Assembly (NCBI RefSeq): GCF_008329525.1
Contig: NZ_NPKQ01000002.1
Coordinates: forward strand, 1,054,001 to 1,118,000
Source of the DNA: Tardiphaga sp. P9-11
GTDB taxonomy: Bacteria; Pseudomonadota; Alphaproteobacteria; Rhizobiales; Xanthobacteraceae
Length of the DNA: 64,000 nt
Direction: 5' to 3'
The position numbers and the translations under genes are program-made. Below the pieces are notes generated by a model, which saw nothing but the letters and a program-made list of their open reading frames with translations, searched no databases and was not told the DNA's origin. Below are positions 1 to 64,000 of this stretch, piece after piece. How positions within the stretch are numbered: the stretch's first letter is position 1; every line of letters begins with the position of its first letter.

Positions 1-4
1 AGTA

Positions 5-3000
5 GTGGCAGGGCGGCAGCGTATCGACCGCGTGAGACGCCAGTACAACCAATGGGTCGCCAACCAGACCCTTGAGGACTACGCCCTCCGCTTCACCGCG
101 AAGAGCGCCCGGCGCTGGTCCGCCGCGCGGGTCGCCAATACGGCGCTCGGCGCCATCTCGTTTCTGGCCCTCGAGGCCATCGGCGGCACCATCACCATCA
201 ATTACGGCATGACCAACGCCACAGCGGCGATCCTGGTGGTCAGTGTCATCATTTTTTGCTGCGGATTGCCGATCGCGTATCATGCCGCAAAATGCGGCAT
301 CGATATTGACCTCCTCACCCGCGGCGCCGGCTTCGGCTATATTGGCTCAACTGTTACATCGCTAATCTACGCGTCTTTCACCTTCATCTTTTTCGCCATC
401 GAGGCCGTCATTCTCGCTTCGGCGCTGGAGATGTGTTTCGATATTCCGCGTCCTATCGGCTACCTGATATCGGCGGTGGTCATCATCCCCCTGGTGACTC
501 ACGGCATCACGCTGATCAGCCGTTTCCAGCTCTGGACCCAGCCGATCTGGCTGGTACTAAATCTGCTGCCCTTCGCGGCCATCGCCTATTCCAGCCGCGA
601 CTCCTTCGTGGCATGGACCAAATTTCCGGGCGACCACGGCAGCGCCGCTGGCCATCTCGATCTCCTGCTGTTTGGCACGGCCGCGTCCGTCGTGTTCTCG
701 CTGGTCGCGCAGATCGGCGAACAGGTCGACTTCCTGCGCTTTCTGCCTCGCGACCGCCGCAGCTCCAAGGTGAGCTGGTGGGTGGCGCTACTCTGCGCAG
801 GCCCGGGCTGGATCATCGTCGGCGCCATCAAGCTGCTGGCCGGCTCATTCCTCGCCTATTTTGCACTGACCCACGGCATCTCCGCCGAACACGCCGCCGA
901 GCCTGCGCATATGTATCTCGAAGCGTTTCGCTATGTGCTGTCGCAGCCAGATTTGGCGCTCGCACTGACCGGCACCTTCGTGATCCTGTCGCAGCTCAAG
1001 ATCAACGTGACCAATGCCTATGCCGGCTCGATCGCCTGGTCGAACTTCTTCTCGCGCCTCACCCACAGCCATCCCGGCCGCGTCGTCTGGCTGGTGTTTA
1101 ACGTTCTGGTCGCGCTGCTGCTGATGGAGATCGGCGTCTACAAGGCGCTGGAGCAGACACTGGCGCTCTACTCCAACGTTGCGATTGCATGGGTCGGCGC
1201 GCTGGTCGCCGATCTGGTCATCAACAAGCCGCTCGGACTGCGCCCGCAGCAGATGGAGTTCAAGCGCGCGCATCTCTACGACATCAACCCGGTCGGCGTC
1301 GGCGCCATGCTGGCCGCCACCGTGATGTCGGTCAGCGCGTTTTATGGATTGTTCGGCCCCACGGCCAAGGCACTGTCGCCCTTCGTCGCTCTGGTTACTG
1401 CCCTCGTGATTGCCCCGATCATCGCCTTTGCGACAGGCGGGAAATACTACATTGCCCGCAAGCCGAAGCGCGCCTGGCAAAATATGGCGGCGATCCAATG
1501 CTGTATCTGCGAGCACTCGTTCGAGCCCGAGGACATGGCCCACTGCCCGGCCTATGCCGGCCCGATCTGCTCGCTGTGCTGCTCGCTCGACGCCCGCTGC
1601 CACGATCTCTGCAAGCCGCATGCGCGGATCGACGCGCAGATGTCGGCGACGTTCGGAAAATTGCTGCCGGAGCCGATCCTGGCCCGGCTCAACTCGCAGC
1701 TCGGCCATTATCTTGGCGTGTTCATGATCGCTGCCGGCCTCGTCGGCCTGACGCTGGGACTGATCTATCTGCAGACCTCCGCCGCCTCGCCGGGAGACAG
1801 CGCGCAGGTCTCGGAAGTGCTGTGGAAAGTGTTCTTCGCGCTGGCGATCATCATCGGCGTGGTGGCATGGCTATTCGTGCTGGCCAAGCAAAGCCGTCGC
1901 GCCGCTGAAGCCGAGACCAAGCGGCAGACCACGCTGCTGATGCAGGAAATCGACGCGCACAAGCGCACCGATGCCGAGCTGCAGCGCGCCAAGGAGGTCG
2001 CAGAATCCGCCAATCTCGCCAAGAGCCGCTACGTTGTCGGTCTGAGCCATGAACTGCGCTCGCCGCTCAACGCCATATCAGGCTATGCGCAGCTCCTGGA
2101 GCAGGACGAGAGCCTGCAAACGCGCCCGCGCGATCAGGTCCGCGTGGTGAAACGCAGCGCCGATCATCTCTCCGGCCTGATCGACGGCATTCTGGATATT
2201 TCCAAGATCGAGGCGGGGCGCCTTTATCTCTCGCGCGACGAAGTGCGCCTCACCGACTTCCTCGATCAGCTCGTCGGCATGTTCCGGCTACAGGCCGCAG
2301 CCAAGGGCATCGACTTCGTGTTCCGGCGGCCGAACATTCTGCCGACCGTGGTCTATGCCGACGAGAAGCGGCTGCGGCAGATCCTGATCAACCTGCTCTC
2401 CAATGCCATCAAGTTCACCCAACAAGGCAGCGTGCAGTTCGTGATCCATTATCGCAGCCCAGTCGCCGAATTCGAGATTATCGATACCGGACCCGGCATT
2501 CGTCCCGATGATCTGGAACGCATCTTCGCGCCCTTCGAACGCGGCGCGCTTGGCGCCGCGCAGCCCCACACGGGCACCGGTCTGGGCCTCACGATTTCCA
2601 AACTGCTTGCGGGCGTGATGGGCGGCGACATCCGCGTTAGCAGCGAGGTCGGCAACGGCAGCACCTTCCGCGTCAAGATGCTGCTATCGGAGGTCACCAA
2701 CCCCACGCGCATCGCCCCCGTGGATGCGCCGATCTACGGCTATCACGGCGCGCGCAAGACCATTCTGATCACCGACGACGATCCGACGCAGCGCGATCTC
2801 CTGCGCCAGGTGCTCACGCCACTCGGCTTCATCCTGCTCAGCGCGCCGGATGGCCAGGCTTGCCTCAGCCTCGCCCAGCATTGCCACCCCGATCTGTTCC
2901 TGCTGGATATTTCCATGGCGGGCATGGATGGCTGGACCGTCGCGGAAAAGCTGCGCTCCTCGGGCCACCATCACGCACGCATCCTGATGGTCTCGGCCAG

Positions 3001-3379
3001 CGCGCTCGAAGCCCACGGCACGCCGCTCGCCCAGCCATTCCATGATGGCTATCTGATGAAGCCGATCGAACTGCCGCGGCTGCTCGAACAGATCGGACAA
3101 CTCCTGAAGATCGAATGGCAATACGAACGCGACGAAGTGGCGCCGCTGCCGCAATGGACGCCCCATAGCGGCACCCGCCCGCCGGTGCATCATGTGGAGG
3201 AGCTCATCAGCCTCGGGCAGATGGGGCACATCCGCGCCATTCAGCTCAAGCTCGACGAGATCGGCAACGATCACCCCGAACATGCCGACTTTGTCGCGCA
3301 GATGCGTTCGCTGATCGATCGCTTCGACCTCGATCAATACATGGCCACCTTGAAGACGCTGTACACCTATGACCACTGA
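5..3379 (+). CDS. NCS1 permease-like / hybrid histidine kinase / receiver fusion sensor
   Basis: Predicted membrane sensor that fuses a nucleobase-permease-like domain to a kinase. Residues ~20-490 resemble NCS1 purine-cytosine permeases: EDYALRF at 24-30, RGAGFGY at 106-112, and many hydrophobic helices. A Cys/His-rich stretch starts at QCCICEH (residues 498-504) and runs to ~545. Two more membrane segments lie near 567-592 and 605-629. The kinase core has H-box SHELRSPLN with His682, an N box near 794, DTGPGI near 827 and GTGLGLTI near 857. A receiver follows with phosphoacceptor Asp968. The tail (~1050-1124) may be an Hpt-like or connector region; I see no clear motif there. The GTG start gives a sensible N-terminus, but the frame is open to the window edge, so the true start could lie upstream. 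The next gene overlaps by 11 bases, so the two are probably co-translated. The ligand is unknown; a purine, pyrimidine or related compound is inferred from the permease domain. Confidence 0.85.
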   Translation: MAGRQRIDRVRRQYNQWVANQTLEDYALRFTAKSARRWSAARVANTALGAISFLALEAIGGTITINYGMTNATAAILVVSVIIFCCGLPIAYHAAKCGIDIDLLTRGAGFGYIGSTVTSLIYASFTFIFFAIEAVILASALEMCFDIPRPIGYLISAVVIIPLVTHGITLISRFQLWTQPIWLVLNLLPFAAIAYSSRDSFVAWTKFPGDHGSAAGHLDLLLFGTAASVVFSLVAQIGEQVDFLRFLPRDRRSSKVSWWVALLCAGPGWIIVGAIKLLAGSFLAYFALTHGISAEHAAEPAHMYLEAFRYVLSQPDLALALTGTFVILSQLKINVTNAYAGSIAWSNFFSRLTHSHPGRVVWLVFNVLVALLLMEIGVYKALEQTLALYSNVAIAWVGALVADLVINKPLGLRPQQMEFKRAHLYDINPVGVGAMLAATVMSVSAFYGLFGPTAKALSPFVALVTALVIAPIIAFATGGKYYIARKPKRAWQNMAAIQCCICEHSFEPEDMAHCPAYAGPICSLCCSLDARCHDLCKPHARIDAQMSATFGKLLPEPILARLNSQLGHYLGVFMIAAGLVGLTLGLIYLQTSAASPGDSAQVSEVLWKVFFALAIIIGVVAWLFVLAKQSRRAAEAETKRQTTLLMQEIDAHKRTDAELQRAKEVAESANLAKSRYVVGLSHELRSPLNAISGYAQLLEQDESLQTRPRDQVRVVKRSADHLSGLIDGILDISKIEAGRLYLSRDEVRLTDFLDQLVGMFRLQAAAKGIDFVFRRPNILPTVVYADEKRLRQILINLLSNAIKFTQQGSVQFVIHYRSPVAEFEIIDTGPGIRPDDLERIFAPFERGALGAAQPHTGTGLGLTISKLLAGVMGGDIRVSSEVGNGSTFRVKMLLSEVTNPTRIAPVDAPIYGYHGARKTILITDDDPTQRDLLRQVLTPLGFILLSAPDGQACLSLAQHCHPDLFLLDISMAGMDGWTVAEKLRSSGHHHARILMVSASALEAHGTPLAQPFHDGYLMKPIELPRLLEQIGQLLKIEWQYERDEVAPLPQWTPHSGTRPPVHHVEELISLGQMGHIRAIQLKLDEIGNDHPEHADFVAQMRSLIDRFDLDQYMATLKTLYTYDH

Positions 3380-4292
3380 TAACAAAAAACGCGACGTCGC
3401 GCTGGTGGTCGATGACTCGCCGGAAACATTGCGGCTCTTGACCGATGCGTTGGACGGCGCCGGCATGACCGTGATGGTGGCGATGGACGGTGCCGCCGCC
3501 ATGCGCATTGTCGAGCAAATCACACCGGATATTATCCTGCTGGATGCTGTCATGCCGGGGATCGACGGCTTCGAGACTTGCCGCCGGCTGAAGCGCGATG
3601 CGGGTCTGGGCGACGTGCCCGTGATCTTCATGACCGGCCTCTCCGAGACCGAACATATTGTGCGTGGCCTGGAGGCCGGCGGCGTCGATTACGTCACCAA
3701 GCCCATCATCATCGAGGAAATGCTGGCGCGTATCCGCGTGCATCTCGCCAATGCACGGCTGACGCAGAGTGCGCGCACCGCGCTCGATGTCTCCGGGCGC
3801 TTCCTCCTCGCGGTGAGCAGCAAGGGCAATATCCTGTGGGCAACGCCGCAGGCGCAGAAGCTCCTGAACGATCACCTCATTTCCGCCCCCGACGACGAAT
3901 TGCTGCTGCCACCCGTGATGCTGCAATGGCTGGAGCAGATGCAGCGGCCCGGCGCAAAGCCCGCACCGTCATCAGGCTTTCCCAACAACGAGCTGCTGCG
4001 TCTGCAATATATGGGTAAAGTCGGCTCCGGCGAATTCTTGCTGCGGCTCGCCAAGGAGAACGCGCCGACCGCCCCTGCCGAATTCAGCAAGGAGCTCGGC
4101 CTCACCGGCCGCGAGGGCGAAGTGCTGTCCTGGCTGAGTAAAGGCAAGAGCAACCGCGACATCGCGCAGATCCTCGGCCTCTCACCACGCACGGTCGACA
4201 AGCATCTGGAGCAGATCTACGCCAAGCTCGGTGTTGAGAACCGCACAGCGGCGGCGGCCATCGCGGTGAATGCGAGCCACAGGCGGCAATAG
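3369..4292 (+). CDS. LuxR/NarL-family response regulator
   Basis: Two-component response regulator of 307 residues. The N-terminal receiver has acidic Asp15/Asp16, phosphoacceptor Asp59 (IILLDAVMPG), Thr89 and Lys111. The middle (~125-235) has no motif I recognise. The C-terminal LuxR-type helix-turn-helix lies around 240-300 (LTGREGEVLSWLSKGKSNRD, then SPRTVDKHLEQIYAKLGV). The start overlaps the end of the preceding kinase gene, so that kinase is the obvious phosphodonor. Its targets are not evident from the sequence. The next gene begins 195 bases downstream behind its own promoter, so direct control of that region is possible but unproven. Confidence 0.9.
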   Translation: MTTDNKKRDVALVVDDSPETLRLLTDALDGAGMTVMVAMDGAAAMRIVEQITPDIILLDAVMPGIDGFETCRRLKRDAGLGDVPVIFMTGLSETEHIVRGLEAGGVDYVTKPIIIEEMLARIRVHLANARLTQSARTALDVSGRFLLAVSSKGNILWATPQAQKLLNDHLISAPDDELLLPPVMLQWLEQMQRPGAKPAPSSGFPNNELLRLQYMGKVGSGEFLLRLAKENAPTAPAEFSKELGLTGREGEVLSWLSKGKSNRDIAQILGLSPRTVDKHLEQIYAKLGVENRTAAAAIAVNASHRRQ

Positions 4293-4387
4293 CCGCGGCA
4301 TCGCATTCGGATAGTTCAGCTCCCTCTCTTGTTCCTTTGATAGTGCACCGCACGCGCGGGCGGGCCGCGCATGCAAACCCGCAGCTG

Positions 4388-4430
4388 TTGTCGAATTCGC
4401 TATTGACAAACTTTTTCGTCAATATCTAAT
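4388..4430 (+). promoter_or_regulatory. sigma70-like promoter with overlapping inverted repeats
   Basis: TTGACA at 4403-4408 and TCTAAT at 4425-4430 are separated by 16 bases, a good match to a housekeeping promoter. The -35 and spacer carry an inverted repeat TTGAC (4403-4407) / GTCAA (4418-4422). A second half-site pair TTGTC (4388-4392) / GACAA (4405-4409) overlaps it. This looks like an operator for a repressor acting on the 4488 gene. The IclR product of 8222-9007 is one candidate, but GntR-type regulators also bind such half-sites. Confidence 0.55.
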
Positions 4431-4487
4431 TTAGCAAAAACAAGAGATGAATGGCCCGACACGAGGCCGCATTGGGGAGAGAAACAC

Positions 4488-5693
4488 ATGACACGCCGGT
4501 TCCTGGTGTGCGCTGCCGCGCTCACGCTTTGGACATCCACCGCCTCCGCTCAGGTCTCCGACGACGTCGTTCGCATCGGCGTTCTCACCGATCTTTCAAG
4601 CTGGGGGCGCGACAATAGCGGCCCCGGCTCCGTCGAAGCCGCGAAGATGGCGCTCGAGGAATTCGGCCCGACGGTGCTCGGCAAGCCGATCGAGATCATC
4701 AGTGCCGATCACCAGATGAAGTCGGATGTGGGCATCCAGATCGCGCGCAACTGGTTCGACGCTGGCAAGGTCGATGCCGTCGTCGATATCCCGAACTCAG
4801 CCATCGCCATCGCGGTTCATAATCTGGCGAAGGATCGCAACAAGATCGCGCTGCTGTCCGGCCCAGGCGCAAGCACGCTGACGGATGAGCTATGCAGCCC
4901 CAACACGGTCCACTTCACCTACGACACCTACGCGCTTGCAAAGGTCACAGCCTCTGCTGTGGTCGCCGGCGGCGGCAAGTCATGGTTCTTCATCACCGCC
5001 GACTATGCCTTCGGCAACCAGCTTGAACAGGACGCAACGCGCTTCATCAAGGCGAGCGGTGGCACCGTGCTGGGCAGCGTTCGTCACCCAACCAACACTG
5101 CCGACTTCTCTTCTTTCGCGTTGCAGGCGCAGAACTCGAAGGCTGAAGTCGTCGCTTTCGCCAATGCCGGCCAGGACACCGACAATTCGATCAAGCAGTC
5201 CGGCGAATTCGGTCTCGTCAAGGGCGGCCAGAAGCTGGTCGGCCTGCTGATGTTCGACACCGACGTGCATGCCATCGGACTCGACGCAGCCCAAGGCACT
5301 TACCTCACCACTGCGTCCTACTGGAACATGGACGACAAGACGCGCGCCTGGTCGAAGAAATTCTTCGACCGCACCAAGGTGATGCCGACCATGATCCAGA
5401 CCGGCGTCTATGGCTCGGTCCTGCATTATCTCAAGGCCATCAAGGCCGCCGGCACCGACGATCCGGCCAAGGTGATGGCCAAGATGCGCGAACTGCCCAT
5501 CGAGGACACCTTCGTGCATGGAGGCAAACTGCGTGAGGACGGCCGCGTCATCCGCGACATGTATCTGGCTCGCGTCAAGAAGCCGTCGGAATCCAAGGAG
5601 CCTTGGGATTATCTCGACATCATCAAGACCGTGAAGGGCGACGACGCCTTCCGACCCGTCTCTGAATCGAAATGCGCATTGCTGAAGAAGTAA
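4488..5693 (+). CDS. Liv-type (branched-chain amino acid family) ABC substrate-binding protein
   Basis: Periplasmic type-1 binding protein of 401 residues, the size of LivK/HAAT-family receptors. The N-terminus MTRRFLVCAAALTLWTSTASA is a Sec signal peptide, with cleavage likely after ASA. The mature protein opens with VRIGVLTDLSS, typical of the family. Members in soil Proteobacteria often bind aromatic or short organic acids rather than amino acids, so the ligand cannot be named. No LivHMGF permease or ATPase genes accompany it, so it must use a transporter encoded elsewhere or act as a sensor. An FAD dehydrogenase gene starts 6 bases after its stop, suggesting one operon for uptake and oxidation of the same compound. 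Confidence 0.85.
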   Translation: MTRRFLVCAAALTLWTSTASAQVSDDVVRIGVLTDLSSWGRDNSGPGSVEAAKMALEEFGPTVLGKPIEIISADHQMKSDVGIQIARNWFDAGKVDAVVDIPNSAIAIAVHNLAKDRNKIALLSGPGASTLTDELCSPNTVHFTYDTYALAKVTASAVVAGGGKSWFFITADYAFGNQLEQDATRFIKASGGTVLGSVRHPTNTADFSSFALQAQNSKAEVVAFANAGQDTDNSIKQSGEFGLVKGGQKLVGLLMFDTDVHAIGLDAAQGTYLTTASYWNMDDKTRAWSKKFFDRTKVMPTMIQTGVYGSVLHYLKAIKAAGTDDPAKVMAKMRELPIEDTFVHGGKLREDGRVIRDMYLARVKKPSESKEPWDYLDIIKTVKGDDAFRPVSESKCALLKK

Positions 5694-5699
5694 GGTCTC

Positions 5700-7427
5700 A
5701 TGGCTGTTGATCCCAAGGCGAATATCGAGCTCTATGAATGCGACGTGCTGGTCGCCGGCTCCGGCTGCTCCGGCATGTCGGCGGCGATCACCGCTAGACA
5801 TAGCGGGCTCGATGTTCTGATCGTCGAAAAGGAGCCGCGGTTTGGTGGCACGACCGCGCGCTCCGGCGGCTGGCTGTGGATCCCCGGCACGTCGCTGGCA
5901 CGCGCCTGGGGCATCAATGAGAGCCCGGACGAGGCACGCACCTATCTGCGCCATGAAGCCGGCAACAGTTACGATGCCGCACGCGTCGATGCGTTTCTCG
6001 CCGCAGGGCCCGAAGCAATCGACTTCTTCACCTCCAAGACAGCGGTGCGCTTCGACATGCCGCTGACCTTTCCCGACTACGATGCGGAAGCGCCCGGCGG
6101 CAAGCAGGGCGGCCGTTCGATGGTGGCACGGCCGTTCGACGGACGCGAACTCGGCGACCACATCAAGAATATTGGTGCGCCGCTACCCGAGTTGACGGTG
6201 TTCGGCATCATGCTCGGCTCCGGCAAGGACATCATCCATTTCATGCGCGCAACGAAGTCGCTCACCTCGGCGATCTACGTCGCCAAGCGGCTGTCGAAGC
6301 ATTTCATGAACGTGCTGCGCTACGGCCGCGGCATGACGCTGACCAACGGCAACGCCCTCGCCGGCCGGCTCGCCAAATCCGCCTTCGATCTCAAGATTCC
6401 ACTGTGGCTGTCGTCACCGGTGCGCGAACTGATTATGGAAAACGGCACGGTTCGCGGCGCCATCGTTGAGCGCAACGGCAAGCGCGTCCGCATCTACGCA
6501 AGACGCGGCGTGGTGCTCGCATGCGGCGGCTTCCCGCATGACATCGAACGGCGCAAGGCGATGTTTCCGCATGCGCCCACGGGGCGAGAGCACACTTCGC
6601 CGGGCCCGACCGGCAATACCGGCGATGGTCTTCGCCTCGCGGAGTCCGTGGGCTGCCGTGTCGAAGATTCATTGCCGAATGCCGCTGCCTGGGTGCCGGT
6701 CTCGGTCACCCATCGCAAGGACGGCAGCAAAGGCGTGATGCCGCACTTCATCGATCGCGCCAAACCCGGTGTGATCGCCGTGATGCGCGACGGCGCCCGC
6801 TTTGCCAACGAAGGCAATTCCTACCATGCTTTCGTCCAGCAGATGATGAAAGCGGCAAAACCGGGCGAGGAAATAGCGGCTTGGCTTGTTTGCGACCACC
6901 GGGCACTCAGGCAATACGGGCTCGGCGCCGTGCCGCCCTTCCCGATGCCGATCGGCCAGTATCTGAGCTCGGGCTATCTCATCAAGGGCAACACGCTCGA
7001 AGAGCTCGCCAGCCAGGCTGGTATCGACGCCGGCGGCTTCGTCACAACCATCGCGCAATTCAACAACACCGCAGCCGAAGGCCGCGATCCGGCCTATGGC
7101 AAAGGATCGCGCGCCTATAACCGCTACCAGGGCGACGCCAACCACGGACCCAATCCCTGCGTCGCACCGATCGAACAGGGGCCGTTCTATGCCATCAAGA
7201 TGGTGATCGGCGATCTCGGCACCTATGCCGGCATCAGGACCGATGCACAGGCGCGCGCGCTCGACGCCGGCGGTCAGGTGATCAACGGCCTTTATGCAGC
7301 GGGTAACGACATGGCGAGCATCATGGGCGGCAATTATCCCGGCGCCGGCATCACACTCGGTCCCGCGCTGACCTTCGGTTATATTGCCGGCCGCCATCTC
7401 GCCGGCACGCCGGTAAAGGCAGCATGA
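5700..7427 (+). CDS. FAD-dependent dehydrogenase (fumarate reductase / 3-ketosteroid dehydrogenase type)
   Basis: Flavoprotein of 575 residues. The dinucleotide-binding motif GSGCSG covers residues 20-25, followed by EKEPRFGGTTARSGGWLW, typical of the FRD/KstD superfamily. The C-terminal FAD motif region (GGNYPGAGITLGPALTFGY) is intact. Such enzymes add or remove hydrogens next to a carbonyl on steroids, cyclic ketones or enoates. The sequence does not fix the substrate. The stop overlaps the ATG of the next SDR gene by 4 bases, so the two oxidoreductases are translationally coupled and probably catalyse successive steps. Confidence 0.85.
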   Translation: MAVDPKANIELYECDVLVAGSGCSGMSAAITARHSGLDVLIVEKEPRFGGTTARSGGWLWIPGTSLARAWGINESPDEARTYLRHEAGNSYDAARVDAFLAAGPEAIDFFTSKTAVRFDMPLTFPDYDAEAPGGKQGGRSMVARPFDGRELGDHIKNIGAPLPELTVFGIMLGSGKDIIHFMRATKSLTSAIYVAKRLSKHFMNVLRYGRGMTLTNGNALAGRLAKSAFDLKIPLWLSSPVRELIMENGTVRGAIVERNGKRVRIYARRGVVLACGGFPHDIERRKAMFPHAPTGREHTSPGPTGNTGDGLRLAESVGCRVEDSLPNAAAWVPVSVTHRKDGSKGVMPHFIDRAKPGVIAVMRDGARFANEGNSYHAFVQQMMKAAKPGEEIAAWLVCDHRALRQYGLGAVPPFPMPIGQYLSSGYLIKGNTLEELASQAGIDAGGFVTTIAQFNNTAAEGRDPAYGKGSRAYNRYQGDANHGPNPCVAPIEQGPFYAIKMVIGDLGTYAGIRTDAQARALDAGGQVINGLYAAGNDMASIMGGNYPGAGITLGPALTFGYIAGRHLAGTPVKAA

Positions 7428-8194
7428 TGGCCAGCTTCGCACCCAATCTGCTGAAGGGTCAATTGGCGCTTGTCACGGGTGCTGCCGCTGGCAACGGCCG
7501 CGCCATTGCAATGGGTCTGGCGGCGCATGGCGCCGATATTATCGTGACCGATATCGACCACGATGGCGCCGCACGCACGGCCGGCGATATTGCAGCCACC
7601 GGGCGGCAGTCATGGCATCATCATCTCGACGTTACGGATGTCGATGCCTGCCGACAGCTCGCACAGACTGTCAAAGCAAGTGCCGGCGACATTTCGATCC
7701 TGATCAACAATGCCGGCATCATCATTCGCGAAGGCATCGAATCCGAGCGCGCGGTTGAGAACTGGCGGCGCGTACTCGACGTCAACCTCAACGGCGTGTT
7801 TAACGTCACCCATGCCTTCCTGCCGGCCTTGCGCGCCCGGCGGGGCAGCGTGATCAATCTCGGCTCCATTGCCTCTTTCGTCGGAGTCGCCGATACCCTC
7901 GGCTATTCGCCCTCCAAGGGCGGCGTGAAACTGCTGACACAGGCGCTGGCGCGCGAAGTTGCCAAAGACGGCGTGCGCGTCAACGCCATTGCGCCGGGTG
8001 TGATCGAGACGGCCATGACCGAAGCGACGCGCAACGATCCCGCGCGGCTGGCCGGCTTCCTCGGCCGCACGCCGCTGGGCCGAGTCGGGCAGCCCGATGA
8101 GCTGATCGGCCCTGTGGTCTTCCTCGCTTCTCCCATGGCGACCTATGTCACAGGTGCGACCTTGCCAGTGGATGGAGGCTTCCTGGCCGTGTAG
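7424..8194 (+). CDS. short-chain dehydrogenase/reductase
   Basis: Classical SDR of 256 residues. The cofactor motif is TGAAAGNG (18-25), followed by NNAG (95-98) and a catalytic Ser148, Tyr161 and Lys165 in YSPSK. An acidic residue (VTDID, about residue 43) after the second strand suggests NAD preference. The C-terminal PVDGGF ending is family-typical. It sits in an ATGA overlap with the upstream flavoprotein and is followed after 27 bases by an IclR regulator. It resembles FabG-like catabolic alcohol or ketone dehydrogenases; the substrate is unknown. Confidence 0.9.
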   Translation: MMASFAPNLLKGQLALVTGAAAGNGRAIAMGLAAHGADIIVTDIDHDGAARTAGDIAATGRQSWHHHLDVTDVDACRQLAQTVKASAGDISILINNAGIIIREGIESERAVENWRRVLDVNLNGVFNVTHAFLPALRARRGSVINLGSIASFVGVADTLGYSPSKGGVKLLTQALAREVAKDGVRVNAIAPGVIETAMTEATRNDPARLAGFLGRTPLGRVGQPDELIGPVVFLASPMATYVTGATLPVDGGFLAV

Positions 8195-8221
8195 TGTCCG
8201 CGGCACTGGTTTGGGGCAAGC

Positions 8222-9007
8222 ATGGCTAAAGAGAGTCGCGGCATTCAGTCGATCGAGGTCGGGGGTGAATTGCTGCAAGCGCTGGTGCGCAATGGTGAAC
8301 CGATGATGCTGCGGGATCTGGCGCGCGAGGCCGGCATGTCGCCAGCCAAGGCGCATCCCTATCTCGCCAGTTTCTCCCGCATCGGCCTGATCGAGCAGGA
8401 TCCATCCACCGGCCGCTATGAATTCGGTGCGCTCGCCCTCGAACTCGGCATCGTGACGCTGCGTCGCCTGTCGGCCGTCCGCGTGGCAACACCGGCCATT
8501 ATGGCACTTGCCGGCACCATCGACCACGCCGTCTCGCTGGCGATCTGGGGGACCCATGGACCGACCGTGGTGCGCATGGAGGAGCCCAGCCACCCTGTGC
8601 ACATCGCCATGCGCGTGGGCTCAACCGTATCTCTGCTCGAAACAGCAACGGGACGGATCTTCGCGGCATTCATGCCATCAGCAACGATCAATTCCGCGCT
8701 CACCGAAGATCTCGACCGGCTCTCGATCGGCTATGACCCGAACCGCAAGATAAAAGGCCCGGCCATCGACAAGATCCTCGCCGACATCCGCACGCGCGGG
8801 CTGGCCCGCGCCGTCGGCGAGCCCTTGCGCGGCGTCAACGCATTCTCGGCGCCGGTGTTCGATCATAGCGGCGCGGTAGTCCTGGCCGTGACCGCCATGG
8901 GCGCGGTGGGCACCTTCGACGTCAACTGGAACAGCCCGATCGCCAGCGCCCTGCTCGATTGCACCAATGCGATCTCGCGTCGACTCGGCCGCGACGTCAA
9001 GGACTGA
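8222..9007 (+). CDS. IclR-family transcriptional regulator
   Basis: Regulator of 261 residues with an N-terminal winged helix (~10-65, including MMLRDLAREAGMSPAKAHPYL) and a C-terminal IclR effector domain (~80-255). IclR proteins usually control adjacent catabolic and uptake genes in response to small aromatic or organic acid ligands. It lies between the dehydrogenase pair and a MalEFG-like transporter, so it probably controls both. It shares orientation with its neighbours and may be autoregulated as part of the operon. Confidence 0.9.
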   Translation: MAKESRGIQSIEVGGELLQALVRNGEPMMLRDLAREAGMSPAKAHPYLASFSRIGLIEQDPSTGRYEFGALALELGIVTLRRLSAVRVATPAIMALAGTIDHAVSLAIWGTHGPTVVRMEEPSHPVHIAMRVGSTVSLLETATGRIFAAFMPSATINSALTEDLDRLSIGYDPNRKIKGPAIDKILADIRTRGLARAVGEPLRGVNAFSAPVFDHSGAVVLAVTAMGAVGTFDVNWNSPIASALLDCTNAISRRLGRDVKD

Positions 9008-9047
9008 GCAGCGCAGCAATCTGCGCAAGATGCGTGCAGTGTGCAAA

Positions 9048-9060
9048 GTTGTCTGACAAC
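9048..9060. promoter_or_regulatory. perfect 13-bp palindrome, candidate operator
   Basis: GTTGTCTGACAAC is a perfect palindrome around a central T, in the 172-base gap before the sugar-type binding protein gene. Its half-sites (TTGTC/GACAA) recur in the 4388-4409 promoter region. It is probably bound by one regulator that acts at both places. The form resembles GntR/FadR-type operators, though the only local regulator is IclR-type. Confidence 0.45.
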
Positions 9061-9179
9061 CCGACGCGTGGCCTTGTCGCCCCAGTCCATCGTGTTACGA
9101 TCCCTCAGGCGCATCTCCGGTCCACGGGGAGCGACCATAAAATCACCGCCGGTCAAGGCGGCTCGAGGGAGGATGACAC

Positions 9180-10502
9180 ATGGCTCTTTACGGCCCGACA
9201 CGTCGTGCCTTTGTGCATGGGGCGCTCGCCACCAGCGCGATTGGCCTCACCGGCATTCCAGCTTTCGCCGATCCCGCCTGGAAGAAGTACGCAGGCACCA
9301 CGATTGAAGCCAATCTGATCAAGGGCCCGCGCGGCGAACTGCTGCAGAAGTACGCCTCCGAATTCACGGAACTGACCGGCATCAAGGTCGAGTCCGAAGT
9401 GATCCCGGAGCAGCAGCAGCGCCAGAAGGCCGTCATCGAGCTCACCTCCGGCAAGCCCTCCTTCGACGTCGTGCACGTCAGCTACCACGTCCAGAAGCGC
9501 CAGTTCGAAAAGGCCGGCTGGCTCGCCGATCTCACCGGCTTCATGAAAGATCCGAACCTCACCGCGTCGGATTTACGCGTCGACGACTTCTCCGCCGGCG
9601 GTCTGCAGTTCGCGCAGAACGACAAGGGCGAGATGCACTCGCTGCCGTGGTCGGTCGATTATTTCATCCTGTACTACAACAAGGAAATGTTCGCCAAGAA
9701 GGGCGTCGCAGTTCCAAAGACCATGGATGAGATGGCGGCCGCTGCCGAGAAGCTCAACGATCCCGCCAACGGCATCTACGGTTTCACCGGGCGTGGCCTC
9801 CGCAACGCCAACATGACGCTATGGACCAACTTTTTCCTCAACTATGGCGGCGAATTCCTCGATGCCAAGGGCAACATCCTGACCGATGGGCCCGAGGCCA
9901 TCGAAGCGACCAAGATGTATCAGCGCCTTCTCACCAAGACGGCGCCTCCCGGCGTCGCCGGTTTCAACTGGATGGAGTCGATGGCCTCGCTGACGCAGGG
10001 CCGCGCAGCCATGTGGATCGACGGCGTCGGCTGGGCACCGCCCATCGAGGATCCCAATGCGTCGCGCGTGGTCGGCAAGATCGGCTACACCGTCGTGCCC
10101 GCCGGACCGAAGGGGCAATTCTCCGCCGCCTATGGCGACGGCATCGGCATCGCGAAGACCTCGACCAAGAAGGAAGCCGCCTATCTCTATTGCCAATGGG
10201 CGGTGTCGAAGACCATGGGTGCCCGGCTGTTGCAGAGCGGCGGCGGCGTGCCGTTCCGCAACTCGATCCTCAATGAGGAGACGGTGCGCAAGGGCGTGAA
10301 GAACCAGGAATGGCTGGATTCGGTGATCGCCTCGGCCAAGATCAGCAAGCTCGGCCTGCCGGTCATCGTGCCCGTCGCCGAATTCCGTGATCTTGTCGGT
10401 GCCGCCGTCACCGCCACGCTGGCAGGCGCAGATCCGGCTACCGAGCTGAAGAAAGCCCACGAACAGTTCCGGCCGATCCTGGAGCGCAGCGAAAAATCGT
10501 GA
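9180..10502 (+). CDS. ABC extracellular substrate-binding protein, family 1 (MalE/UgpB-like)
   Basis: Binding protein of 440 residues. The N-terminus has a twin-arginine-like RRAFVHG followed by a hydrophobic stretch and PAFA, so export may be by Tat or Sec. The body shows a family-1 fold pattern (YYNKEMFAKKG, GRAAMWIDGVGWA). Family members bind oligosaccharides, polyols or sugar phosphates; the ligand is not identifiable here. A purine-rich GAGGGAGGA lies just before the ATG. The stop overlaps the GTG of the permease gene by 4 bases. Confidence 0.88.
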   Translation: MALYGPTRRAFVHGALATSAIGLTGIPAFADPAWKKYAGTTIEANLIKGPRGELLQKYASEFTELTGIKVESEVIPEQQQRQKAVIELTSGKPSFDVVHVSYHVQKRQFEKAGWLADLTGFMKDPNLTASDLRVDDFSAGGLQFAQNDKGEMHSLPWSVDYFILYYNKEMFAKKGVAVPKTMDEMAAAAEKLNDPANGIYGFTGRGLRNANMTLWTNFFLNYGGEFLDAKGNILTDGPEAIEATKMYQRLLTKTAPPGVAGFNWMESMASLTQGRAAMWIDGVGWAPPIEDPNASRVVGKIGYTVVPAGPKGQFSAAYGDGIGIAKTSTKKEAAYLYCQWAVSKTMGARLLQSGGGVPFRNSILNEETVRKGVKNQEWLDSVIASAKISKLGLPVIVPVAEFRDLVGAAVTATLAGADPATELKKAHEQFRPILERSEKS

Positions 10503-11458
10503 GCGAACTGACAGCGGGAAAGGCCGTCGCCAAAACGACCGCAGCGGTCGCGGCCGAAACGGCAACCGCCGGAAAAAACGAGTGGCGGCCAATTTCCTAT
10601 TGGCCGTTCGTGATTCCAGCGATGATCGTCGTCATGGCGGTCATCATCTTCCCGTGGGTCTATACGATCTGGATGAGCCTGCACGAATGGAAGGTCGGCC
10701 AAGCGCCGACCTTCGTCGGCTTCGCCAATTATCTCAGGTTGCCGAGCGATGCGCGTTTTGTGGAATCCGTGGGGCACACCCTGGTCTATACGGCGCTGTC
10801 GGTCGCGCTGCCGCTGATCCTCGGCACATTGGCGGCGGTGATCTTCAACAACAAGTTTCCGCTGCGCGGCCTCTTCCGCGGGCTCTTCATCCTGCCGATG
10901 ATGGCGACGCCGGTCGCCATCGCGCTGGTGTGGACGATGATGTTCCACCCGCAGCTCGGCGTGCTGAACTATCTGCTGTCGCTGTTCGGCCTGCCACCAT
11001 CGCTCTGGGTGTTTCATCCTGCCACCGCAATCCCGTCACTGGTGCTGGTGGAGACGTGGCAATGGACGCCGCTGGTCATGCTGATCGTGCTCGGCGGCCT
11101 CAGTGCGATTCCGACCGAGCCCTATGAAAGCGCCCAGATCGACGGCGCGACACCGTGGCAGACCTTCCGCTACATCTCGTTGCCGATGATCATGCCCTTC
11201 CTGTTCATCGCGGCGATGATCCGCATGATCGACGCCGTGAAGAGTTTCGACATCATCTTCGCCATTACGCAAGGCGGTCCCGGCAGCGCCTCGGAAACCA
11301 TCAACCTGTATCTCTACAGCGTCGCCTTCGTCTATTACGACGTCGGCTACGCCTCCGCGATCGTGGTCGTGTTCTTCGCGCTCATCGTCGCGCTCGCCGG
11401 TGCGCTCTTGCATCTGCGCCAGCGCACCCACTGGAACGACGCCGGAGGCAGTGCCTGA
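10499..11458 (+). CDS. MalF-type ABC permease
   Basis: Membrane permease of 319 residues starting at a GTG inside the upstream stop overlap. It has about six hydrophobic segments, beginning with YWPFVIPAMIVVMAVIIFPW. The EAA loop that contacts the ATPase is visible as YESAQIDGATPWQTFRYISL. The N-terminal ~35 residues are Ala/Thr/Lys-rich and presumably cytosolic. It forms a heterodimer with the next gene product. No ATPase follows, so an unlinked MalK/UgpC-type ATPase would be needed. Confidence 0.9.
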   Translation: MSELTAGKAVAKTTAAVAAETATAGKNEWRPISYWPFVIPAMIVVMAVIIFPWVYTIWMSLHEWKVGQAPTFVGFANYLRLPSDARFVESVGHTLVYTALSVALPLILGTLAAVIFNNKFPLRGLFRGLFILPMMATPVAIALVWTMMFHPQLGVLNYLLSLFGLPPSLWVFHPATAIPSLVLVETWQWTPLVMLIVLGGLSAIPTEPYESAQIDGATPWQTFRYISLPMIMPFLFIAAMIRMIDAVKSFDIIFAITQGGPGSASETINLYLYSVAFVYYDVGYASAIVVVFFALIVALAGALLHLRQRTHWNDAGGSA

Positions 11459-11460
11459 CC

Positions 11461-12273
11461 ATGCGGGACTTTCTCAACAAACTCGGCCTGACTTTCGCCT
11501 TCATCGTCATCGTCTCGCCGGCGGTGCTGTTCTTCCTCTGGATGCTGTCGCTGTCGCTGAAATTCGAGATCGACAACGCCTCCTATCCGCCGGTCTTCAT
11601 CCCCGACCGCATCAATTGGGGCAATTACGCCGCCGTCATCGAATCCAAGCGATTCATGACCTATTTCTTCAACACGCTGATCGTCACCGGCTCGGCGACC
11701 TTGTTCGCTCTCATCATCGGCGTGCCTGCCGGTTACGGGATCGCACGCATGCGCGCGCGCAAATCGGCCATCGTGATCCTGATCGCGCGCATCACGCCCG
11801 GCCTGTCCTATCTGATCCCGCTATTCCTGCTGTTCCAGTGGCTCGGCCTCCTGGGCACCCTGTGGCCGCAGATCATCATCCATCTCGTGGTCACCGTGCC
11901 GATCGTGATCTGGATCATGATCGGCTATTTCGAGACGACGCCAATGGAGCTCGAAGAATCCGCCATTATCGACGGCGCCACCCGGTGGCAGGTATTCCGC
12001 CACGTCGCGCTGCCTATTGCACGTTCCGGCATCGCCGTTGCCTTCATCCTCTCGGTAATTTTCTCCTGGAATAATTTCGTGTTCGGTATCGTGCTGGCGG
12101 GACGGGAAACGCGGACACTGCCGGTCGCGGTCTACAACATGATCTCGTTCGATCAGTTGAGCTGGGGACCGCTGGCGGCCGCGGCGTTGATCGTGACGCT
12201 GCCGGTGCTGTTGCTGACAATGTTTGCACAAAGGCAGATTGTGGCGGGACTGACCGCGGGCGCAGTGAAGTGA
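11461..12273 (+). CDS. MalG-type ABC permease
   Basis: Permease of 270 residues. I chose the ATG two bases after the previous stop: MRDFLNKLGLTF leads directly into the first membrane segment, and any longer frame would overlap the upstream permease. The EAA loop appears as LEESAIIDGATRWQVFRHVA. It pairs with the MalF-type protein. Its stop lies 4 bases from the stop of the convergent nasC gene, with no terminator hairpin visible between them. Confidence 0.9.
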   Translation: MRDFLNKLGLTFAFIVIVSPAVLFFLWMLSLSLKFEIDNASYPPVFIPDRINWGNYAAVIESKRFMTYFFNTLIVTGSATLFALIIGVPAGYGIARMRARKSAIVILIARITPGLSYLIPLFLLFQWLGLLGTLWPQIIIHLVVTVPIVIWIMIGYFETTPMELEESAIIDGATRWQVFRHVALPIARSGIAVAFILSVIFSWNNFVFGIVLAGRETRTLPVAVYNMISFDQLSWGPLAAAALIVTLPVLLLTMFAQRQIVAGLTAGAVK

Positions 12274-12277
12274 CGCG

Positions 12278-14986
12278 TTAACTCGCAGCAACCTTGCGCT
12301 GCTCATCCGGCGCCGTTTCGCTCGCCGCAATCAGGCGCTTGAGCTCCGGGATACACGAGCCGCAATTGGTGCCGGCCTTGAGCTTTGCGCCGATCTCCGC
12401 TGCCGTCCCCGCCCCCGCTGCGATAGCGTCGCAGATGGTATTGCGGCCGACGCCGAAGCAAGCGCAGACGATCGGACCGGCACTGGCCGCGCCATCGGCG
12501 GACTTTCCGGAGAGCAGCGTACGGCGCTGGTCGTCGCTCACGGTCTCGGCGGTGAACAATTCCTTCACGGCATCCCAGGAAAGCGCCCCCTCGGTCGGGC
12601 CGATGAACAGACAGGTCTCGATGCGGTCATCCTTGAACGACACCGCGCGATACACACCTTGGCCCACGTCCTCGTATTCAGCGGCATCATCGCCCAGCAA
12701 CGGCTTCAGCCAGTTCTGCCAGGTCTCGACATCGGTATTGTCGGAGAGCAGATAACCGACGCCGCCCGTGACTGCGACGCGCGCCCATTGCACGCCGAAC
12801 GTCATCTCCAGCGGTATGCGCGACAGCACGAAGCCGCGCTGCGCAAACACGACAGGTGCGATCGCCACCGGCGTCGCCTTGTTCTCGGGTTGACCAGAGA
12901 ATGGATCGACAAATGGCGCGACAAGCCCGCCGACACGCGCGAAACCCGCGGTCTCGTCGTTCCAGTGGATTGGCGCGAACAACATGCCGCGCTGCTGGCG
13001 CTCGCTGACAATGACTTTCAGCACACATTCGCCATGGTCGGTGGTCAGCCGCGCATGGCCACCGTCGACAATCGCGAACGCTACGGCATCGTCAGGATGG
13101 ATCTCGACGAAGGGCTCCGGAATATGCTGACCGAGCCGCGGGCTAAGGCCCGTGCGCGTCATCGTGTGCCACTGATCGCGGACGCGGCCTGTGTTGAGCC
13201 GTAGCGGGCGCTCGATCGACACCTGCGTGCGCAACTCCGGCGCCTCCGGCGCGATGAAACGCGCGCGCCGGTCATTGGCGTAGAATTGACCATCGGCGAA
13301 GAAGCGCGCCTGCGGCTTCGTGGTCCCCTCACGCACTGGCCATTGCACCGGGGCCATGGTGTCGAAGGCCTCGTCCGAGACCTTCATCAACCCACCGATA
13401 TCGAAATCGCGATGGCCGTTGTTTTCGAAAGCCGAAAGGCTGGCGTGCTCGCGAAAGATCTCGGCGGCCGATGTGTAGGCGAAGGATGCGCCATAGCCCA
13501 AGCGCTTGGCGACTTCGCTCAGCGCCCACCAATCCGGTCGCGCCTCGCCAGGCGCCCGCAGGAACGAACGCTGCCGCGACACGCGGCGTTCGGAATTCGT
13601 TACCGTGCCGGACTTCTCGCCCCAGGCCAGCGCTGGCAACAATACATGCGCACCGGCATTCACAGTGTCGTTGGAACGCACATTCTCCGACACCACAAAC
13701 AGATCGAGCTTGCTCAGCGCGGCGCGCACGACATCGGCATCGGGGAGCGATACCGCGGGATTGGTGCCCATCACCCACAACGCCCGAATCTCGCCGCGGC
13801 CAATGGCCTCGAACATCTGGACGGCCTTGAGGCCTTCATGGGTGGCGATATGCGGCGCCTTCCAGAACCGGCGCACGCGATCGATATCGACAGGCGTGAA
13901 GCCCATATGGGCTGCGAGCTGGTTGGCGAGGCCACCGACCTCGCGGCCGCCCATGGCATTCGGCTGGCCGGTCAGCGAGAACGGCGACGCGCCAAGCTTG
14001 CCGATGCGGCCGGTGGCCAGATGGCAGTTGAGGATCGCATTGACCTTGTCGGTGCCCTGCGCCGACTGGTTGACGCCCTGCGAATACAGCGTGACCACAC
14101 GCGGCGTCGCCTTGAACATCTGGAAGAAGGTCGCGACATCGATCTCGTCGAGCCCGGTTGCCTTGGCTGTCGCGGCCACGCTGCCGGCAATGGTCCTGGC
14201 CCGCGCGAGCGCCTCGTCAAAGCCCGCTGTGTGCTCCCCGATATAACTCTGATCCAGCGCACCGTTATCGGCGAGATAGGCAAGGAGCCCACTGAACAGC
14301 GCGGTGTCCGTGCCCGGCTTCAGGCCGAGAAACAAATCGTCATTACCAACGGTATCGGTGCGACGCGGGTCGATCACAACGATCCGCGCGCCCCGGGTCT
14401 GCTTGTTGGCCAGCATGCGCTGATACAGCACCGGATGGCACCAGGCGGCATTGGAGCCGACCAGCACCAGCAGATCCGCTTGGTCGAGATCCTCGTAGCA
14501 TCCCGGCACCGTATCGGCACCGAACGCGCGCTTGTGGCCGGCCACGGATGAGGACATGCAGAGTCGCGAATTGGTATCGACATTGGCGCTGCCGAGAAAG
14601 CCCTTCATCAGCTTGTTGGCGACGTAGTAATCCTCGGTCAGCAACTGGCCGGAGAGATAGAACGCCACGGCGCTGGGGCCATGTTTGGCGACGACCTTCT
14701 GAAATCCTTCAGCGACATGATCCAGCGCATCGCTCCATGCGACCTGCGCCATCTCGCCATTGTCGCCGCGCATCATCGGATGCAGCAAGCGCTCGTCGAG
14801 GCTCAGCGTTTCGCCGAGCGCCGATCCCTTCGAGCAGAGCCGGCCGAGATTGGCGGGATGCGCGGGATCGCCCGCAATCACTGCGCCGCCATTGCCGTCC
14901 GGCGTCGCCAGCACGCCACAACCGACACCGCAGTAAGGGCACGTCGTGCGCGTGGCGTGCAGATGCGGATCGACCGCGTTCATCAC
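12278..14986 (-). CDS. nasC: assimilatory nitrate reductase catalytic subunit with C-terminal BFD domain
   Basis: Cytoplasmic molybdopterin enzyme of 902 residues that reduces nitrate to nitrite. The N-terminal [4Fe-4S] ligands are Cys16, Cys19, Cys23 and Cys51 (CPYCGVGCG). A Mo-bis-MGD domain fills most of the length. The last ~80 residues form a BFD-like [2Fe-2S] domain (CACFGVGR ... NCGSC), as in NasA/NasC that receive electrons from an NAD(P)H flavoprotein. The start overlaps the stop of the flavoprotein gene by 4 bases; MM offers two adjacent starts. This matches the Bradyrhizobium nasC product, whose partners are Flp and a haemoglobin. It is the last gene of the minus-strand nitrate operon. 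Confidence 0.95.
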   Translation of the reverse strand: MMNAVDPHLHATRTTCPYCGVGCGVLATPDGNGGAVIAGDPAHPANLGRLCSKGSALGETLSLDERLLHPMMRGDNGEMAQVAWSDALDHVAEGFQKVVAKHGPSAVAFYLSGQLLTEDYYVANKLMKGFLGSANVDTNSRLCMSSSVAGHKRAFGADTVPGCYEDLDQADLLVLVGSNAAWCHPVLYQRMLANKQTRGARIVVIDPRRTDTVGNDDLFLGLKPGTDTALFSGLLAYLADNGALDQSYIGEHTAGFDEALARARTIAGSVAATAKATGLDEIDVATFFQMFKATPRVVTLYSQGVNQSAQGTDKVNAILNCHLATGRIGKLGASPFSLTGQPNAMGGREVGGLANQLAAHMGFTPVDIDRVRRFWKAPHIATHEGLKAVQMFEAIGRGEIRALWVMGTNPAVSLPDADVVRAALSKLDLFVVSENVRSNDTVNAGAHVLLPALAWGEKSGTVTNSERRVSRQRSFLRAPGEARPDWWALSEVAKRLGYGASFAYTSAAEIFREHASLSAFENNGHRDFDIGGLMKVSDEAFDTMAPVQWPVREGTTKPQARFFADGQFYANDRRARFIAPEAPELRTQVSIERPLRLNTGRVRDQWHTMTRTGLSPRLGQHIPEPFVEIHPDDAVAFAIVDGGHARLTTDHGECVLKVIVSERQQRGMLFAPIHWNDETAGFARVGGLVAPFVDPFSGQPENKATPVAIAPVVFAQRGFVLSRIPLEMTFGVQWARVAVTGGVGYLLSDNTDVETWQNWLKPLLGDDAAEYEDVGQGVYRAVSFKDDRIETCLFIGPTEGALSWDAVKELFTAETVSDDQRRTLLSGKSADGAASAGPIVCACFGVGRNTICDAIAAGAGTAAEIGAKLKAGTNCGSCIPELKRLIAASETAPDEQRKVAAS

Positions 14987-16200
14987 GCCGCCTCCGCGCG
15001 GACGGCGAGTGCGCGACCGAACATCATCTCGGCGCGGATATCGGAAATATCAATGCCGCTGCGGATCAGCTCGAGATACCACAGCGCATCCTGCGTATCG
15101 CCGACCAGCACGGCGCCAGCGAGCGCGCCATCTGCGATCACCAGCTTCTTGTAGGTGCCGCGGCGGGCATCGTTGAGCAGAAGCGTCTCGCTGCCTTCGC
15201 CCGCCATGAAATCTCCAACCGAGAAAACGCTGACGCCGGAGACCTTGAGATTGGTGGAGAGCACGCTGCCGGTATAGGCAGCGGCCTTGCCCGCGAGATG
15301 GCGTGCCAACACCCTGGCTTGTTCGTAGGCGGGCTCCACGAGGCCATAGCAGGTGCCGCGATGCTCGGCGCATTCGCCGAGTGCGAAGACGTCGTCGGTA
15401 CCGGTTGCCATCTGGTCGTTGACGACAATGCCACGATTGACCGGGATTTCCGCTTCCCTGGCGAGCGACGTGTTGGGCCGGATGCCGGCCGCAAAGATCA
15501 CGGCGTCGGCGTCGAGCATACGGCCATCGGCCAGTTCGACGCTCACGACACGATCGCTGCCATGAATACGTGCCGTATTGGCATTGAGCAAAATCCTGAC
15601 GCTCTTGCGTTCGACCAGCGTTTTCAGGAGGTTCGCTGCAGGTGCATCCAGCTGGCGCTCCATCAGCCGGTCCATCAGATGGATCAGTGTGACGTCAGCG
15701 CCCGCCTTGGCGAGGCCATAGGCAGCTTCGAGACCAAGCAGGCCGCCACCGACCACGACGACGCGCTTCTTCTGCGCGGCAAGTTCGAGCAGCAGGTCCA
15801 CATCGCGGCTGTCGCGGAACACATGCACGCCCTTGAGATCACCACCGGGCACCGGCAGCCGCAGTGCAGATGAACCGGTGGCGATGACCAGTTTTGAGAA
15901 CGGCACATGCTTGCCGGTCGATGTCGTGACCTCACGCGCGGCCATATCGATGGCGGTCGCCGTTGCGCCGTATTTCAGCGTGACGCCGCGGTCGCGCCAC
16001 CAGGCGGCAGGCTTCAGCTCGATCTCCTGGGATGTTGCCTCACCGGCCAGCACCGACGACAGCAAAACGCGATTGTAGGCGAGCCGTGGTTCGTCTCCGA
16101 TGACGGCGATGGCGTATCGACCGAGCGCGCATTTCGCCAGCTCGTCCACGAGCCGAGCCGCTGCCATGCCGTTACCAATGATGACCAGCGGCTCGCTCAC
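14983..16200 (-). CDS. flp: NAD(P)H-dependent FAD oxidoreductase, electron donor to nitrate reductase
   Basis: Flavoprotein of 405 residues related to the N-terminal half of NirB and to rubredoxin reductases. The FAD motif at the start is IIGNGMAAARLVDEL; the NAD-binding motif is VVVGGGLLGLEAAYGL near residue 150; DDVFALGECAEHRG near 275 is the C-terminal FAD motif. In Bradyrhizobium the equivalent Flp passes electrons from NAD(P)H to NasC and also to the haemoglobin Bjgb for NO detoxification. It lies between the globin gene (9-base gap) and nasC (4-base overlap), which supports both roles. Confidence 0.9.
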   Translation of the reverse strand: MSEPLVIIGNGMAAARLVDELAKCALGRYAIAVIGDEPRLAYNRVLLSSVLAGEATSQEIELKPAAWWRDRGVTLKYGATATAIDMAAREVTTSTGKHVPFSKLVIATGSSALRLPVPGGDLKGVHVFRDSRDVDLLLELAAQKKRVVVVGGGLLGLEAAYGLAKAGADVTLIHLMDRLMERQLDAPAANLLKTLVERKSVRILLNANTARIHGSDRVVSVELADGRMLDADAVIFAAGIRPNTSLAREAEIPVNRGIVVNDQMATGTDDVFALGECAEHRGTCYGLVEPAYEQARVLARHLAGKAAAYTGSVLSTNLKVSGVSVFSVGDFMAGEGSETLLLNDARRGTYKKLVIADGALAGAVLVGDTQDALWYLELIRSGIDISDIRAEMMFGRALAVRAEAA

Positions 16201-16209
16201 GTCATATCC

Positions 16210-16635
16210 TTACTCGGCCGCCTGCGCTGTGCCGTAGGCTTCAGAAATCATGTAGCCGGACAGCGTGCCGTAGGCCGCGGTCCAGGCGCTCGCGAGTTCG
16301 GGCGTCCAGGCGTCGCCGAGGCCATTCTCCAGGGTCCACAGCAGCGCACCGCCGACGATCGGATAGTGTTCGGCCTTCACGCCATAGGCCACGTGCTGCT
16401 TGGCGAGCGCGCTCGCTGCAGGCAATACAGTTTCGAGTCGCGTCAGGCCGGTGACGACGACGCCAAGCGTCGCCATCAATTTGCGGCCCTGCTCCTTCAT
16501 GTCGCCGCGAAACATCGGCTTCACTTGTGGGGCAACCTCGAAGAGACGGCCGTAGAACAATTCCGCAGCCACTTCGGAAATCGGCGCGACTTTCTTGAAA
16601 CTATCCTGGACCAGAGCGACGTCAGACGCATTCAT
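16210..16635 (-). CDS. bjgb: single-domain haemoglobin, Bjgb-like
   Basis: Globin of 141 residues in the flavohaemoglobin / Vitreoscilla haemoglobin class. Visible heme-pocket residues are Tyr28 (LFYGRLF, B10), Phe42 (MFRGD, CD1) and proximal His81 (KQHVAYG). It lacks a reductase domain. In Bradyrhizobium the homologue detoxifies NO made during nitrate and nitrite reduction, using Flp as electron source. The ribosome site (GGAGAG) is clear. A second globin of equal length lies 85 bases upstream. Confidence 0.92.
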   Translation of the reverse strand: MNASDVALVQDSFKKVAPISEVAAELFYGRLFEVAPQVKPMFRGDMKEQGRKLMATLGVVVTGLTRLETVLPAASALAKQHVAYGVKAEHYPIVGGALLWTLENGLGDAWTPELASAWTAAYGTLSGYMISEAYGTAQAAE

Positions 16636-16720
16636 GTAAACTCTCCTTGTTGTGGAAGGCGAGCTTGTGTGTCGCGCCGCGTGAGCGAATGTTCAGCGCG
16701 CGATAAAATGCGATGGGATT

Positions 16721-17146
16721 CTAGTGATAGGCCGCAGAAATCATGCGTGCTGCCAGAAAATTGTAAACCTTGTGCCACGAGGCCTCGACCTCGGGCGTCC
16801 AGCGCTCGCCAAGCCCCTGCTCCAGACTCCAGAACAGCGCCTCGCCGACTGGAAGATAATGCGAGGCCTCCACGCCATAATGCACATGGTCTTTCGCGAT
16901 CTTGCCGATTACCGACAATAGACCCGTGATATTGTCGAGACTGCCGACGATCACCGTAAGCGTTGCGATAAACTTGTGCTTGAGCTGCGCCATGTCGCCG
17001 CGAAACAGCGGGCGCGTTTCCGGCAATGTTTCGAACAGTCGAGCATAAAACAGATCCACCATGACCGAGGAGTTCGGCCACATCTGATCGAATGAGGATT
17101 GCACGCGCATGATTTCTTCGCGCGTCAGGCCTATCGAACGACTCAT
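16721..17146 (-). CDS. second single-domain haemoglobin
   Basis: Globin of 141 residues, homologous to but clearly diverged from the neighbouring one. Tyr34 (LFYARLF), Phe48 (LFRGD) and proximal His87 (KDHVHYG) are conserved. The C-terminal half follows the same plan (ALFWSLEQGLGERWTPEV). It lies between the transporter ATPase gene and the first globin in the same orientation, so it is part of the nitrate operon. A likely origin is tandem duplication followed by divergence. Division of labour, such as NO removal versus O2 or nitrite binding, is only inference. Confidence 0.9.
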   Translation of the reverse strand: MSRSIGLTREEIMRVQSSFDQMWPNSSVMVDLFYARLFETLPETRPLFRGDMAQLKHKFIATLTVIVGSLDNITGLLSVIGKIAKDHVHYGVEASHYLPVGEALFWSLEQGLGERWTPEVEASWHKVYNFLAARMISAAYH

Positions 17147-17220
17147 GATCTGCAGCTATCCGGAAAGTCTGAGCCGCATTCATTCGGTTTACCCTCGGAA
17201 GTCAAGAGGTAATGAGATGC

Positions 17221-18015
17221 TTACGCGGCTTCGACAAATTTGTGGCGCTCGTACAGGAATTCGAGCACGCGCTTGCGGCAATCGAGGTAGACGGCGTTGC
17301 TCGCCAGTTCGAGTCGCTTGCGCGGACGCTCCAGCGGCACATCGAGTACTTCGCCGATAGTCGCTGATGGCCCATTGGTCATCATCACGATACGATCAGA
17401 CAGCAGTACGGCTTCGTCGACGTCGTGGGTGATCATGACGATGGTGTTGCCAAGTTTCTGATGTAGCGCCATCACTGAGTCCTGCAGATGCGCGCGGGTC
17501 AGCGCATCCAATGCGCCGAACGGTTCGTCGAGCAGCAGCACCTTCGGCTCCATGGCCAGCGCACGGGCAATGCCGACGCGCTGCTTCATGCCGCCGGAGA
17601 TTTCCGAGGGGCGCTTGTCCTTGGCATGGGTCATCTGCACGAGATTGAGATTGTGCATGGTCCACTCGTCACGCTCGACGCGGCTCTTGGTCTTGGCAAA
17701 CACCTTGTCCACGCCAAGACGGACATTCTGGTAGACCGTCAGCCAGGGCAGCAGACTGTGGTTTTGGAATACGACGGCACGATCCGGGCCAGGTGAATTC
17801 ACCTCGCGACCTTCAAGGATCACGCCACCGATCGTTGCACGGGTCAGGCCGGCGATGATGTTGAGCATCGTCGACTTGCCGCAACCGGAATGGCCGATGA
17901 TGGAAACGTAATCACCCTTGCCGAGGTTGAGGTTGATATCCTTCAACACTTCGGACGAGACCTTGCCGCGGGTGAACACCTTGTCGACGTGATCGAGCTT
18001 CAGATATGGCGTCAT
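17221..18015 (-). CDS. nrtD: nitrate ABC transporter ATP-binding protein
   Basis: ABC ATPase of 264 residues, single domain without the binding-protein extension of cyanobacterial NrtC. Walker A is GHSGCGKST, the signature is ISGGMKQRVGIARALAMEP, and Walker B is VLLLDEPFGALD. I chose the ATG at 18015 because AAGGAGAG lies at proper spacing upstream; a longer frame would use an ATG at 18039. It energises uptake with the adjacent permease and binding protein. Confidence 0.92.
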   Translation of the reverse strand: MTPYLKLDHVDKVFTRGKVSSEVLKDINLNLGKGDYVSIIGHSGCGKSTMLNIIAGLTRATIGGVILEGREVNSPGPDRAVVFQNHSLLPWLTVYQNVRLGVDKVFAKTKSRVERDEWTMHNLNLVQMTHAKDKRPSEISGGMKQRVGIARALAMEPKVLLLDEPFGALDALTRAHLQDSVMALHQKLGNTIVMITHDVDEAVLLSDRIVMMTNGPSATIGEVLDVPLERPRKRLELASNAVYLDCRKRVLEFLYERHKFVEAA

Positions 18016-18042
18016 GATATCTCTCCTTAGCTGACCCAAGTG

Positions 18043-18936
18043 TTAGCTGACTGAGGTGCCGTGGGTGACAAGCTTGCCGAGCCCCGCGATCAAGCGGTCG
18101 AGCACGAAGCCGATGATGCCCACATAGAACAGCGACAGGATGATCTCGCTGATATGCGATGAATTCCAGGCGTCCCAGATGAAGAAGCCGATGCCGACGC
18201 CACCGATGAGCATTTCAGCAGCAATGATGGCGAGCCATGACAGGCCGATGCCGATGCGCAAACCCGTGAAGATGTAGGGCGCGGCCGAGGGCAACATGAC
18301 CTTCCAGAAGAACTCAACCGGATTGAGCTGCACCACAGCAGCCACGTTGCGATAATCCTGCGGAATGTTGCGAATGCCGACCGCGGTGTTGATGATGATC
18401 GGCCAGATCGAGGTGATGAAGATCACGAAGATCGCCGAGGGCTGACCGTCGCGAAACGCAGCGAGCGCCAGCGGCAACCAAGCCAGCGGCGGGATCGTGC
18501 GCAGCACCTGGAAGATCGGATCGAGGCCACGCATCGCCCAGACCGACTGACCGACCAGCGTACCAAGCGCGATGCCGACAACGGCCGCAAGCGAGTAGCC
18601 AAAGGCGACACGCTGAAGACTCGCCGACAGATGCCAGAACAGACCCTTGTCGATGCCGCCGCGATCGAAGAACGGATCGAAGATCAGCTCCTTGGTATCC
18701 TGATAGACCTTGGATGGCGGCGGCAAGGTCGACCCTGCGCGCCGACACACCAGCTCCCAGAACACCATCAACAGTGCAAAGACGATCAGCGGCGGGATCA
18801 CGCGCGCTGCCACGTCCTTGGCTGCCTTGACATACTTGTCGGTGTTCGGGACCTGCTTCGGAGCCAGTGCGACGCTGGCCACCGGCGGCTTCGCTAGTGC
18901 CGTTGCCGGTTCGGTCTTGATAACTTGCATGTTCAT
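18043..18936 (-). CDS. nrtB: nitrate ABC transporter permease
   Basis: Permease of about 297 residues of the nitrate/sulfonate/taurine family. A cytosolic N-terminal ~45 residues precede the first membrane helix (VIPPLIVFALLMVFWELV). The EAA-like loop and GIGLSWLAIIAAEM near the C-terminus are typical. I prefer the ATG at 18936, which has GGAG eight bases upstream; an upstream ATG at 18954 lacks a ribosome site. It ends 27 bases before the ATPase start. Confidence 0.9.
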   Translation of the reverse strand: MNMQVIKTEPATALAKPPVASVALAPKQVPNTDKYVKAAKDVAARVIPPLIVFALLMVFWELVCRRAGSTLPPPSKVYQDTKELIFDPFFDRGGIDKGLFWHLSASLQRVAFGYSLAAVVGIALGTLVGQSVWAMRGLDPIFQVLRTIPPLAWLPLALAAFRDGQPSAIFVIFITSIWPIIINTAVGIRNIPQDYRNVAAVVQLNPVEFFWKVMLPSAAPYIFTGLRIGIGLSWLAIIAAEMLIGGVGIGFFIWDAWNSSHISEIILSLFYVGIIGFVLDRLIAGLGKLVTHGTSVS

Positions 18937-18988
18937 CGCACTGATCTCCGTCATGTCAGTCAGGCCCAGCTCAATCTCAACGTCGCGC

Positions 18989-20305
18989 TCAGACGTCGAC
19001 GCGCTTGATGGCGAGCGATTTCAAATAGGCGGCGGGGTTCTCCGGATCAAACACCTTGCCGTCAAAGAACGTCTCCTTGCCGCGCGACGTCGAAGTCGGG
19101 ATGTCCGACGCGGCGACGCCGAGCTCCTTGGCGGCGTCCTTCCAGAGATCTTCGCGATTGACCTTGGCAATTAGCGCCTTGGCGTCGTAGCCGGCCTCAT
19201 ACTTGCCCCAGCGGATATCCTCGGTGATGAACCACAGATCGTGGCTCTGATACGGATAGGACGCATTGTCCTTCCAGAACCGCATCTGCTGCGGCGAGTT
19301 CTCGACTACGCGGCCGGTGCCGTAGTCGAACTTGCCCTTCATGCGATCGGTGACATCTTCGACCGGCACGTTGATCCACTGGCGCTTGGCACAGATCGCC
19401 GCGGCTTCTTCGCGATTCTCCATCTTCTCGCACCACTGCTGGGCTTCCATCACGGCCATCAGCAGCGCCTTCGCAGCTTTCGGATACTTATCGACAAAAG
19501 CCGCGCGCATGCCAAACGACTTCTCCGGATGCTTGTCCCAGAGTTCGCCCGTGGTCAGAGCGGTGTAGCCAATCTTCTGGTGGATGAGCTGCAGGTTCCA
19601 CGGCTCGCAGACGCAGAACGCGTCCATGGTACCGACCTTCATGTTCGCGACCATCTGCGCCGGAGGCACAACGATGGTTTCGATGTCCTTGTCGGGATCG
19701 ATGCCGCCGGCAGCGAGCCAGTAGCGGATCCAGAGGTCATGCGTGCCGCCCGGGAATGTCATTGCGGCCTTCACCGACTTGCCGCTTGCCTTCTTCTTCT
19801 CCAGCGCGACCTTGAACGGCGCGGTGTCGAGGCCGATCTTGAGATCCTCATATTCCTTGCCGACCGAGATGCACTGGCCATTCAGATTGAGGCGCGCCAG
19901 AATATACATCGGCGTCGGCACGTTGTTCTGCGTCACCTTGCCGGACGAAATCAGGTAGGGCATCGGCGTCAGGATATGCGCGCCATCGATGCCGTTGCCT
20001 TCGGAGCCAAGCACGAGGTTATCGCGCGTGGTACCCCACGACGCCTGCTTCAGTACTTCGGTGTCAGGCAGACCATATTTCGCGAAGATGCCCTTTTCCT
20101 TGGCGATGAACAGCGGAGCCGCATCGGTCAGCGCAATGAAGCCGAGCTTGGCGCCCTTCACTTCGGGACCAGCACCCTGCGCGAAAGCACCGGCGGGGAA
20201 GTTGAGCTTGGCGGCCGCTAGCAAGGCAGCGGTACCCGCGCCGGCTTTCAGAAGCTGACGGCGGCTGATCTTGCGGCCCGGCTTGTTGGTCTCTGACTTC
20301 GTCAT
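18989..20305 (-). CDS. nrtA: nitrate ABC transporter substrate-binding protein
   Basis: NrtA/CmpA-family periplasmic nitrate receptor of 438 residues from the chosen start. A Tat signal (RKISRRQLLKAGAG) is followed by a hydrophobic segment ending GAFAQG. I chose the ATG at 20305 because AAAGGACGA sits upstream and the Tat motif is then N-terminal; a longer frame starts at 20350. Conserved ligand-pocket regions such as GTHDLWIRYWLAAGGIDP and FCVCEPWN are present. It is the first gene of the minus-strand nitrate operon, behind a sigma54-like promoter about 175 bases upstream. Confidence 0.93.
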   Translation of the reverse strand: MTKSETNKPGRKISRRQLLKAGAGTAALLAAAKLNFPAGAFAQGAGPEVKGAKLGFIALTDAAPLFIAKEKGIFAKYGLPDTEVLKQASWGTTRDNLVLGSEGNGIDGAHILTPMPYLISSGKVTQNNVPTPMYILARLNLNGQCISVGKEYEDLKIGLDTAPFKVALEKKKASGKSVKAAMTFPGGTHDLWIRYWLAAGGIDPDKDIETIVVPPAQMVANMKVGTMDAFCVCEPWNLQLIHQKIGYTALTTGELWDKHPEKSFGMRAAFVDKYPKAAKALLMAVMEAQQWCEKMENREEAAAICAKRQWINVPVEDVTDRMKGKFDYGTGRVVENSPQQMRFWKDNASYPYQSHDLWFITEDIRWGKYEAGYDAKALIAKVNREDLWKDAAKELGVAASDIPTSTSRGKETFFDGKVFDPENPAAYLKSLAIKRVDV

Positions 20306-20477
20306 GTGCTGCTGTCGTCCTTTCGCGTCTCGGATGGCCTGCACCGTCATTGCCCCTCGTCACAGCGCACCTCGATCGAAGGCGTACGGACATAGCGGCG
20401 CGTCTGGGGAAAGCCCCATGATGGCAATGCTGGCTGGTGATTGATGGTGACGGCTACAATGGCGTCGCTAAGAACTA

Positions 20478-20493
20478 TTCAAAGTTCGTGCCA
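20478..20493 (-). promoter_or_regulatory. sigma54-like promoter of the nitrate operon
   Basis: On the minus strand the sequence reads TGGCACG-AACT-TTGAA, matching the RpoN consensus TGGCACG-N4-TTGCW except that the C of the -12 GC is A. The predicted transcript start is near 20468, leaving a leader of about 160 bases before nrtA. Nitrate assimilation in rhizobia is under NtrC/RpoN control, so the position fits. Confidence 0.6.
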
Positions 20494-20599
20494 GTCGCTA
20501 CCCGATGAGAATTTCAATCAATTGCAGTAACTTACCCAAAGGCAGGGGGCCGGCGCGGCGAACCTGCCGCATCGAAAATTTGCGGACCGCTTATTTATT

Positions 20600-20646
20600 G
20601 TGCGACGCACGCGAAATAAGCAGAGTGCAACGAGGTGCTATTGCAC
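20600..20646. promoter_or_regulatory. palindromes upstream of the nitrate promoter, candidate enhancer sites
   Basis: GTGCGACGCAC (20600-20610) is a perfect palindrome. GTGCAA (20625-20630) and TTGCAC (20641-20646) form an inverted repeat, with an internal GGTGC/GCACC pair. They lie ~110-155 bases upstream of the sigma54-like site, where enhancer-binding proteins such as NtrC usually bind. The GCACC/GGTGC order is not the classical NtrC arrangement, so the identity of the binder is uncertain. The rest of the 20306-20719 gap shows only a small TGGGG/CCCCA hairpin (20405-20418). Confidence 0.4.
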
Positions 20647-20719
20647 CGAATTCATCGCCGCTTTGGCGACCGGATCGGTGCTATCAACCGGCTTCAGTTT
20701 CTTGCGAACGGACCGCCTC

Positions 20720-21235
20720 ATGCCGACCATTCCGGTGATCACCGAACCTGCCCTCGCATCGCTCCGACAGGCTTTGAGCACGCTGAAGGCTGCGGCCGTG
20801 GTGTCCGCGGCGGCAGTGCTGTCCCAAGGCAAAAGCGACCTTGAAGCGAACGCCGCGGCGGCAACCGGCCATTTGGATAATGTTTCCCGCCAGCTCCATG
20901 CGTTCCGCAAGGGCGTCCTTCAGGATGCGCTGGTTCCAGCCGAGGAAGGTACCATGGCCGTGGATGTTGATATCGACGCCCTCGATCGCAGCATCGACAG
21001 CGTGGATCAGCACATCATCCAGGCCAAAGACGCACTTTTCGCGGTCGCCGAAAGCGCTGACCGCACCGGTCTCGAGACCTTTGCCGAACGCATCGGCGAA
21101 CTTGGCCGCGCGCTGCTAGACGTAGTTGACCTCATCGCGCCATCCGCCGCGCACAATGAAGCGCCGTTCCTGTTTGATCAGTTCTTCCTGGAGTCGTTGC
21201 AGGAACTCTCGCAACGCGACTGGAGCGCGACCTGA
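20720..21235 (+). CDS. hypothetical helical protein, 171 aa
   Basis: I do not recognise a family. The chosen ATG begins MPTIPVITEPALASLRQ. The product is Ala-rich and acidic, without signal peptide or membrane segment, and appears mainly alpha-helical with heptad-like Leu/Ala spacing. It could be a coiled-coil or chemotaxis-associated type of protein. The gene is divergent from the nitrate operon and ends 28 bases from the convergent dioxygenase gene. Codon use matches its neighbours, and the frame is open well upstream of the ATG, which supports real coding. Confidence 0.6.
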   Translation: MPTIPVITEPALASLRQALSTLKAAAVVSAAAVLSQGKSDLEANAAAATGHLDNVSRQLHAFRKGVLQDALVPAEEGTMAVDVDIDALDRSIDSVDQHIIQAKDALFAVAESADRTGLETFAERIGELGRALLDVVDLIAPSAAHNEAPFLFDQFFLESLQELSQRDWSAT

Positions 21236-21263
21236 CCGCAGATCGCAAGACGGCTGGGATCGC

Positions 21264-22175
21264 TTACGCCTCGGCCTTTTCCGGCATCATCGGTTGCGGA
21301 ACCGTGCCCTCGCCCGGCTTCATGCGAAAATTATAGGTCATCAGATGCCACCGCCCGTCGGCAGGCTGACCGTCAGGCATGACGGCATCGCTGCGGTTCT
21401 CGACGGTCGCGATCAGATCGTCCTTCACGCCGAATACGACATCGGAATCGAGATATTCGTCGCCCTCGATGAAGACGTGGGTAATCAGCGGCTCATATCC
21501 GGGCGCCGCGACCAGGAAATGCACATGCGCCGGACGCATCGGATGGCGCCCCGTCTTCAGCACCAGATCGCCAGCCGGACCATCCGTGGGGATAGGATAG
21601 CTGCATGGCAGAATGGTGCGGAAGAACAGCCGGCCGTCGTCGTCGGTGATGAAGCGCGCCCGCGACGACGGGCCTTGCGTGGCATAGCTCGCCTTCTGCG
21701 AGTCGTAGAAACCATCATCATCGGCATGCCAGATATCTACCGGCACGCCAGCTAGCGGCTTGCCATCGAGATCAGTGACGCGGCTCTGCACGAACATGCG
21801 TTCACCCGCGAGACCCGGAGAGATATCGGCGCCATGCGGCATCACAGGATGCTCGCCGACATAGAACGGTCCGAGCACCGTCGTCTGCGTGGCCCCCTCA
21901 CGCTCCCTGTGGTTGACCGCGTCGACCAGCATCGAGACGCCCAGCACGTCCGAGAGCAAGATGAACTCTTGCCGGATCGGCGTGCATTTCTGGCCCGTGC
22001 GGGTCAGGAAGTCGATCGCCACTTCCCATTCGCCGAAGGTGAGATCGGTCTTGCGCACATAATCGTGCAACGACTTTACTAGTTCTTGTAGCAGGAATTT
22101 GGTGCGAGGATCGGGCGTCTTGTCGAAGCTCTGGATGACAGCTGCAGTAAGTTCAGTGTCATTAAATTGGGTCAT
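21264..22175 (-). CDS. intradiol ring-cleavage dioxygenase (hydroxyquinol/catechol 1,2-dioxygenase type)
   Basis: Non-heme Fe(III) enzyme of 303 residues that opens catecholic rings between the hydroxyls. The four iron ligands are visible: Tyr157 (GFYDS), Tyr193 (CSYPIP), His217 and His219 (RPAHVHF). The N-terminal ~100 residues match the helical dimerisation domain of catechol and hydroxyquinol dioxygenases. The ATG at 22175 has AGGA upstream; a longer frame would add 24 residues without a ribosome site. No maleylacetate reductase or monooxygenase is adjacent, so it looks like a stand-alone ring-fission gene. Confidence 0.88.
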   Translation of the reverse strand: MTQFNDTELTAAVIQSFDKTPDPRTKFLLQELVKSLHDYVRKTDLTFGEWEVAIDFLTRTGQKCTPIRQEFILLSDVLGVSMLVDAVNHREREGATQTTVLGPFYVGEHPVMPHGADISPGLAGERMFVQSRVTDLDGKPLAGVPVDIWHADDDGFYDSQKASYATQGPSSRARFITDDDGRLFFRTILPCSYPIPTDGPAGDLVLKTGRHPMRPAHVHFLVAAPGYEPLITHVFIEGDEYLDSDVVFGVKDDLIATVENRSDAVMPDGQPADGRWHLMTYNFRMKPGEGTVPQPMMPEKAEA

Positions 22176-22327
22176 AATTCCATCCTGCGCGACGCGCCGC
22201 GATTGCATCTTTAACGATACACCAAACAGAGCTTCGCGTAAGCTCACGACGCTATAAATCCATATGGCCAGCGGTTGATTTTCATCAATAGAGATGGACC
22301 GCGTTCACACATCGGAGTGATGCTGCA

Positions 22328-23581
22328 ATGCCGTCCCAGAGCCTGAGCCCTTCGTCTGCGTCACCCGAACAGGTCGGCATGTCGACCACGGCGCTCGCCC
22401 GCGTCGAAGCGCATCTCAAGCAGCGTTATGTCGATGCCGGCCGCTTTCCAGGCACGCGACTACTGGTCTATCGCCGCGGCGAAATCGTGCACAGCACCGC
22501 GCAGGGCTTTGCCGACGTGGAGCGCAAAGCCCCCGTCAGGGACGATACGATCTTCCGCATCTATTCGATGACCAAGCCGATCACGACCGTCGCCTTCATG
22601 ATGCTGGTAGAGGAAGGTCGGGTGGCGCTCGACGAACCCGTCCACAAATATATTCCGGAATGGGCAAATCTCGGCGTATTTCAGGCGGGCGTGACGGCAC
22701 CATTCCTGACCAAGCCACCGGCCCGGCCGATGCAGATCATCGACCTGCTGCGTCACACATCCGGACTCACTTACGGATTCCAGCAGCGCACCAATGTCGA
22801 TGCCGCCTATCGTGCGCTCAAGATCGGCGAAGTCGAAAAATCCGGTACGCTGACGTCGATGATTTCAGATCTCGCCAAAATCCCCTTGGAGTTCTCGCCA
22901 GGCGACGCGTGGAATTATTCGGTCTCGACCGATGTTGTCGGGTATCTCGTGGAGAAGATCGGCGGGAAACCATTCGAACAATTCCTGCAGGAGCGCATCT
23001 TCGATCCGCTAGGCATGACTGATACCAGCTTCTTTGTACCTTCCGACAAGGCGCATCGCTTCGCTGCCTGCTACGCCGCCGATGGCAAGGGTGGCCTCAC
23101 TCTCCAGGACGATCCCGCGACGAGTTCATTCTTGTCGCCGCCCTCGATGATCTCTGGCGGCGGCGGCCTGTGTTCCACAACTGCGGACTATCTCACCTTC
23201 TGTCGCGCGCTGCTCAATGGCGGCGCACTGGGTGACGTGCGCTTGCTCGCTCCGAAGACGATCACGCTGATGACCAGCAATCATCTCCCCGGCGGCCGCG
23301 ATCTCACCGAGATGTCAAAGTCGATGTTCAGCGAAGCGAGCTATGCCGGCATCGGCTTCGGACTCGGATTTTCGGTGACGATGAATCCGGCCAAGACCAT
23401 GATCCCCGGCAGCGCTGGTGAATATGCATGGGGCGGCGCGGCGAGCACGGCATTCTGGATAGATCCGGCCGAACAGATGATCGCGATCTTCATGACGCAG
23501 CTGTTGCCATCGAGCGCCTACCCGATCCGGCGCGAGCTGCGTACGATGATCTACTCCGCGATTACCGACAGCAATGTTTAG
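22328..23581 (+). CDS. serine hydrolase, class C beta-lactamase / esterase EstB family
   Basis: Protein of 417 residues with the penicillin-binding fold motifs: SMTK (catalytic Ser80, Lys83) and the Tyr motif WNYSVSTDV near residue 198. The C-terminal region has WGGAASTAFWIDP in place of KTG. No signal peptide is seen, so a cytosolic esterase or amidase (EstB-like) is more likely than a true beta-lactamase. It is monocistronic and divergent from the dioxygenase. The substrate is unknown. Confidence 0.88.
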   Translation: MPSQSLSPSSASPEQVGMSTTALARVEAHLKQRYVDAGRFPGTRLLVYRRGEIVHSTAQGFADVERKAPVRDDTIFRIYSMTKPITTVAFMMLVEEGRVALDEPVHKYIPEWANLGVFQAGVTAPFLTKPPARPMQIIDLLRHTSGLTYGFQQRTNVDAAYRALKIGEVEKSGTLTSMISDLAKIPLEFSPGDAWNYSVSTDVVGYLVEKIGGKPFEQFLQERIFDPLGMTDTSFFVPSDKAHRFAACYAADGKGGLTLQDDPATSSFLSPPSMISGGGGLCSTTADYLTFCRALLNGGALGDVRLLAPKTITLMTSNHLPGGRDLTEMSKSMFSEASYAGIGFGLGFSVTMNPAKTMIPGSAGEYAWGGAASTAFWIDPAEQMIAIFMTQLLPSSAYPIRRELRTMIYSAITDSNV

Positions 23582-24202
23582 TAACCAACGATCCGACCAA
23601 TATTGCTCAGTTGGTGCGCGCATCAGGCCGGCCGTGCTCAACATATTCAGCACGAATCAAATGAAATTCTCTCTCAGTGAGAATTTGCGATGAAACTTCC
23701 GGTGTGCATCTTACGTAGTAACAACTACCCACGGGATTGTGATACTATGCTGGAACTACACGGGAGATCGTAAAATGTGAAATTGCAGCTGGAAATCGCA
23801 TGGAATGCTGCATACCAGAGATTTGCAGCCTACGAATGCGAACAACTCTCAGTTATCTTGCGTGCGTCAGGCAAGTCACGTGTGTATAGCATGACGACCA
23901 ACTTCTACTTTCGCTTCCGCTGCAAGGCCCGTGTCGATAGAAATTGAGTTACGGAATTCGTTGGAAGTTTTGCGAGAAGTAGCAACGGAATACCGCAAGG
24001 TTTTTTGGACGATTGGATGACCCTCGCGATTGCGTACCGATCAATTCGCGTATCGCGACGATTTCAGCCATCCCAATCGTCATGACGGTGTGTATAACAG
24101 AGATGCCTTTGAAAGTTAGCTTTAAGGGCTCTCGGGCTAAAAAAGCTCTAAACAAGAAAATAAAACCAAACTCCCTTATTCAAACGAACTGAATGGTGAC
24201 GA
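23582..24202. other. AT-richer intergenic region
   Basis: About 620 bases with no convincing gene. A perfect inverted repeat AAATTCTC (23664-23671) / GAGAATTT (23679-23686) with a 7-base loop may end the serine hydrolase transcript or act as an operator. The remainder is visibly less GC-rich than the flanks. The small frames in it look like chance. It presumably contains the promoter for the XRE regulator. Confidence 0.5.
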
Positions 24203-24574
24203 ATGAAGCAACGTAGCGCCGGCAAACCCGACATTGAGATGGGCAAGAGGATCCGTCTGCGTCGTGTTGAGCAGAAAATTTCACAGGCGGATTTAGGCGA
24301 AAAGCTGGGCGTCAGTTTCCAGCAGGTTCAGAAGTACGAAAAGGGTGTCAATCGCGTTGGCGCTGCGCGTCTTCAGCAGATTGCGACGGCGCTCGATGTG
24401 CCGGTCACCTTCTTCTACGATGGCGACGGCAAGAGCCGCGAAGTGGAAAGCTTGCTGTTCCTCGATAGCGCTTTCAGCCTCCGCTTGCTTCGTGCCTACA
24501 GCCGCATCAAGAGCCAGACGGTCCAGCGCCAGATGGTCGTCCTGATGGAAGCGATTGCCGACGAAGAGAAGTAA
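24203..24574 (+). CDS. XRE-family helix-turn-helix regulator
   Basis: Small DNA-binding protein of 123 residues. An HTH_3 domain spans ~14-70 (GKRIRLRRVEQKISQADLGE, then SFQQVQKYEKGVNRV). The C-terminal ~45 residues, ending AYSRIKSQTVQRQMVVLMEA, probably dimerise. Short regulators of this type are common and highly conserved across Rhizobiales, but their targets are rarely known. It is monocistronic with a terminator right after it. Confidence 0.9.
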   Translation: MKQRSAGKPDIEMGKRIRLRRVEQKISQADLGEKLGVSFQQVQKYEKGVNRVGAARLQQIATALDVPVTFFYDGDGKSREVESLLFLDSAFSLRLLRAYSRIKSQTVQRQMVVLMEAIADEEK

Positions 24575-24645
24575 TCGTCGCATGGCCGCCGGAGCGACCC
24601 GGCCGCCGATCGGCTCGATTTCAATCCCCCTCGACGCGAAAAGAG

Positions 24646-24670
24646 CTCGCCGTAACCGCGGCGAGATTTT
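24646..24670 (+). terminator. rho-independent terminator of the XRE gene
   Basis: Stem CTCGCCG (24646-24652) / CGGCGAG (24659-24665), followed by A and TTTT. It separates the regulator from the dctA promoter that begins 20 bases later. Confidence 0.65.
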
Positions 24671-24689
24671 ACGCATCTGCATCTAGCGG

Positions 24690-24705
24690 TGGCACGGTTG
24701 TTGCT
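24690..24705 (+). promoter_or_regulatory. sigma54 promoter of dctA
   Basis: TGGCACG-GTTG-TTGCT matches the RpoN -24/-12 consensus exactly. The dctA ATG lies 33 bases downstream of it. In rhizobia, dctA is transcribed by RpoN with DctB/DctD in response to C4-dicarboxylates. The activator genes are not in the window. Confidence 0.88.
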
Positions 24706-24737
24706 GGAATATTCGTGAACCTCCGGGGGAACGAACC

Positions 24738-26060
24738 ATGTCTACAGCTACGGTCACCGCCATCGAACCAATCCGCAAGCCTCTCTATCAGTCGCTCTTC
24801 GTGCAGGTGCTCGTCGCACTATTGCTCGGCATCGTACTTGGCATCGCCGTGCCGGACTTCGCCGTCGGCCTGAAGGTCTTCAGCGACGCCTTCCTCAAAC
24901 TCATCTCCATGATTGTGGCCCCCATCGTGTTCTGTGTGGTGGTGCATGGGATTGCGGGTGCCGGCGACCTCAAGAAGGTCGGCAGGGTTGGCGTCAAGGC
25001 GCTGATCTACTTCGAGGTCATGACCACGCTGGCGCTCGTTGTCGGCCTGGCGCTGGCCTATCTGTTCGGCCCCGGCCACGGCATGAACATCAATCCCGCC
25101 TCGCTCGACGGCAAGGCACTCGCGACGGTCGCCGACAACGCTCACAAGCTGCAGGGCGGCGGCATCGGCAGCTTCCTGCTCAACATCATTCCGACCACCT
25201 CGTTCGACGCTCTGGCGCGCAATGACGTCCTCCAGGTGCTGTTCTTCGCCATCCTCTTCGGCATCAGCCTGGCGCTGGTCGGCGGCGAGAAAGGCGAGCG
25301 CATCTCGAGTTTCATCGAAGCCGTGTCGACCGTTCTGTTCCGCGCCATGGGATTGATCGTTCGCCTCGCCCCGATCGGCGTACTTGGCGCCGTGGCCTAT
25401 ACCGTCGGCCGCTACGGTGTCGGATCGCTGAAGCAGCTCGTCTCGCTGGTGGTGCTGTTCTATGTCTCGGTCGCGATCTTCGTATTCGGCATACTCGGCG
25501 GTGTGATGGCGCTGGCCGGACTTAACATCATCAAGTTCCTGAACTACCTGCGCGAGGAGCTCACCATCGTGCTCGCCACCGCGTCATCGGATGCAGTGCT
25601 GCCGCAGATCATGCGCAAGCTCGAACGGCTCGGCGTCAAGGACAACGTGGTCGGCCTCGTCATCCCGACCGGATATTCGTTCAATCTCGACGCGTTCTCG
25701 ATCTATCTGACGCTGGCCGTCGTGTTCATCGCGCAGGCGACAAATACACCACTGTCCTTCGGCGATCTCATGCTGGTGCTGGGCGTCTCGCTGGTGACGT
25801 CGAAGGGCGCCCACGGCGTACCGGGCTCAGCGATCGTGATCCTTGCCGCAACGCTGAATGCCGTGCCGAGCATTCCCGCTATCGGCCTCGTGCTGGTGCT
25901 GTCGGTGGACTGGTTCATCGGCATGGCCCGCGCGCTGGGCAACCTGATCGGCAACTGCGTTGCCACCGTGGTGGTCGGCGCATGGGAAGGCGATCTCGAC
26001 CGCGCCAAGGCGAAGCGTGTGTTGGATGGTGAAGAGCTCGTGGATGTAACGGCCGGCTAA
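24738..26060 (+). CDS. dctA: C4-dicarboxylate:cation symporter
   Basis: DAACS-family transporter of 440 residues that imports succinate, fumarate and malate across the inner membrane. Family landmarks are visible: LISMIVAPIVFCVVVHGIAG near residue 55, LATASSDAVLPQIM (serine-rich re-entrant loop) near 280, and IPTGYSFNLDAFSIYLTL near 310. A strong purine-rich ribosome site precedes the ATG. It is monocistronic with its own sigma54 promoter and converges on the alcohol dehydrogenase gene. Confidence 0.95.
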   Translation: MSTATVTAIEPIRKPLYQSLFVQVLVALLLGIVLGIAVPDFAVGLKVFSDAFLKLISMIVAPIVFCVVVHGIAGAGDLKKVGRVGVKALIYFEVMTTLALVVGLALAYLFGPGHGMNINPASLDGKALATVADNAHKLQGGGIGSFLLNIIPTTSFDALARNDVLQVLFFAILFGISLALVGGEKGERISSFIEAVSTVLFRAMGLIVRLAPIGVLGAVAYTVGRYGVGSLKQLVSLVVLFYVSVAIFVFGILGGVMALAGLNIIKFLNYLREELTIVLATASSDAVLPQIMRKLERLGVKDNVVGLVIPTGYSFNLDAFSIYLTLAVVFIAQATNTPLSFGDLMLVLGVSLVTSKGAHGVPGSAIVILAATLNAVPSIPAIGLVLVLSVDWFIGMARALGNLIGNCVATVVVGAWEGDLDRAKAKRVLDGEELVDVTAG

Positions 26061-26073
26061 TTGCCTTCGGGAC

Positions 26074-26101
26074 AAAAAAGAAGCGGCCCGAAGGCCGCTT
26101 C
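26074..26101 (-). terminator. rho-independent terminator of the alcohol dehydrogenase gene
   Basis: Nine-base perfect stem GAAGCGGCC (26080-26088) / GGCCGCTTC (26093-26101) with a four-base loop. On the minus strand it is followed by six T's (complement of 26074-26079). The hairpin could also slow dctA transcripts from the other side. Confidence 0.85.
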
Positions 26102-26127
26102 TCGATGTCAGAACGAATGCTTCAAGC

Positions 26128-27195
26128 TTATGCCGGCGTGAGGATCGCGCGGCCGACCAGCTTGCCGTCTTTCAGGTCGTTCAGCGCGGCATTGGCCTTT
26201 GCGAGCGGCATAGGGGTCGTCGGGATCGGCTGCACTTTCTTGGTGCGCACCAGCTCCAGCAATTCCTTGGTCTCGCGGAGATTGCCGACATAGCTGCCCT
26301 GGATGGTCAGCGCCTTCATGGCGATCAACGGCAGCGCCCAGGTGGCGCCGCCACCGAACAGGCCAACCATGATCAGCTTGCCGCCCTTGGAGAGCACGTC
26401 GAAGCCGAGCTGCGTGGTCTGCGCATTGCCGACAAGGTCGATCACCGACAGGATCGGCTGACCTGCCGCCTGCGAGAGCTGCGCCAGCGCGTCGGGCGCA
26501 TTGCCATCCACGGCTGCGAGCGCGCCGGCCGTCATCGCCGCTTCGCGCTTCTTGGCATCGATATCGACAACGATGGCGCCCTTGCCGCCCATCGCCTTCA
26601 ACAATTCAAGCGCCATCAGGCCGAGGCCGCCAGCGCCGAAGATCACGATCGGATTGCCGAGATCGCTCTCGATCTTCTTCAGCGCGCTATAGGTGGTGAC
26701 GCCCGAGCAGGCGTAAGGCGCGGCGATGACCGGATCCATGCCTTTGAGGTCGATCAGATAGCGCGGATGCGGCACAAGCAGGTGGTCCGAATAACCACCA
26801 TCGCAATGCACGCCGAGACAGCGCGGCGCGAGGCAGAGATTCTCGTCGCCAGCAAGACAGACCGCGCATTTGCCGCAGCCGATCCATGGATAGGCCAGTG
26901 CGATATCGCCGATCTTGACGCCACCGGCTTCCTGCTGCGCATCCGGACCAAAGGCAATGACTTCGCCGACGGTCTCATGGCCCATGGTGCGCGGCAGCGT
27001 GATGCCACGGTCCTTCAATGACAGCTTCTTGCGGCCGTGGCCGAGTTCATAGCCACCTTCCCATATGTGCAGGTCGCTATGGCAGACGCCGGCGGCCTTC
27101 ACGCGGATCAGCACCTGCGTGCCGGTCGGCTGCGGGGTCTGCTCGTCGACCTCGCCGAGCGGCTCGTTGAACTCGAGGACCTTGAAGCTCTTCAT
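26128..27195 (-). CDS. zinc-dependent alcohol dehydrogenase
   Basis: Medium-chain dehydrogenase of 355 residues. Catalytic zinc residues include Cys38, His73 and Glu74 (GHE). Structural-zinc cysteines lie in the GCGKCAVC block (107-121). The NAD fold motif is FGAGGLGLMALEL. The ATG at 27195 has GGGAG upstream; a longer frame adds 22 residues that overlap spacer. It probably oxidises primary alcohols or related substrates. It is adjacent and codirectional to a CoxL-like molybdoenzyme gene, but a palindromic repeat separates them. Confidence 0.9.
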   Translation of the reverse strand: MKSFKVLEFNEPLGEVDEQTPQPTGTQVLIRVKAAGVCHSDLHIWEGGYELGHGRKKLSLKDRGITLPRTMGHETVGEVIAFGPDAQQEAGGVKIGDIALAYPWIGCGKCAVCLAGDENLCLAPRCLGVHCDGGYSDHLLVPHPRYLIDLKGMDPVIAAPYACSGVTTYSALKKIESDLGNPIVIFGAGGLGLMALELLKAMGGKGAIVVDIDAKKREAAMTAGALAAVDGNAPDALAQLSQAAGQPILSVIDLVGNAQTTQLGFDVLSKGGKLIMVGLFGGGATWALPLIAMKALTIQGSYVGNLRETKELLELVRTKKVQPIPTTPMPLAKANAALNDLKDGKLVGRAILTPA

Positions 27196-27230
27196 TGTGT
27201 TTCTCTCCCGGTTGAAGTTTCTTGTTATCC

Positions 27231-27309
27231 GCAGGATGGGTAAAAGCGAAACCCATCGCATACAACCCGATCATGATGAGTTTCGCGACGAGGCTCTACC
27301 CATCCTGCA
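27231..27309. repeat. palindromic intergenic repeat (GCAGGATGGGTA family)
   Basis: Perfect 12-base arms GCAGGATGGGTA (27231-27242) and TACCCATCCTGC (27298-27309) enclose inner arms GCGAAAC (27246-27252) / GTTTCGC (27280-27286). The whole can fold as one long hairpin. It resembles a repeat I recall from Bradyrhizobium intergenic regions. It lies between the codirectional alcohol dehydrogenase and CoxL-like genes and could affect mRNA processing between them. Confidence 0.75.
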
Positions 27310-27314
27310 GGGTC

Positions 27315-29642
27315 TCAGCCATGCGTTGCGCTTGCGCTCCTGATCGCTTCCCACACCTTGATGGGTGATAGCGGCGTGTTGAGCTGCTTGATCCCGAGTG
27401 GTTCGAGCGCATCGAGAACGCCATTGACGATGCAGGGCGGACCACCGATCGCACCGGACTCACCGCAGCCTTTCGATCCCAATGGATTGGTGACGCAAGG
27501 TGCGGAACCGTCCAGTGTCACTGACAGCAGCGGCAAGTCACCCGCGCGCGGAATGCAATAATCCTGATAGCTGGCGGTGATGAGCTGGCCGTCCTCGTCG
27601 TAATGAACGTTCTCGAACAGCGCCTGACCGATACCTTGCGCCACGCCACCGTGGATCTGGCCGGTCACCAGCATCGGATTCACCGCCACGCCGACATCGT
27701 CGACCGTGGTGTAGCGAACCACATTGGTGATGCCGGTCTCGGGATCGATCTCGACCTCGCAGATATGCGTGCCATTCGGCCAGGTCGGGCCATCCGCCAC
27801 GCCGGTCGACTCGACGCTGAACTGCTCGCCGTCTTCGGCTTTGGCGATCTCGAACAGGCCAACGCGCTTGTCGGTGCCGACCACCGTGAGGAAGCCCGCG
27901 GAGTACTCGATATCCTCGACCGAGGCTTCGAGCATGTTGGCCGCTTTCTCGCGCGCCTTGGCGATCATGTCGGCGGCTGACACCACCGCAGCAGTGCCGC
28001 CAACGAATAGCGACCGCGAACCGACACTGCCCATGCCGACGATCACATCGGTATCGCCCTGGATCACATCGATCTTGTCGATGCCAATGCCAAGGGCTTC
28101 AGAGACGAGCTGCGAATAGGCGGTCTGCAGGCCCTGCCCCATCGCCTGTGTTCCGGAATGCAGGATGACGCGGCCGTTGGCCGTCGCGCGCAGACTGACC
28201 TTCTCGGTAGTGCCCGGACCACCCGTCCATTCAATGTAGCTGGTCAACCCGCGGCCGTAGAGAAGGCCCTTCTTCTTCGCCGCTTTCTTGCGCGCGGCGA
28301 AGCCGTCCCAGTCCGACAATTCGGTGGCGCGATCGAGCATGTGCGCGAAAGCGCCGCTGTCATAGGTCTGACCAACGGCGTTCTTGTAAGGAAACTGCGT
28401 CGGCTTGATGTAGTTCACCTTGCGGATGGCGCGTGGATCCATGCCGATCTGGCGGGCCGCAGCATCCATCAGACGCTCGATGATAAAGACAGCTTCCGGT
28501 CGCCCGGCGCCGCGATAGGCGCCCACCGGCGCTGTGTTCGTGATCACCGCCTTGATGTCGTAATGCACAAGTTGCAGATCATAGACGCCTGTCTGTACGA
28601 ATGGACCGAGCACCAGCGGAATGATGATCGCAGTGCCAGACATGTAGGCGCCGGTGCCGCCGATCGATCGCACCCGATAGGCCTGAATGCGCCCCTTGGC
28701 ATCGAGCGCAATTTCCGCCGTCGATGTCAGGTCGCGGCCATGGGTGCCGCCGACAAAGTCGTCGGTGCGGTCGCCGCGCCAGCGGATGGTACGGCCGAAC
28801 TTCACGGCCGCGTAAGCAACAATGCCGTCTTCCGGATACAGGCTCGTCTTCTGGCCGAACCCGCCGCCGATGTCGCCGACGACCACGCGGATACTGTCCT
28901 TCGGACGCTTCAGAATCGAGTCAGCCAGGATATCGCGGGTCGATGCCGGGGTCTGCGACTGCACGTACAGAGTCAGCTTACCGGACTTCTTGTCGACTTC
29001 AGCGATGGTCGAGCGCGGCTCCATGGCCGATGGCACGAGGCGCTGGCTCACGATGTCCAGCGACACCGTATGCTTGGCAGCGGCAAAAGCAGCTTCCACT
29101 TTGGCAGGATCGCCATAGCTGGTGGCTGCGACGATATTGTCGGGTGCATCCGGCCAAACCACCGCCGCACCGGGCTTCGTCGCCTCGACGGGATCAACCA
29201 CCGCAGGCAGGACGTCATAGCTGATGTCGATCGCCTCGGCCGCGAGCTGGGCAGCAGCGCGCGACGTGGCGACGATCGCTGCCACCGCTTCGCCGGCGAA
29301 CCGCACGACCTCATGCGCGAGCAGCCGGCGCGGCGGAAAGGTCGCCGCGGAGCCATCAGGACGCTTGAAGATCGGCAGCGTCGGCAGCGTGCCGACATCG
29401 TCGGTCACGAGGTCCGCGCCTGTGTAGATCGCCTCGACACCGGGCATCGCCTTGGCGGCGGTGACGTCGATGGCGGAGATCTTCGCATGGGCATGCGGCG
29501 AGCGCAGCAGATGCAGCCAGAGCGCGCCGTCTTCCGGCTTGTCGTCGATGAATTTGCCCTGCCCGGTGAGAAGTCTTTGATCTTCGAGACGCTTGGGAGA
29601 AAGACCCGCGCCGAAGCGCATATTGCCGGGCAGAATGTTCAT
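27315..29642 (-). CDS. CoxL-like molybdenum hydroxylase large subunit (form II)
   Basis: Molybdopterin-binding subunit of 775 residues in the xanthine oxidase / CO dehydrogenase family. The active-site loop is AYRGAGR (375-381), the form II CoxL signature, not the AYxCSFR of true CO dehydrogenase. The C-terminal GCGESGAIGG supplies the catalytic Glu. Form II enzymes oxidise aldehydes or heterocycles. The [2Fe-2S] and FAD subunits normally encoded beside it are absent on both sides, so partners must be encoded elsewhere. It is a full-length gene without breaks. Confidence 0.9.
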   Translation of the reverse strand: MNILPGNMRFGAGLSPKRLEDQRLLTGQGKFIDDKPEDGALWLHLLRSPHAHAKISAIDVTAAKAMPGVEAIYTGADLVTDDVGTLPTLPIFKRPDGSAATFPPRRLLAHEVVRFAGEAVAAIVATSRAAAQLAAEAIDISYDVLPAVVDPVEATKPGAAVVWPDAPDNIVAATSYGDPAKVEAAFAAAKHTVSLDIVSQRLVPSAMEPRSTIAEVDKKSGKLTLYVQSQTPASTRDILADSILKRPKDSIRVVVGDIGGGFGQKTSLYPEDGIVAYAAVKFGRTIRWRGDRTDDFVGGTHGRDLTSTAEIALDAKGRIQAYRVRSIGGTGAYMSGTAIIIPLVLGPFVQTGVYDLQLVHYDIKAVITNTAPVGAYRGAGRPEAVFIIERLMDAAARQIGMDPRAIRKVNYIKPTQFPYKNAVGQTYDSGAFAHMLDRATELSDWDGFAARKKAAKKKGLLYGRGLTSYIEWTGGPGTTEKVSLRATANGRVILHSGTQAMGQGLQTAYSQLVSEALGIGIDKIDVIQGDTDVIVGMGSVGSRSLFVGGTAAVVSAADMIAKAREKAANMLEASVEDIEYSAGFLTVVGTDKRVGLFEIAKAEDGEQFSVESTGVADGPTWPNGTHICEVEIDPETGITNVVRYTTVDDVGVAVNPMLVTGQIHGGVAQGIGQALFENVHYDEDGQLITASYQDYCIPRAGDLPLLSVTLDGSAPCVTNPLGSKGCGESGAIGGPPCIVNGVLDALEPLGIKQLNTPLSPIKVWEAIRSASATHG

Positions 29643-29785
29643 CAGACGTCCTTCAGGTGCAAACTGGCTGGAGCCGTTCTAGCCCAGAAATACCGCGTGA
29701 GCCAACAGGCCAGCCGCACAAGGTTGAGCGACGGAATGGGCATACCGGGACTGCCTTTTTGCACGTCCTGTTGCCGACAGATCGA

Positions 29786-30661
29786 TCAGCCGACATCCCG
29801 CAAGACGGCCTCGATCACCTTGCGCTCGTCCTCGGTCAGAGCCGGCTGCGGGGCCACAGGATCGCCGACCTCATAGCCCTGGATCGCGAGGCCGGTTTTG
29901 ATGCAAGCCGCCAGATTATAGCGCGCAAAGGCCTCGTTGAGCCGCCACAGCCGCCGCTGCAAGACCATGGCTTCGTCCCAGCGACGCGCCTTGCATAGAT
30001 TGTAGAGTTCGACGCTCTGCTTCGGCACGACGCAGGCCGGGCCCGCCATCCAACCGACGCCACCGATCAGCATGACGGCTGACGGAATATGCGCCGAGGC
30101 GGCAAACACTTTCAGTTTGTCGCCGCAGCGGTTGATGATCGACAACAGCCGGCCGGTATTGGTGGAGGCATCCTTGATATACTGGATGCGCGGATGTTCG
30201 GCGAGCCGCGCCACAACGTCGAGCGTCAGATCCGAACGTTGGAATTGCGGATTGGTGTAGATCACCACGGGAATATCGACGGCATCGGCGATGGCGCGGA
30301 AGTAAGATTCGATCTGCGCATCCTTGAGCGGGAAATACGCTTCGAGGATCGCCAGAATGCCGTTGGCACCGAGCTTTTGATACGACTTCGCCTGCGCCAC
30401 CGCATCCGCCGTCGACGTCGAGGCAACGCCCGCCACCACCGGCACGCGTCCGCTTGCAGCATCGATCGTGGCCTGCACCACCGTCCTGCGCTGCTCGCGG
30501 TTGAGATAGGCGAATTCGCCGGTCGAGCCGAGCGGCGTCAGGCCATGCACACCTGAAGTGATGAGATCGCCGCACAGGCGGCCCAGCACATCGGTGCGGA
30601 TACGCCCCTCGGCGTCAGCCGGCGAAACCAGATAGGGAAAGACGCCGTGGAAATCTGCCAT
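29786..30661 (-). CDS. DapA/NanA-family class I aldolase or dehydratase
   Basis: (beta/alpha)8 enzyme of 291 residues. It has the GSTGEF motif (45-50), Tyr135 (VVIYTNP) and Schiff-base Lys163 (YIKDAS). The family includes dihydrodipicolinate synthase, N-acetylneuraminate lyase and sugar-acid dehydratases. Its location 4 bases after the allantoate-type amidohydrolase gene, far from lysine genes, argues for a catabolic lyase acting on a pyruvate- or oxo-acid-derived product. The substrate is not identifiable from sequence. Confidence 0.85.
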
Positions 30662-30665
30662 CGCT

Positions 30666-31934
30666 TTAGGCCTTCAGCTTGAAATTCTCGATCACGCGCA
30701 GCAGCACGCGCGCACCGACTTCGACATCGGCATCATCGACATGCTCAGCAGGATTGTGGCTGATGCCGCCGCGACACCGCACGAACAGCATCGCCACATC
30801 GGCAATGTCGGTCATCGCCATGCCGTCATGGCCGGCCCCGCTCGGCAGCTCGAACGCGCGATAGCCCTCGGCAGTAATTGCATCGGCGATCTGCTTCTGC
30901 AGCCAGGGTGCGCAGGGCACCGTACGGTTCTCATGGGTGATGTTGATCTGCAGATCGAGCTTGCGTTGTTTGGCGATGGACTCGATCTCGCGCACCATGT
31001 CCGTGATCGCGAGCTTGCGATAGGAATCCTTCGGCGATCGGATGTCCATGGTGAATGATACCAGCCCCGGAATGACATTGGTCGCACCCGGCATCGCATT
31101 GATATAACCGACGGTGCCGACAAGACCGCCGCGATCCGACTGGCAGAACTCCTCGATCGCAACGATGCATTCGGCAGCGCCCACCAGCGCATCGCGCCGC
31201 ATCGCCATGGGTACGGTGCCCGCATGACCGGCCATGCCATGCAACTCAACGGCAAGCCGCGTAGCACCCGAAATGGCCGTCACGACACCAACCGGTAACT
31301 TCTGCGCTTCGAGTACCGGTCCCTGCTCGATATGCAATTCGAGATAGGCCAGCACTTCGCCAGGTGCGCGCGCTGCGGCGCCGATGTGATCGGGATCGAG
31401 GCCGAAGGTGATCATCGCCTCGCGCATCGAGATGCCCGCTTTGTCGCGGCCGCCAAGCACACTCTCGACAAAAGTCCCGGCCACCGCGCGGCTGCCGAGC
31501 AGCGTCGAGGCGAAGCGCACGCCCTCCTCGTCGGCAAAGGCGGCGATCTCGATGGCGAAGGGCAAACGAAGGCCACGGCGATTGAGATCGCCGACGCAGG
31601 AAATTGCCGTGATGACCCCGAGCGGCCCGTCCCATCGGCCCGCATCGCGCACGGTGTCGTAATGGGAGCCGAGCATCAGGCACGGCAGGCCGGGCCGGTC
31701 GCCTTCATAGCGTCCGCAGACATTGCCGATGGCATCGACACGCGCCCGCATACCGGCCGCCTGCATCCAGCCAATGATCAGTTCGGCGGCAGCACGATGT
31801 TCCGGTGTAAGGAATATTCGCGTGATGTTGTCCGGTGCTTCTGAAATAGCAGCCAGCGCATTGATGCGTTCGACAATCTCGCCGCCGAGCGATTGGCCGG
31901 AAGCTCCGGCGACTTTCTCTTCCATCGCAATCAT
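30666..31934 (-). CDS. Zn-dependent M20-family amidohydrolase (allantoate amidohydrolase / N-carbamoyl amino acid hydrolase)
   Basis: Binuclear metal hydrolase of 422 residues. Metal ligands are visible as GSHYDTV (His91, Asp93), Asp102 in RWDGPLG, and the EEG pair in FADEEGVRF. The family splits ureido or carbamoyl groups, releasing ammonia. Allantoate amidohydrolase (AllC) is favoured because uricase, allantoinase and OHCU decarboxylase genes lie in the same window. N-carbamoyl-beta-alanine or hydantoin-derived substrates remain possible. It precedes the DapA-family gene by 4 bases in the same operon. Confidence 0.82.
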
Positions 31935-32078
31935 GCTTCTTTGTTCAGACCACAGGCCGGGCTGGGACTTGAATGATCCAGCTCGTAAATACTAATGCGG
32001 CCGGCAGGCCAAAGCGAATCCGCGTTTGACCTCGCGGGAAACTAGCAGATTTCGACGCACCGACGACAGGAGCCCCTG

Positions 32079-32579
32079 ATGCCAAAGCAAGACTCGCCGA
32101 GCAGGGATGAGGCTTTTCTCAGGCTTTCTTTCGACGCTGCGCGCAAAGCCATGGAGCGCGGCAACCATCCGTTCGGCGCGATCCTGGTCGATGCGCACGG
32201 CAAGGTCCTGATGGAAGCCGGTAACGCCTTCATGCCCTCCCATGACGGCACCGCCCATGCAGAACGGCTGCTCTGCAGCGAAGCCTCGATTGCCTATGAC
32301 GAGACCGAGTTGAAGACCTTCACGCTGTATTCATCGGCAGAACCCTGCGCCATGTGCGCCGGAGCGATCTATTGGGTCGGCCTTGGACGGCTCGTTTATG
32401 GGCTCGGCGAAGGAAGGCTCAAGGCGATCACCGGCGACCATCCGGAAAATCCCACGCTGGATTTGCCGTGCCGCACCGTGTTTGCAGCAGGACAGAAGAG
32501 CATCGAGGTCGTCGGACCACTGCTGGAAGACGAGGCAGCCGCGCAACACGAAAATTTCTGGGCGCAGCCGCGCGAGTAG
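32079..32579 (+). CDS. nucleoside/guanine deaminase-like protein
   Basis: Zinc-dependent cytidine-deaminase-fold protein of 166 residues. The zinc and proton-shuttle motif HAE covers residues 60-62; PCAMCAGAIYW gives Cys90 and Cys93. The IYW following the cysteines resembles Bacillus-type guanine deaminase and distinguishes it from TadA. Guanine deamination to xanthine would feed the xanthine dehydrogenase encoded 8 kb away. A tRNA or other nucleoside deaminase role cannot be excluded. Confidence 0.8.
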   Translation: MPKQDSPSRDEAFLRLSFDAARKAMERGNHPFGAILVDAHGKVLMEAGNAFMPSHDGTAHAERLLCSEASIAYDETELKTFTLYSSAEPCAMCAGAIYWVGLGRLVYGLGEGRLKAITGDHPENPTLDLPCRTVFAAGQKSIEVVGPLLEDEAAAQHENFWAQPRE

Positions 32580-32606
32580 CACGCTCGGAAGGTCCTGCGA
32601 AAAGCT

Positions 32607-32637
32607 GATGGCGCCGCGAAGGCATCGCGACGCCATC
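32607..32637. terminator. hairpin between convergent genes, candidate terminator
   Basis: Arms GATGGCG (32607-32613) and CGCCATC (32631-32637) enclose a GC-rich loop with further pairing. It lies in the 104-base gap between the deaminase and the convergent porin gene. No T-run follows on either strand, so a rho-independent function is doubtful. Confidence 0.35.
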
Positions 32638-32683
32638 TGCATGAAGACTTGCTTTGGACGACTTGTCCGGAAGTCAGCTCACA

Positions 32684-33730
32684 TCAGAACTTGACGGTGA
32701 TGCCTGAATACAGCGAGTCTTCGCGGCAGGAGCCCGGCGCGAAGGTGGTGCAAGGCAGGCTGGCATTCTCGTCGAGGCCGAACTTGTTCCGCCAGAGCCG
32801 ATAAGCCACCCACACATCGACATTGTGGGTGTATTTCGGTCCCCAGATCGCCTTGCTGGCGTCGAAGGTCAGACGGATCGGCTCGGCATTGATTTCCATC
32901 TTTGTCTGGGTGCCGATGATCTGGCCGTTCTCCGAACCCTTCGCCCCGTAGAAGCCCGCGCGGCCGCTGATCGCGAAATAGTCCATGCTTGGCGGCAGGA
33001 AGCCGAGGTCCATGTAGTAGTTGATTTCGACGGCCCAGGTCGGATTGAACTGGCGATTGCCGTCGATGTTGCAGGACACGCCGGGAATCTGGCCAGGAGC
33101 GCCGGCATAACCGCACTGCGTGAACGTGCTGCGATTGGCGAATTCGTAGTAGAGCAGCGGATTGACGTTGATGAAGCCCTTGTAGGGCAGGTCGAAGGCA
33201 AACTGCAGACCGGTAACGACGTCGCGCTTGGATGCGGAGAAGAACCGGTTTTCAGTGCTGCCATCCGCGCCGATGACGAACGACACGTTGCGCAACGGGC
33301 CCATCGAGAAGGCCTTGGTGTTGAAGACCTCGTTGAAGCCGATCGTGCTACGGATGAGGCCGTAGATTTCGGTCGCACCTTCGCAACCGGTTATCGGACG
33401 CAGCGGATCGGCGCACGGATTAGCCGGGCTGTCCTTGCCCGCCTTTTCAAGGCCGATGTTGAAGAAGTTGGTGCCGTAGGTCCACACGTCGAAATGGGTG
33501 AAGGCGAAGACCTGCTTGGTGGTCTTGGCAGTGACGCCGGGATCGACCGCCCCCCACTGATAGGCATAGGTGAAGCGGTTATCGATCAGCAGGAAGAACG
33601 GCAGATCCGGGATCGGCTTTGCCTTGACCGGCATAGATGCCATGTCGGCGGCGCCTGCCGAACCTGTCGGCGCCATGGCTGTTAGCGACAGCAACGTCGC
33701 GGCTGCGATTGCTCGGAAACGATTGGCCAT
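32684..33730 (-). CDS. outer-membrane beta-barrel protein, Tsx-like nucleoside channel
   Basis: Protein of 348 residues with a signal peptide (MANRFRAIAAATLLSLTAMA, cleavage near GAA). Alternating hydrophobic and polar strands and a C-terminal Phe are typical of outer-membrane barrels. Segments such as FTHFDVWTYGTNFFNIGL are reminiscent of the Tsx/OmpK nucleoside channel family. I chose the ATG at 33730, with a GGTGGGGG stretch upstream. It is placed beside a BMP-type nucleoside ABC operon and purine deaminases, which supports a nucleoside channel. The family assignment is from memory of strand patterns and is not certain. Confidence 0.72.
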   Translation of the reverse strand: MANRFRAIAAATLLSLTAMAPTGSAGAADMASMPVKAKPIPDLPFFLLIDNRFTYAYQWGAVDPGVTAKTTKQVFAFTHFDVWTYGTNFFNIGLEKAGKDSPANPCADPLRPITGCEGATEIYGLIRSTIGFNEVFNTKAFSMGPLRNVSFVIGADGSTENRFFSASKRDVVTGLQFAFDLPYKGFINVNPLLYYEFANRSTFTQCGYAGAPGQIPGVSCNIDGNRQFNPTWAVEINYYMDLGFLPPSMDYFAISGRAGFYGAKGSENGQIIGTQTKMEINAEPIRLTFDASKAIWGPKYTHNVDVWVAYRLWRNKFGLDENASLPCTTFAPGSCREDSLYSGITVKF

Positions 33731-33766
33731 TGGAATTACCCCCACCTGTTGACAATGATTGCGTGC

Positions 33767-33780
33767 CTCTCGCGCGAGAG
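33767..33780. promoter_or_regulatory. perfect 14-bp palindrome upstream of the porin gene
   Basis: CTCTCGCGCGAGAG is perfectly palindromic and lies 37 bases upstream of the porin ATG. It sits where a promoter or operator would be expected. Confidence 0.4.
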
Positions 33781-34322
33781 TTGTTGCAATCAGTCCGGGT
33801 GAGAAGCCTCAACTTTTTCCAATAGTTGCCGCGGATTTCATCATGGATGCCCAATGAAATCAGTATTTTATACTTGAAGCATCGTGTTTTCGGAGCGGTG
33901 AAACGACGCCATGGCGGCTCATGCGAGACACGCGCTTAGCGGCTGTAAAGATTGGCATTTCGCGACGTTCTGTCGCAGGTTTTCGACCGAAGCTCCGACG
34001 GTGAAATCACACCGTGTTTCTGTGTTTGCACCGCAAGAAAATCACTGCCCAACTTCTCAACACACGAGAAAATCCAGGTCTCGAATTCGTCGCACGTGTA
34101 CCAGAACTGCAACACTTCAGGACAAGTATACAATGCGAAAGTCGAATAAACTTCATTCAATCAATAAAAAACCGAACCCAACGCGATTGCGTCGGCAAGA
34201 ATCGCCCAAGAAAGCGATCCAGTCCAAAAATAAGGCAGACGCTGGCGCTTATTCGAGATTTACGCTGCATTCCAATCCGGCACACACTTGCCGCAAACCT
34301 CCTTTTCACGCGTGAGTAGCGA
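33781..34322. other. AT-richer intergenic region between porin and BMP transporter
   Basis: Roughly 540 bases without a convincing gene. Base composition is lower in GC than the flanks, with A-rich stretches near 34130-34190. Short frames on both strands lack ribosome sites and family resemblance. It should contain the promoter of the nucleoside transporter. I see no canonical sigma54 site; the nearest, around 34279-34291, has a spacer one base short. Confidence 0.45.
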
Positions 34323-35891
34323 ATGTTGGATTCGGGATCGGGACACGCGCGTTCGGGGGCAGCCCTTCTGCAGACCATCGGTCTGACCAAGCGCTATGGC
34401 AGCTTCCTTGCCAATGACGCCATAGACATTGCCATCCGCCCGCAGGAAATCCACGCGCTGCTTGGCGAAAACGGCGCCGGCAAATCCACGCTCGTCAAAA
34501 CGATCTACGGCCTAATCCAGCCGAGCGAAGGCGACATGCTTTGGCAGGGCGAGAAGATGGTGCTCGCCGGCCCTCATGATGCGCGCGCGCGCGGCATCGG
34601 CATGGTGTTCCAGCATTTTTCGCTGTTCGACAATCTGACCGTCGCCGAGAACGTTGCCCTTGGTCTCGACGGCAAGGAATCCTTCAAGGCGATGTCGGCG
34701 CGGCTCGAGCAGGTGTCGCAGCAATATGGGCTGCCGCTCGATCCCAAGCGCGAGGTCTGGCAGCTCTCCGTCGGCGAGCGCCAGCGCATCGAGATCGTGC
34801 GCGTGCTCATGCAGAATCCGAAATTCCTGATCCTCGACGAGCCAACGGCCGTGCTGACGCCGCAGGAAGCCGATCAGCTCTTCGTCGTGCTGGAACGCCT
34901 GAAGTCGGAAGGCCGTGCGATCCTTTACATCAGCCACAAGCTCGACGAGGTGAAGCGGCTCTGCGACACCGCCACCATCCTGCGCGGCGGCAAGAAGATC
35001 TCGACCTGTCTGCCGCGCGAAGAAACCGCAGCGTCGCTGGCCCGGATGATGGTCGGCACCGAGATCAAGCAGGTGAAAGCTGCCGCCCACCGGCAAACCA
35101 CGGTGCCGCGGCTCGTGGTCAACGATCTCAGCCTCGCGCCCGACGAACCACATGGCGTGCATCTCAAGAACATCTCGCTCGAACTCAAGGGCGGCGAAAT
35201 CCTCGGGATCGCAGGAGTCGCCGGCAACGGACAGGATGAATTCTTCGCGGCACTCTCTGGCGAGCGTCTCGCCAAGGATCCCGGCACCATTGTGATCGAT
35301 GGTCACGCCGCCGGGCATCTGTCGATTACCGCACGCCGCAAGCTTGGTGCGGCCTTCGTGCCCGAGGAACGGCTCGGCCACGGCACTGCGCCACGCATGA
35401 GATTGTCGGAAAACGCGCTGCTCACCGGCCACGCCGCGTCAGGCATGGTGCACAACGGTTTCATCAATACGGCGGCAACGCTCGCGACCGTCGATCGCGC
35501 CACAGAGAGTTTCGACGTCCGCAAGGCCAAGCGCGATCCGGAAGCCGCTAGTCTCTCCGGCGGCAATCTGCAGAAATTCATCGTCGGCCGCGAGATCCTG
35601 CGCAATCCCATCGTGCTCGTGGTCAGCCAGCCGACATGGGGCGTCGATGCCGGCGCTGCCGCTGTGATCCGTCAAGCGCTGCTTGATCTCGCCGCTGCGG
35701 GCGCTGCCATCCTCGTCACCAGTCAGGACCTTGACGAACTCGCTGAGATCGCCGACCGCATCGCTGTGATGTTCCACGGTCATTTGTCCGAGCCACTGAT
35801 GACAGCCGATGCCGACAGGGAAACGCTGGGCTTGCTGATGGGCGGCAGCGCACTCACGCCAAAGGACGTGCCCGATGCAGTTGGTGCTTGA
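34323..35891 (+). CDS. BMP-type nucleoside ABC transporter, double ATPase subunit
   Basis: ATP-binding protein of 522 residues with two ABC cassettes, like YufO/NupO or RbsA. The first Walker A is GENGAGKST (48-56) with signature LSVGERQR. The second cassette has the degenerate GVAGNGQDE P-loop and signature LSGGNLQK, as usual for this class. It powers uptake of nucleosides or purine-like compounds. The gene overlaps the first permease gene by 17 bases. The ribosome site before the ATG is weak. Confidence 0.92.
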   Translation: MLDSGSGHARSGAALLQTIGLTKRYGSFLANDAIDIAIRPQEIHALLGENGAGKSTLVKTIYGLIQPSEGDMLWQGEKMVLAGPHDARARGIGMVFQHFSLFDNLTVAENVALGLDGKESFKAMSARLEQVSQQYGLPLDPKREVWQLSVGERQRIEIVRVLMQNPKFLILDEPTAVLTPQEADQLFVVLERLKSEGRAILYISHKLDEVKRLCDTATILRGGKKISTCLPREETAASLARMMVGTEIKQVKAAAHRQTTVPRLVVNDLSLAPDEPHGVHLKNISLELKGGEILGIAGVAGNGQDEFFAALSGERLAKDPGTIVIDGHAAGHLSITARRKLGAAFVPEERLGHGTAPRMRLSENALLTGHAASGMVHNGFINTAATLATVDRATESFDVRKAKRDPEAASLSGGNLQKFIVGREILRNPIVLVVSQPTWGVDAGAAAVIRQALLDLAAAGAAILVTSQDLDELAEIADRIAVMFHGHLSEPLMTADADRETLGLLMGGSALTPKDVPDAVGA

Positions 35892-36966
35892 GAAGCGCGC
35901 GGAGCGATCGACCGTCATCGCGCTGGTATCGCCTGTTATCGCCATCGGGCTGACCATCGTGACCATGAGCATCCTGTTCGTGATCATCGGCAAGAATCCG
36001 ATCGCGGCGCTCAACGTCTATTTCATCACGCCGCTCACCGACGCCTATTCGCTGCAGGAGCTTGCGGTGAAAGCAGCACCGCTGGTGATGATCGCCATCG
36101 GCCTCTCGCTCTGTTATCTCGCCAATGTCTGGAATATCGGCGCCGAGGGACAATTCCTCGTCGGCGCCGTTGCCGGCAGCTGGCTCGCGGTGAAGACCCA
36201 CGGCACCGATGCCGGCGCCTGGGTGCTGCCAGCGATGATGCTGCTCGGTGCCATGGCGGGAGCGCTCTACGCCCTGATCCCGGCCTTCTGCAAGGTGCGG
36301 TTCGGCGCCAGCGAAATTCTGGTCAGCCTGATGCTGGTCTATGTGGCCGACCTGCTGCTCGACTATCTCGTCCGCGGCCCATGGCGCGATCCCGCCGGCT
36401 TCAACTTCCCCACCACCGCCGAATTCGATCCAGTCGCCACCGTGCCGTTGCTGTTCGAGGGCGGACGGCTGCATCTCGGCGCAGCCATCGCGCTGGTGAT
36501 CGTGATTGGCGCGGCCGTCCTGCTCGGCCGCACCATCAAGGGCTTTGAAATCCGCGTGGTCGGCGCTGCACCGCGCGCGGCGCGCTTCGGCGGCTTCTCG
36601 TCGAACCAGCTGGTGCTGCTGACTTTCGCGATCTCCGGCGCGCTGGCCGGCCTCGCGGGCATCATCGAGGTCGCCGGCCCCGTCGGTCATCTGCAGCCCG
36701 GCATCTCGCCCGGCTATGGCTTCACCGCGATCATCGTTGCATTTCTCGGACGGCTCAACCCGGTTGGAATACTAATTGCAGGGCTTTTCCTGGCGTTGAC
36801 ATTCATCGGCGGGGAGCAAGCGCAGATCGCCATGAAGATCCCACTCGATATCACCAAGGTGTTTCAGGGCATCCTGCTGTTCTATGTGCTCGCCTGCGAC
36901 AGCCTGATCCTGTACCGGATCAAACTTATCATGCCGCAGCGGAAGGTCGCCGATGGAGCTACTTGA
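35875..36966 (+). CDS. BMP-type nucleoside ABC permease 1
   Basis: Inner-membrane permease of 363 residues in the BPD_transp_2 (RbsC/YufP) family with about eight to ten hydrophobic segments. Landmarks are LCYLANVWNIGAEGQFLVGA near residue 80 and GFEIRVVGAAPRAARFGG near 222. It overlaps the upstream ATPase gene by 17 bases and the next permease gene by 14, so the operon is translationally coupled. It forms a heterodimeric channel with permease 2. Confidence 0.92.
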   Translation: MQLVLEKRAERSTVIALVSPVIAIGLTIVTMSILFVIIGKNPIAALNVYFITPLTDAYSLQELAVKAAPLVMIAIGLSLCYLANVWNIGAEGQFLVGAVAGSWLAVKTHGTDAGAWVLPAMMLLGAMAGALYALIPAFCKVRFGASEILVSLMLVYVADLLLDYLVRGPWRDPAGFNFPTTAEFDPVATVPLLFEGGRLHLGAAIALVIVIGAAVLLGRTIKGFEIRVVGAAPRAARFGGFSSNQLVLLTFAISGALAGLAGIIEVAGPVGHLQPGISPGYGFTAIIVAFLGRLNPVGILIAGLFLALTFIGGEQAQIAMKIPLDITKVFQGILLFYVLACDSLILYRIKLIMPQRKVADGAT

Positions 36967-37870
36967 GGCCATCATCCTTGCCGTGCTCGCGGCCTCGACA
37001 CCGCTGCTGCTCGCCGCCTCCGGCGAGCTGCTGGTGGAGCGCGCCGGTGTACTCAATCTCGGCGTCGAAGGCATGATGATCGTCGGCGCCGCCTGCGGCT
37101 TTGCCGGCGCCTGGGCCACCGGCTCGACCTTCATCGGGGCGCTGTGCGGGATCTTTGCAGGTGTCGCGCTCTCATTGGTATTTGCACTGATGACGCTTGG
37201 CCTCGCCGTCAATCAGGTCGCCACCGGCCTGGCGCTCACGATCCTGGGCGTTGGAGTCTCCGGCCTGATCGGCGCCGGCTTCGTCGGTGAACGCATCAGC
37301 ACCGCGCCGCGTCTGTACATTCCCGGCCTGACCACACTCCCCTTCGTCGGCAAGATCCTGTTCGGCGAAGATGCCTTCGTCTATGTCTCGCTCGCGCTGG
37401 TCATCGCGATTTGGTACTTCCTCTATCGCACCCGCGCCGGGCTGATCCTGCGCGCCATCGGCGACAATCACGTCTCGGCGCATGCGCTCGGTTATCCCGT
37501 GCTCAAGATCCGCATGTTCGCCGTGATGTTCGGCGGCGGATGCGCAGGTCTGGCCGGCGCCTATCTCCCCCTCGCCTACACGCCGTTCTTCGTGCCCGGT
37601 ATGACTGCCGGCCGCGGCTGGATCGCGCTGGCGCTGGTGGTGTTCGCCTCGTGGCTGCCGGGCCGGCTCGTGATCGGCGCCTATCTGTTCGGCGCGGTCT
37701 CGATCTTGCAACTGCATGCGCAAGGTTGGGGCGTCGGCGTGCCCTCGCAACTGATGTCCGCACTGCCCTATCTCGCAACCGTTATCGTGCTGGTACTGAT
37801 CTCGCGTACCCGCAGCGGTGGCTCCACCGCACCAGCGGCATTGGGCACGGTTTTCGTACCGGATCGCTAA
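36953..37870 (+). CDS. BMP-type nucleoside ABC permease 2
   Basis: Second permease, 305 residues, YufQ-like. It carries ERAGVLNLGVEGMMIVGAAC near residue 30 and LRAIGDNHVSAHALGYPV near 165, both family signatures. The binding protein gene starts 40 bases after its stop with a clear ribosome site. Confidence 0.92.
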   Translation: MELLEAIILAVLAASTPLLLAASGELLVERAGVLNLGVEGMMIVGAACGFAGAWATGSTFIGALCGIFAGVALSLVFALMTLGLAVNQVATGLALTILGVGVSGLIGAGFVGERISTAPRLYIPGLTTLPFVGKILFGEDAFVYVSLALVIAIWYFLYRTRAGLILRAIGDNHVSAHALGYPVLKIRMFAVMFGGGCAGLAGAYLPLAYTPFFVPGMTAGRGWIALALVVFASWLPGRLVIGAYLFGAVSILQLHAQGWGVGVPSQLMSALPYLATVIVLVLISRTRSGGSTAPAALGTVFVPDR

Positions 37871-37910
37871 AGAAATTCTCGCAAGACCATCTCGCAAACA
37901 GGAGACGCGT

Positions 37911-39002
37911 ATGAACAGGAAAGCACTTGCAGCCGCCGCCCTACTGCTGGCCACCGGCCTTGGCCTTGATCTCGGATTGGGTGCGGCCGTCGCTGCCGAC
38001 AAGCTGAAAGTCGGCTTCGTCTATATCGGCCCGGTCGGCGATTTCGGCTGGACCTATCAGCACGAAGTCGGCCGCCAGATGCTCGTCAAGGAATTCGGCG
38101 ACAAGATCGAGACCACCTATCTCGAAAACGTCAGCGAAGGCCCCGACTCGGAGCGTTCCATCGAACAGCTCGCCCGTGCCGGCAACCAGCTCATCTTCAC
38201 CACATCGTTCGGCTATATGGATCCAACGCTGAAGGTCGCCAAGCGCCATCCCAAGGTGATGTTCGAACATGCCACCGGCTTCAAACGCGACAAGAACATG
38301 TCGAGTTATTCCGGCCGCTTCTTTGAAGGCCGCTACATCCAGGGCCTGATCGCCGCCAAGATGTCGAAGAAGGGCGTGTTGGGCTATATCGGCTCGTTCC
38401 CGATCCCGGAAGTGATCTCCGGCATCAATGCCACCATGCTGGCGGCGCAGAAGATCAATCCTGACATCAAGATCAAGATCATCTGGGTCAACACCTGGTT
38501 CGATCCCGGCAAGGAAGCCGACGCCGCCAAGGCGCTGCTCGATCAGGGCGCCGACGTGATCATGCAGCACACGGACTCGCCGGCGGCCATGCAGGTCGCT
38601 TCCGAACGCGGTGCCCTCGCCTTCGGTCAGGACTCCGACATGATCAAGTTCGGCCCGAAGACGCAGCTCACCGCGGTCACCAACAACTGGGGTCCGTACT
38701 ACGTCGAACGCGTCAAGGCCGCGCTCGACGGCACCTGGAAGTCGGAAGACACCTGGGCGGGCCTGAAGGACAAGATGGTGGTGATGGCGCCCTACACCAA
38801 CATGCCGGACGACGTGAAGAAGATGGCGATGGACACCGAAGCCGCCATCATCGCCGGCACGCTGAAGCCGTTCAAATGCCCGATCATGGGCCAGGATGGC
38901 AAGGAAGTGGAATGCAAGGGCGGCGACGCGCTGGACCCCGGCCAGGTGCTCGGCATGAACTTCTACGTGAAGGGCATCGACGACAAGATTCCGGGGAAGT
39001 AA
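37911..39002 (+). CDS. BMP-family ABC substrate-binding protein
   Basis: Periplasmic BmpA/PnrA-type receptor of 363 residues. The ATG at 37911 follows AGGAGACGCGT and gives a normal Sec signal (MNRKALAAAALLLATGLG, cleavage near AVAA). It lacks the lipobox of Gram-positive members, as expected for a soluble periplasmic protein. The mature start KLKVGFVYIGPVGDFGWTYQ is typical. PnrA-type proteins bind purine nucleosides; related ones bind purine bases or urea-like ligands. The purine catabolic surroundings favour a nucleoside or purine ligand. Confidence 0.92.
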   Translation: MNRKALAAAALLLATGLGLDLGLGAAVAADKLKVGFVYIGPVGDFGWTYQHEVGRQMLVKEFGDKIETTYLENVSEGPDSERSIEQLARAGNQLIFTTSFGYMDPTLKVAKRHPKVMFEHATGFKRDKNMSSYSGRFFEGRYIQGLIAAKMSKKGVLGYIGSFPIPEVISGINATMLAAQKINPDIKIKIIWVNTWFDPGKEADAAKALLDQGADVIMQHTDSPAAMQVASERGALAFGQDSDMIKFGPKTQLTAVTNNWGPYYVERVKAALDGTWKSEDTWAGLKDKMVVMAPYTNMPDDVKKMAMDTEAAIIAGTLKPFKCPIMGQDGKEVECKGGDALDPGQVLGMNFYVKGIDDKIPGK

Positions 39003-39008
39003 GCCATC

Positions 39009-39117
39009 GTCATTCCGGGGCGCGCTCTTGCGCGAACCCGGAATCCCGAAATGGGATGAACACTTCGAGGTTCCGGGTTTGTGTCCGGCAAGCGCCGGCC
39101 ACGCCCCGGAACGACAC
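39009..39117. repeat. palindromic repeat, CGTCATTCCGG family, copy 1
   Basis: Outer arms GTCATTCCGGGGCG (39010-39023) and CGCCCCGGAACGAC (39103-39116) pair with one mismatch. Internal hairpins include GTCCGGCAAGCGCCGGCC. A longer copy with the same order of motifs lies at 49962-50102. It may also end the BMP operon transcript. Confidence 0.8.
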
Positions 39118-39132
39118 GCATCGAGCCATCGC

Positions 39133-40482
39133 CTACCCAGCCTGCATCTTCTTCGCAGCGGCGCTGTGCCGGCGAATGAGATCGCCAACGTCCACCCCCG
39201 GGATCGCACCGTCGATCACACGCCACGCACCGCCCACCATCACCCGATCTGCACGATGCGCGCCGCACAGCACGAGCGCGGCCAGGGGATCGCCATGGCC
39301 GGAGAAGCGCAGCTCGTCGAGTTTGAACAGCGCCAGATCCGCCATCCTGCCGACGGCGATCTCGCCGAGCTCCGGCCGCCCCACGCAGGCCGCTGAACCC
39401 TTCGTCGCCCAGCGCAGCGCATCCTTGTGACTGACACGCCCGACGCCGTAACGCGCCCGCTGCAGCAGAAATGCCGCGCGCACTTCCTGCATCAGATTAG
39501 ATCCGTCATTCGACGCGGAGCCGTCGACACCGAGGCCGATACCGACGCCCGCGTCTTCCATCTCGCAGACAGGACAGCAGCCGGAGGCCAGAAGCTGGTT
39601 GCTGCAGGAGCAATGACTGATGGTGGTCCCGGCCTTGCCAAGCCGCACCATTTCGCCCGCATTGAAATGGATGCCATGGGCCAGCCAGGTGCGCCTGTTC
39701 AGCCAGCCGGTCTGTTCGAGATAGTCGAGCGGACGGCAGCCATAGATCTCCTCGCAATAACGGTTCTCGTCCTCGGTCTCGCCAAGATGCGTATGCAGCC
39801 GCACGTCGAGCTTGTCGGCCAGCGCCGCAGTCGAGGCCATCAGCGACGTCGTCACCGAAAACGGCGAACACGGCGCCAGTGCGATCTGCACCATGGCCTC
39901 TTCGCCGCGCTGGTGGAATTTCGCCACCACGCGCTCGCTATCGGCCAGGATCGTATCCTCGTCCTGCACCACACTGTCCGGGGGCAGACCGCCGTCTTTC
40001 ACCGAGCGGTTCATCGATCCCCGCGTCAGCAGCACACGCATGCCGAGCCGCTGCGCCACCGCCACTTCGATATCGACGGATGCTTCGAGACCTGCGGGAA
40101 ACACATAGTGGTGATCGGTGGTCGTGGTGCAGCCCGACAGCAGCAGTTCGGACATTGCCACACTGACGCCGAGATCGAGATTCTCGGGCGTCAGCCGCGC
40201 CCAGACCGGATAGAGCGCTTGCAGCCACGGAAACAACTCGCGATCCAGCGCCGCTGGCAAGGCGCGGGTCAGCGTCTGATAGAAATGATGATGCGTATTG
40301 ATCAGCCCCGGCAGCACCACATGGGTGCTGGCATCGTAGGTCGCGATGTCCACCGTGGCCGGCTGGCCGCCGGCCGGCACCAGTTCGACAATGCGACCAT
40401 TCTTGACGACAATGCCGCGCTCGGCACCCTCGGCGAAAATGCCGAGCGGATCCTTGATCCATGTGGCCTGCGTTTCCGACAT
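39133..40482 (-). CDS. 8-oxoguanine deaminase (amidohydrolase superfamily)
   Basis: Zinc amidohydrolase of 449 residues. Metal ligands appear as NTHHHFYQ near residue 63, HTHLGE near 230, HGIHF near 269, and the Asp of GVDGSASND near 320. The sequence fits the PA0142-type 8-oxoguanine deaminase group, which converts 8-oxoguanine to urate and ammonia; SsnA and hydroxy-triazine hydrolases are relatives. Urate formation fits the uricase gene nearby. It is divergent from the xanthine dehydrogenase genes with paired sigma54-like boxes between them. Confidence 0.85.
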   Translation of the reverse strand: MSETQATWIKDPLGIFAEGAERGIVVKNGRIVELVPAGGQPATVDIATYDASTHVVLPGLINTHHHFYQTLTRALPAALDRELFPWLQALYPVWARLTPENLDLGVSVAMSELLLSGCTTTTDHHYVFPAGLEASVDIEVAVAQRLGMRVLLTRGSMNRSVKDGGLPPDSVVQDEDTILADSERVVAKFHQRGEEAMVQIALAPCSPFSVTTSLMASTAALADKLDVRLHTHLGETEDENRYCEEIYGCRPLDYLEQTGWLNRRTWLAHGIHFNAGEMVRLGKAGTTISHCSCSNQLLASGCCPVCEMEDAGVGIGLGVDGSASNDGSNLMQEVRAAFLLQRARYGVGRVSHKDALRWATKGSAACVGRPELGEIAVGRMADLALFKLDELRFSGHGDPLAALVLCGAHRADRVMVGGAWRVIDGAIPGVDVGDLIRRHSAAAKKMQAG

Positions 40483-40513
40483 AGCTCATCTCCTTCGGTC
40501 ATGGGCCCGACCT

Positions 40514-40529
40514 TGCAATTCAGGGACCA
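40514..40529 (-). promoter_or_regulatory. sigma54-like box for the 8-oxoguanine deaminase gene
   Basis: Minus strand reads TGGTCCC-TGAA-TTGCA. The invariant GG and GC pairs have correct spacing and the -12 element is perfect, but the -24 tail deviates from CACG. The predicted start is near 40502, about 20 bases before the ATG. Confidence 0.45.
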
Positions 40530-40558
40530 GCCGCGAATACTTCGACTTGTTCTCAACT

Positions 40559-40574
40559 TGGCGTCGGTCTTGCA
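40559..40574 (+). promoter_or_regulatory. sigma54-like box for the xanthine dehydrogenase genes
   Basis: TGGCGTC-GGTC-TTGCA keeps GG and GC at the right spacing with a perfect -12 element. The ATG of the FAD subunit gene is 55 bases downstream. It is arranged back to back with the box at 40514-40529, 29 bases apart. Confidence 0.5.
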
Positions 40575-40628
40575 AGGTTCACAATCATACTTCAAGGGGT
40601 CATTGCCGAGTGAAAGTATAACCGCCCT

Positions 40629-41450
40629 ATGGACCTGAATACGATCACGTCCGTCGCCCGCCCGCAGACGCGGGAACAGCTACCGACATGGAGTGCCGGA
40701 GATGCATGGCTCGCCGGAGGCACTTGGCTTTTCTCCGAACCGCAGACACACCTGACGCGGCTGATCGACCTCACCGATCTCAAATGGCCGGCCCTCACCG
40801 TCACCGAGAGTGAATTACAGATCGCCGCGACCTGCACAGTGGCACAACTCGATGCGCTGCCCTGCCCGCCCGACTGGATCGCATCGCCTCTGATCAATCA
40901 ATGTTGCCGCGCTTTCCTCGCGTCTTTCAAGATCTGGAAGACCGCGACTGTCGGCGGCAATCTCTGCATGTCACTGCCCGCCGGTCCGATGATCGCGCTC
41001 ACCGCCGCGCTCGATGGCCGCTGCACGATCTGGAAGGCGGATGGCAGCGTAGACACGATCGATGTCGTGGACTTCGTCACCGGCAATCAAAGCAATGTGC
41101 TGCACTCAGGCGATCTCCTGCGCAGCATTGCCATTCCGCTTGCAGCCTTCAAACGACGCACTGCATTTCGGCAGATCTCGCTGACACCGGTCGGGCGATC
41201 GGCTGCGCTGCTGATAGGAAGCCTTGATGAGGATGGCTGGCGGCTGACGATCACGGCATCGACGAAGCGTCCTGTCCGCATCGCGCTCCCAACACTACCC
41301 GATGTCGACACGCTCGAAGAAGCGATCCTCGATCAGATCCCCGACAATCTCTATCACGACGACGTTCACGGCAAGCCGGCATGGCGCAAGCAGATGACGC
41401 TGCGGCTCGCGGAAGAAATCCGTGCCGAGCTGCAGGGCTTTAGGCCATGA
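40629..41450 (+). CDS. xanthine dehydrogenase FAD-binding subunit
   Basis: Flavin subunit of 273 residues in the CoxM/XdhB family, close in size to E. coli YgfM. The first FAD contact motif appears as AGGTWLF near residue 31 and the second region as TVGGNLCMSLPAGPM near 108. It transfers electrons from the [2Fe-2S] centres to NAD or another acceptor. The stop overlaps the ATG of the catalytic subunit by 4 bases, so the two are made together. Confidence 0.88.
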   Translation: MDLNTITSVARPQTREQLPTWSAGDAWLAGGTWLFSEPQTHLTRLIDLTDLKWPALTVTESELQIAATCTVAQLDALPCPPDWIASPLINQCCRAFLASFKIWKTATVGGNLCMSLPAGPMIALTAALDGRCTIWKADGSVDTIDVVDFVTGNQSNVLHSGDLLRSIAIPLAAFKRRTAFRQISLTPVGRSAALLIGSLDEDGWRLTITASTKRPVRIALPTLPDVDTLEEAILDQIPDNLYHDDVHGKPAWRKQMTLRLAEEIRAELQGFRP

Positions 41451-44053
41451 GTTTCGAGATCAACGGCCACAGCTTTTCGCAGCAGCCGCAAGCCGGCCAA
41501 TGCCTACGCACCTTCCTGCGCGAGCTCGGCCATTTCGGCGTCAAGAAAGGCTGCGACGCCGGCGACTGCGGTGCCTGCACCGTGTTGCTCGATGGCGAGC
41601 CCGTGCATTCCTGCATCATCCCGGCCTTCCGCGCCGACGGGCATGCCGTCACCACCATCGAAGGTCTCGCCTCCGAAGGCGGCATCCATCCGATGCAGCA
41701 GGCGTTCCTGGACGCACAGGGCTTCCAGTGCGGCTTCTGCACATCCGGCATGATCGTGACCTGCGCATCGCTCAATCAGGCACAGCGCGCCGATCTTGGA
41801 GCGTCGTTGAAGGGAAATCTGTGTCGCTGCACAGGCTATCGCGCGATCGAGGACGCACTCGATGGCAAAATCAACATCGAGGATGCCGAGCCCGGCACTG
41901 CATTCGGCCGCAGCATATCAGCGCCCGCCGCTCCACAGATCGTGACAGGCAAGGCGCGCTATACATTCGACGTCGCCATGGACGGCTTGCTGCATATCAA
42001 GATGCTGCGTTCACCGCATCCGCATGCCCGCATCGTATCGATCGACACGTCGGCAGCACGGGCGATGCCGGGTGTCCATGCGGTACTGACCCACGCGGAT
42101 ACGCCGGCCACGCTGTTCTCGACCGCGCGCCACGAGGTCGATGCGATGGACCCGGAGGATACACGGATCCTCGACGACGTCGTACGCTTTATCGGCCAGA
42201 AAATCGCCGCCGTGGTCGCGGACAGCGAAGCCATCGCGGAAGAAGCCTGCCGCCGCATCGGCGTCGTCTATGACATCCTGCCGGCGGTATTCGATCCCGC
42301 CGCCGCCATTGCGCCGGGCGCTCCGGTCATTCACCCCGACAAGACGCCGGTGCATCGCGTCAGCAATGCTATCAGAAACATTATCGCCGAAACGCACGGC
42401 GAATTCGGCGATGTCGCAGCGGCGTTGGCGGCGTCGGCCGTCACCTATGAGGGCACCTTCACGACGCAACGCGTGCAGCACGGCCATCTCGAGACCCATG
42501 GCGGCATGGCCTGGCTCGATGCAGACGGCATCCTCAATATTCGCTCGAGCACGCAGACGCCATTCCTGACACGCCGCGCGCTGGCTCAGCTTTATGACCT
42601 TCCCTCCGACAAGGTCCGCGTGTTCTGCGAACGCGTCGGCGGAGGGTTCGGTGGCAAGCAGGAGATGTTCGTCGAGGACATTCTCGCGCTGGCCGCGCTC
42701 AAGACCGGCCGCCCGGTGAAATGGGAACTGACCCGCGAGGAGCAATTCATCGCCACATCGACGCGGCATCCGATGCGCGTCACGGTCAAGGCCGGAGCCG
42801 ACAAGCACGGCAAGCTCACCGCATTGCAGCTCGACGTGCTCTCCAACACCGGCGCCTATGGCAATCACGCCGGCCCGGTGCTGTTTCATGCCTGCGGTGA
42901 GTCGCTCGGCGTCTATAACTGCGCCAACAAGAAGGTCGATGCCGTGGTTGCCTATACCAACACGGTGCCGGCCGGTGCGTTTCGGGGCTACGGCTTGCCG
43001 CAAACGCTGTTCGCGGTGGAAGCGGCCATCGACAATCTCGCCGCGCAGCTCGGCATCAGCCCGTATGATTTCCGCCGGAACAACGTGATCAAGCCCCGCG
43101 ATCCCATGCTGTCGCCCGCCGGCACGCATTATGACGATGTGCTGATCGGAAGTTACGGTCTCGACCAGTGCCTCGATCTGGTCGAGCAAGCGATGCAGGT
43201 CGAAACCAAACACGATCTCGATGACGACTGGCTGATCGGCGACGGCATCGCGCTCACCATGATCGACACCGTGCCGCCGCAGGGCCATATCGCCGAAGTC
43301 GTCATCGCCAGACGCGACGACGGCGACTACGATCTCACGGTCGGCACCGCCGAATTCGGCAATGGCACCGCGACGGTGCATCGGCAGATCGCGGCTACGA
43401 CACTTGGCTGCACTGTCGAGCAGATTCATCTGCGCCAGTCCGATACGCGGAACGGCGGTCACGACACCGGTGCCTATGGCAGCGCCGGTACATTCGTCGC
43501 CGGCAAAGCCACCCATGATGCCGCGCAACGGCTGGTAGCAGCGATGAAGGCGGACAGCAACGCGCGCAGCGCCACCGGAACGTCGGGCGGCACCCCGCGT
43601 TCGGTCGCCTTCAACGTCCAGGGATTTCGCGTGGCGGTGAACAAGGGCACCGGCGCGATCAAGGTTCTCAAGAGCGTGCAGGCAGCGGATGCCGGCGCAG
43701 TCGCCAATCCGATGCAGCTCCGCGGCCAGATCGAAGGCGGCGTCGCGCAATCGCTGGGGGCCACGCTGTATGAGGAGATGGTGATCGATGACAAGGGACG
43801 CGTCGTCAATCCGAAATTCCGCGACTATCATCTGCCGTCATTCGCGGACGTGCCGCGCACCGACGTGTATTTCGCCGACACCTATGATGCGATCGGACCA
43901 TTGGGTGCGAAGTCGATGAGCGAAAGCCCCTACAATCCGGTTGCGGCCGCCTTGGGCAACGCGCTGTTCGATGCCACCGGGATTCGTTTTACGCAGGTGC
44001 CGTTCAAGCCGGACAGAATTTTTCCGGAACTGCAGAAGAAGTTTGGGAAGTAG
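41447..44053 (+). CDS. xanthine dehydrogenase, fused [2Fe-2S] and molybdopterin subunits
   Basis: Protein of 868 residues joining the small iron-sulfur domain to the catalytic domain. Plant-type cluster ligands are Cys36, Cys41, Cys44 and Cys56; the second cluster uses Cys95, Cys98, Cys126 and Cys128. The Mo domain begins near 160 (GKARYTFDV). It has GGGFGGKQE, AFRGYGLPQ and the C-terminal catalytic Glu in GAKSMSESP. This layout matches E. coli XdhD, which also pairs with a separate FAD protein. Purine hydroxylation is inferred from the neighbours (uricase, 8-oxoguanine deaminase, urate-type permease). Confidence 0.88.
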   Translation: MSFEINGHSFSQQPQAGQCLRTFLRELGHFGVKKGCDAGDCGACTVLLDGEPVHSCIIPAFRADGHAVTTIEGLASEGGIHPMQQAFLDAQGFQCGFCTSGMIVTCASLNQAQRADLGASLKGNLCRCTGYRAIEDALDGKINIEDAEPGTAFGRSISAPAAPQIVTGKARYTFDVAMDGLLHIKMLRSPHPHARIVSIDTSAARAMPGVHAVLTHADTPATLFSTARHEVDAMDPEDTRILDDVVRFIGQKIAAVVADSEAIAEEACRRIGVVYDILPAVFDPAAAIAPGAPVIHPDKTPVHRVSNAIRNIIAETHGEFGDVAAALAASAVTYEGTFTTQRVQHGHLETHGGMAWLDADGILNIRSSTQTPFLTRRALAQLYDLPSDKVRVFCERVGGGFGGKQEMFVEDILALAALKTGRPVKWELTREEQFIATSTRHPMRVTVKAGADKHGKLTALQLDVLSNTGAYGNHAGPVLFHACGESLGVYNCANKKVDAVVAYTNTVPAGAFRGYGLPQTLFAVEAAIDNLAAQLGISPYDFRRNNVIKPRDPMLSPAGTHYDDVLIGSYGLDQCLDLVEQAMQVETKHDLDDDWLIGDGIALTMIDTVPPQGHIAEVVIARRDDGDYDLTVGTAEFGNGTATVHRQIAATTLGCTVEQIHLRQSDTRNGGHDTGAYGSAGTFVAGKATHDAAQRLVAAMKADSNARSATGTSGGTPRSVAFNVQGFRVAVNKGTGAIKVLKSVQAADAGAVANPMQLRGQIEGGVAQSLGATLYEEMVIDDKGRVVNPKFRDYHLPSFADVPRTDVYFADTYDAIGPLGAKSMSESPYNPVAAALGNALFDATGIRFTQVPFKPDRIFPELQKKFGK

Positions 44054-44077
44054 TTAGGACGATACCGCCAATGAAAT

Positions 44078-44270
44078 CCCTCCCCCCACGCGAAGCGGAG
44101 CTTCGCTAGGCGGGGAGGGTCGGCCGATAGGCCGGGGTGGCGGTGCTACACGTGACGTCACGTTTGTGGAAGCACCCCACCCTTCTGGTTTTCGGCCAAT
44201 CACCCATGGCGGACGAATTCGTCCGCCAGACCCCGCTGCGCGGCTTCGCCGCTTGAGGGAGGGAGAAGAG
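44078..44270. repeat. compound palindromic intergenic element (~190 bp)
   Basis: A chain of palindromes fills the gap between the xanthine dehydrogenase and uricase genes: GCGAAGC/GCTTCGC (44090-44106), ACGTGACGTCACGT (44150-44163), flanking GGTGCT/AGCACC arms, and a perfect 20-base palindrome GGCGGACGAATTCGTCCGCC (44208-44227). CCCTCCCC near the left edge and GAGGGAGGGAG at the right edge act as outer arms. It resembles a dispersed repeat I recall from Bradyrhizobium and Rhodopseudomonas genomes. Its right edge touches the uricase stop codon. Confidence 0.8.
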
Positions 44271-45110
44271 CTACCCCCGCCCCACCGTGCATTCGATCTG
44301 CCCGTGCGGCTCGTCGGTCGGCAGGAACACGTCGTTGTTGTTATCGAGACCGAAAGCCGAGAGATTCATAGGGATGTAGTGGATGTTCGGGCAGGCCATG
44401 CTGATCTCGGAAATCTCCGGCACAGCAGCCAGCGCCTTCTCACCCATGCGGTACAGGCTGTTCTGCACGCTCGGACTATAGGTCGTCGCGAATTCCTTCA
44501 GCAGGATATCGAGGATATTCGCATTGGTCGCGGGATAGCTGGCGGGCTTGCCGGACCATGTCCATGACGCCACCATCGATGTCGCGCAGATGCGGTCATC
44601 GGTCGGTTGGATCGTGGAATACTTGTCGGTGTAGTAGTTCTCCCAACCGGACTGCGTCGACTTCATGAAGGTGAAGTTGTCGAGGCCGGAGCTCATGGTC
44701 ATGCCGCCACGCGTGGCATGAATCTCGACGGTCGGCTTGCCGTTGCTGTCGAGCAGGAATGCGTGCGGGTGCAGTTCACCGTCGACGGCCAGCCGCGCCC
44801 ACTTGGTCTCATGCGCAGTGATGCTCACGGAACTCGCCTGCGGATACAGGTCGAGATAGCGTTTCGCCAGCACCTGGCAGAACTCCTCCGTCGACAGCGC
44901 CGTATTCTCGCGCGCCACCACATTGACGATGTTCTTGATCGTGTCCGTGGAGGTCGAGGTGGAGTTGTCGGCGTCGGTATAGGCCCGGCCGAAATCGCCT
45001 TCCAGCATCGCCTTGATGCTGAGCTGGCTAACTTCCTGCTTGTCGCCGTCGCGATGGATCCGCATGATGCGGACACGGCCTTTTCCATATCTGTTCTTGA
45101 TGAGCGGCAC
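44271..45110 (-). CDS. urate oxidase (cofactor-free uricase)
   Basis: Uricase of 279 residues that converts urate to 5-hydroxyisourate. I chose the GTG at 45110: GGAGG lies six bases upstream and the protein then begins MPLIKNRYGKGRVR, placing the catalytic Lys at position 10 as in characterised uricases. A longer frame from an ATG at 45161 would add 17 unusual residues. Other landmarks are TDTIKN (Thr of the catalytic triad near 55), FTFMKSTQSGW and NIHYIPMNL with the catalytic His. It has its own perfect sigma54 promoter and is divergent from the NCS2 permease. Confidence 0.93.
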   Translation of the reverse strand: MPLIKNRYGKGRVRIMRIHRDGDKQEVSQLSIKAMLEGDFGRAYTDADNSTSTSTDTIKNIVNVVARENTALSTEEFCQVLAKRYLDLYPQASSVSITAHETKWARLAVDGELHPHAFLLDSNGKPTVEIHATRGGMTMSSGLDNFTFMKSTQSGWENYYTDKYSTIQPTDDRICATSMVASWTWSGKPASYPATNANILDILLKEFATTYSPSVQNSLYRMGEKALAAVPEISEISMACPNIHYIPMNLSAFGLDNNNDVFLPTDEPHGQIECTVGRG

Positions 45111-45174
45111 GCGCGACCTCCAGTCTGTGTTGGCGTCCAGGAAACTCCGGTCGCCGGGCAATATATTTCAGCAA

Positions 45175-45190
45175 TGCTCAACGTTGAGCA
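45175..45190. promoter_or_regulatory. perfect 16-bp palindrome overlapping the uricase promoter
   Basis: TGCTCAACGTTGAGCA is perfectly symmetrical and covers the -12 element through the predicted start of the uricase transcript. A protein bound here would block RpoN polymerase, so it is a candidate repressor operator. Urate-responsive MarR-type repressors bind dyads of this size, but no such gene is in the window. Confidence 0.5.
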
Positions 45191-45202
45191 ACCTTCGTGC
45201 CA
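45187..45202 (-). promoter_or_regulatory. sigma54 promoter of uricase
   Basis: On the minus strand TGGCACG-AAGG-TTGCT matches the RpoN consensus at every defined position. The predicted start near 45175 leaves a ~65-base leader to the GTG. Confidence 0.85.
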
Positions 45203-45245
45203 CCGGTCACCACACCACGGGGGCGAAATGGCTTTCAGCGGCGTC

Positions 45246-45261
45246 TGGCACGGGGTTTGTA
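45246..45261 (+). promoter_or_regulatory. sigma54-like promoter of the NCS2 permease
   Basis: TGGCACG-GGGT-TTGTA has a perfect -24 element; the -12 GC is GT. It lies 53 bases upstream of the permease ATG and 43 bases from the oppositely oriented uricase promoter. Confidence 0.55.
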
Positions 45262-45314
45262 TCTGACGATCATATTGCCACGATATTTCATCACCTAAGC
45301 AAGGGGCTAGATCA

Positions 45315-46709
45315 ATGACAGTGAGCGTCCATCCCGTCGACGAGATGCTACCGACGCCGCGCCTGCTCGCGCTCGGCCTGCAGCACGTTCTGGTCATGTA
45401 TGCCGGCGCGGTCGCGGTACCGCTCATTATCGGCCGCGCCCTGAAGCTGCCGCCGCAGGACGTCGCCTTCCTGATCTCCGCCGACCTGTTCGCCTGCGGC
45501 CTTGCGACTTTGGTCCAGTGTATCGGCTTTCCCGGCGTCGGCATCCGCCTGCCGGTCATGATGGGCGTCACCTTCGCCTCGGTCGGCCCGATGCTGTCGA
45601 TGGCCGCCGCCCCCGATATCGGCCTGCTCGGCATCTATGGCTCGGTCATTGCTGCCGGAATCTTCGGCATCATTGTCGCGCCTTTCATCAGCCGGTTGCT
45701 GCCGCTGTTTCCCCCGGTGGTCACCGGCACCATCATCATGGTGATCGGCATCTCCCTGATGCGCGTCGGCATCAACTGGGCGGGTGGCGGAATACCCACC
45801 TTCACCAAGATGATCGATGGCGTTCCGCACAGCTTCCCCAATCCCGGCTACGGCCAGTTGCAGGGCCTCGGCATCGCGCTGTTCGTGCTGGTCGTGATCC
45901 TCGCGCTGATCAAATGGGGCACCGGCTTCCTGGCCAACGTCTCGGTGCTGCTCGGGATCATTGCCGGCGCTATCCTCGCCAGCCTGCTCGGCGTGATGCA
46001 TTTCGACAAGGTCGGCACTGCGGGCTGGGTCGACATCGTGCTGCCGTTCCATTTCGGCATGCCGCAATTCCATCTCGTCCCGATCGTCACCATGTGCATC
46101 GTGATGATCGTGGTGATGATCGAGTCCCTCGGGATGTTCCTGGCGCTCGGCGAAATGACCGACAGGAAAGTCGACAGGGACGCACTGACCAAGGGCCTGC
46201 GCGCCGACGGCGTCGGCACGTTCCTCGGCGGCATCTTCAACACCTTCCCCTATACGTCGTTCTCGCAGAATGTCGGCCTTGTCGGGGTCACCGGCGTGCG
46301 CTCGCGCTGGGTGACCATCGCCGGCGGCGGCATCATGCTCGTCCTCGGCCTGCTGCCGAAGATGGCCGCGCTGGTGGAATCCGTGCCGCAGGTGGTGCTC
46401 GGCGGCGCCGGCCTCGTGATGTTCGGCATGGTCGCTGCGACCGGCGCCCGCATCCTCACCGCGGTCGATTTCAAGACCAACCAGCGCAACCTGTTCGTGG
46501 TCGCCATCTCGGTCGGCTTCGGCATGATCCCGCTGGTGTCGCCGAACTTCTTCAAGGCGCTGCCGCACGACCTGCATCCGCTGCTGGAGTCAGGCATCCT
46601 GCTTTGCGCGCTGGTGGCGGTGATCCTGAACGCGTTCTTCAATGGCGTCAGCAGTGCCGAGACCGCAAAAGCCGAAGCGGCGGGCGTGGCTGCGGCTGCG
46701 ACGCACTAA
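45315..46709 (+). CDS. NCS2-family urate/xanthine:cation symporter
   Basis: Inner-membrane transporter of 464 residues in the nucleobase-ascorbate family, with about 12-14 hydrophobic segments. The family motif reads QNVGLVGVTGVRSRW near residue 316, and QHVLVMYAGAVAVPLIIG near 24 is the conserved first helix. The Q at the start of the motif and the uricase neighbour favour urate or xanthine over uracil. It is divergent from uricase behind a sigma54-like box and is probably nitrogen-regulated. Confidence 0.9.
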   Translation: MTVSVHPVDEMLPTPRLLALGLQHVLVMYAGAVAVPLIIGRALKLPPQDVAFLISADLFACGLATLVQCIGFPGVGIRLPVMMGVTFASVGPMLSMAAAPDIGLLGIYGSVIAAGIFGIIVAPFISRLLPLFPPVVTGTIIMVIGISLMRVGINWAGGGIPTFTKMIDGVPHSFPNPGYGQLQGLGIALFVLVVILALIKWGTGFLANVSVLLGIIAGAILASLLGVMHFDKVGTAGWVDIVLPFHFGMPQFHLVPIVTMCIVMIVVMIESLGMFLALGEMTDRKVDRDALTKGLRADGVGTFLGGIFNTFPYTSFSQNVGLVGVTGVRSRWVTIAGGGIMLVLGLLPKMAALVESVPQVVLGGAGLVMFGMVAATGARILTAVDFKTNQRNLFVVAISVGFGMIPLVSPNFFKALPHDLHPLLESGILLCALVAVILNAFFNGVSSAETAKAEAAGVAAAATH

Positions 46710-46721
46710 GTTAGCTCTGTC

Positions 46722-46745
46722 CCTCTCCTCGCCTGCGGGGAGAGG
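46722..46745. repeat. inverted repeat CCTCTCC / GGAGAGG
   Basis: Arms at 46722-46728 and 46739-46745 with a GC-rich loop, in the 50-base gap between convergent genes. It looks like a short relative of the CCCTCCCC...GGGAGGG elements and may serve as a terminator, though no T-run follows. Confidence 0.5.
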
Positions 46746-46759
46746 ATAGCGAGCCTGCG

Positions 46760-47533
46760 TTACTTCACCTTCGGTTCGAGCCCGCTGGCCACGATCACCG
46801 GCGCGGCCTGCTTCGACGAGAGAAACGCAATCAGCGCCTTGCCCGCATCGGGCTGCGGTGCATTGCTCGCGAGCCCCGCAGAGAACACGGTGATCTTCTG
46901 CAGCTCCGCCGGCAGCGGGCCGACGATCTCGATGCCCTTGACCGGCTTCAATTCGCTGATCTGTTGAAAGCCGATCTCGGCCTCGCCCCGGGCGACAATC
47001 TCACCCACCGGCGTCGCCGGGATCTTGCGCGCCTTGTCCTTCATGGCGTCGGCAATGCCGAGCTTCTCGAACATCTCCTTGCTGACATAGACGCCGCTAG
47101 CGCTGTCCGAATAGGCCACGGTCTTCGTCTTCAGCAGTGCAACCTTCAGCGTATCCGCCGAGGACAGGTCCGGCTTCGGCGCGCCCTCCTTCACGGCCAC
47201 GCCAATCGGCGAATCCGCGAGATCGACACGGCTGTCGGCGACCACCTTGCCCTTGCTGACGAGATCACCAAGCGCATAGCCGACCATGATCAGCACATCG
47301 GCCGGTTCGCCGCGCGCGAGTCGCATCGGGATTGCCTGTGGCGTCTCGCCCATCGACGGCCCATAGGCCGTGACGACCGTGTTACCCGTCGCCTTCTCGA
47401 ATTGCGGCACCAGTTCCTTGTAGGCCGCCGTGAAACCGCCGGAGATCATGACATGGACCTCCGAGGCGATGGCACCGACCGTGGTGATGGACGTGAGTGC
47501 CGCGACCAGCAGCAGGCGATTGATGCCACGCAT
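46760..47533 (-). CDS. orphan ModA-like periplasmic binding protein
   Basis: Binding protein of 257 residues with a Sec signal (MRGINRLLLVAALTSITTVG, cleavage near AIAS). The mature protein resembles molybdate or tungstate-type receptors (VMISGGFTAAYKELVPQFEK, ADVLIMVGYALGDL). It has no permease or ATPase beside it. It is the last gene after the OHCU/HIU fusion gene (72-base gap). A role in molybdate supply for xanthine dehydrogenase is possible; binding of another oxyanion or organic ligand is equally possible. Confidence 0.78.
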   Translation of the reverse strand: MRGINRLLLVAALTSITTVGAIASEVHVMISGGFTAAYKELVPQFEKATGNTVVTAYGPSMGETPQAIPMRLARGEPADVLIMVGYALGDLVSKGKVVADSRVDLADSPIGVAVKEGAPKPDLSSADTLKVALLKTKTVAYSDSASGVYVSKEMFEKLGIADAMKDKARKIPATPVGEIVARGEAEIGFQQISELKPVKGIEIVGPLPAELQKITVFSAGLASNAPQPDAGKALIAFLSSKQAAPVIVASGLEPKVK

Positions 47534-47605
47534 GACGTTCTCCCTGATTTTTTGTTTTGTGATGAGGCGACCTGTTTGGGTCGAATGTAGGATCGGCCGA
47601 CTTTC

Positions 47606-48493
47606 TCAGCTCCCGCGATACGTCCCATAACTCCACGGCGTCACCAGCAGCGGCACGTGGAGATGGCCTTCGGGCTCATAGACCGAGAAGCGCAGCGGAA
47701 TCTCGTCGAGGAACGGCGGATCGGACATCGCCACGCCTCGCTCCTTGAAATAGCTGCCGACCTTGAAGGTCAGTTCATAGCGTCCGGTCGGCACCGGGCG
47801 CCCGCCGATCAGCGGCACATCGGTGCGGCCGTCGTGATTGGTCAGCGTGCGCGCAATCACGCGGCTGGCGCCGAGATCGGACAGCTCGACCAGTTCGATC
47901 GAAATCCCGGCTGCGGGCTTTCCGCTATGGGTATCCAGCACATGGGTCGAGAGCCGGCCATGCACCTGCAGGCGTTCCGGCCCGTCGATCAAAAGGTCGG
48001 TGCGCAGCGCCGCGATCTTGCAGATCTCGGCGACCGAAGCCGCGACCTCGGCCGCCGGATCGTTCGGCAGCCGCTTCTCGAAATCCGCGAGGATTGAATC
48101 CTTGGTGTGGCGGCGGACACAGACGATGTAGGGGAAGCCGAATTTTGCGCGGTAGGCAGTGTTGACGCGATCGAAGGCGGCGTACTCGGCCTCCGACAGC
48201 CGATCCAGGCCGACGCTGTTCTGTTCGGCATTGGATTCAGCCGTCAGGAGATCGCCGCGTTGCGTCTTGTCGGCGAGATCCGGGTGCGCCTTGATCAGCG
48301 CCAGTCGCTGGCTCGACGCCGCCTCCTCCACCACTTTGCGCATCGCGGCGAACAACTGCTTCACGCCCGCGAATGGCCGACCGTCCGCGGCCTTCTCCGC
48401 GATCCACGGCGAATACTCGAAGATATTCGCCAGCGCTGCGACGAAATCCGCTTTGCTGCAGGCGTTGAGTTCGTCGAGCGTCTTCTCTGTCAT
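47606..48493 (-). CDS. fused OHCU decarboxylase / 5-hydroxyisourate hydrolase
   Basis: Bifunctional enzyme of 295 residues that completes urate to S-allantoin. Residues 1-~168 are OHCU decarboxylase (UraD-like) with catalytic His70 in AHPDLA and FGFPYIVCVR near 118. Residues ~175-295 are the transthyretin-related HIU hydrolase (UraH-like) with LSTHVLDTHSG (His184) and the C-terminal YRGS tetrapeptide. The order is the same as in plant allantoin synthase. The gene follows the PuuE gene by 24 bases on the minus strand. Confidence 0.93.
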   Translation of the reverse strand: MTEKTLDELNACSKADFVAALANIFEYSPWIAEKAADGRPFAGVKQLFAAMRKVVEEAASSQRLALIKAHPDLADKTQRGDLLTAESNAEQNSVGLDRLSEAEYAAFDRVNTAYRAKFGFPYIVCVRRHTKDSILADFEKRLPNDPAAEVAASVAEICKIAALRTDLLIDGPERLQVHGRLSTHVLDTHSGKPAAGISIELVELSDLGASRVIARTLTNHDGRTDVPLIGGRPVPTGRYELTFKVGSYFKERGVAMSDPPFLDEIPLRFSVYEPEGHLHVPLLVTPWSYGTYRGS

Positions 48494-48517
48494 GACAGGG
48501 CTTATCCCAATCCAGGT

Positions 48518-49456
48518 CTATCCGATGGCGCGGGCGTCGGCGGCAAGATGTTTCAGATTGGCGTGCCAGTGCTCGGCGATATCAAGGCGCGTCGGCACCC
48601 AGACGCGCTCGTGGCTCGCGATGTAATCGAGGAACCGCATCAGCGACGCCGCACGGCCAGGACGACCGACGACGCGGCAATGCAGGCCCACGGTCATCAT
48701 CTTCGGCGACGTCGCGCCTTCCGCATACAACACATCGAACGAATCCTTCAGGTAAGTGAAGAACTCGTCGCCACCACCAAAACCCTGCGGATTGACGAAG
48801 CGCATGTCATTGGCATCGAGCGTATAGGGAATGATGAGCTGCGGTTCGCTGGGTCCCCTGATCCAGTAAGGCAGATCGTCGGCGTAGGAGTCGCACAGAT
48901 ACTTGAAGCCGCCTGCTTCCATCAGCAGGCGAATGGTGTTGATCGAACTGCGGCCGGTGTACCAACCGGTCGGGCGCGCACCCGTGGCCTCGGTATGCAC
49001 GCGGATCGCCTCGGCAATCTCGAAGCGCTCCTCGGGCTCCGACATGTCCTTGTGCTCGATCCACTTCAGACTGTGGCTGGCGATATCCCACTTCGCCTCC
49101 TGCATCGCCGCGACGATTTCAGGATTGCGCTGCAGGGCTGTCGCCACGCCGAACACCGTGGTCGGCATGTTGCGTTCGGTGAACATCCGCCACAACCGCC
49201 AGAAGCCGGCGCGCGAGCCATATTCGAACATGGATTCGATATTGGCGTGGCGCTGGCCCGGCCAGGGCTGCGCGCCCAGTACATCCGAAAGGAACGCTTC
49301 CGAGGCACGGTCGCCATGCAGGATGTTGTTCTCGCCGCCTTCCTCGAAATTGACCACGAACTGCACGGCGACGCGGGCGCCGGCCGGCCATTTCGGATCG
49401 GGCGGATTGCGGCCGTAGCCGCGGAGATCCCGGGGATACTGGCCTGAGGTCATCAC
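48518..49456 (-). CDS. puuE: allantoinase, polysaccharide-deacetylase family
   Basis: PuuE-type allantoinase of 312 residues, metal-cofactor-independent and unrelated to amidohydrolase-type AllB. It opens with RDLRGYGRNPPDPKWP and contains NFEEGGENN near 39 and IASHSLKW near 124, family landmarks. It hydrolyses allantoin to allantoate. Its ATG overlaps the stop of the DUF3830 gene by 4 bases, and the fused OHCU/HIU gene follows, giving a compact urate-to-allantoate operon. Confidence 0.92.
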   Translation of the reverse strand: MMTSGQYPRDLRGYGRNPPDPKWPAGARVAVQFVVNFEEGGENNILHGDRASEAFLSDVLGAQPWPGQRHANIESMFEYGSRAGFWRLWRMFTERNMPTTVFGVATALQRNPEIVAAMQEAKWDIASHSLKWIEHKDMSEPEERFEIAEAIRVHTEATGARPTGWYTGRSSINTIRLLMEAGGFKYLCDSYADDLPYWIRGPSEPQLIIPYTLDANDMRFVNPQGFGGGDEFFTYLKDSFDVLYAEGATSPKMMTVGLHCRVVGRPGRAASLMRFLDYIASHERVWVPTRLDIAEHWHANLKHLAADARAIG

Positions 49457-49866
49457 ACCATCTCGAAACGGACGGGTTGCGCACCCTTCCAGAGCACGGT
49501 CTTGCCCATCTCTTTGAGGTTTTCGAGGTTCGAGGTCAGCGTGATGAAGTGGTTGCCCGCAAGCTGGCCCATCTTGCTGGCGAAATGCACGCCGCTATAG
49601 GCCAGCAGGATCTCGGTCTCGCTGATGCCGCCCGGATAGAGGATGATGTGGCCCGGCGCGGGAAAGCTGGTGTGGTTCTCATAGGGCACGCCGAAATCGA
49701 GATCGCCGAGCGGCATCCAGACGCCCTCGCCGCTCCAGCGCACATGGATCGCCTGGCTGACAAATGGCATCGCCTTCTTGAAGGCGGCGACGGTCTTCGG
49801 AGCGTCCTTGTCCTCGAATTTCGCGTCGAAGGTGAAGTCGCCGACATGGACTTTAAGCTGGCTCAT
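49453..49866 (-). CDS. DUF3830 (cyclophilin-like) protein
   Basis: Small protein of 137 residues beginning MSQLKVHVGDFTFDAKFE; the frame could extend upstream but that part covers a repeat. Motifs such as WSGEGVWMPLGDLDFGVPYENHT and HIILYPGGISETEILLAYG-like segments match the cyclophilin-like DUF3830 group as I recall it. Such proteins often sit beside purine or amide degradation genes; no activity is established to my knowledge. It is the first gene of the PuuE operon, with a 4-base overlap to puuE. Confidence 0.78.
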   Translation of the reverse strand: MSQLKVHVGDFTFDAKFEDKDAPKTVAAFKKAMPFVSQAIHVRWSGEGVWMPLGDLDFGVPYENHTSFPAPGHIILYPGGISETEILLAYSGVHFASKMGQLAGNHFITLTSNLENLKEMGKTVLWKGAQPVRFEMV

Positions 49867-49961
49867 CCGTGGGATCTCATAAATTGGGGGACTGACAGTG
49901 ATCCATCCAGATTGCAGCAGGGGGCGAAAGAAGCAAGCCGCAGTTTTTGGCGGTCCAACAC

Positions 49962-50102
49962 CGTCATTCCGGGACGCGTAAAAGCGGCGCAGCCGCTGAA
50001 ATGCGAACCCGGGAATCCCGATATGTTTGGCACGGTCGGAGATTCCGATGCCGAGATTCCGGATTCGCGTCCGGCAAGTGCCGGCCACGCCCCGGAATGA
50101 CG
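49962..50102. repeat. palindromic repeat, CGTCATTCCGG family, copy 2
   Basis: Perfect 12-base outer arms CGTCATTCCGGG (49962-49973) and CCCGGAATGACG (50091-50102). Interior motifs (AACCCGGGAATCCC, GTCCGGCAAGTGCCGGCC) follow the order in the shorter copy at 39009-39117. It lies upstream of the DUF3830-puuE operon. Confidence 0.82.
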
Positions 50103-50129
50103 AGTGTGGGGCGGAAACACGGCATTAAA

Positions 50130-50690
50130 ACATTTTTTCCTATCTCTCATTGACAGTATCCCTTCTTTGATTATATTCCCCTCCGTCCTGCCCCACCGAG
50201 AGGGGCGATCGCGATCGTCACGTTCGCGGGGTGGGATGCGGTGGCGCCGGAGATGCGGCGTCACGCGGTTCATGGGTGACGTCTGTCTTCGGGCAGGACG
50301 GATCTGCGCCAGCACTGCCACTGGCAAGGAGACGGCCGGCCTTCGGATCGACAAACCTCTGGACAGTGTGACGGACGACTTCATCCGAGGCGTCCGGTTC
50401 TTGGCTGCGCTAATCCGACCTCATCGCAATGGGGTCTAATAATGATGGGTCTGAGGGTTCATCTGGAAAGCCGGGCACCCCGTCAAACACCGCGTGCGGA
50501 ACGCTGGGCACTTGCCCTGCGCGTCCGAAAGTCCTGATGCATTATCCTTGCGGAAGACCGCATCGCATCAGGCCCAAGGGTGCAACGGGCACCCGGCGTT
50601 CCGCACGCCCTCTTTTCGGAGAGGGTCGAAGGAATGCTCATAGCTCGGACGCGCAAGCGCCGCGAGAATGCGAGCGCATGTCGTCAAAGC
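50130..50690 (+). repeat. large intergenic element, probably a dispersed Bradyrhizobiaceae repeat
   Basis: About 560 bases with no convincing gene. The left part carries GATTATATTCCCCTCCGTCC and CGCGGGGTGGGATGCGGTGG. The right part has arms GCGTGCGGAACGC (around 50499-50511) and GCGTTCCGCACGC (around 50597-50609), enclosing paired GGGCAC/CGGGCACCC segments. Both halves resemble intergenic elements I recall from Bradyrhizobium genomes, but boundaries here are approximate. It could be a degenerate mobile element or a structured RNA; the small frames inside it lack normal codon use. Confidence 0.55.
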
Positions 50691-50732
50691 AGCCGCTGTT
50701 TGAAATTTGAATCCTGCAATAATGCGCTGCCG

Positions 50733-51002
50733 CTACCGCTCATCACTCAGCGGTGGCTTGAACGTCGTCGGCGCTTCTGTCGCACGCTGCCTCGCGCGAT
50801 CGAGGGCCTGTGCAAAATCCTGCGCATCGAACCATGGCTCATCGCGCATCAAGGCATCCAGATCCTCGTTCCAGATCTGCGACACCTCGATATCGAACTT
50901 CATGTTGTGCTTCTGGCTGACAGCCTGAATTCCGTAACCGGTAACGGCCCATTGTTTACCGAGCCAAAACACATCCCGATGCAGCACCACGTCCACGCCC
51001 AT
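50733..51002 (-). CDS. small hypothetical protein, 89 aa
   Basis: Begins MGVDVVLHRDVFWLGKQWAVTGYG and has no signal peptide or membrane segment. The N-terminal half looks folded and ordered, with an aromatic-rich strand pattern; the C-terminus is Pro/Thr-rich. It looks like a small conserved protein of Bradyrhizobiaceae, but I cannot assign a function. Confidence 0.6.
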   Translation of the reverse strand: MGVDVVLHRDVFWLGKQWAVTGYGIQAVSQKHNMKFDIEVSQIWNEDLDALMRDEPWFDAQDFAQALDRARQRATEAPTTFKPPLSDER

Positions 51003-51027
51003 TCTCGTCCGGTATCGTACAGAGACG

Positions 51028-51059
51028 AAAAGAACCCCAACCCGATGAGGGTGAGGTTC
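51028..51059 (-). terminator. rho-independent terminator of the 51138-51380 gene
   Basis: Stem GAACC (51032-51036) / GGTTC (51055-51059) with an inner ACCC/GGGT pairing and a five-base loop. On the minus strand a T-run (complement of 51028-51031) follows. Confidence 0.65.
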
Positions 51060-51137
51060 TCAGAACCGGTCTAGTCCATCAAATTTTATCTATGCCGTCC
51101 AGCGCTGGCGACAACACCGAATTGGATCGCGTCATTA

Positions 51138-51380
51138 TCAGATGCGACCGTTCTGGTTCGGCGAATGTTGCTGTTGCGCCTTCTGCGCACGCTCGGCATC
51201 CGCCTTGTTTGCCTCGTGGTGTCCGATCACGCAACCTGCAACGACGCCGACCTTGCCATGTCCTGCATAGTGGCCCGCGATTCCGCCAATGATGGCGCCT
51301 TTGATACAGCCTTTCGCCTCGGCCGCAACCGATGAAAACGCGAGAGTCGCAACCGCAGTGCAAAGCAGCAATTTCTTCAT
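51138..51380 (-). CDS. small secreted glycine-zipper-like protein, 80 aa
   Basis: Signal peptide MKKLLLCTAVATLAFSSVAAEA, then CIKGAIIGGIAGHYAGHGKVGVVAGCVIGHH, a glycine-zipper-like segment, then a hydrophilic Gln/Asn-rich tail. Likely periplasmic or membrane-associated. Proteins of this kind can oligomerise in envelopes; no specific role can be named. It is monocistronic with a terminator downstream. Confidence 0.75.
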   Translation of the reverse strand: MKKLLLCTAVATLAFSSVAAEAKGCIKGAIIGGIAGHYAGHGKVGVVAGCVIGHHEANKADAERAQKAQQQHSPNQNGRI

Positions 51381-51516
51381 GACGAATCTCCGCGTGATTG
51401 ACGTCTTACAAGTCGCCTCTACGCATTTCGTTCCGTGAGTTGAAATATCGCCGACTCACAGTCGCATGCGATTCGTGCCATAGATGTCGCAAATCGCGCC
51501 CAGGGATGAACCGACC

Positions 51517-52812
51517 ATGCCAGCACCAAAACCGCCCGCTTTCGAAACGCTGAGTCTGCATGCGGGCCAGCATCCGGATGCTGTGACCGGCGCGCGCGCC
51601 GTGCCGATCTACCAGACCACGTCCTATGTGTTCCAGGACTCGGACCATGCCGCCGCCCTGTTCAACCTCGAACGCGCCGGCCACATCTATACGCGCATTT
51701 CCAATCCGACGACGGCGGTGCTCGAGGAACGTCTCGCTGCGCTCGAGAACGGCGTCGGCGCGGTGTGCACTGCATCAGGAATGGCGGCACTGCATCTTGC
51801 GATCGCGACGCTGCTCGGTGCCGGCGATCACATCGTGGCATCGTCCTCGCTCTATGGCGGCACTATCAATCTTCTGGCGCACACGCTGCCACGCTTCGGC
51901 ATCACCACGACATTCGTCAAGCCGCGCGATCTCGCGGCCTTCAAGGCGGCGATCAAGCCGAACACCAGACTGATGATCGGCGAGACCATCGGCAACCCCG
52001 GCCTCGAAGTGCTCGACATTCCCGCCGTCGCCGACATCGCCCATGCCGCAAAGATTCCGCTGCTGATCGACAACACCTTCGCGACACCGTACCTGTCGCG
52101 GCCGATCGAGCTCGGCGCTGACATCGTGATGAACTCGGCCACCAAATGGATCGGCGGCCACGGCATCGCCATCGGCGGCGTCATCGTCGATGGCGGCCGC
52201 TTCGACTGGCACGCCTCTGGAAAATTTCCGGTGTTGACCGAACCCTATGCCGGCTATCACGGCATCGTCTTCGACGAACAGTTCGGCAAGGCCGCCTTCA
52301 TCATGCGCGCCCGCACCGAAGGCCTGCGCGATTTCGGCGCCTGCCTCTCGCCGACCAATGCGTTCCAGCTGCTGCAAGGCGTCGAGACGCTGGGCATTCG
52401 CATGGAACGCCATGTGGCCAATACACATGCGGTGCTCGCAGCGCTCACCGCAAACAAGGCGGTCGACTGGGTGCTGCATCCGTCGCTGGAGAATCACCCG
52501 GACTACGAACTGGCGAAGCGCCTGCTGCCGCGCGGCGCCGGCTCCATCGTCTCCTTCGGTATCAAGGGCGGCCGCAATGCCGGTCGCAAGTTCATCGAGG
52601 CGCTGAAGCTCACCAGTCATCTCGCCAATGTCGGCGACGCCAAGACGCTGGTCATTCATCCCGGAAGCACCACGCATCAGCAGATGGACGCCGAGCAACT
52701 CAAGGCCGCGGGCATCGGTGAGGAGTTGATCCGCCTCTCCGTCGGTATCGAAGCCGCCGATGACATCATCGATGACCTCGCGCAGGCGCTGCGCATCTCG
52801 CAGAAGGGCTGA
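51517..52812 (+). CDS. metY: O-acetylhomoserine sulfhydrylase (aminocarboxypropyltransferase)
   Basis: PLP enzyme of 431 residues in the Cys/Met metabolism family, making homocysteine from O-acetylhomoserine and sulfide. The internal-aldimine Lys lies in NSATKWIGGHG near residue 212, and the N-terminal FETLSLHAGQHPD is characteristic. I chose the ATG at 51517 with AGGGATGA upstream; an ATG 33 bases earlier lacks a ribosome site. No SAM-II riboswitch pattern is visible before it, only an inverted repeat GTGAGT/ACTCAC (51435-51459). Confidence 0.93.
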   Translation: MPAPKPPAFETLSLHAGQHPDAVTGARAVPIYQTTSYVFQDSDHAAALFNLERAGHIYTRISNPTTAVLEERLAALENGVGAVCTASGMAALHLAIATLLGAGDHIVASSSLYGGTINLLAHTLPRFGITTTFVKPRDLAAFKAAIKPNTRLMIGETIGNPGLEVLDIPAVADIAHAAKIPLLIDNTFATPYLSRPIELGADIVMNSATKWIGGHGIAIGGVIVDGGRFDWHASGKFPVLTEPYAGYHGIVFDEQFGKAAFIMRARTEGLRDFGACLSPTNAFQLLQGVETLGIRMERHVANTHAVLAALTANKAVDWVLHPSLENHPDYELAKRLLPRGAGSIVSFGIKGGRNAGRKFIEALKLTSHLANVGDAKTLVIHPGSTTHQQMDAEQLKAAGIGEELIRLSVGIEAADDIIDDLAQALRISQKG

Positions 52813-52815
52813 GCG

Positions 52816-53604
52816 ATGCAACTCACCGTCAATGGCCACGAGACCTATATCGCGAATGGCGGCCGCACGTTCGATCCCTCCCTGCCAGTGGTCGTGATGA
52901 TCCACGGTGCCGGCTTCGATCATTCGACCTGGGCGCTGCATACGCGCTGGTTTGCGCATCACGGTTTTGCCGTGCTGGCACCGGATCTGCCTGGCCATGG
53001 TCGCTCACAAGGCGAAGCGCTCACCACCATTGCCGACCTCGCCGACTGGACAGCCGCGCTGATCGATGCCGCGGGCGCAAAGACTGCGCGATTGATCGGC
53101 CATTCCATGGGCTCGCTGATCGCGCTGGAAACCGCGGCACGCCATCCCGGTAAAGTCACCCGCCTCGATCTGATGGGTACGGCAGGAACGATGACCGTCG
53201 GCCCGGATCTGCTCAAGGACGCCGAAGCCAATCAGCACGCCGCCATCGACATGGTGTCGATCTGGGGGCTCGGCTTTCGCGCCGAACTTGGCGGCAGCCT
53301 CGCGCCGGGGTTGTGGATGCATAGCGGCGCACAGCGCGTGCTCGAGGCGACGAAGCCCGGTGTGCTGTTCGCCGATCTCAACGCCTGCAATACATACCAG
53401 AATGCGCTGACTGCTGCGGGCCAGCTTGATATCCCTGTCACGCTCATCCTCGGCGAGCGGGACATGATGACTCCCGCCAAAGCCGGCAAGGTCTTGGGAG
53501 CAGCATTGAAAAACGCGCGCACGGTGATTCTGCCCGGTACAGGCCACATGATGATGGTCGAACGCCCCGACGACGTGCTCGCCGCGCTACAGGTGGAGCA
53601 ATAG
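52816..53604 (+). CDS. alpha/beta-fold hydrolase
   Basis: Hydrolase of 262 residues. The nucleophile elbow GHSMG contains Ser97, and Asp216 (GERDMMTP) and His244 (GTGHMMM) complete the triad. HGAGFDHSTW near 30 forms the oxyanion region. It starts 3 bases after metY, so it is cotranscribed. The substrate is unknown; a homoserine acetyltransferase role is unlikely given its size. Confidence 0.9.
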   Translation: MQLTVNGHETYIANGGRTFDPSLPVVVMIHGAGFDHSTWALHTRWFAHHGFAVLAPDLPGHGRSQGEALTTIADLADWTAALIDAAGAKTARLIGHSMGSLIALETAARHPGKVTRLDLMGTAGTMTVGPDLLKDAEANQHAAIDMVSIWGLGFRAELGGSLAPGLWMHSGAQRVLEATKPGVLFADLNACNTYQNALTAAGQLDIPVTLILGERDMMTPAKAGKVLGAALKNARTVILPGTGHMMMVERPDDVLAALQVEQ

Positions 53605-53662
53605 AGTCTGGAACGCGGCGATGGCTGTTGCACCGCGCTGCGTGCTGTGCTTCCTGTCTGTC

Positions 53663-53846
53663 GTTATCGGTGCCTCCGCGAGGAGGTGAAACGGGAATGC
53701 GGTGCGGGGAGATATCCCCTATGCCGCGGCTGCCCCCGCAACTGTAAGCGGCCATTCCGGGTCCACAAAGCCACTGACCTTGCTCTGCAAGCTCGGGAAG
53801 GCGGACCGGGAGACCACCGCGAGCCAGGAGACCGGCCGGTAACGAG
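53663..53846 (+). ncRNA. cobalamin (adenosylcobalamin) riboswitch
   Basis: The leader carries the conserved sequence blocks: GGTGCC...GTGAAACGGGAA near 53669-53696, GCTGCCCCCGCAACTGTAAG around 53729-53748, CACTG and GGGAAGGCGG near 53772-53804, and the B12-box-like AGCCAGGAGACCGGCC at 53822-53837. It lies in the 282-base gap before btuB, whose ATG is 40 bases beyond its end. Cobalamin binding should shut down the uptake operon, either by premature termination or by masking the btuB ribosome site. Confidence 0.95.
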
Positions 53847-53886
53847 TTTCACACTCGTTCGACGGTGGGTCGACGGAAGGGGTTAA

Positions 53887-55872
53887 ATGACTATCCGGAA
53901 TCTGGCTGCAGGTACTGCAGCCGTTGTTGTTCTGTCTTGCTCTCACAACGCTGCGCATGCGCAGTCCCATGCCGAGCAACTCTCCGAAATCGTGGTGACG
54001 GCGGACAGAGCACCCGAACAACTCAATCGCACCGGCAGTTCGATCAGCGTCGTCTCAGGCGAGACCATCACGACCAGCAATCCCGGTTCGCTGGTCGATG
54101 CGCTGCGCACCGTGCCTGGCCTCGACATCAGCGAGACCGGTGGCCCCGGCTCCACAACCAACATCCGCATGCGCGGCGGCAATACCGGCCAGACGCTGGT
54201 GATGATCGACGGTATCCGTATTAACGATCCAACCGCGGCGAGCGGCGATTATGATTTCACAATGTTTGCCCCAAGTTCGATCGATCGTATCGAAGTGCTG
54301 AAGGGGCCACAGAGCGCGCTGTACGGCTCCGACGCCATGACCGGCGTCATCAACATTATCACCAAGAAGGGCTCCGGCCCGGCGCAATTCAACATCCGCA
54401 CCGAGGGCGGCAGTTATGGCACCGCCTCGACCAGCGGATCGCTGACCGGCTCGCAGGGACCATGGTCCTACGCCTTTACCGGCAGCGGTCAGCACAGCAA
54501 CGGCTTCTCGCGCTTCGGCTATCGTATTCCGGCGTTGGAGGCGAAGTATCCCAATCTCGAGCGGGACGGATTCGATCGCATCGGCGGCTCGGCCCGGATC
54601 GGATATGATGTCGGTGACGTGAGGCTAGAAGCCGGTATCCTGTCGTCTTTCACGCGGTCCGCTTACGATGGCACTTACAGCGCGACGTCGAAGAGCCCAC
54701 AGTTTCCCGACACGCCCAACAATGCCACACGTCAGCTTGACCAGGTGTGGGGGAAAGCGACGTTCGACACGCTCGGCGGCGTGCTGAACCACCAGATCAA
54801 TGTTTTCGAAACTCATATCGAACGCACCTTCAACGAGACGACCTACACCACCAACACTCTGCCCGCGAATACAAAGGTCGTTTACTCGCAGTATCTCGCC
54901 AATAGCGTCGGCGCCGAATATCAAGGTACGCTGAAGCTGGGGCCACTGGGTACACTGGTCTATGGCACCAAGACACAGCACGAGACCGCGGACATCTCGC
55001 AGGCCGGCATTAAGCCGGCTAGTCCTCTAACGCCGCAGCTGGGTAAAGCACAGGATACGAATGCCCTGTTCGCGCTCTGGCAGTTGCCGATCGGCGAACG
55101 ATTGAGCGTCACCTTGGGCGGCCGCGTTGACGACGTCGTGGACGTGGCGCGGTTCGAAACGTGGCGGGCGACAGCCGCTTACAACATCGCGGAGACGGGT
55201 ACAAAGTTTCATGCCAGTGCCGGCACCGGCGCCAAGGCGCCGACGCTGTATCAACTCTACTCACCCGACAATGGTACTCGCACGCTCGTGCCGGAAGAGA
55301 GTTTTGGCTACGATGCTGGCATTGATCAGAGCTTCCTGAATGGTCGCGTGGTAATGTCCGTAACAGGATTCTCCAATACCTTCAGTAATCTCATTAATTT
55401 CGTCTCCCCCTCGGCAGCCACCCCTTGTACCGGCACACAGAGCGGTTGCTACGTCAACGTTGCCCGCGCGGAAACCAGCGGCCTCGAGGTCGGATCGACC
55501 ATCGACATCCTGCCAGGACTGCTGAAATTCAACGCAGCCTACACCTACCTACACGCCATCGACCTTTCGAACGGCGCGATCCTGGCACGTCGTCCCAAGA
55601 ACTTCGCCCGCTTCGCACTCACGATCACGCCGACCGACAAGTGGATGATCGAGCCGCGCATCACGACGGTGTCGAAGCGCTTCAGCAGTGCCAATCAGGT
55701 CGGTCAGGTCGATGCCTATACCCGCGTCGATCTCTATACCGAGTACAAGATCGATGCGAACTGGAAGGTCTTCGCCCGCGGCGAGAACATCCTGAATGAG
55801 CATTATCAGGAAGTGCTGAACTTCGGCACCACGGGACCTGCGGCCTACGCAGGCTTCAACGCCACATGGTGA
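53887..55872 (+). CDS. btuB: TonB-dependent vitamin B12 receptor
   Basis: Outer-membrane receptor of 661 residues. A signal peptide ends near AHAQ (residue 26), and the TonB-box region EIVVTA is at 34-39. The plug domain has VDALRTVPGLDI, RMRGGNTGQTLVMIDGI and GPQSALYGSDAMTGVINI. The barrel follows and ends NATW. The riboswitch upstream and BtuCD genes downstream identify cobalamin as ligand. It overlaps btuC by 7 bases. Confidence 0.93.
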   Translation: MTIRNLAAGTAAVVVLSCSHNAAHAQSHAEQLSEIVVTADRAPEQLNRTGSSISVVSGETITTSNPGSLVDALRTVPGLDISETGGPGSTTNIRMRGGNTGQTLVMIDGIRINDPTAASGDYDFTMFAPSSIDRIEVLKGPQSALYGSDAMTGVINIITKKGSGPAQFNIRTEGGSYGTASTSGSLTGSQGPWSYAFTGSGQHSNGFSRFGYRIPALEAKYPNLERDGFDRIGGSARIGYDVGDVRLEAGILSSFTRSAYDGTYSATSKSPQFPDTPNNATRQLDQVWGKATFDTLGGVLNHQINVFETHIERTFNETTYTTNTLPANTKVVYSQYLANSVGAEYQGTLKLGPLGTLVYGTKTQHETADISQAGIKPASPLTPQLGKAQDTNALFALWQLPIGERLSVTLGGRVDDVVDVARFETWRATAAYNIAETGTKFHASAGTGAKAPTLYQLYSPDNGTRTLVPEESFGYDAGIDQSFLNGRVVMSVTGFSNTFSNLINFVSPSAATPCTGTQSGCYVNVARAETSGLEVGSTIDILPGLLKFNAAYTYLHAIDLSNGAILARRPKNFARFALTITPTDKWMIEPRITTVSKRFSSANQVGQVDAYTRVDLYTEYKIDANWKVFARGENILNEHYQEVLNFGTTGPAAYAGFNATW

Positions 55873-56891
55873 CCGCAGCGCCAGCAGCACGCCGCCGGAC
55901 GATCGCGACCATCGCACTCGTCGGTCTCGTCACGCTGCTGGCACTGGGCTCGCTGGGTACGGGACCCGTCAAACTCTCGCCGCTGACGGTGCTCGATGCA
56001 CTGTTCAGCGGCGGCAGCGACGTGCAGCAGATCATCGTGCGCGAAATCCGCCTGCCGCGCGCTATTCTCGCGCTGGCGATCGGTGCGATACTCGGCCTGT
56101 CCGGCGCCGCGCTGCAGGGCCTGCTGCGCAATCCCCTTGCCTCGCCATCGCTGTTCGGCGCGCCGCAATCTGCAGCCTTCGGTGCTGTGCTGATGATCTC
56201 GCTCGGCTGGGCCGATGTCCGCTCATGGGCTTTGCCGGTAGCCGGCATCACCATGGCATTCCTGTCGGTGTTCGTGCTGCTCGGTATCGCCGGTCGCAAT
56301 GCCGGCCTGCTGTTGCTGATCCTCGCCGGTCTTGCGATCTCGAGTCTCGCAGGCGCCGCGACCGCACTGGTGATGAACCTGTCGCCAAATCCTTTCGCTG
56401 CACTGGAAATAGCTTTCTGGCTGCTTGGCTCACTGGAAGACCGCAGCTTCCGTCACGTCACGCTGGCGCTGCCGTTCATTGTCGCCGGCGCAATCCTCCT
56501 GATGAGCCAGCGCTCAGCTTTCCGTGCGCTCAGCCTTGGCGAAGAGACCGCGCAGAGCCTCGGCGTCAATGTGAGCCGTCTGCGCCTGCTGGTGATCCTC
56601 GGCGTCGCGCTCGGCGTTGGCGGCGCTGTCGCTGTCACCGGCACGATCGGCTTCATCGGCCTCATCGCACCGCATCTGATGCGCCCGATCATCGGCCACG
56701 ATCCCGCGCGCCTGCTGATCCCGAGCGCGCTGACCGGCTCGGCGCTGTTGCTGGCTGCAGATATCGCGGTGCGCCTGATTCCATCGACCACCGACATCAA
56801 GGTCGGCGTGCTGACCTCGATCATCGGCGTGCCGTTCTTCCTCTATCTGATCATGCGCGAGCGTCGCGCCTTGGGCGGAGGCGTCGCATGA
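55866..56891 (+). CDS. btuC: FecCD-family cobalamin ABC permease
   Basis: Permease of 341 residues with about nine or ten hydrophobic helices. LPRAILALAIGAILGLSGAA near residue 60 and VAVTGTIGFIGLIAPHLMRP near 258 are family signatures. It overlaps btuB upstream and the ATPase gene downstream (ATGA), giving a tight btuBCD operon. Confidence 0.92.
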   Translation: MVTAAPAARRRTIATIALVGLVTLLALGSLGTGPVKLSPLTVLDALFSGGSDVQQIIVREIRLPRAILALAIGAILGLSGAALQGLLRNPLASPSLFGAPQSAAFGAVLMISLGWADVRSWALPVAGITMAFLSVFVLLGIAGRNAGLLLLILAGLAISSLAGAATALVMNLSPNPFAALEIAFWLLGSLEDRSFRHVTLALPFIVAGAILLMSQRSAFRALSLGEETAQSLGVNVSRLRLLVILGVALGVGGAVAVTGTIGFIGLIAPHLMRPIIGHDPARLLIPSALTGSALLLAADIAVRLIPSTTDIKVGVLTSIIGVPFFLYLIMRERRALGGGVA

Positions 56892-57670
56892 GTGATCAGG
56901 CGCTGCTGACGGCGAGCAATCTGAGCGTCACGCTCTCTGGCCGCCCTGTGCTGCACGACGTTTCGCTCTCGCTCAACCGCCAGCATCTCGTCGCGCTGGT
57001 CGGCCCGAACGGCGCCGGCAAGACGACGCTGCTGCGCGCGCTGGCGGGCTTACAACCCTCGTCAGGCACAATCCACGTCGCCGGCGATGCGCTGGCGTCC
57101 CTGCCGCTACGCGAGCGCGCAAAGCGTTTCGGTTATCTGCCGCAAGGCCATGTCGTGCACTGGCCGCTCGATGTGAAGGACGTCGTCGCCCTCGGCCGCT
57201 ATCCGCATGGCGCGACCGATCCGGCGCGGCTGACATCATCGGACAAGGCCGCTGTCGCGCGCGCGATGCAGGCCACCGACATCGTCGCCTTTGCCGATCG
57301 CCGCGTCACCGAGCTTTCGGGCGGCGAACGCAGCCGCGTCGCATTGGCTCGCGTTCTCGCCGTCGAGGCACCGATCGTGCTGGCCGATGAGCCGACCGCG
57401 TCGCTCGATCCACGTTACCAGATCGACGTCATGAAAAACCTCCGCGATGTCGCCGACAGCGGCGTATTGGTGATTGTGGTCACACACGATCTCGGCCTCG
57501 CCGCGCGCTTCGCCGATACGGTGCTTGTGATGTCCAATGGACGCCTCGCCGCGCAGGGCTCGCCGCAACAGGCGCTGTCTGATGACATCGTCGCCAATGT
57601 CTTTCGCATCAGCGCCTATCGCGCCGAGCACCGGAATGAAACGATCATCCTGCCCTGGGCGGGAGTTTGA
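56888..57670 (+). CDS. btuD: cobalamin ABC transporter ATP-binding protein
   Basis: ATPase of 260 residues from the ATG that overlaps the btuC stop. Walker A is GPNGAGKTT, the signature is LSGGERSRVALARVLA, and Walker B is IVLADEPTASLD. The HisH loop is VVTHD. It converges with cobC, whose stop is 12 bases away. Confidence 0.93.
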   Translation: MSDQALLTASNLSVTLSGRPVLHDVSLSLNRQHLVALVGPNGAGKTTLLRALAGLQPSSGTIHVAGDALASLPLRERAKRFGYLPQGHVVHWPLDVKDVVALGRYPHGATDPARLTSSDKAAVARAMQATDIVAFADRRVTELSGGERSRVALARVLAVEAPIVLADEPTASLDPRYQIDVMKNLRDVADSGVLVIVVTHDLGLAARFADTVLVMSNGRLAAQGSPQQALSDDIVANVFRISAYRAEHRNETIILPWAGV

Positions 57671-57682
57671 AGAATGTGGCGG

Positions 57683-58669
57683 CTATTTCGCCAGCGCAGC
57701 AGCAAGCCGATTAAGCGCAGCCGCATCGGGCGGCAGACCGAACCGCAGCAGCTCATGGCTCCAGTCGAAGCGGCGGCACCAGATTTGTTGCCGCGCCAAA
57801 GCCGCATGCCACTTCAAGGCATCGACATGGCGCGTCAGCCTGTACAGCGACGTGCCGCCGACAATCTCGAAACCGGCATCGGCCAACACGGTGTCGAGCT
57901 TGATACCCTGGGCGACCAGCGCGACGCGAGTCTGCGTGGCCCAGCGCTCGTCGCGCAAAGCGGCCGCGCCGACGACCTGTGCTGGTCCGGAACAAGCCCA
58001 TGGGCCAACGGCCGTTGCGATACGCTGCGCGATCAGCGGCGCAGCGAGCGCGAAGCCGAGGCGCAGGCCGGCAAGGCCGTAGAATTTTCCGAACGACCGC
58101 AGGATCACCACCGGCAGCGTTGCGCACAGCCCGACAGCGCTGATGGCGGGATCGACATCGGCAAAAGCCTCGTCGATCACAAGCCAGCCGCCACGTCGCT
58201 GCAGGATTGCTGCAACATCAGCGAGTTCGTCGCGTGTGGCGATGCGCCCGTCGGGATTGTTAGGATTGACGATCACGACATGCTTTGCGTGATCCGGCAG
58301 CGCGCTGAGGCTGCCGATCACGCCAACCTCATGTCCGCCGGCACGCCAGGCCGCGACATGCTCGTTATAGGTCGGCCCGACGATGGCCACGGCGCCCGGC
58401 TCGGCGAGATGCGGCAGCCACTGGATCAGCGCCTGCGTGCCAGCAGCGGCAACGATGTCGACGCCATCGGGCACATGGTAAGCGCCGCGCGCGGCGGACA
58501 GCAAAGCTCGTTCGTCGGCGCGCGTCGGCAGGCGTTCCCAAAGATGGCTCGGCAGGTTGGCAGGAATCGGCCACGGCCATGGATTGATCCCGGTCGAGAG
58601 ATCGAGCCATTGGTCCGGCGCGCCGCCGAATTCCGCCATCGCCTGCGTGAGATCGCCACCATGTTTCAT
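57683..58669 (-). CDS. cobC: L-threonine-O-3-phosphate decarboxylase
   Basis: PLP aminotransferase-fold enzyme of 328 residues that makes aminopropanol phosphate for the cobalamin lower-ligand arm. The N-terminal HGGDL and WLDLSTGINPWPWP are CobC/CobD signatures, and the PLP Lys lies in SFGKFYGLAGLRLG near residue 210. Salmonella calls this enzyme CobD. The start codon lies only 9 bases from the start of the divergent binding protein gene, leaving no separate promoter space. Confidence 0.9.
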   Translation of the reverse strand: MKHGGDLTQAMAEFGGAPDQWLDLSTGINPWPWPIPANLPSHLWERLPTRADERALLSAARGAYHVPDGVDIVAAAGTQALIQWLPHLAEPGAVAIVGPTYNEHVAAWRAGGHEVGVIGSLSALPDHAKHVVIVNPNNPDGRIATRDELADVAAILQRRGGWLVIDEAFADVDPAISAVGLCATLPVVILRSFGKFYGLAGLRLGFALAAPLIAQRIATAVGPWACSGPAQVVGAAALRDERWATQTRVALVAQGIKLDTVLADAGFEIVGGTSLYRLTRHVDALKWHAALARQQIWCRRFDWSHELLRFGLPPDAAALNRLAAALAK

Positions 58670-58678
58670 GGCAGTGTC

Positions 58679-59542
58679 ATGCCATCATATCGGGCCAAGT
58701 GCGAGAGACTTTGGCCGGTCGTGGCCGCGACAATCGCTCTGCTCGCAGGCACTTCGCTCCAGGCCCGTGCCGCCGATCTGCCGCGCATCGCCTCGATCAA
58801 TCTCTGCACCGATCAACTGCTCGTCACCCTCGCCGATCCCGAGCAGGTCCTCGGCCTCAGCCCCTATGCGCGCGATCCGTTCCGCTCCTGGGACAAGGAC
58901 AAGGCGAAGGCATTCCGGCTGCTGTCCGGCGAGGCCGAGGACGTGCTGGCGCTGAAGCCGGATGTCGTTGTCGCCGGCCGCTTCACCAAGCGCGCGACCC
59001 GCGAACTCCTGAAAGAGAAGGGGCTCAAGGTCGCCGAATTCGATCCGGCCCGCTCGCTCGACGACGTCAGGAAGCAGCTCCGCCAGATGGGCGCGCTGGT
59101 CAAACATCCGGACCGTGCTGAAGCCGAAATAGCGAAACTCGATACTGCTATCGCGCAGGCCCATGCCGCCGTACAGCGCAAACCGCTGCGCGTATTGGCA
59201 GTGTCGCGGCGCGGCTGGGTGTCCGGCGGCGAAAATCTGACCACGTCGTTGCTATCAGCGGTCGGGTTGCGCAATGCCGGCGGCGAGCTCGGTCTCAAGG
59301 CCGGCGGCTTCGCTTCACTGGAAGCGATTGTCACCCTGAAGCCCGATCTGCTGCTGGTCACCGACAATACTGACTTCGCCGAAGACGAAGGCCGCGCCTT
59401 CCTGTTGCATCCAGCACTGGAGAAATTCTATCCGGCATCGAAGCGACTGGTGCTGCCCGAGCGCCTCACCGCCTGCGGCGGTCCGACCATCGTTGAAGCG
59501 CTCGATCGATTGACCACCGAAATCAGCCGCGTGGCGCCTTGA
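58679..59542 (+). CDS. btuF: cobalamin ABC transporter substrate-binding protein
   Basis: Periplasmic receptor of 287 residues in the FecB/BtuF family. The signal peptide is MPSYRAKCERLWPVVAATIA through ARAA. The mature protein starts RIASINLCTDQLLVTLADPE, typical of BtuF-like receptors. I chose the ATG at 58679; another at 58661 would reach into cobC. The stop overlaps the ATG of cbiB by one base. It lies with the B12 genes rather than next to btuCD, which is separated by cobC on the opposite strand. Confidence 0.88.
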   Translation: MPSYRAKCERLWPVVAATIALLAGTSLQARAADLPRIASINLCTDQLLVTLADPEQVLGLSPYARDPFRSWDKDKAKAFRLLSGEAEDVLALKPDVVVAGRFTKRATRELLKEKGLKVAEFDPARSLDDVRKQLRQMGALVKHPDRAEAEIAKLDTAIAQAHAAVQRKPLRVLAVSRRGWVSGGENLTTSLLSAVGLRNAGGELGLKAGGFASLEAIVTLKPDLLLVTDNTDFAEDEGRAFLLHPALEKFYPASKRLVLPERLTACGGPTIVEALDRLTTEISRVAP

Positions 59543-60510
59543 TGCTGGTCCATGGCGACGCGCTCCTGCTGGTGGTCGCCGCGCTGCTGCTCGACGCCGT
59601 GATCGGCGATCCCGACTGGCTGTGGCGACGCGCACCGCATCCGGTCGTCTGGATCGGCAATGGCATCGGCTGGCTGGAACGTCGACTCAATCGTGAGAGC
59701 TGGTCGAGGCAGCAGCGCAAACTGGCAGGCGTCGTAACGGTCATTGCGCTGGTGAGTTTCGCAACGCTTGTCGGCGGCCTGCTCACCGATCTCCTCAACG
59801 ACAAGTGGATCGGCTTTGCGAGCGAAGCCCTGATCGCCTCATTGCTGATCGCCCAGCGCAGCCTGTATCAGCATGTGGCGCGCGTGCATCGCGCGTTCGC
59901 CGACGGCGGCTTGCGGGCGGCACGACGGGCCGTTGCGATGATCGTCGGCCGCGATCCTGAAAGGCTGGACGATTCCGGCGTGTCGCGCGCCGCCATCGAA
60001 TCCACCGCAGAGAATTTCTCCGACGGCATCGTCGCGCCGGTGTTCTGGCTGGCGCTGTTGGGCTTGCCCGGCCTGATCGCCTACAAGGCCATCAACACGG
60101 CCGATTCCATGATCGGCCATCGCAGCGTGCGGTATCAGGATTTCGGCTGGGCCGCGGCGCGGCTCGACGATCTCGTCAATCTGATCCCGGCACGACTGTC
60201 GGGAATATTGGTCGCGCTCACTGCGCCGGTCGCACGCGGATCAATCATCGCGTCATTGAAGATCATGATGCGTGACGCCTCCAAGCATCGCTCGCCCAAT
60301 GCCGGCTGGCCGGAAAGTGCCATGGCTGGCGCGCTCGGGATCGCAATAGCTGGGCCACGCGTCTATGCCGAGGGTGCTGTCAACGATCCCTATCTCAATG
60401 CAGAAGGGCGTGTCGCTGTGCCCGATGACATAGGTCGAGCGCTTCGCGTGTTCGTCGCCGCTTGTGTTCTACAAGCGGCGATCTATGCCGCGCTGACGCT
60501 GCTGCTGTGA
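59542..60510 (+). CDS. cbiB: adenosylcobinamide-phosphate synthase
   Basis: Membrane enzyme of 322 residues that attaches aminopropanol (phosphate) to adenosylcobyric acid. It is called CobD in Pseudomonas. The N-terminal [23 protein letters not shown] is strongly diagnostic, and [17 protein letters not shown] near 155 is conserved. The ATG overlaps the btuF stop (TGATG); a TTG one codon earlier is an alternative. Its 3' end overlaps the convergent cobQ gene by 28 bases. Confidence 0.92.
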
Positions 60511-61970
60511 CGGCTGCGGGCAATCTCGATCAGCCGATCGATATCGAGATGCATTTCGCAATGATCAGCCAGCGCATCGAGCGCAGCTTCGATCTGCGCG
60601 TCATAGGCCAGAGACGAGGCAATGCCGAGATTTGCTAGCCACGCCTTGCGAAATGCATCGCCTGTGAACAGACCATGGACGTAAGTGCCCTGTACGCGCC
60701 CATCGATCGACGCAGCACCATCAGGACGTCCATCGATCATGAGCAGCGGCCGCGCGCAGTCGCGCCCTTCGCTGCGGCCGAGATGGATTTCATACCCTTC
60801 GATTGCCGCGCCAGTCGCGCAATGCGAACCAGATACCAGCGTGGTGGATTTGTCGGCGCTCATGAGCGTTTCGATATTGAGCAACCCGAGCCCTTCGACT
60901 GTGCCCGGCGAACCATCGACACCATCGGGATCGGCGATGGTCTTGCCGAGCATCTGATAGCCACCGCAAAGACCGAGCACATGACCGCCACGACGGACAT
61001 GCGCCTTGATGTCGATGTCCCAGCCCTGCGTACGCAGGAAGGCGAGATCGCCGATGGTGGACTTGCTGCCGGGAATGACGATCACGTCGGCATTGCCCGG
61101 AATGGCTTCTCCCGGCCACACGAAGACCAGCTTCACGCCGGGCTCCATGCCGAGCGGATCAAGATCGTCGAAATTGGCGATCCGTGCCAGCACCGGCACC
61201 GCGATGATGCGGGTCGATGACGAGGCATGGGTGCGATCGAGATCGACCGCATCTTCGGCCGGCAGAAACGCCGCCTGCGGCAACCATGGCAACACACCGA
61301 TGGATGGCCAGCCCGTCAGCCTCGTGATCGCCGTGAGGCCATTATCGAACAGACTGGGATCACCGCGAAACTTGTTGACGATGAAGCCATGGATACGCGC
61401 GCGCTCCTCGGGTTCAAGCACCAGATGCGTACCGGCCAGGCTCGCAATGACGCCGCCGCGATCGATGTCGCCGGAGATCACGACAGGAATGTTGGCCGCT
61501 GCCGCGAAGCCCATATTGGCGATGTCGCCGGCGCGCAGATTGATCTCCGCAGGGCTGCCGGCGCCTTCGACGAGAACGATGTCCGCCTGATCTGCGAGTA
61601 GCGAGAAGCTCTCGAGAACAGCGGGCAACAGCGCCGCCTTCTTCTCCAGATAGTTCTTCGCCCGCAGCGTGCCCCAGCGCTGGCCCTGCACGATCACCTG
61701 CGCGCCGGTGTCGGTCTCCGGCTTCAACAGCACGGGGTTCATATGAACGCTCGGCTGCAGCCTGGCGGCGCGCGCTTGCACCGCCTGCGCGCGGCCGATC
61801 TCGCCGCCATCGACGGCAACGGCAGCGTTGTTCGACATGTTCTGCGGCTTGAAAGGTGCGACCTTGAGGCCACGCCGCACCAGCGCCCGCGCAAGGCCAG
61901 CGACGATCGTCGACTTGCCGGCATTGGAGCCGGTCGCCTGGATCATCAGCGCGGGCGTCGTGAGGTTCAT
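60483..61970 (-). CDS. cobQ: cobyric acid synthase
   Basis: Glutamine-dependent amidotransferase of 495 residues that amidates adenosylcobyrinic diamide at four carboxylates. The N-terminal ATP-binding domain has [16 protein letters not shown] (near 11) and [12 protein letters not shown]. The C-terminal glutaminase domain carries the nucleophile Cys in [11 protein letters not shown] near 335. It is convergent with cbiB and separated from cobO by a palindromic repeat. Confidence 0.95.
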
Positions 61971-61983
61971 ATGGTTTCTTTCA

Positions 61984-62033
61984 TGAGCATGATCTTTTCC
62001 GAAAACCGGTGCCCACTTTTCGGGATCATGCTT
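61984..62033. repeat. GAGCATGATC...GATCATGCT palindromic repeat
   Basis: The element runs from GAGCATGATC (61985-61994) to GATCATGCTT (62025-62034) with inner TTTTCCGAAAACCGG and CCACTTTTCGG segments. It folds into one hairpin and resembles a very common Rhizobiales intergenic repeat. It separates cobO and cobQ and abuts the cobO stop codon. Confidence 0.85.
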
Positions 62034-62659
62034 TAGAATTCGATGCCCTTCTGGCCCTTGATACCGGCGCGGAACGGATGCTTGATCAGGGTCATCTCGG
62101 TGACCAGATCGGCCATCTCGATGAGCTCGGGCTTGGCATTGCGGCCGGTAATGACCACGTGTTTGTCGGCCGGCTTCTCGTCGCGCAGGAATGTCAGCAC
62201 CTCGTTGAGATCGAGATAGTCGTAACGCAACACGATATTGAGCTCATCGAGCAGCACCAGACGATGTCGGTCGTCACGGATCATCTCCTTGGCGCGCTCC
62301 CAGCCCGCAGTCGCAGCAGCGATATCACGCTCACGGTCCTGGGTGATCCAGGTGAAGCCCTCGCCCATGATGTGCAGCGTGACCAATTCGGGGAAGGTCT
62401 TCAGCAGCCGCGCTTCGCCAGTGTCCCATTCCGGCGACTTGGTGAACTGAACGATGCCGACAGGATAGCCGTGACCGATATGGCGGAACACCATGCCGAG
62501 CGCGGCCGAGGTCTTGCCCTTGCCGGTACCGGTATGGACGATCAACAGGCCCTTCTCGCCGACCTTGGTCGCCATGATCTTGTCCTTGGCCGCCTTGTGC
62601 TTGGCCGCCTTGATCTTGTGGCGGGCGTTTTCCTCGTCGTCGTGGACAGCTTCGGTCAT
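62033..62659 (-). CDS. cobO: cob(I)yrinic acid a,c-diamide adenosyltransferase
   Basis: BtuR/CobO-family ATP:corrinoid adenosyltransferase of 208 residues. The P-loop is [13 protein letters not shown] near 43-55, and [15 protein letters not shown] near 133 is the family signature. The first ~30 residues are Lys/Ala/His-rich and probably flexible. Its ATG overlaps the cobN stop by 4 bases, so both are cotranslated. Confidence 0.94.
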
Positions 62660-64000
62660 GCGATTTCCTTTGCGATCTCTTTATGTGCCTGCGGCAGAAT
62701 TTCGGCGATCAGATCGGCGGCGCGATTGGAACGCGGCGTCCACAGATCCCGGCGAATGGCTTCGGCAAAGCGCGCCGCGGTCTCGCGCAACGCCGCGGGA
62801 TTGGCAGAGGCCATGAAGGCGCGGACTTCGTCATTCTCCAGGTAGGACGCGAACAACTGATCGAAATGGTGATTGGCGACGGCGTCGGTCGATGCCGCGA
62901 AGCCGAACAGATAATCCACCGTCGCCGCAATCTCGAACGCGCCTTTGTAGCCGTGACGCATCACGCCAGCGATCCATTTCGGATTCGCGCCGCGGCCACG
63001 CACGACGCGCGAAATCTCATGTGCCAGTGGCCGCGCGATTGGCGCTTCGGGCCGCGACGTGTCGATGTGGGCGACGCGCGGCGCCGAGCCGCGCAGCGTC
63101 TGCACAGTCGCTGCGAGCCCCCCGATAAACTGGTAATAGTCGTCGGAATCCAGAATGTCGTGCTCGCGGTTGTCCTGCGCCTGTGCGACGAGATCGATGC
63201 CCTTCAGCCGCTCGGCAAATTCACCGCGCGCATCCTCGCCGTCAGTTCCGCTGCCATAGGCATAGCCACCCCAATCGAGATAGACCTCGGAAATGTCGGC
63301 GCGGTTATTCCAGCCACCCTCGTCCATCAGTGCCTGCAGGCCCGCACCGTAAGCGCCGGGCTTGGAGCCGAACACACGGCGCGTCGCCTGCCGGCGCGCA
63401 ATCTCGCAGGTCATGCCGCTGGCTTCGAGCGTGCGGGCACGTGCGCGGACATTGGCCGCGATGGGATTGGCGTCATCGGGTTCGTCGAGTTCGGCCACGG
63501 CACTCACGGCTGAGCCGATGATGTCCATCTGGGTCGGGAACGCGTCGCGGAACAGGCCTGAGACACGGAAGGTCACATCGACGCGCGGGCGCTTCAGTTC
63601 CGACAGTGGTGTGATCGCAAAGCCGGTGACGCGGCCCGAGGTTTCCTCCCATAGCGGGCGCGCGCCAATCAGCGCCAATGCCTGCGCGACGTCGTCGCCG
63701 CCGGTGCGCATATTGGCCGTGCCCCAGGCCGACAGCGCAATCGCGCGCGGCCATTCGCCGGCCTCCTGCCAATAGGATTCGACGAGCCGCTCCGCCGCAA
63801 GTTGTCCGATGCGCCATGCGGATGGCGTTGGCACCGCGCGGACATCGACCGCGAAGAAGTTACGTCCGGTCGGCAAAACGTCAGGGCGTCCACGCGTCGG
63901 CGCACCGGATGGGCCGGGGCGAATGAACTGACCGTCGAGGCCTTTGAGGAATGCAGCCGTCTCCGCGCCACCGCAGGCATCGATGGCGGGTCGCAGTTTC
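62656..64000 (-). CDS. cobN: cobaltochelatase subunit CobN, C-terminal part (runs off window)
   Basis: About 448 residues of the C-terminal portion of the large aerobic cobaltochelatase subunit, which inserts cobalt into hydrogenobyrinic a,c-diamide with CobS and CobT. The frame is open to the window edge; motifs PGPSGAPTRGRPDVLPTGRN near the edge are classic CobN. Later landmarks include TANMRTGGDD and GYKGAFEIAATVDYLFGF. The 5' two thirds of the gene lie beyond 64000. It indicates the oxygen-dependent cobalamin pathway. Confidence 0.95.
   Translation of the reverse strand, partial: KLRPAIDACGGAETAAFLKGLDGQFIRPGPSGAPTRGRPDVLPTGRNFFAVDVRAVPTPSAWRIGQLAAERLVESYWQEAGEWPRAIALSAWGTANMRTGGDDVAQALALIGARPLWEETSGRVTGFAITPLSELKRPRVDVTFRVSGLFRDAFPTQMDIIGSAVSAVAELDEPDDANPIAANVRARARTLEASGMTCEIARRQATRRVFGSKPGAYGAGLQALMDEGGWNNRADISEVYLDWGGYAYGSGTDGEDARGEFAERLKGIDLVAQAQDNREHDILDSDDYYQFIGGLAATVQTLRGSAPRVAHIDTSRPEAPIARPLAHEISRVVRGRGANPKWIAGVMRHGYKGAFEIAATVDYLFGFAASTDAVANHHFDQLFASYLENDEVRAFMASANPAALRETAARFAEAIRRDLWTPRSNRAADLIAEILPQAHKEIAKEIA

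Follow-up and report, generated by a model that had tools for sequence, protein, structure and literature searches.

What does a histidine kinase that carries a permease-like membrane domain sense, and which genes does it control? The gene for such a protein lies at the start of the DNA stretch from Tardiphaga sp. P9-11 analyzed here (64,000 nucleotides, referred to as the window). We consider its product quite likely to be a transceptor-type sensor kinase for urea or short carboxamides that controls the urt-fmdA genes by the full mechanism proposed below.

Domain organization and ancestry

The 1,124-amino-acid protein is encoded by a single ORF with a GTG start at position 5 that is kept by most relatives. 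ORF analysis showed an open frame from window position 2 to 3379, and in the genome the frame extends eight codons further in the 5' direction up to a TTG. The following features were assigned:

5..3379 (+), whole protein: NCS1-type permease domain, Cys8 domain, two transmembrane helices, hybrid histidine kinase-receiver
65..1474 (+), NCS1-type (LeuT-fold) membrane domain, residues about 21-490 (hhalign, Foldseek, position mapping)
1499..1612 (+), cysteine-rich (Cys8) domain, possibly zinc-binding, residues 499-536, eight invariant Cys
1697..1924 (+), pair of additional predicted helices that lead into the coiled coil of the kinase, residues about 565-640 (structure model)
2021..2218 (+), HisKA dimerization/phosphoacceptor domain with His682 (Pfam PF00512)
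2360..2683 (+), HATPase_c catalytic domain (Pfam PF02518; motifs located)
2762..3094 (+), receiver domain (Pfam PF00072)
3369..4292 (+), response regulator, REC plus LuxR/GerE DNA-binding domain (Pfam)

Pfam analysis identified all features of a hybrid histidine kinase, namely HisKA (E = 2.1e-16), HATPase_c (E = 4.3e-26), and the receiver (E = 4e-19); His682 is invariant in 35 sequences, and the HATPase_c motifs were located. No receiver match was obtained in the relative L150, and L151 is similarly short. The genes of the kinase and the response regulator share 11 bases. Both this overlap and the joining of a permease-like domain, a kinase, and a receiver in one polypeptide, as claimed in the earlier note, were thus borne out, the latter by the ORF, the Pfam kinase and receiver assignments, and the NCS1 profile and structure matches given below.

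The N-terminal domain gave no match with Pfam, NCBIfam, phmmer against the PDB, or a family profile against the PDB, and profile-profile comparison was therefore needed. Using hhalign, the domain aligned to NCS1 (PF02133) with 98.9% (E = 1.5e-17, 389 columns). Pairwise comparison with a stand-alone permease, which itself exceeds the PF02133 cut-off, gave 27% identity over 486 columns (E = 9e-35). In a Foldseek search of the PDB with the predicted structure, ranks 1-5 were occupied by CodB or Mhp1 chains. The overall architecture, a transporter fold plus a kinase, is equally that of the SLC5/STAC kinases of the CbrA family; however, the SLC5 control reached only 3.3% in hhalign (E = 0.013) and Foldseek placed NCS1 chains first, so that an SLC5 identity was rejected and membership of the CbrA family is hardly credible. 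The proposal that residues 20-490 represent an NCS1 rather than an SLC5 membrane domain, and hence a transporter-derived sensor analogous to CbrA, is supported by these data.

The structure model is of moderate quality (mean pLDDT 78.2, with blocks of 44-60 at residues 1-40 and 351-380) and predicts helices at residues 565-594 and 596-699; hydrophobicity judged by eye suggests that the helices at residues about 565-640 cross the membrane. Between the NCS1 domain and these helices lies the Cys8 domain, which had been overlooked in the earlier note. Its eight cysteines (499, 502, 514, 522, 525, 526, 532, 536) are invariant in 35 of 35 sequences. A search of 200 genomes located the domain in 28 places, all within long frames of this family, in addition to three weak matches. 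It has no Pfam match, and a search by fold yielded nothing at E 0.001; RING, PHD, FYVE, and LIM types made up most of the best-ranked entries, by which zinc binding is only suggested.

Conserved gene neighborhood and candidate operator

Fused copies were found 57 times in 52 of 398 genomes of an evenly drawn Pseudomonadota sample, and relatives of the N-terminal part are encoded by at least 586 stretches in GTDB genomes; the fusion of NCS1 domain and kinase is thus not a chance joining. A divergent urtABCDE-formamidase operon adjoins the kinase gene immediately beyond the edge of the window; it had been missed previously because the window ends there. The products of these neighbors exceeded the curated cut-offs (FmdA, 767.6 versus 500 bits; UrtA, 543.3 versus 492.75 bits). 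Among 80 near loci, a divergent UrtA gene less than 700 bp from the kinase was present in 77, FmdA in 70 (nine of the ten loci lacking it are cut by a contig end), and a response regulator near the kinase in 79; in the even sample, ORF clustering placed a response regulator near the kinase in 46 of 55 loci. In L013, a near locus whose flanks are complete, neither urt nor fmd genes lie nearby. Of the 55 sample loci, 54 are accompanied by genes for Urt, FmdA, AmiE, or urease, the exception being located on a 4.8-kb contig, and a dedicated ABC importer adjoins most fused copies. Five sample loci of one family, together with Sinorhizobium meliloti, have urt genes and no amidase or urease cluster detected in the 20 kb covered. 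Five genomes contain two fused copies, and in four of them an amide cluster accompanies one copy and a urease cluster the other. This conserved linkage to urt, fmd, ami, and ure genes is as expected of a regulator of urea and short-amide utilization.

The downstream genes at window 4488-8194 were also considered as further components but rejected, since with thresholds of 50% identity and half coverage an SBP2 gene was near the kinase in three of 80 loci, and the FAD dehydrogenase and SDR genes in one each.

A palindrome, TACGY-N6-RCGTA, is conserved 5' of the kinase gene in 73 of 81 near loci. It was present in 28 of 37 amidase-linked sample loci (chance, about 0.05), and absent from the remaining nine, from five of six urt-only loci, and from all 11 urease-linked loci. 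Judged by this sequence conservation, it is a probable operator.

The earlier note had favored a purine or related nucleobase as ligand, and according to excerpts of two papers the substrates of characterized NCS1 carriers are mostly nucleobases, allantoin, and hydantoins (PMC9379551, PMC13390362). The purine genes of the window, which were recognized by eye, lie about 29-43 kb away, whereas the conserved neighbors encode a urea/amide ABC transporter, formamidase, amidase, and urease, as in the 54 sample loci mentioned. Moreover, the window contains no copy of the operator pattern, and the genome only six (41 for the backwards control). A purine ligand is therefore unlikely, and a purine sensor governing the window's purine genes highly improbable.

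Pocket positions and candidate ligand

The gene neighborhood points to the likely regulon and does not by itself name the ligand; nitrogen status or loaded UrtA could also serve as the signal. The NCS1 domain might be an accessory sensor of a partner such as loaded UrtA, of nitrogen status, or of pH, and the adjacent divergent position of the UrtA gene in nearly all near loci would fit this role. However, in the stretches examined, two loci (L150, L151) have FmdA alongside without urt genes, and four (L155, L156, L158, L159) have urease genes without detected urt genes. Since the polar pocket positions are invariant as well, a domain that binds no nutrient appears improbable to us.

Position mapping was used to compare the pocket residues T126, F129, E133, L233, Q236, and N334, those of TM6 depending on an uncertain alignment. 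All were invariant in 25 of 25 members, in amide- and urease-linked contexts alike. The positions of CodB Asp213, Arg216, Tyr285, and Asn280 are kept in the window protein, as compared with the excerpted CodB/Mhp1 description (PMC9379551). F129 retains an aromatic at the position of CodB Trp108, as does Phe in five of 18 ordinary NCS1 rows. CodB Phe204, called conserved in the excerpts of the same paper, corresponds to the invariant L233 if the alignment holds; this argues weakly against a purine ligand, as seven of the 18 ordinary rows likewise lack an aromatic residue in this possibly misaligned column.

Among amidase-linked copies, urease-linked ones occur at three or more separate points, with the compared pocket positions unchanged, and urea or short carboxamides are therefore the simplest ligand. 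The sole position separating both contexts was 299, where 33 of 39 amidase-linked rows have Glu and the urease-linked ones Asp or Asn, a pattern broken by the Acinetobacter copy.

The NCS1 domain may both sense and still transport urea or amides, as a true CbrA-like transceptor. A kinase-free stand-alone homologue (43-46% identical) adjoins an Acinetobacter plasmid urease operon and is followed on its 3' side by a terminator-like hairpin (identified by eye), and for CbrA both binding and transport of histidine by the SLC5 domain are described (excerpts of PMC13022988). On the other hand, most fused copies have a dedicated importer next to them, and the Amt-kinase sensor is described in excerpts as binding without efficient transport (PMC8534201). 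The Na2 side-chain positions, Thr278/279 in CodB, are K332/I333 in 25 of 25 members. This is a weak counterargument, as the stand-alone relatives L146-L149 also have Lys or Arg there, and Thr/Ser occurred in just six and eight of 18 ordinary rows and is no general family trait in these data. We rate retained transport as less likely than not.

Proposed mechanism and relation to known systems

In the preferred reading, urea or a short carboxamide, for example formamide, would bind to the NCS1-derived domain at the ancestral substrate site, and the conformational change would be passed via the Cys8 domain and the two extra helices to the kinase. After autophosphorylation at His682, the LuxR-type response regulator would receive the phosphoryl group, and the receiver within the kinase would act as a relay or a brake. 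The response regulator would then bind TACGY-N6-RCGTA in the DNA that separates both divergent transcription units and induce urtABCDE-fmdA, and in relatives amiE or urease genes, too; we infer induction as the direction of control.

The NCS1 sensor kinase adds a further variant to the known transporter-kinase (transceptor) systems. The published systems are compared here on the basis of excerpts of the papers cited. CbrA, CrbS, and RpuS share a LeuT-fold transporter domain joined to a histidine kinase and are likewise linked to nutrients (histidine, acetate, and pyruvate systems; PMC13022988, PMC9100948); they differ by their SLC5 domain and by STAC, in place of which the window protein has the Cys8 domain and two helices, and its gene linkage is to amide and urea genes. 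Proteins that combine a transporter with a kinase are rare according to the excerpted CbrA structure paper (PMC13022988). Ks-Amt5 is also a receptor for a small nitrogen compound derived from a transporter fold and fused to a histidine kinase, but has an Amt fold and ammonium as ligand (PMC5764959, PMC8534201). CodB and Mhp1 share the fold and, unlike the window protein, have neither kinase nor Cys8 domain as far as described in the excerpts (PMC9379551). The Methylophilus fmdCABDEF cluster likewise combines formamidase with ABC-type import of urea and short amides and is induced by formamide and urea; a putative positive regulator is named, and the term histidine kinase has 0 occurrences in the text available (PMC10781810).

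In the open PubMed Central literature we recognized neither an NCS1-histidine kinase nor a kinase of amide or urea operons. SMb20609/SMb20610 of S. meliloti is probably the orthologous kinase-regulator pair, judged from its gene order beside urt genes and dctA. The only description in the excerpted source is that of an uncharacterized, PhaR-regulated histidine kinase (PMC12542648).

NCS1 would thus be a second lineage of the LeuT superfamily, apart from SLC5, that was turned into a sensor. We see an even chance that NCS1-Cys8 histidine kinases form an undescribed transceptor class, widespread in Pseudomonadota and also on plasmids, that senses urea or short carboxamides directly via a repurposed nucleobase-permease pocket, possibly still transporting, employs a new zinc-type cytoplasmic coupling domain, and provides the missing inducer-recognition step of urt, fmd, and urease operons. 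If true, NCS1 ligands would extend past heterocycles, as was the case with the metformin carrier MetT (excerpts of PMC13390362). Urea/amide uptake operons would gain a specific, testable regulator, including the probable S. meliloti pair, and so would a urea transporter cluster on Klebsiella plasmids.

Domain order and ancestry of the sensor kinase

The sensor and its response regulator are encoded as follows:

Window 5–3379, GTG start at 5: NCS1-type/Cys8 hybrid histidine kinase, one protein of 1,124 amino acids
Window 3369–4292: response regulator with REC and LuxR HTH domains (Pfam)

Most relatives share the start at this GTG, and the frame stays open for eight codons upstream of it. Pfam matched HisKA, HATPase_c, and receiver domains, as expected for a hybrid kinase, and the two genes share an 11-base overlap. 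The observation in the earlier note, of a permease-like domain, a kinase, and a receiver in a single polypeptide overlapping its regulator gene, is borne out. The closest named relative among the matches listed is Tardiphaga robiniae Vaf-07 (98% identity over the N-terminal 633 residues). Two shorter relatives, L150 (8501–11182, 894 amino acids) and L151 (8665–11361, 899 amino acids), adjoin the formamidase gene FmdA, and no urea/amide ABC uptake (urt) genes of this type were found in their retrieved 20 kb. The receiver can be lost: Pfam recognizes none in L150, and L151 is of similar length.

The N-terminal half matched no Pfam or NCBIfam family and no PDB sequence, either as single sequence or as family profile. 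In profile–profile comparisons, the 25-member family alignment matched 18 PF02133 proteins with 98.9% probability (E = 1.5e-17, 389 columns) and seven CodB/CytX-like proteins with 95.8% (E = 8.1e-9), versus 3.3% (E = 0.013) for the control with 17 SLC5 proteins. L146, a stand-alone permease of another genome, shares 27% identity with the domain (486 columns, E = 9e-35) and itself exceeds the PF02133 cut-off (35.9 versus 23.5 bits). An AlphaFold2 model of residues 1–732 (35 sequences, mean pLDDT 78.2, pTM 0.72) had CodB and Mhp1 chains as its top five PDB matches (E = 3.4e-9 to 1.3e-6), with AdiC as the next fold (E = 1.0e-5), in agreement with the NCS1 templates suggested earlier for residues 1–500. 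On the basis of the profile comparison, the L146 bridge, and the matches of the predicted structure, we assign the domain to a divergent NCS1 branch. L146 (7784–9439) was the best-matching stand-alone NCS1 permease in the 398-genome sample search; a UrtA-like gene (29%) lies approximately 1.8 kb downstream of it.

Transporter–kinase fusions of the SLC5/STAC type (PMC13022988, PMC9100948) and the Amt type (PMC8534201, PMC5764959) are already known from the accessible text of these reports. The sensor adds an NCS1 version; in searches of the open-access literature we recognized neither an NCS1 kinase nor a kinase of amide/urea operons.

Linkage to urea and amide genes

Immediately beyond the left end of the window, a divergent gene run encodes UrtA, UrtB, UrtC, UrtD, UrtE, and FmdA, the middle urt genes being named by eye and from the NCBI annotation of a like-ordered Chelatococcus locus. 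FmdA passed the NCBIfam equivalog cut-off (767.6 versus 500 bits), as did UrtA its NCBIfam cut-off (543.3 versus 492.75 bits). Among the near loci, defined as the 80 best GTDB relatives among the matches listed, UrtA was present in 78 (divergent and <700 bp away in 77), FmdA in 70, and the response regulator in 79. Nine of the ten loci without FmdA are interrupted by a contig end; L013, a near locus with complete flanks, has no urt or fmd genes nearby.

In an even sample of 398 Pseudomonadota genomes, 60 matched the domain, and 52 carry 57 fused copies. Fifty-five of these regions were analyzed; the other two are the copy of the window itself, covered as L009, and that of genome G111, excluded for a contig end. 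By ORF clustering, at least one Urt, FmdA, amidase (AmiE), or urease gene was present at 54 of the 55 loci (UrtA 42, FmdA 33, AmiE 17, UreC 9); the one exception, L221, lies on a contig of just 4.8 kb. Cluster names, assigned by eye from representative sequences, agreed with tblastn of the window neighbors on the first 20 regions, with NCBIfam on two UrtA proteins, and with the record annotation of Chelatococcus pCO-6, a Klebsiella IncF plasmid, and S. meliloti pSymB (urt genes only).

The Klebsiella IncF plasmid (L271, CP024516.1, 2909–13264) encodes a 49%-identical NCS1 kinase and a regulator divergent from amiF-urtEDCBA, and 342 Klebsiella plasmid records matched the whole-protein query at E ≤ 1e-60. 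This cluster appears to correspond to the UTS cluster that PMC13060141 describes in lineage CG307; the accessible text of that report does not contain the term "histidine kinase". SMb20609 of S. meliloti is a probable orthologue of the sensor by gene order, rather than by comparison with the strain 1021 sequence; the accessible text of PMC12542648 places it under PhaR control and describes it as functionally uncharacterized.

Within the window, the genes directly downstream (4488–8194; UrtA-like binding protein, FAD dehydrogenase-like, and SDR-like) show no conserved linkage to it, being found at 3, 1, and 1 of 80 near loci, respectively, beside the sensor. Probable nitrate assimilation genes (12278–20350; reductase, nitrate ABC transporter) and a purine cluster (32079–46709; deaminase-like protein, nucleoside-type ABC transporter, xanthine dehydrogenase subunits, xanthine/uracil-type permease) were recognized by eye.

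Candidate operator and history of the linked copies

Of the 81 near loci, counting the window's own, 73 have the palindrome TACGY-N6-RCGTA ≤400 bases upstream of the kinase gene. Since these are closely related, the sample counts (500 bases upstream and 150 inside the kinase gene scanned) are the better evidence: 28 of 37 amidase-linked and one of six urt-only loci, but none of 11 urease-linked loci nor the single unlinked one. By dinucleotide shuffling, the chance expectation was 0.05 in either of the large sets, the reversed-letter control gave 0, and the looser pattern TACG-N6..9-CGTA had a spacer of 8 in every case. Across the whole genome (6.16 Mb), the pattern occurs six times; one occurrence lies in the urtA–kinase intergenic region, and the 64-kb window has none. 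For the urease-linked copies, either the site must be a different one or the regulator has changed.

In a 61-row tree, urease-linked copies were scattered among the amidase-linked ones in three or more distinct groups (L211 with L153–L160, L154 with L161, L163 with L165), plus a long-branched Acinetobacter row. The context label required five changes against a mean of 11.1 in shuffles, and supported branches force four or more of them; with a midpoint root and some weak deep forks, these counts carry no direction of change. One change is due to L164, a locus labeled urt-only that nevertheless adjoins the cluster accompanying UreA elsewhere. Five genomes carry two fused copies, in four (G158, G225, G246, G379) with one copy beside an amide cluster and the other beside a urease cluster, and in G091 with both amide-linked. 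No alignment column cleanly divided urease- from amidase-linked copies; position 299 came nearest.

Putative ligand pocket and predicted signal path

Pocket positions were mapped by MAFFT alignment to CodB, with residue roles from the accessible text of PMC9379551. CodB Trp108 corresponds to F129 (13 Trp and 5 Phe in 18 ordinary NCS1 rows), Gln105 to T126, Asn280 to N334, Gly112 to E133 (Gln or Asn in 16 of 18 rows), and the Na2 threonines 278/279 to K332/I333. In TM6, Phe204 and Ala207 correspond to L233 and Q236; this alignment is uncertain because hhalign places a one-residue gap there and 7 of 18 rows are non-aromatic at Phe204, which that paper calls conserved. None of these eight sensor residues varies among the 25 family members. 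The changes at position 133 and at the sodium site are not sensor-specific, since four stand-alone relatives (L146–L149) also have Lys/Arg at 332 and Glu at 133, and Thr/Ser occupies the two sodium positions in only six and eight, respectively, of the 18 ordinary rows. The equality of pocket positions in both contexts argues for a common carboxamide/urea ligand; the ligand argument as a whole is carried by the neighborhood evidence.

All 35 sequences retain the eight cysteines of the Cys8 domain (residues 499–536), which had no Pfam match. Searched alone against 200 genomes, it was found at 28 places, all in 894–1,223-amino-acid frames of the sensor family, with three further weak matches (E ≈ 0.003–0.004). 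A 57-residue model had no fold match at E = 0.001, and the top-ranked folds below threshold were mostly of the RING, PHD, FYVE, or LIM type; for these reasons zinc binding is put forward only as a suggestion. In the AlphaFold2 model, two helices follow Cys8 and continue into the kinase. Whereas STAC lies between transporter and kinase in CbrA (accessible text of PMC13022988), Cys8 and the two helices fill that place here. The predicted mechanism that fits best is that the ligand would move the NCS1 domain, the movement would be relayed via Cys8 and the helices to His682, and the signal would pass to the response regulator and the urt-fmd promoter.

P0002 (L272, 5950–7557), a kinase-free homologue of 535 amino acids with a shortened cysteine tail, adjoins an Acinetobacter plasmid urease operon. 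By inspection, it retains the mapped pocket residues; it may be a permease version of the sensor domain and is a candidate urea permease. A hairpin with a T-run, read by eye, lies 3′ of its gene.
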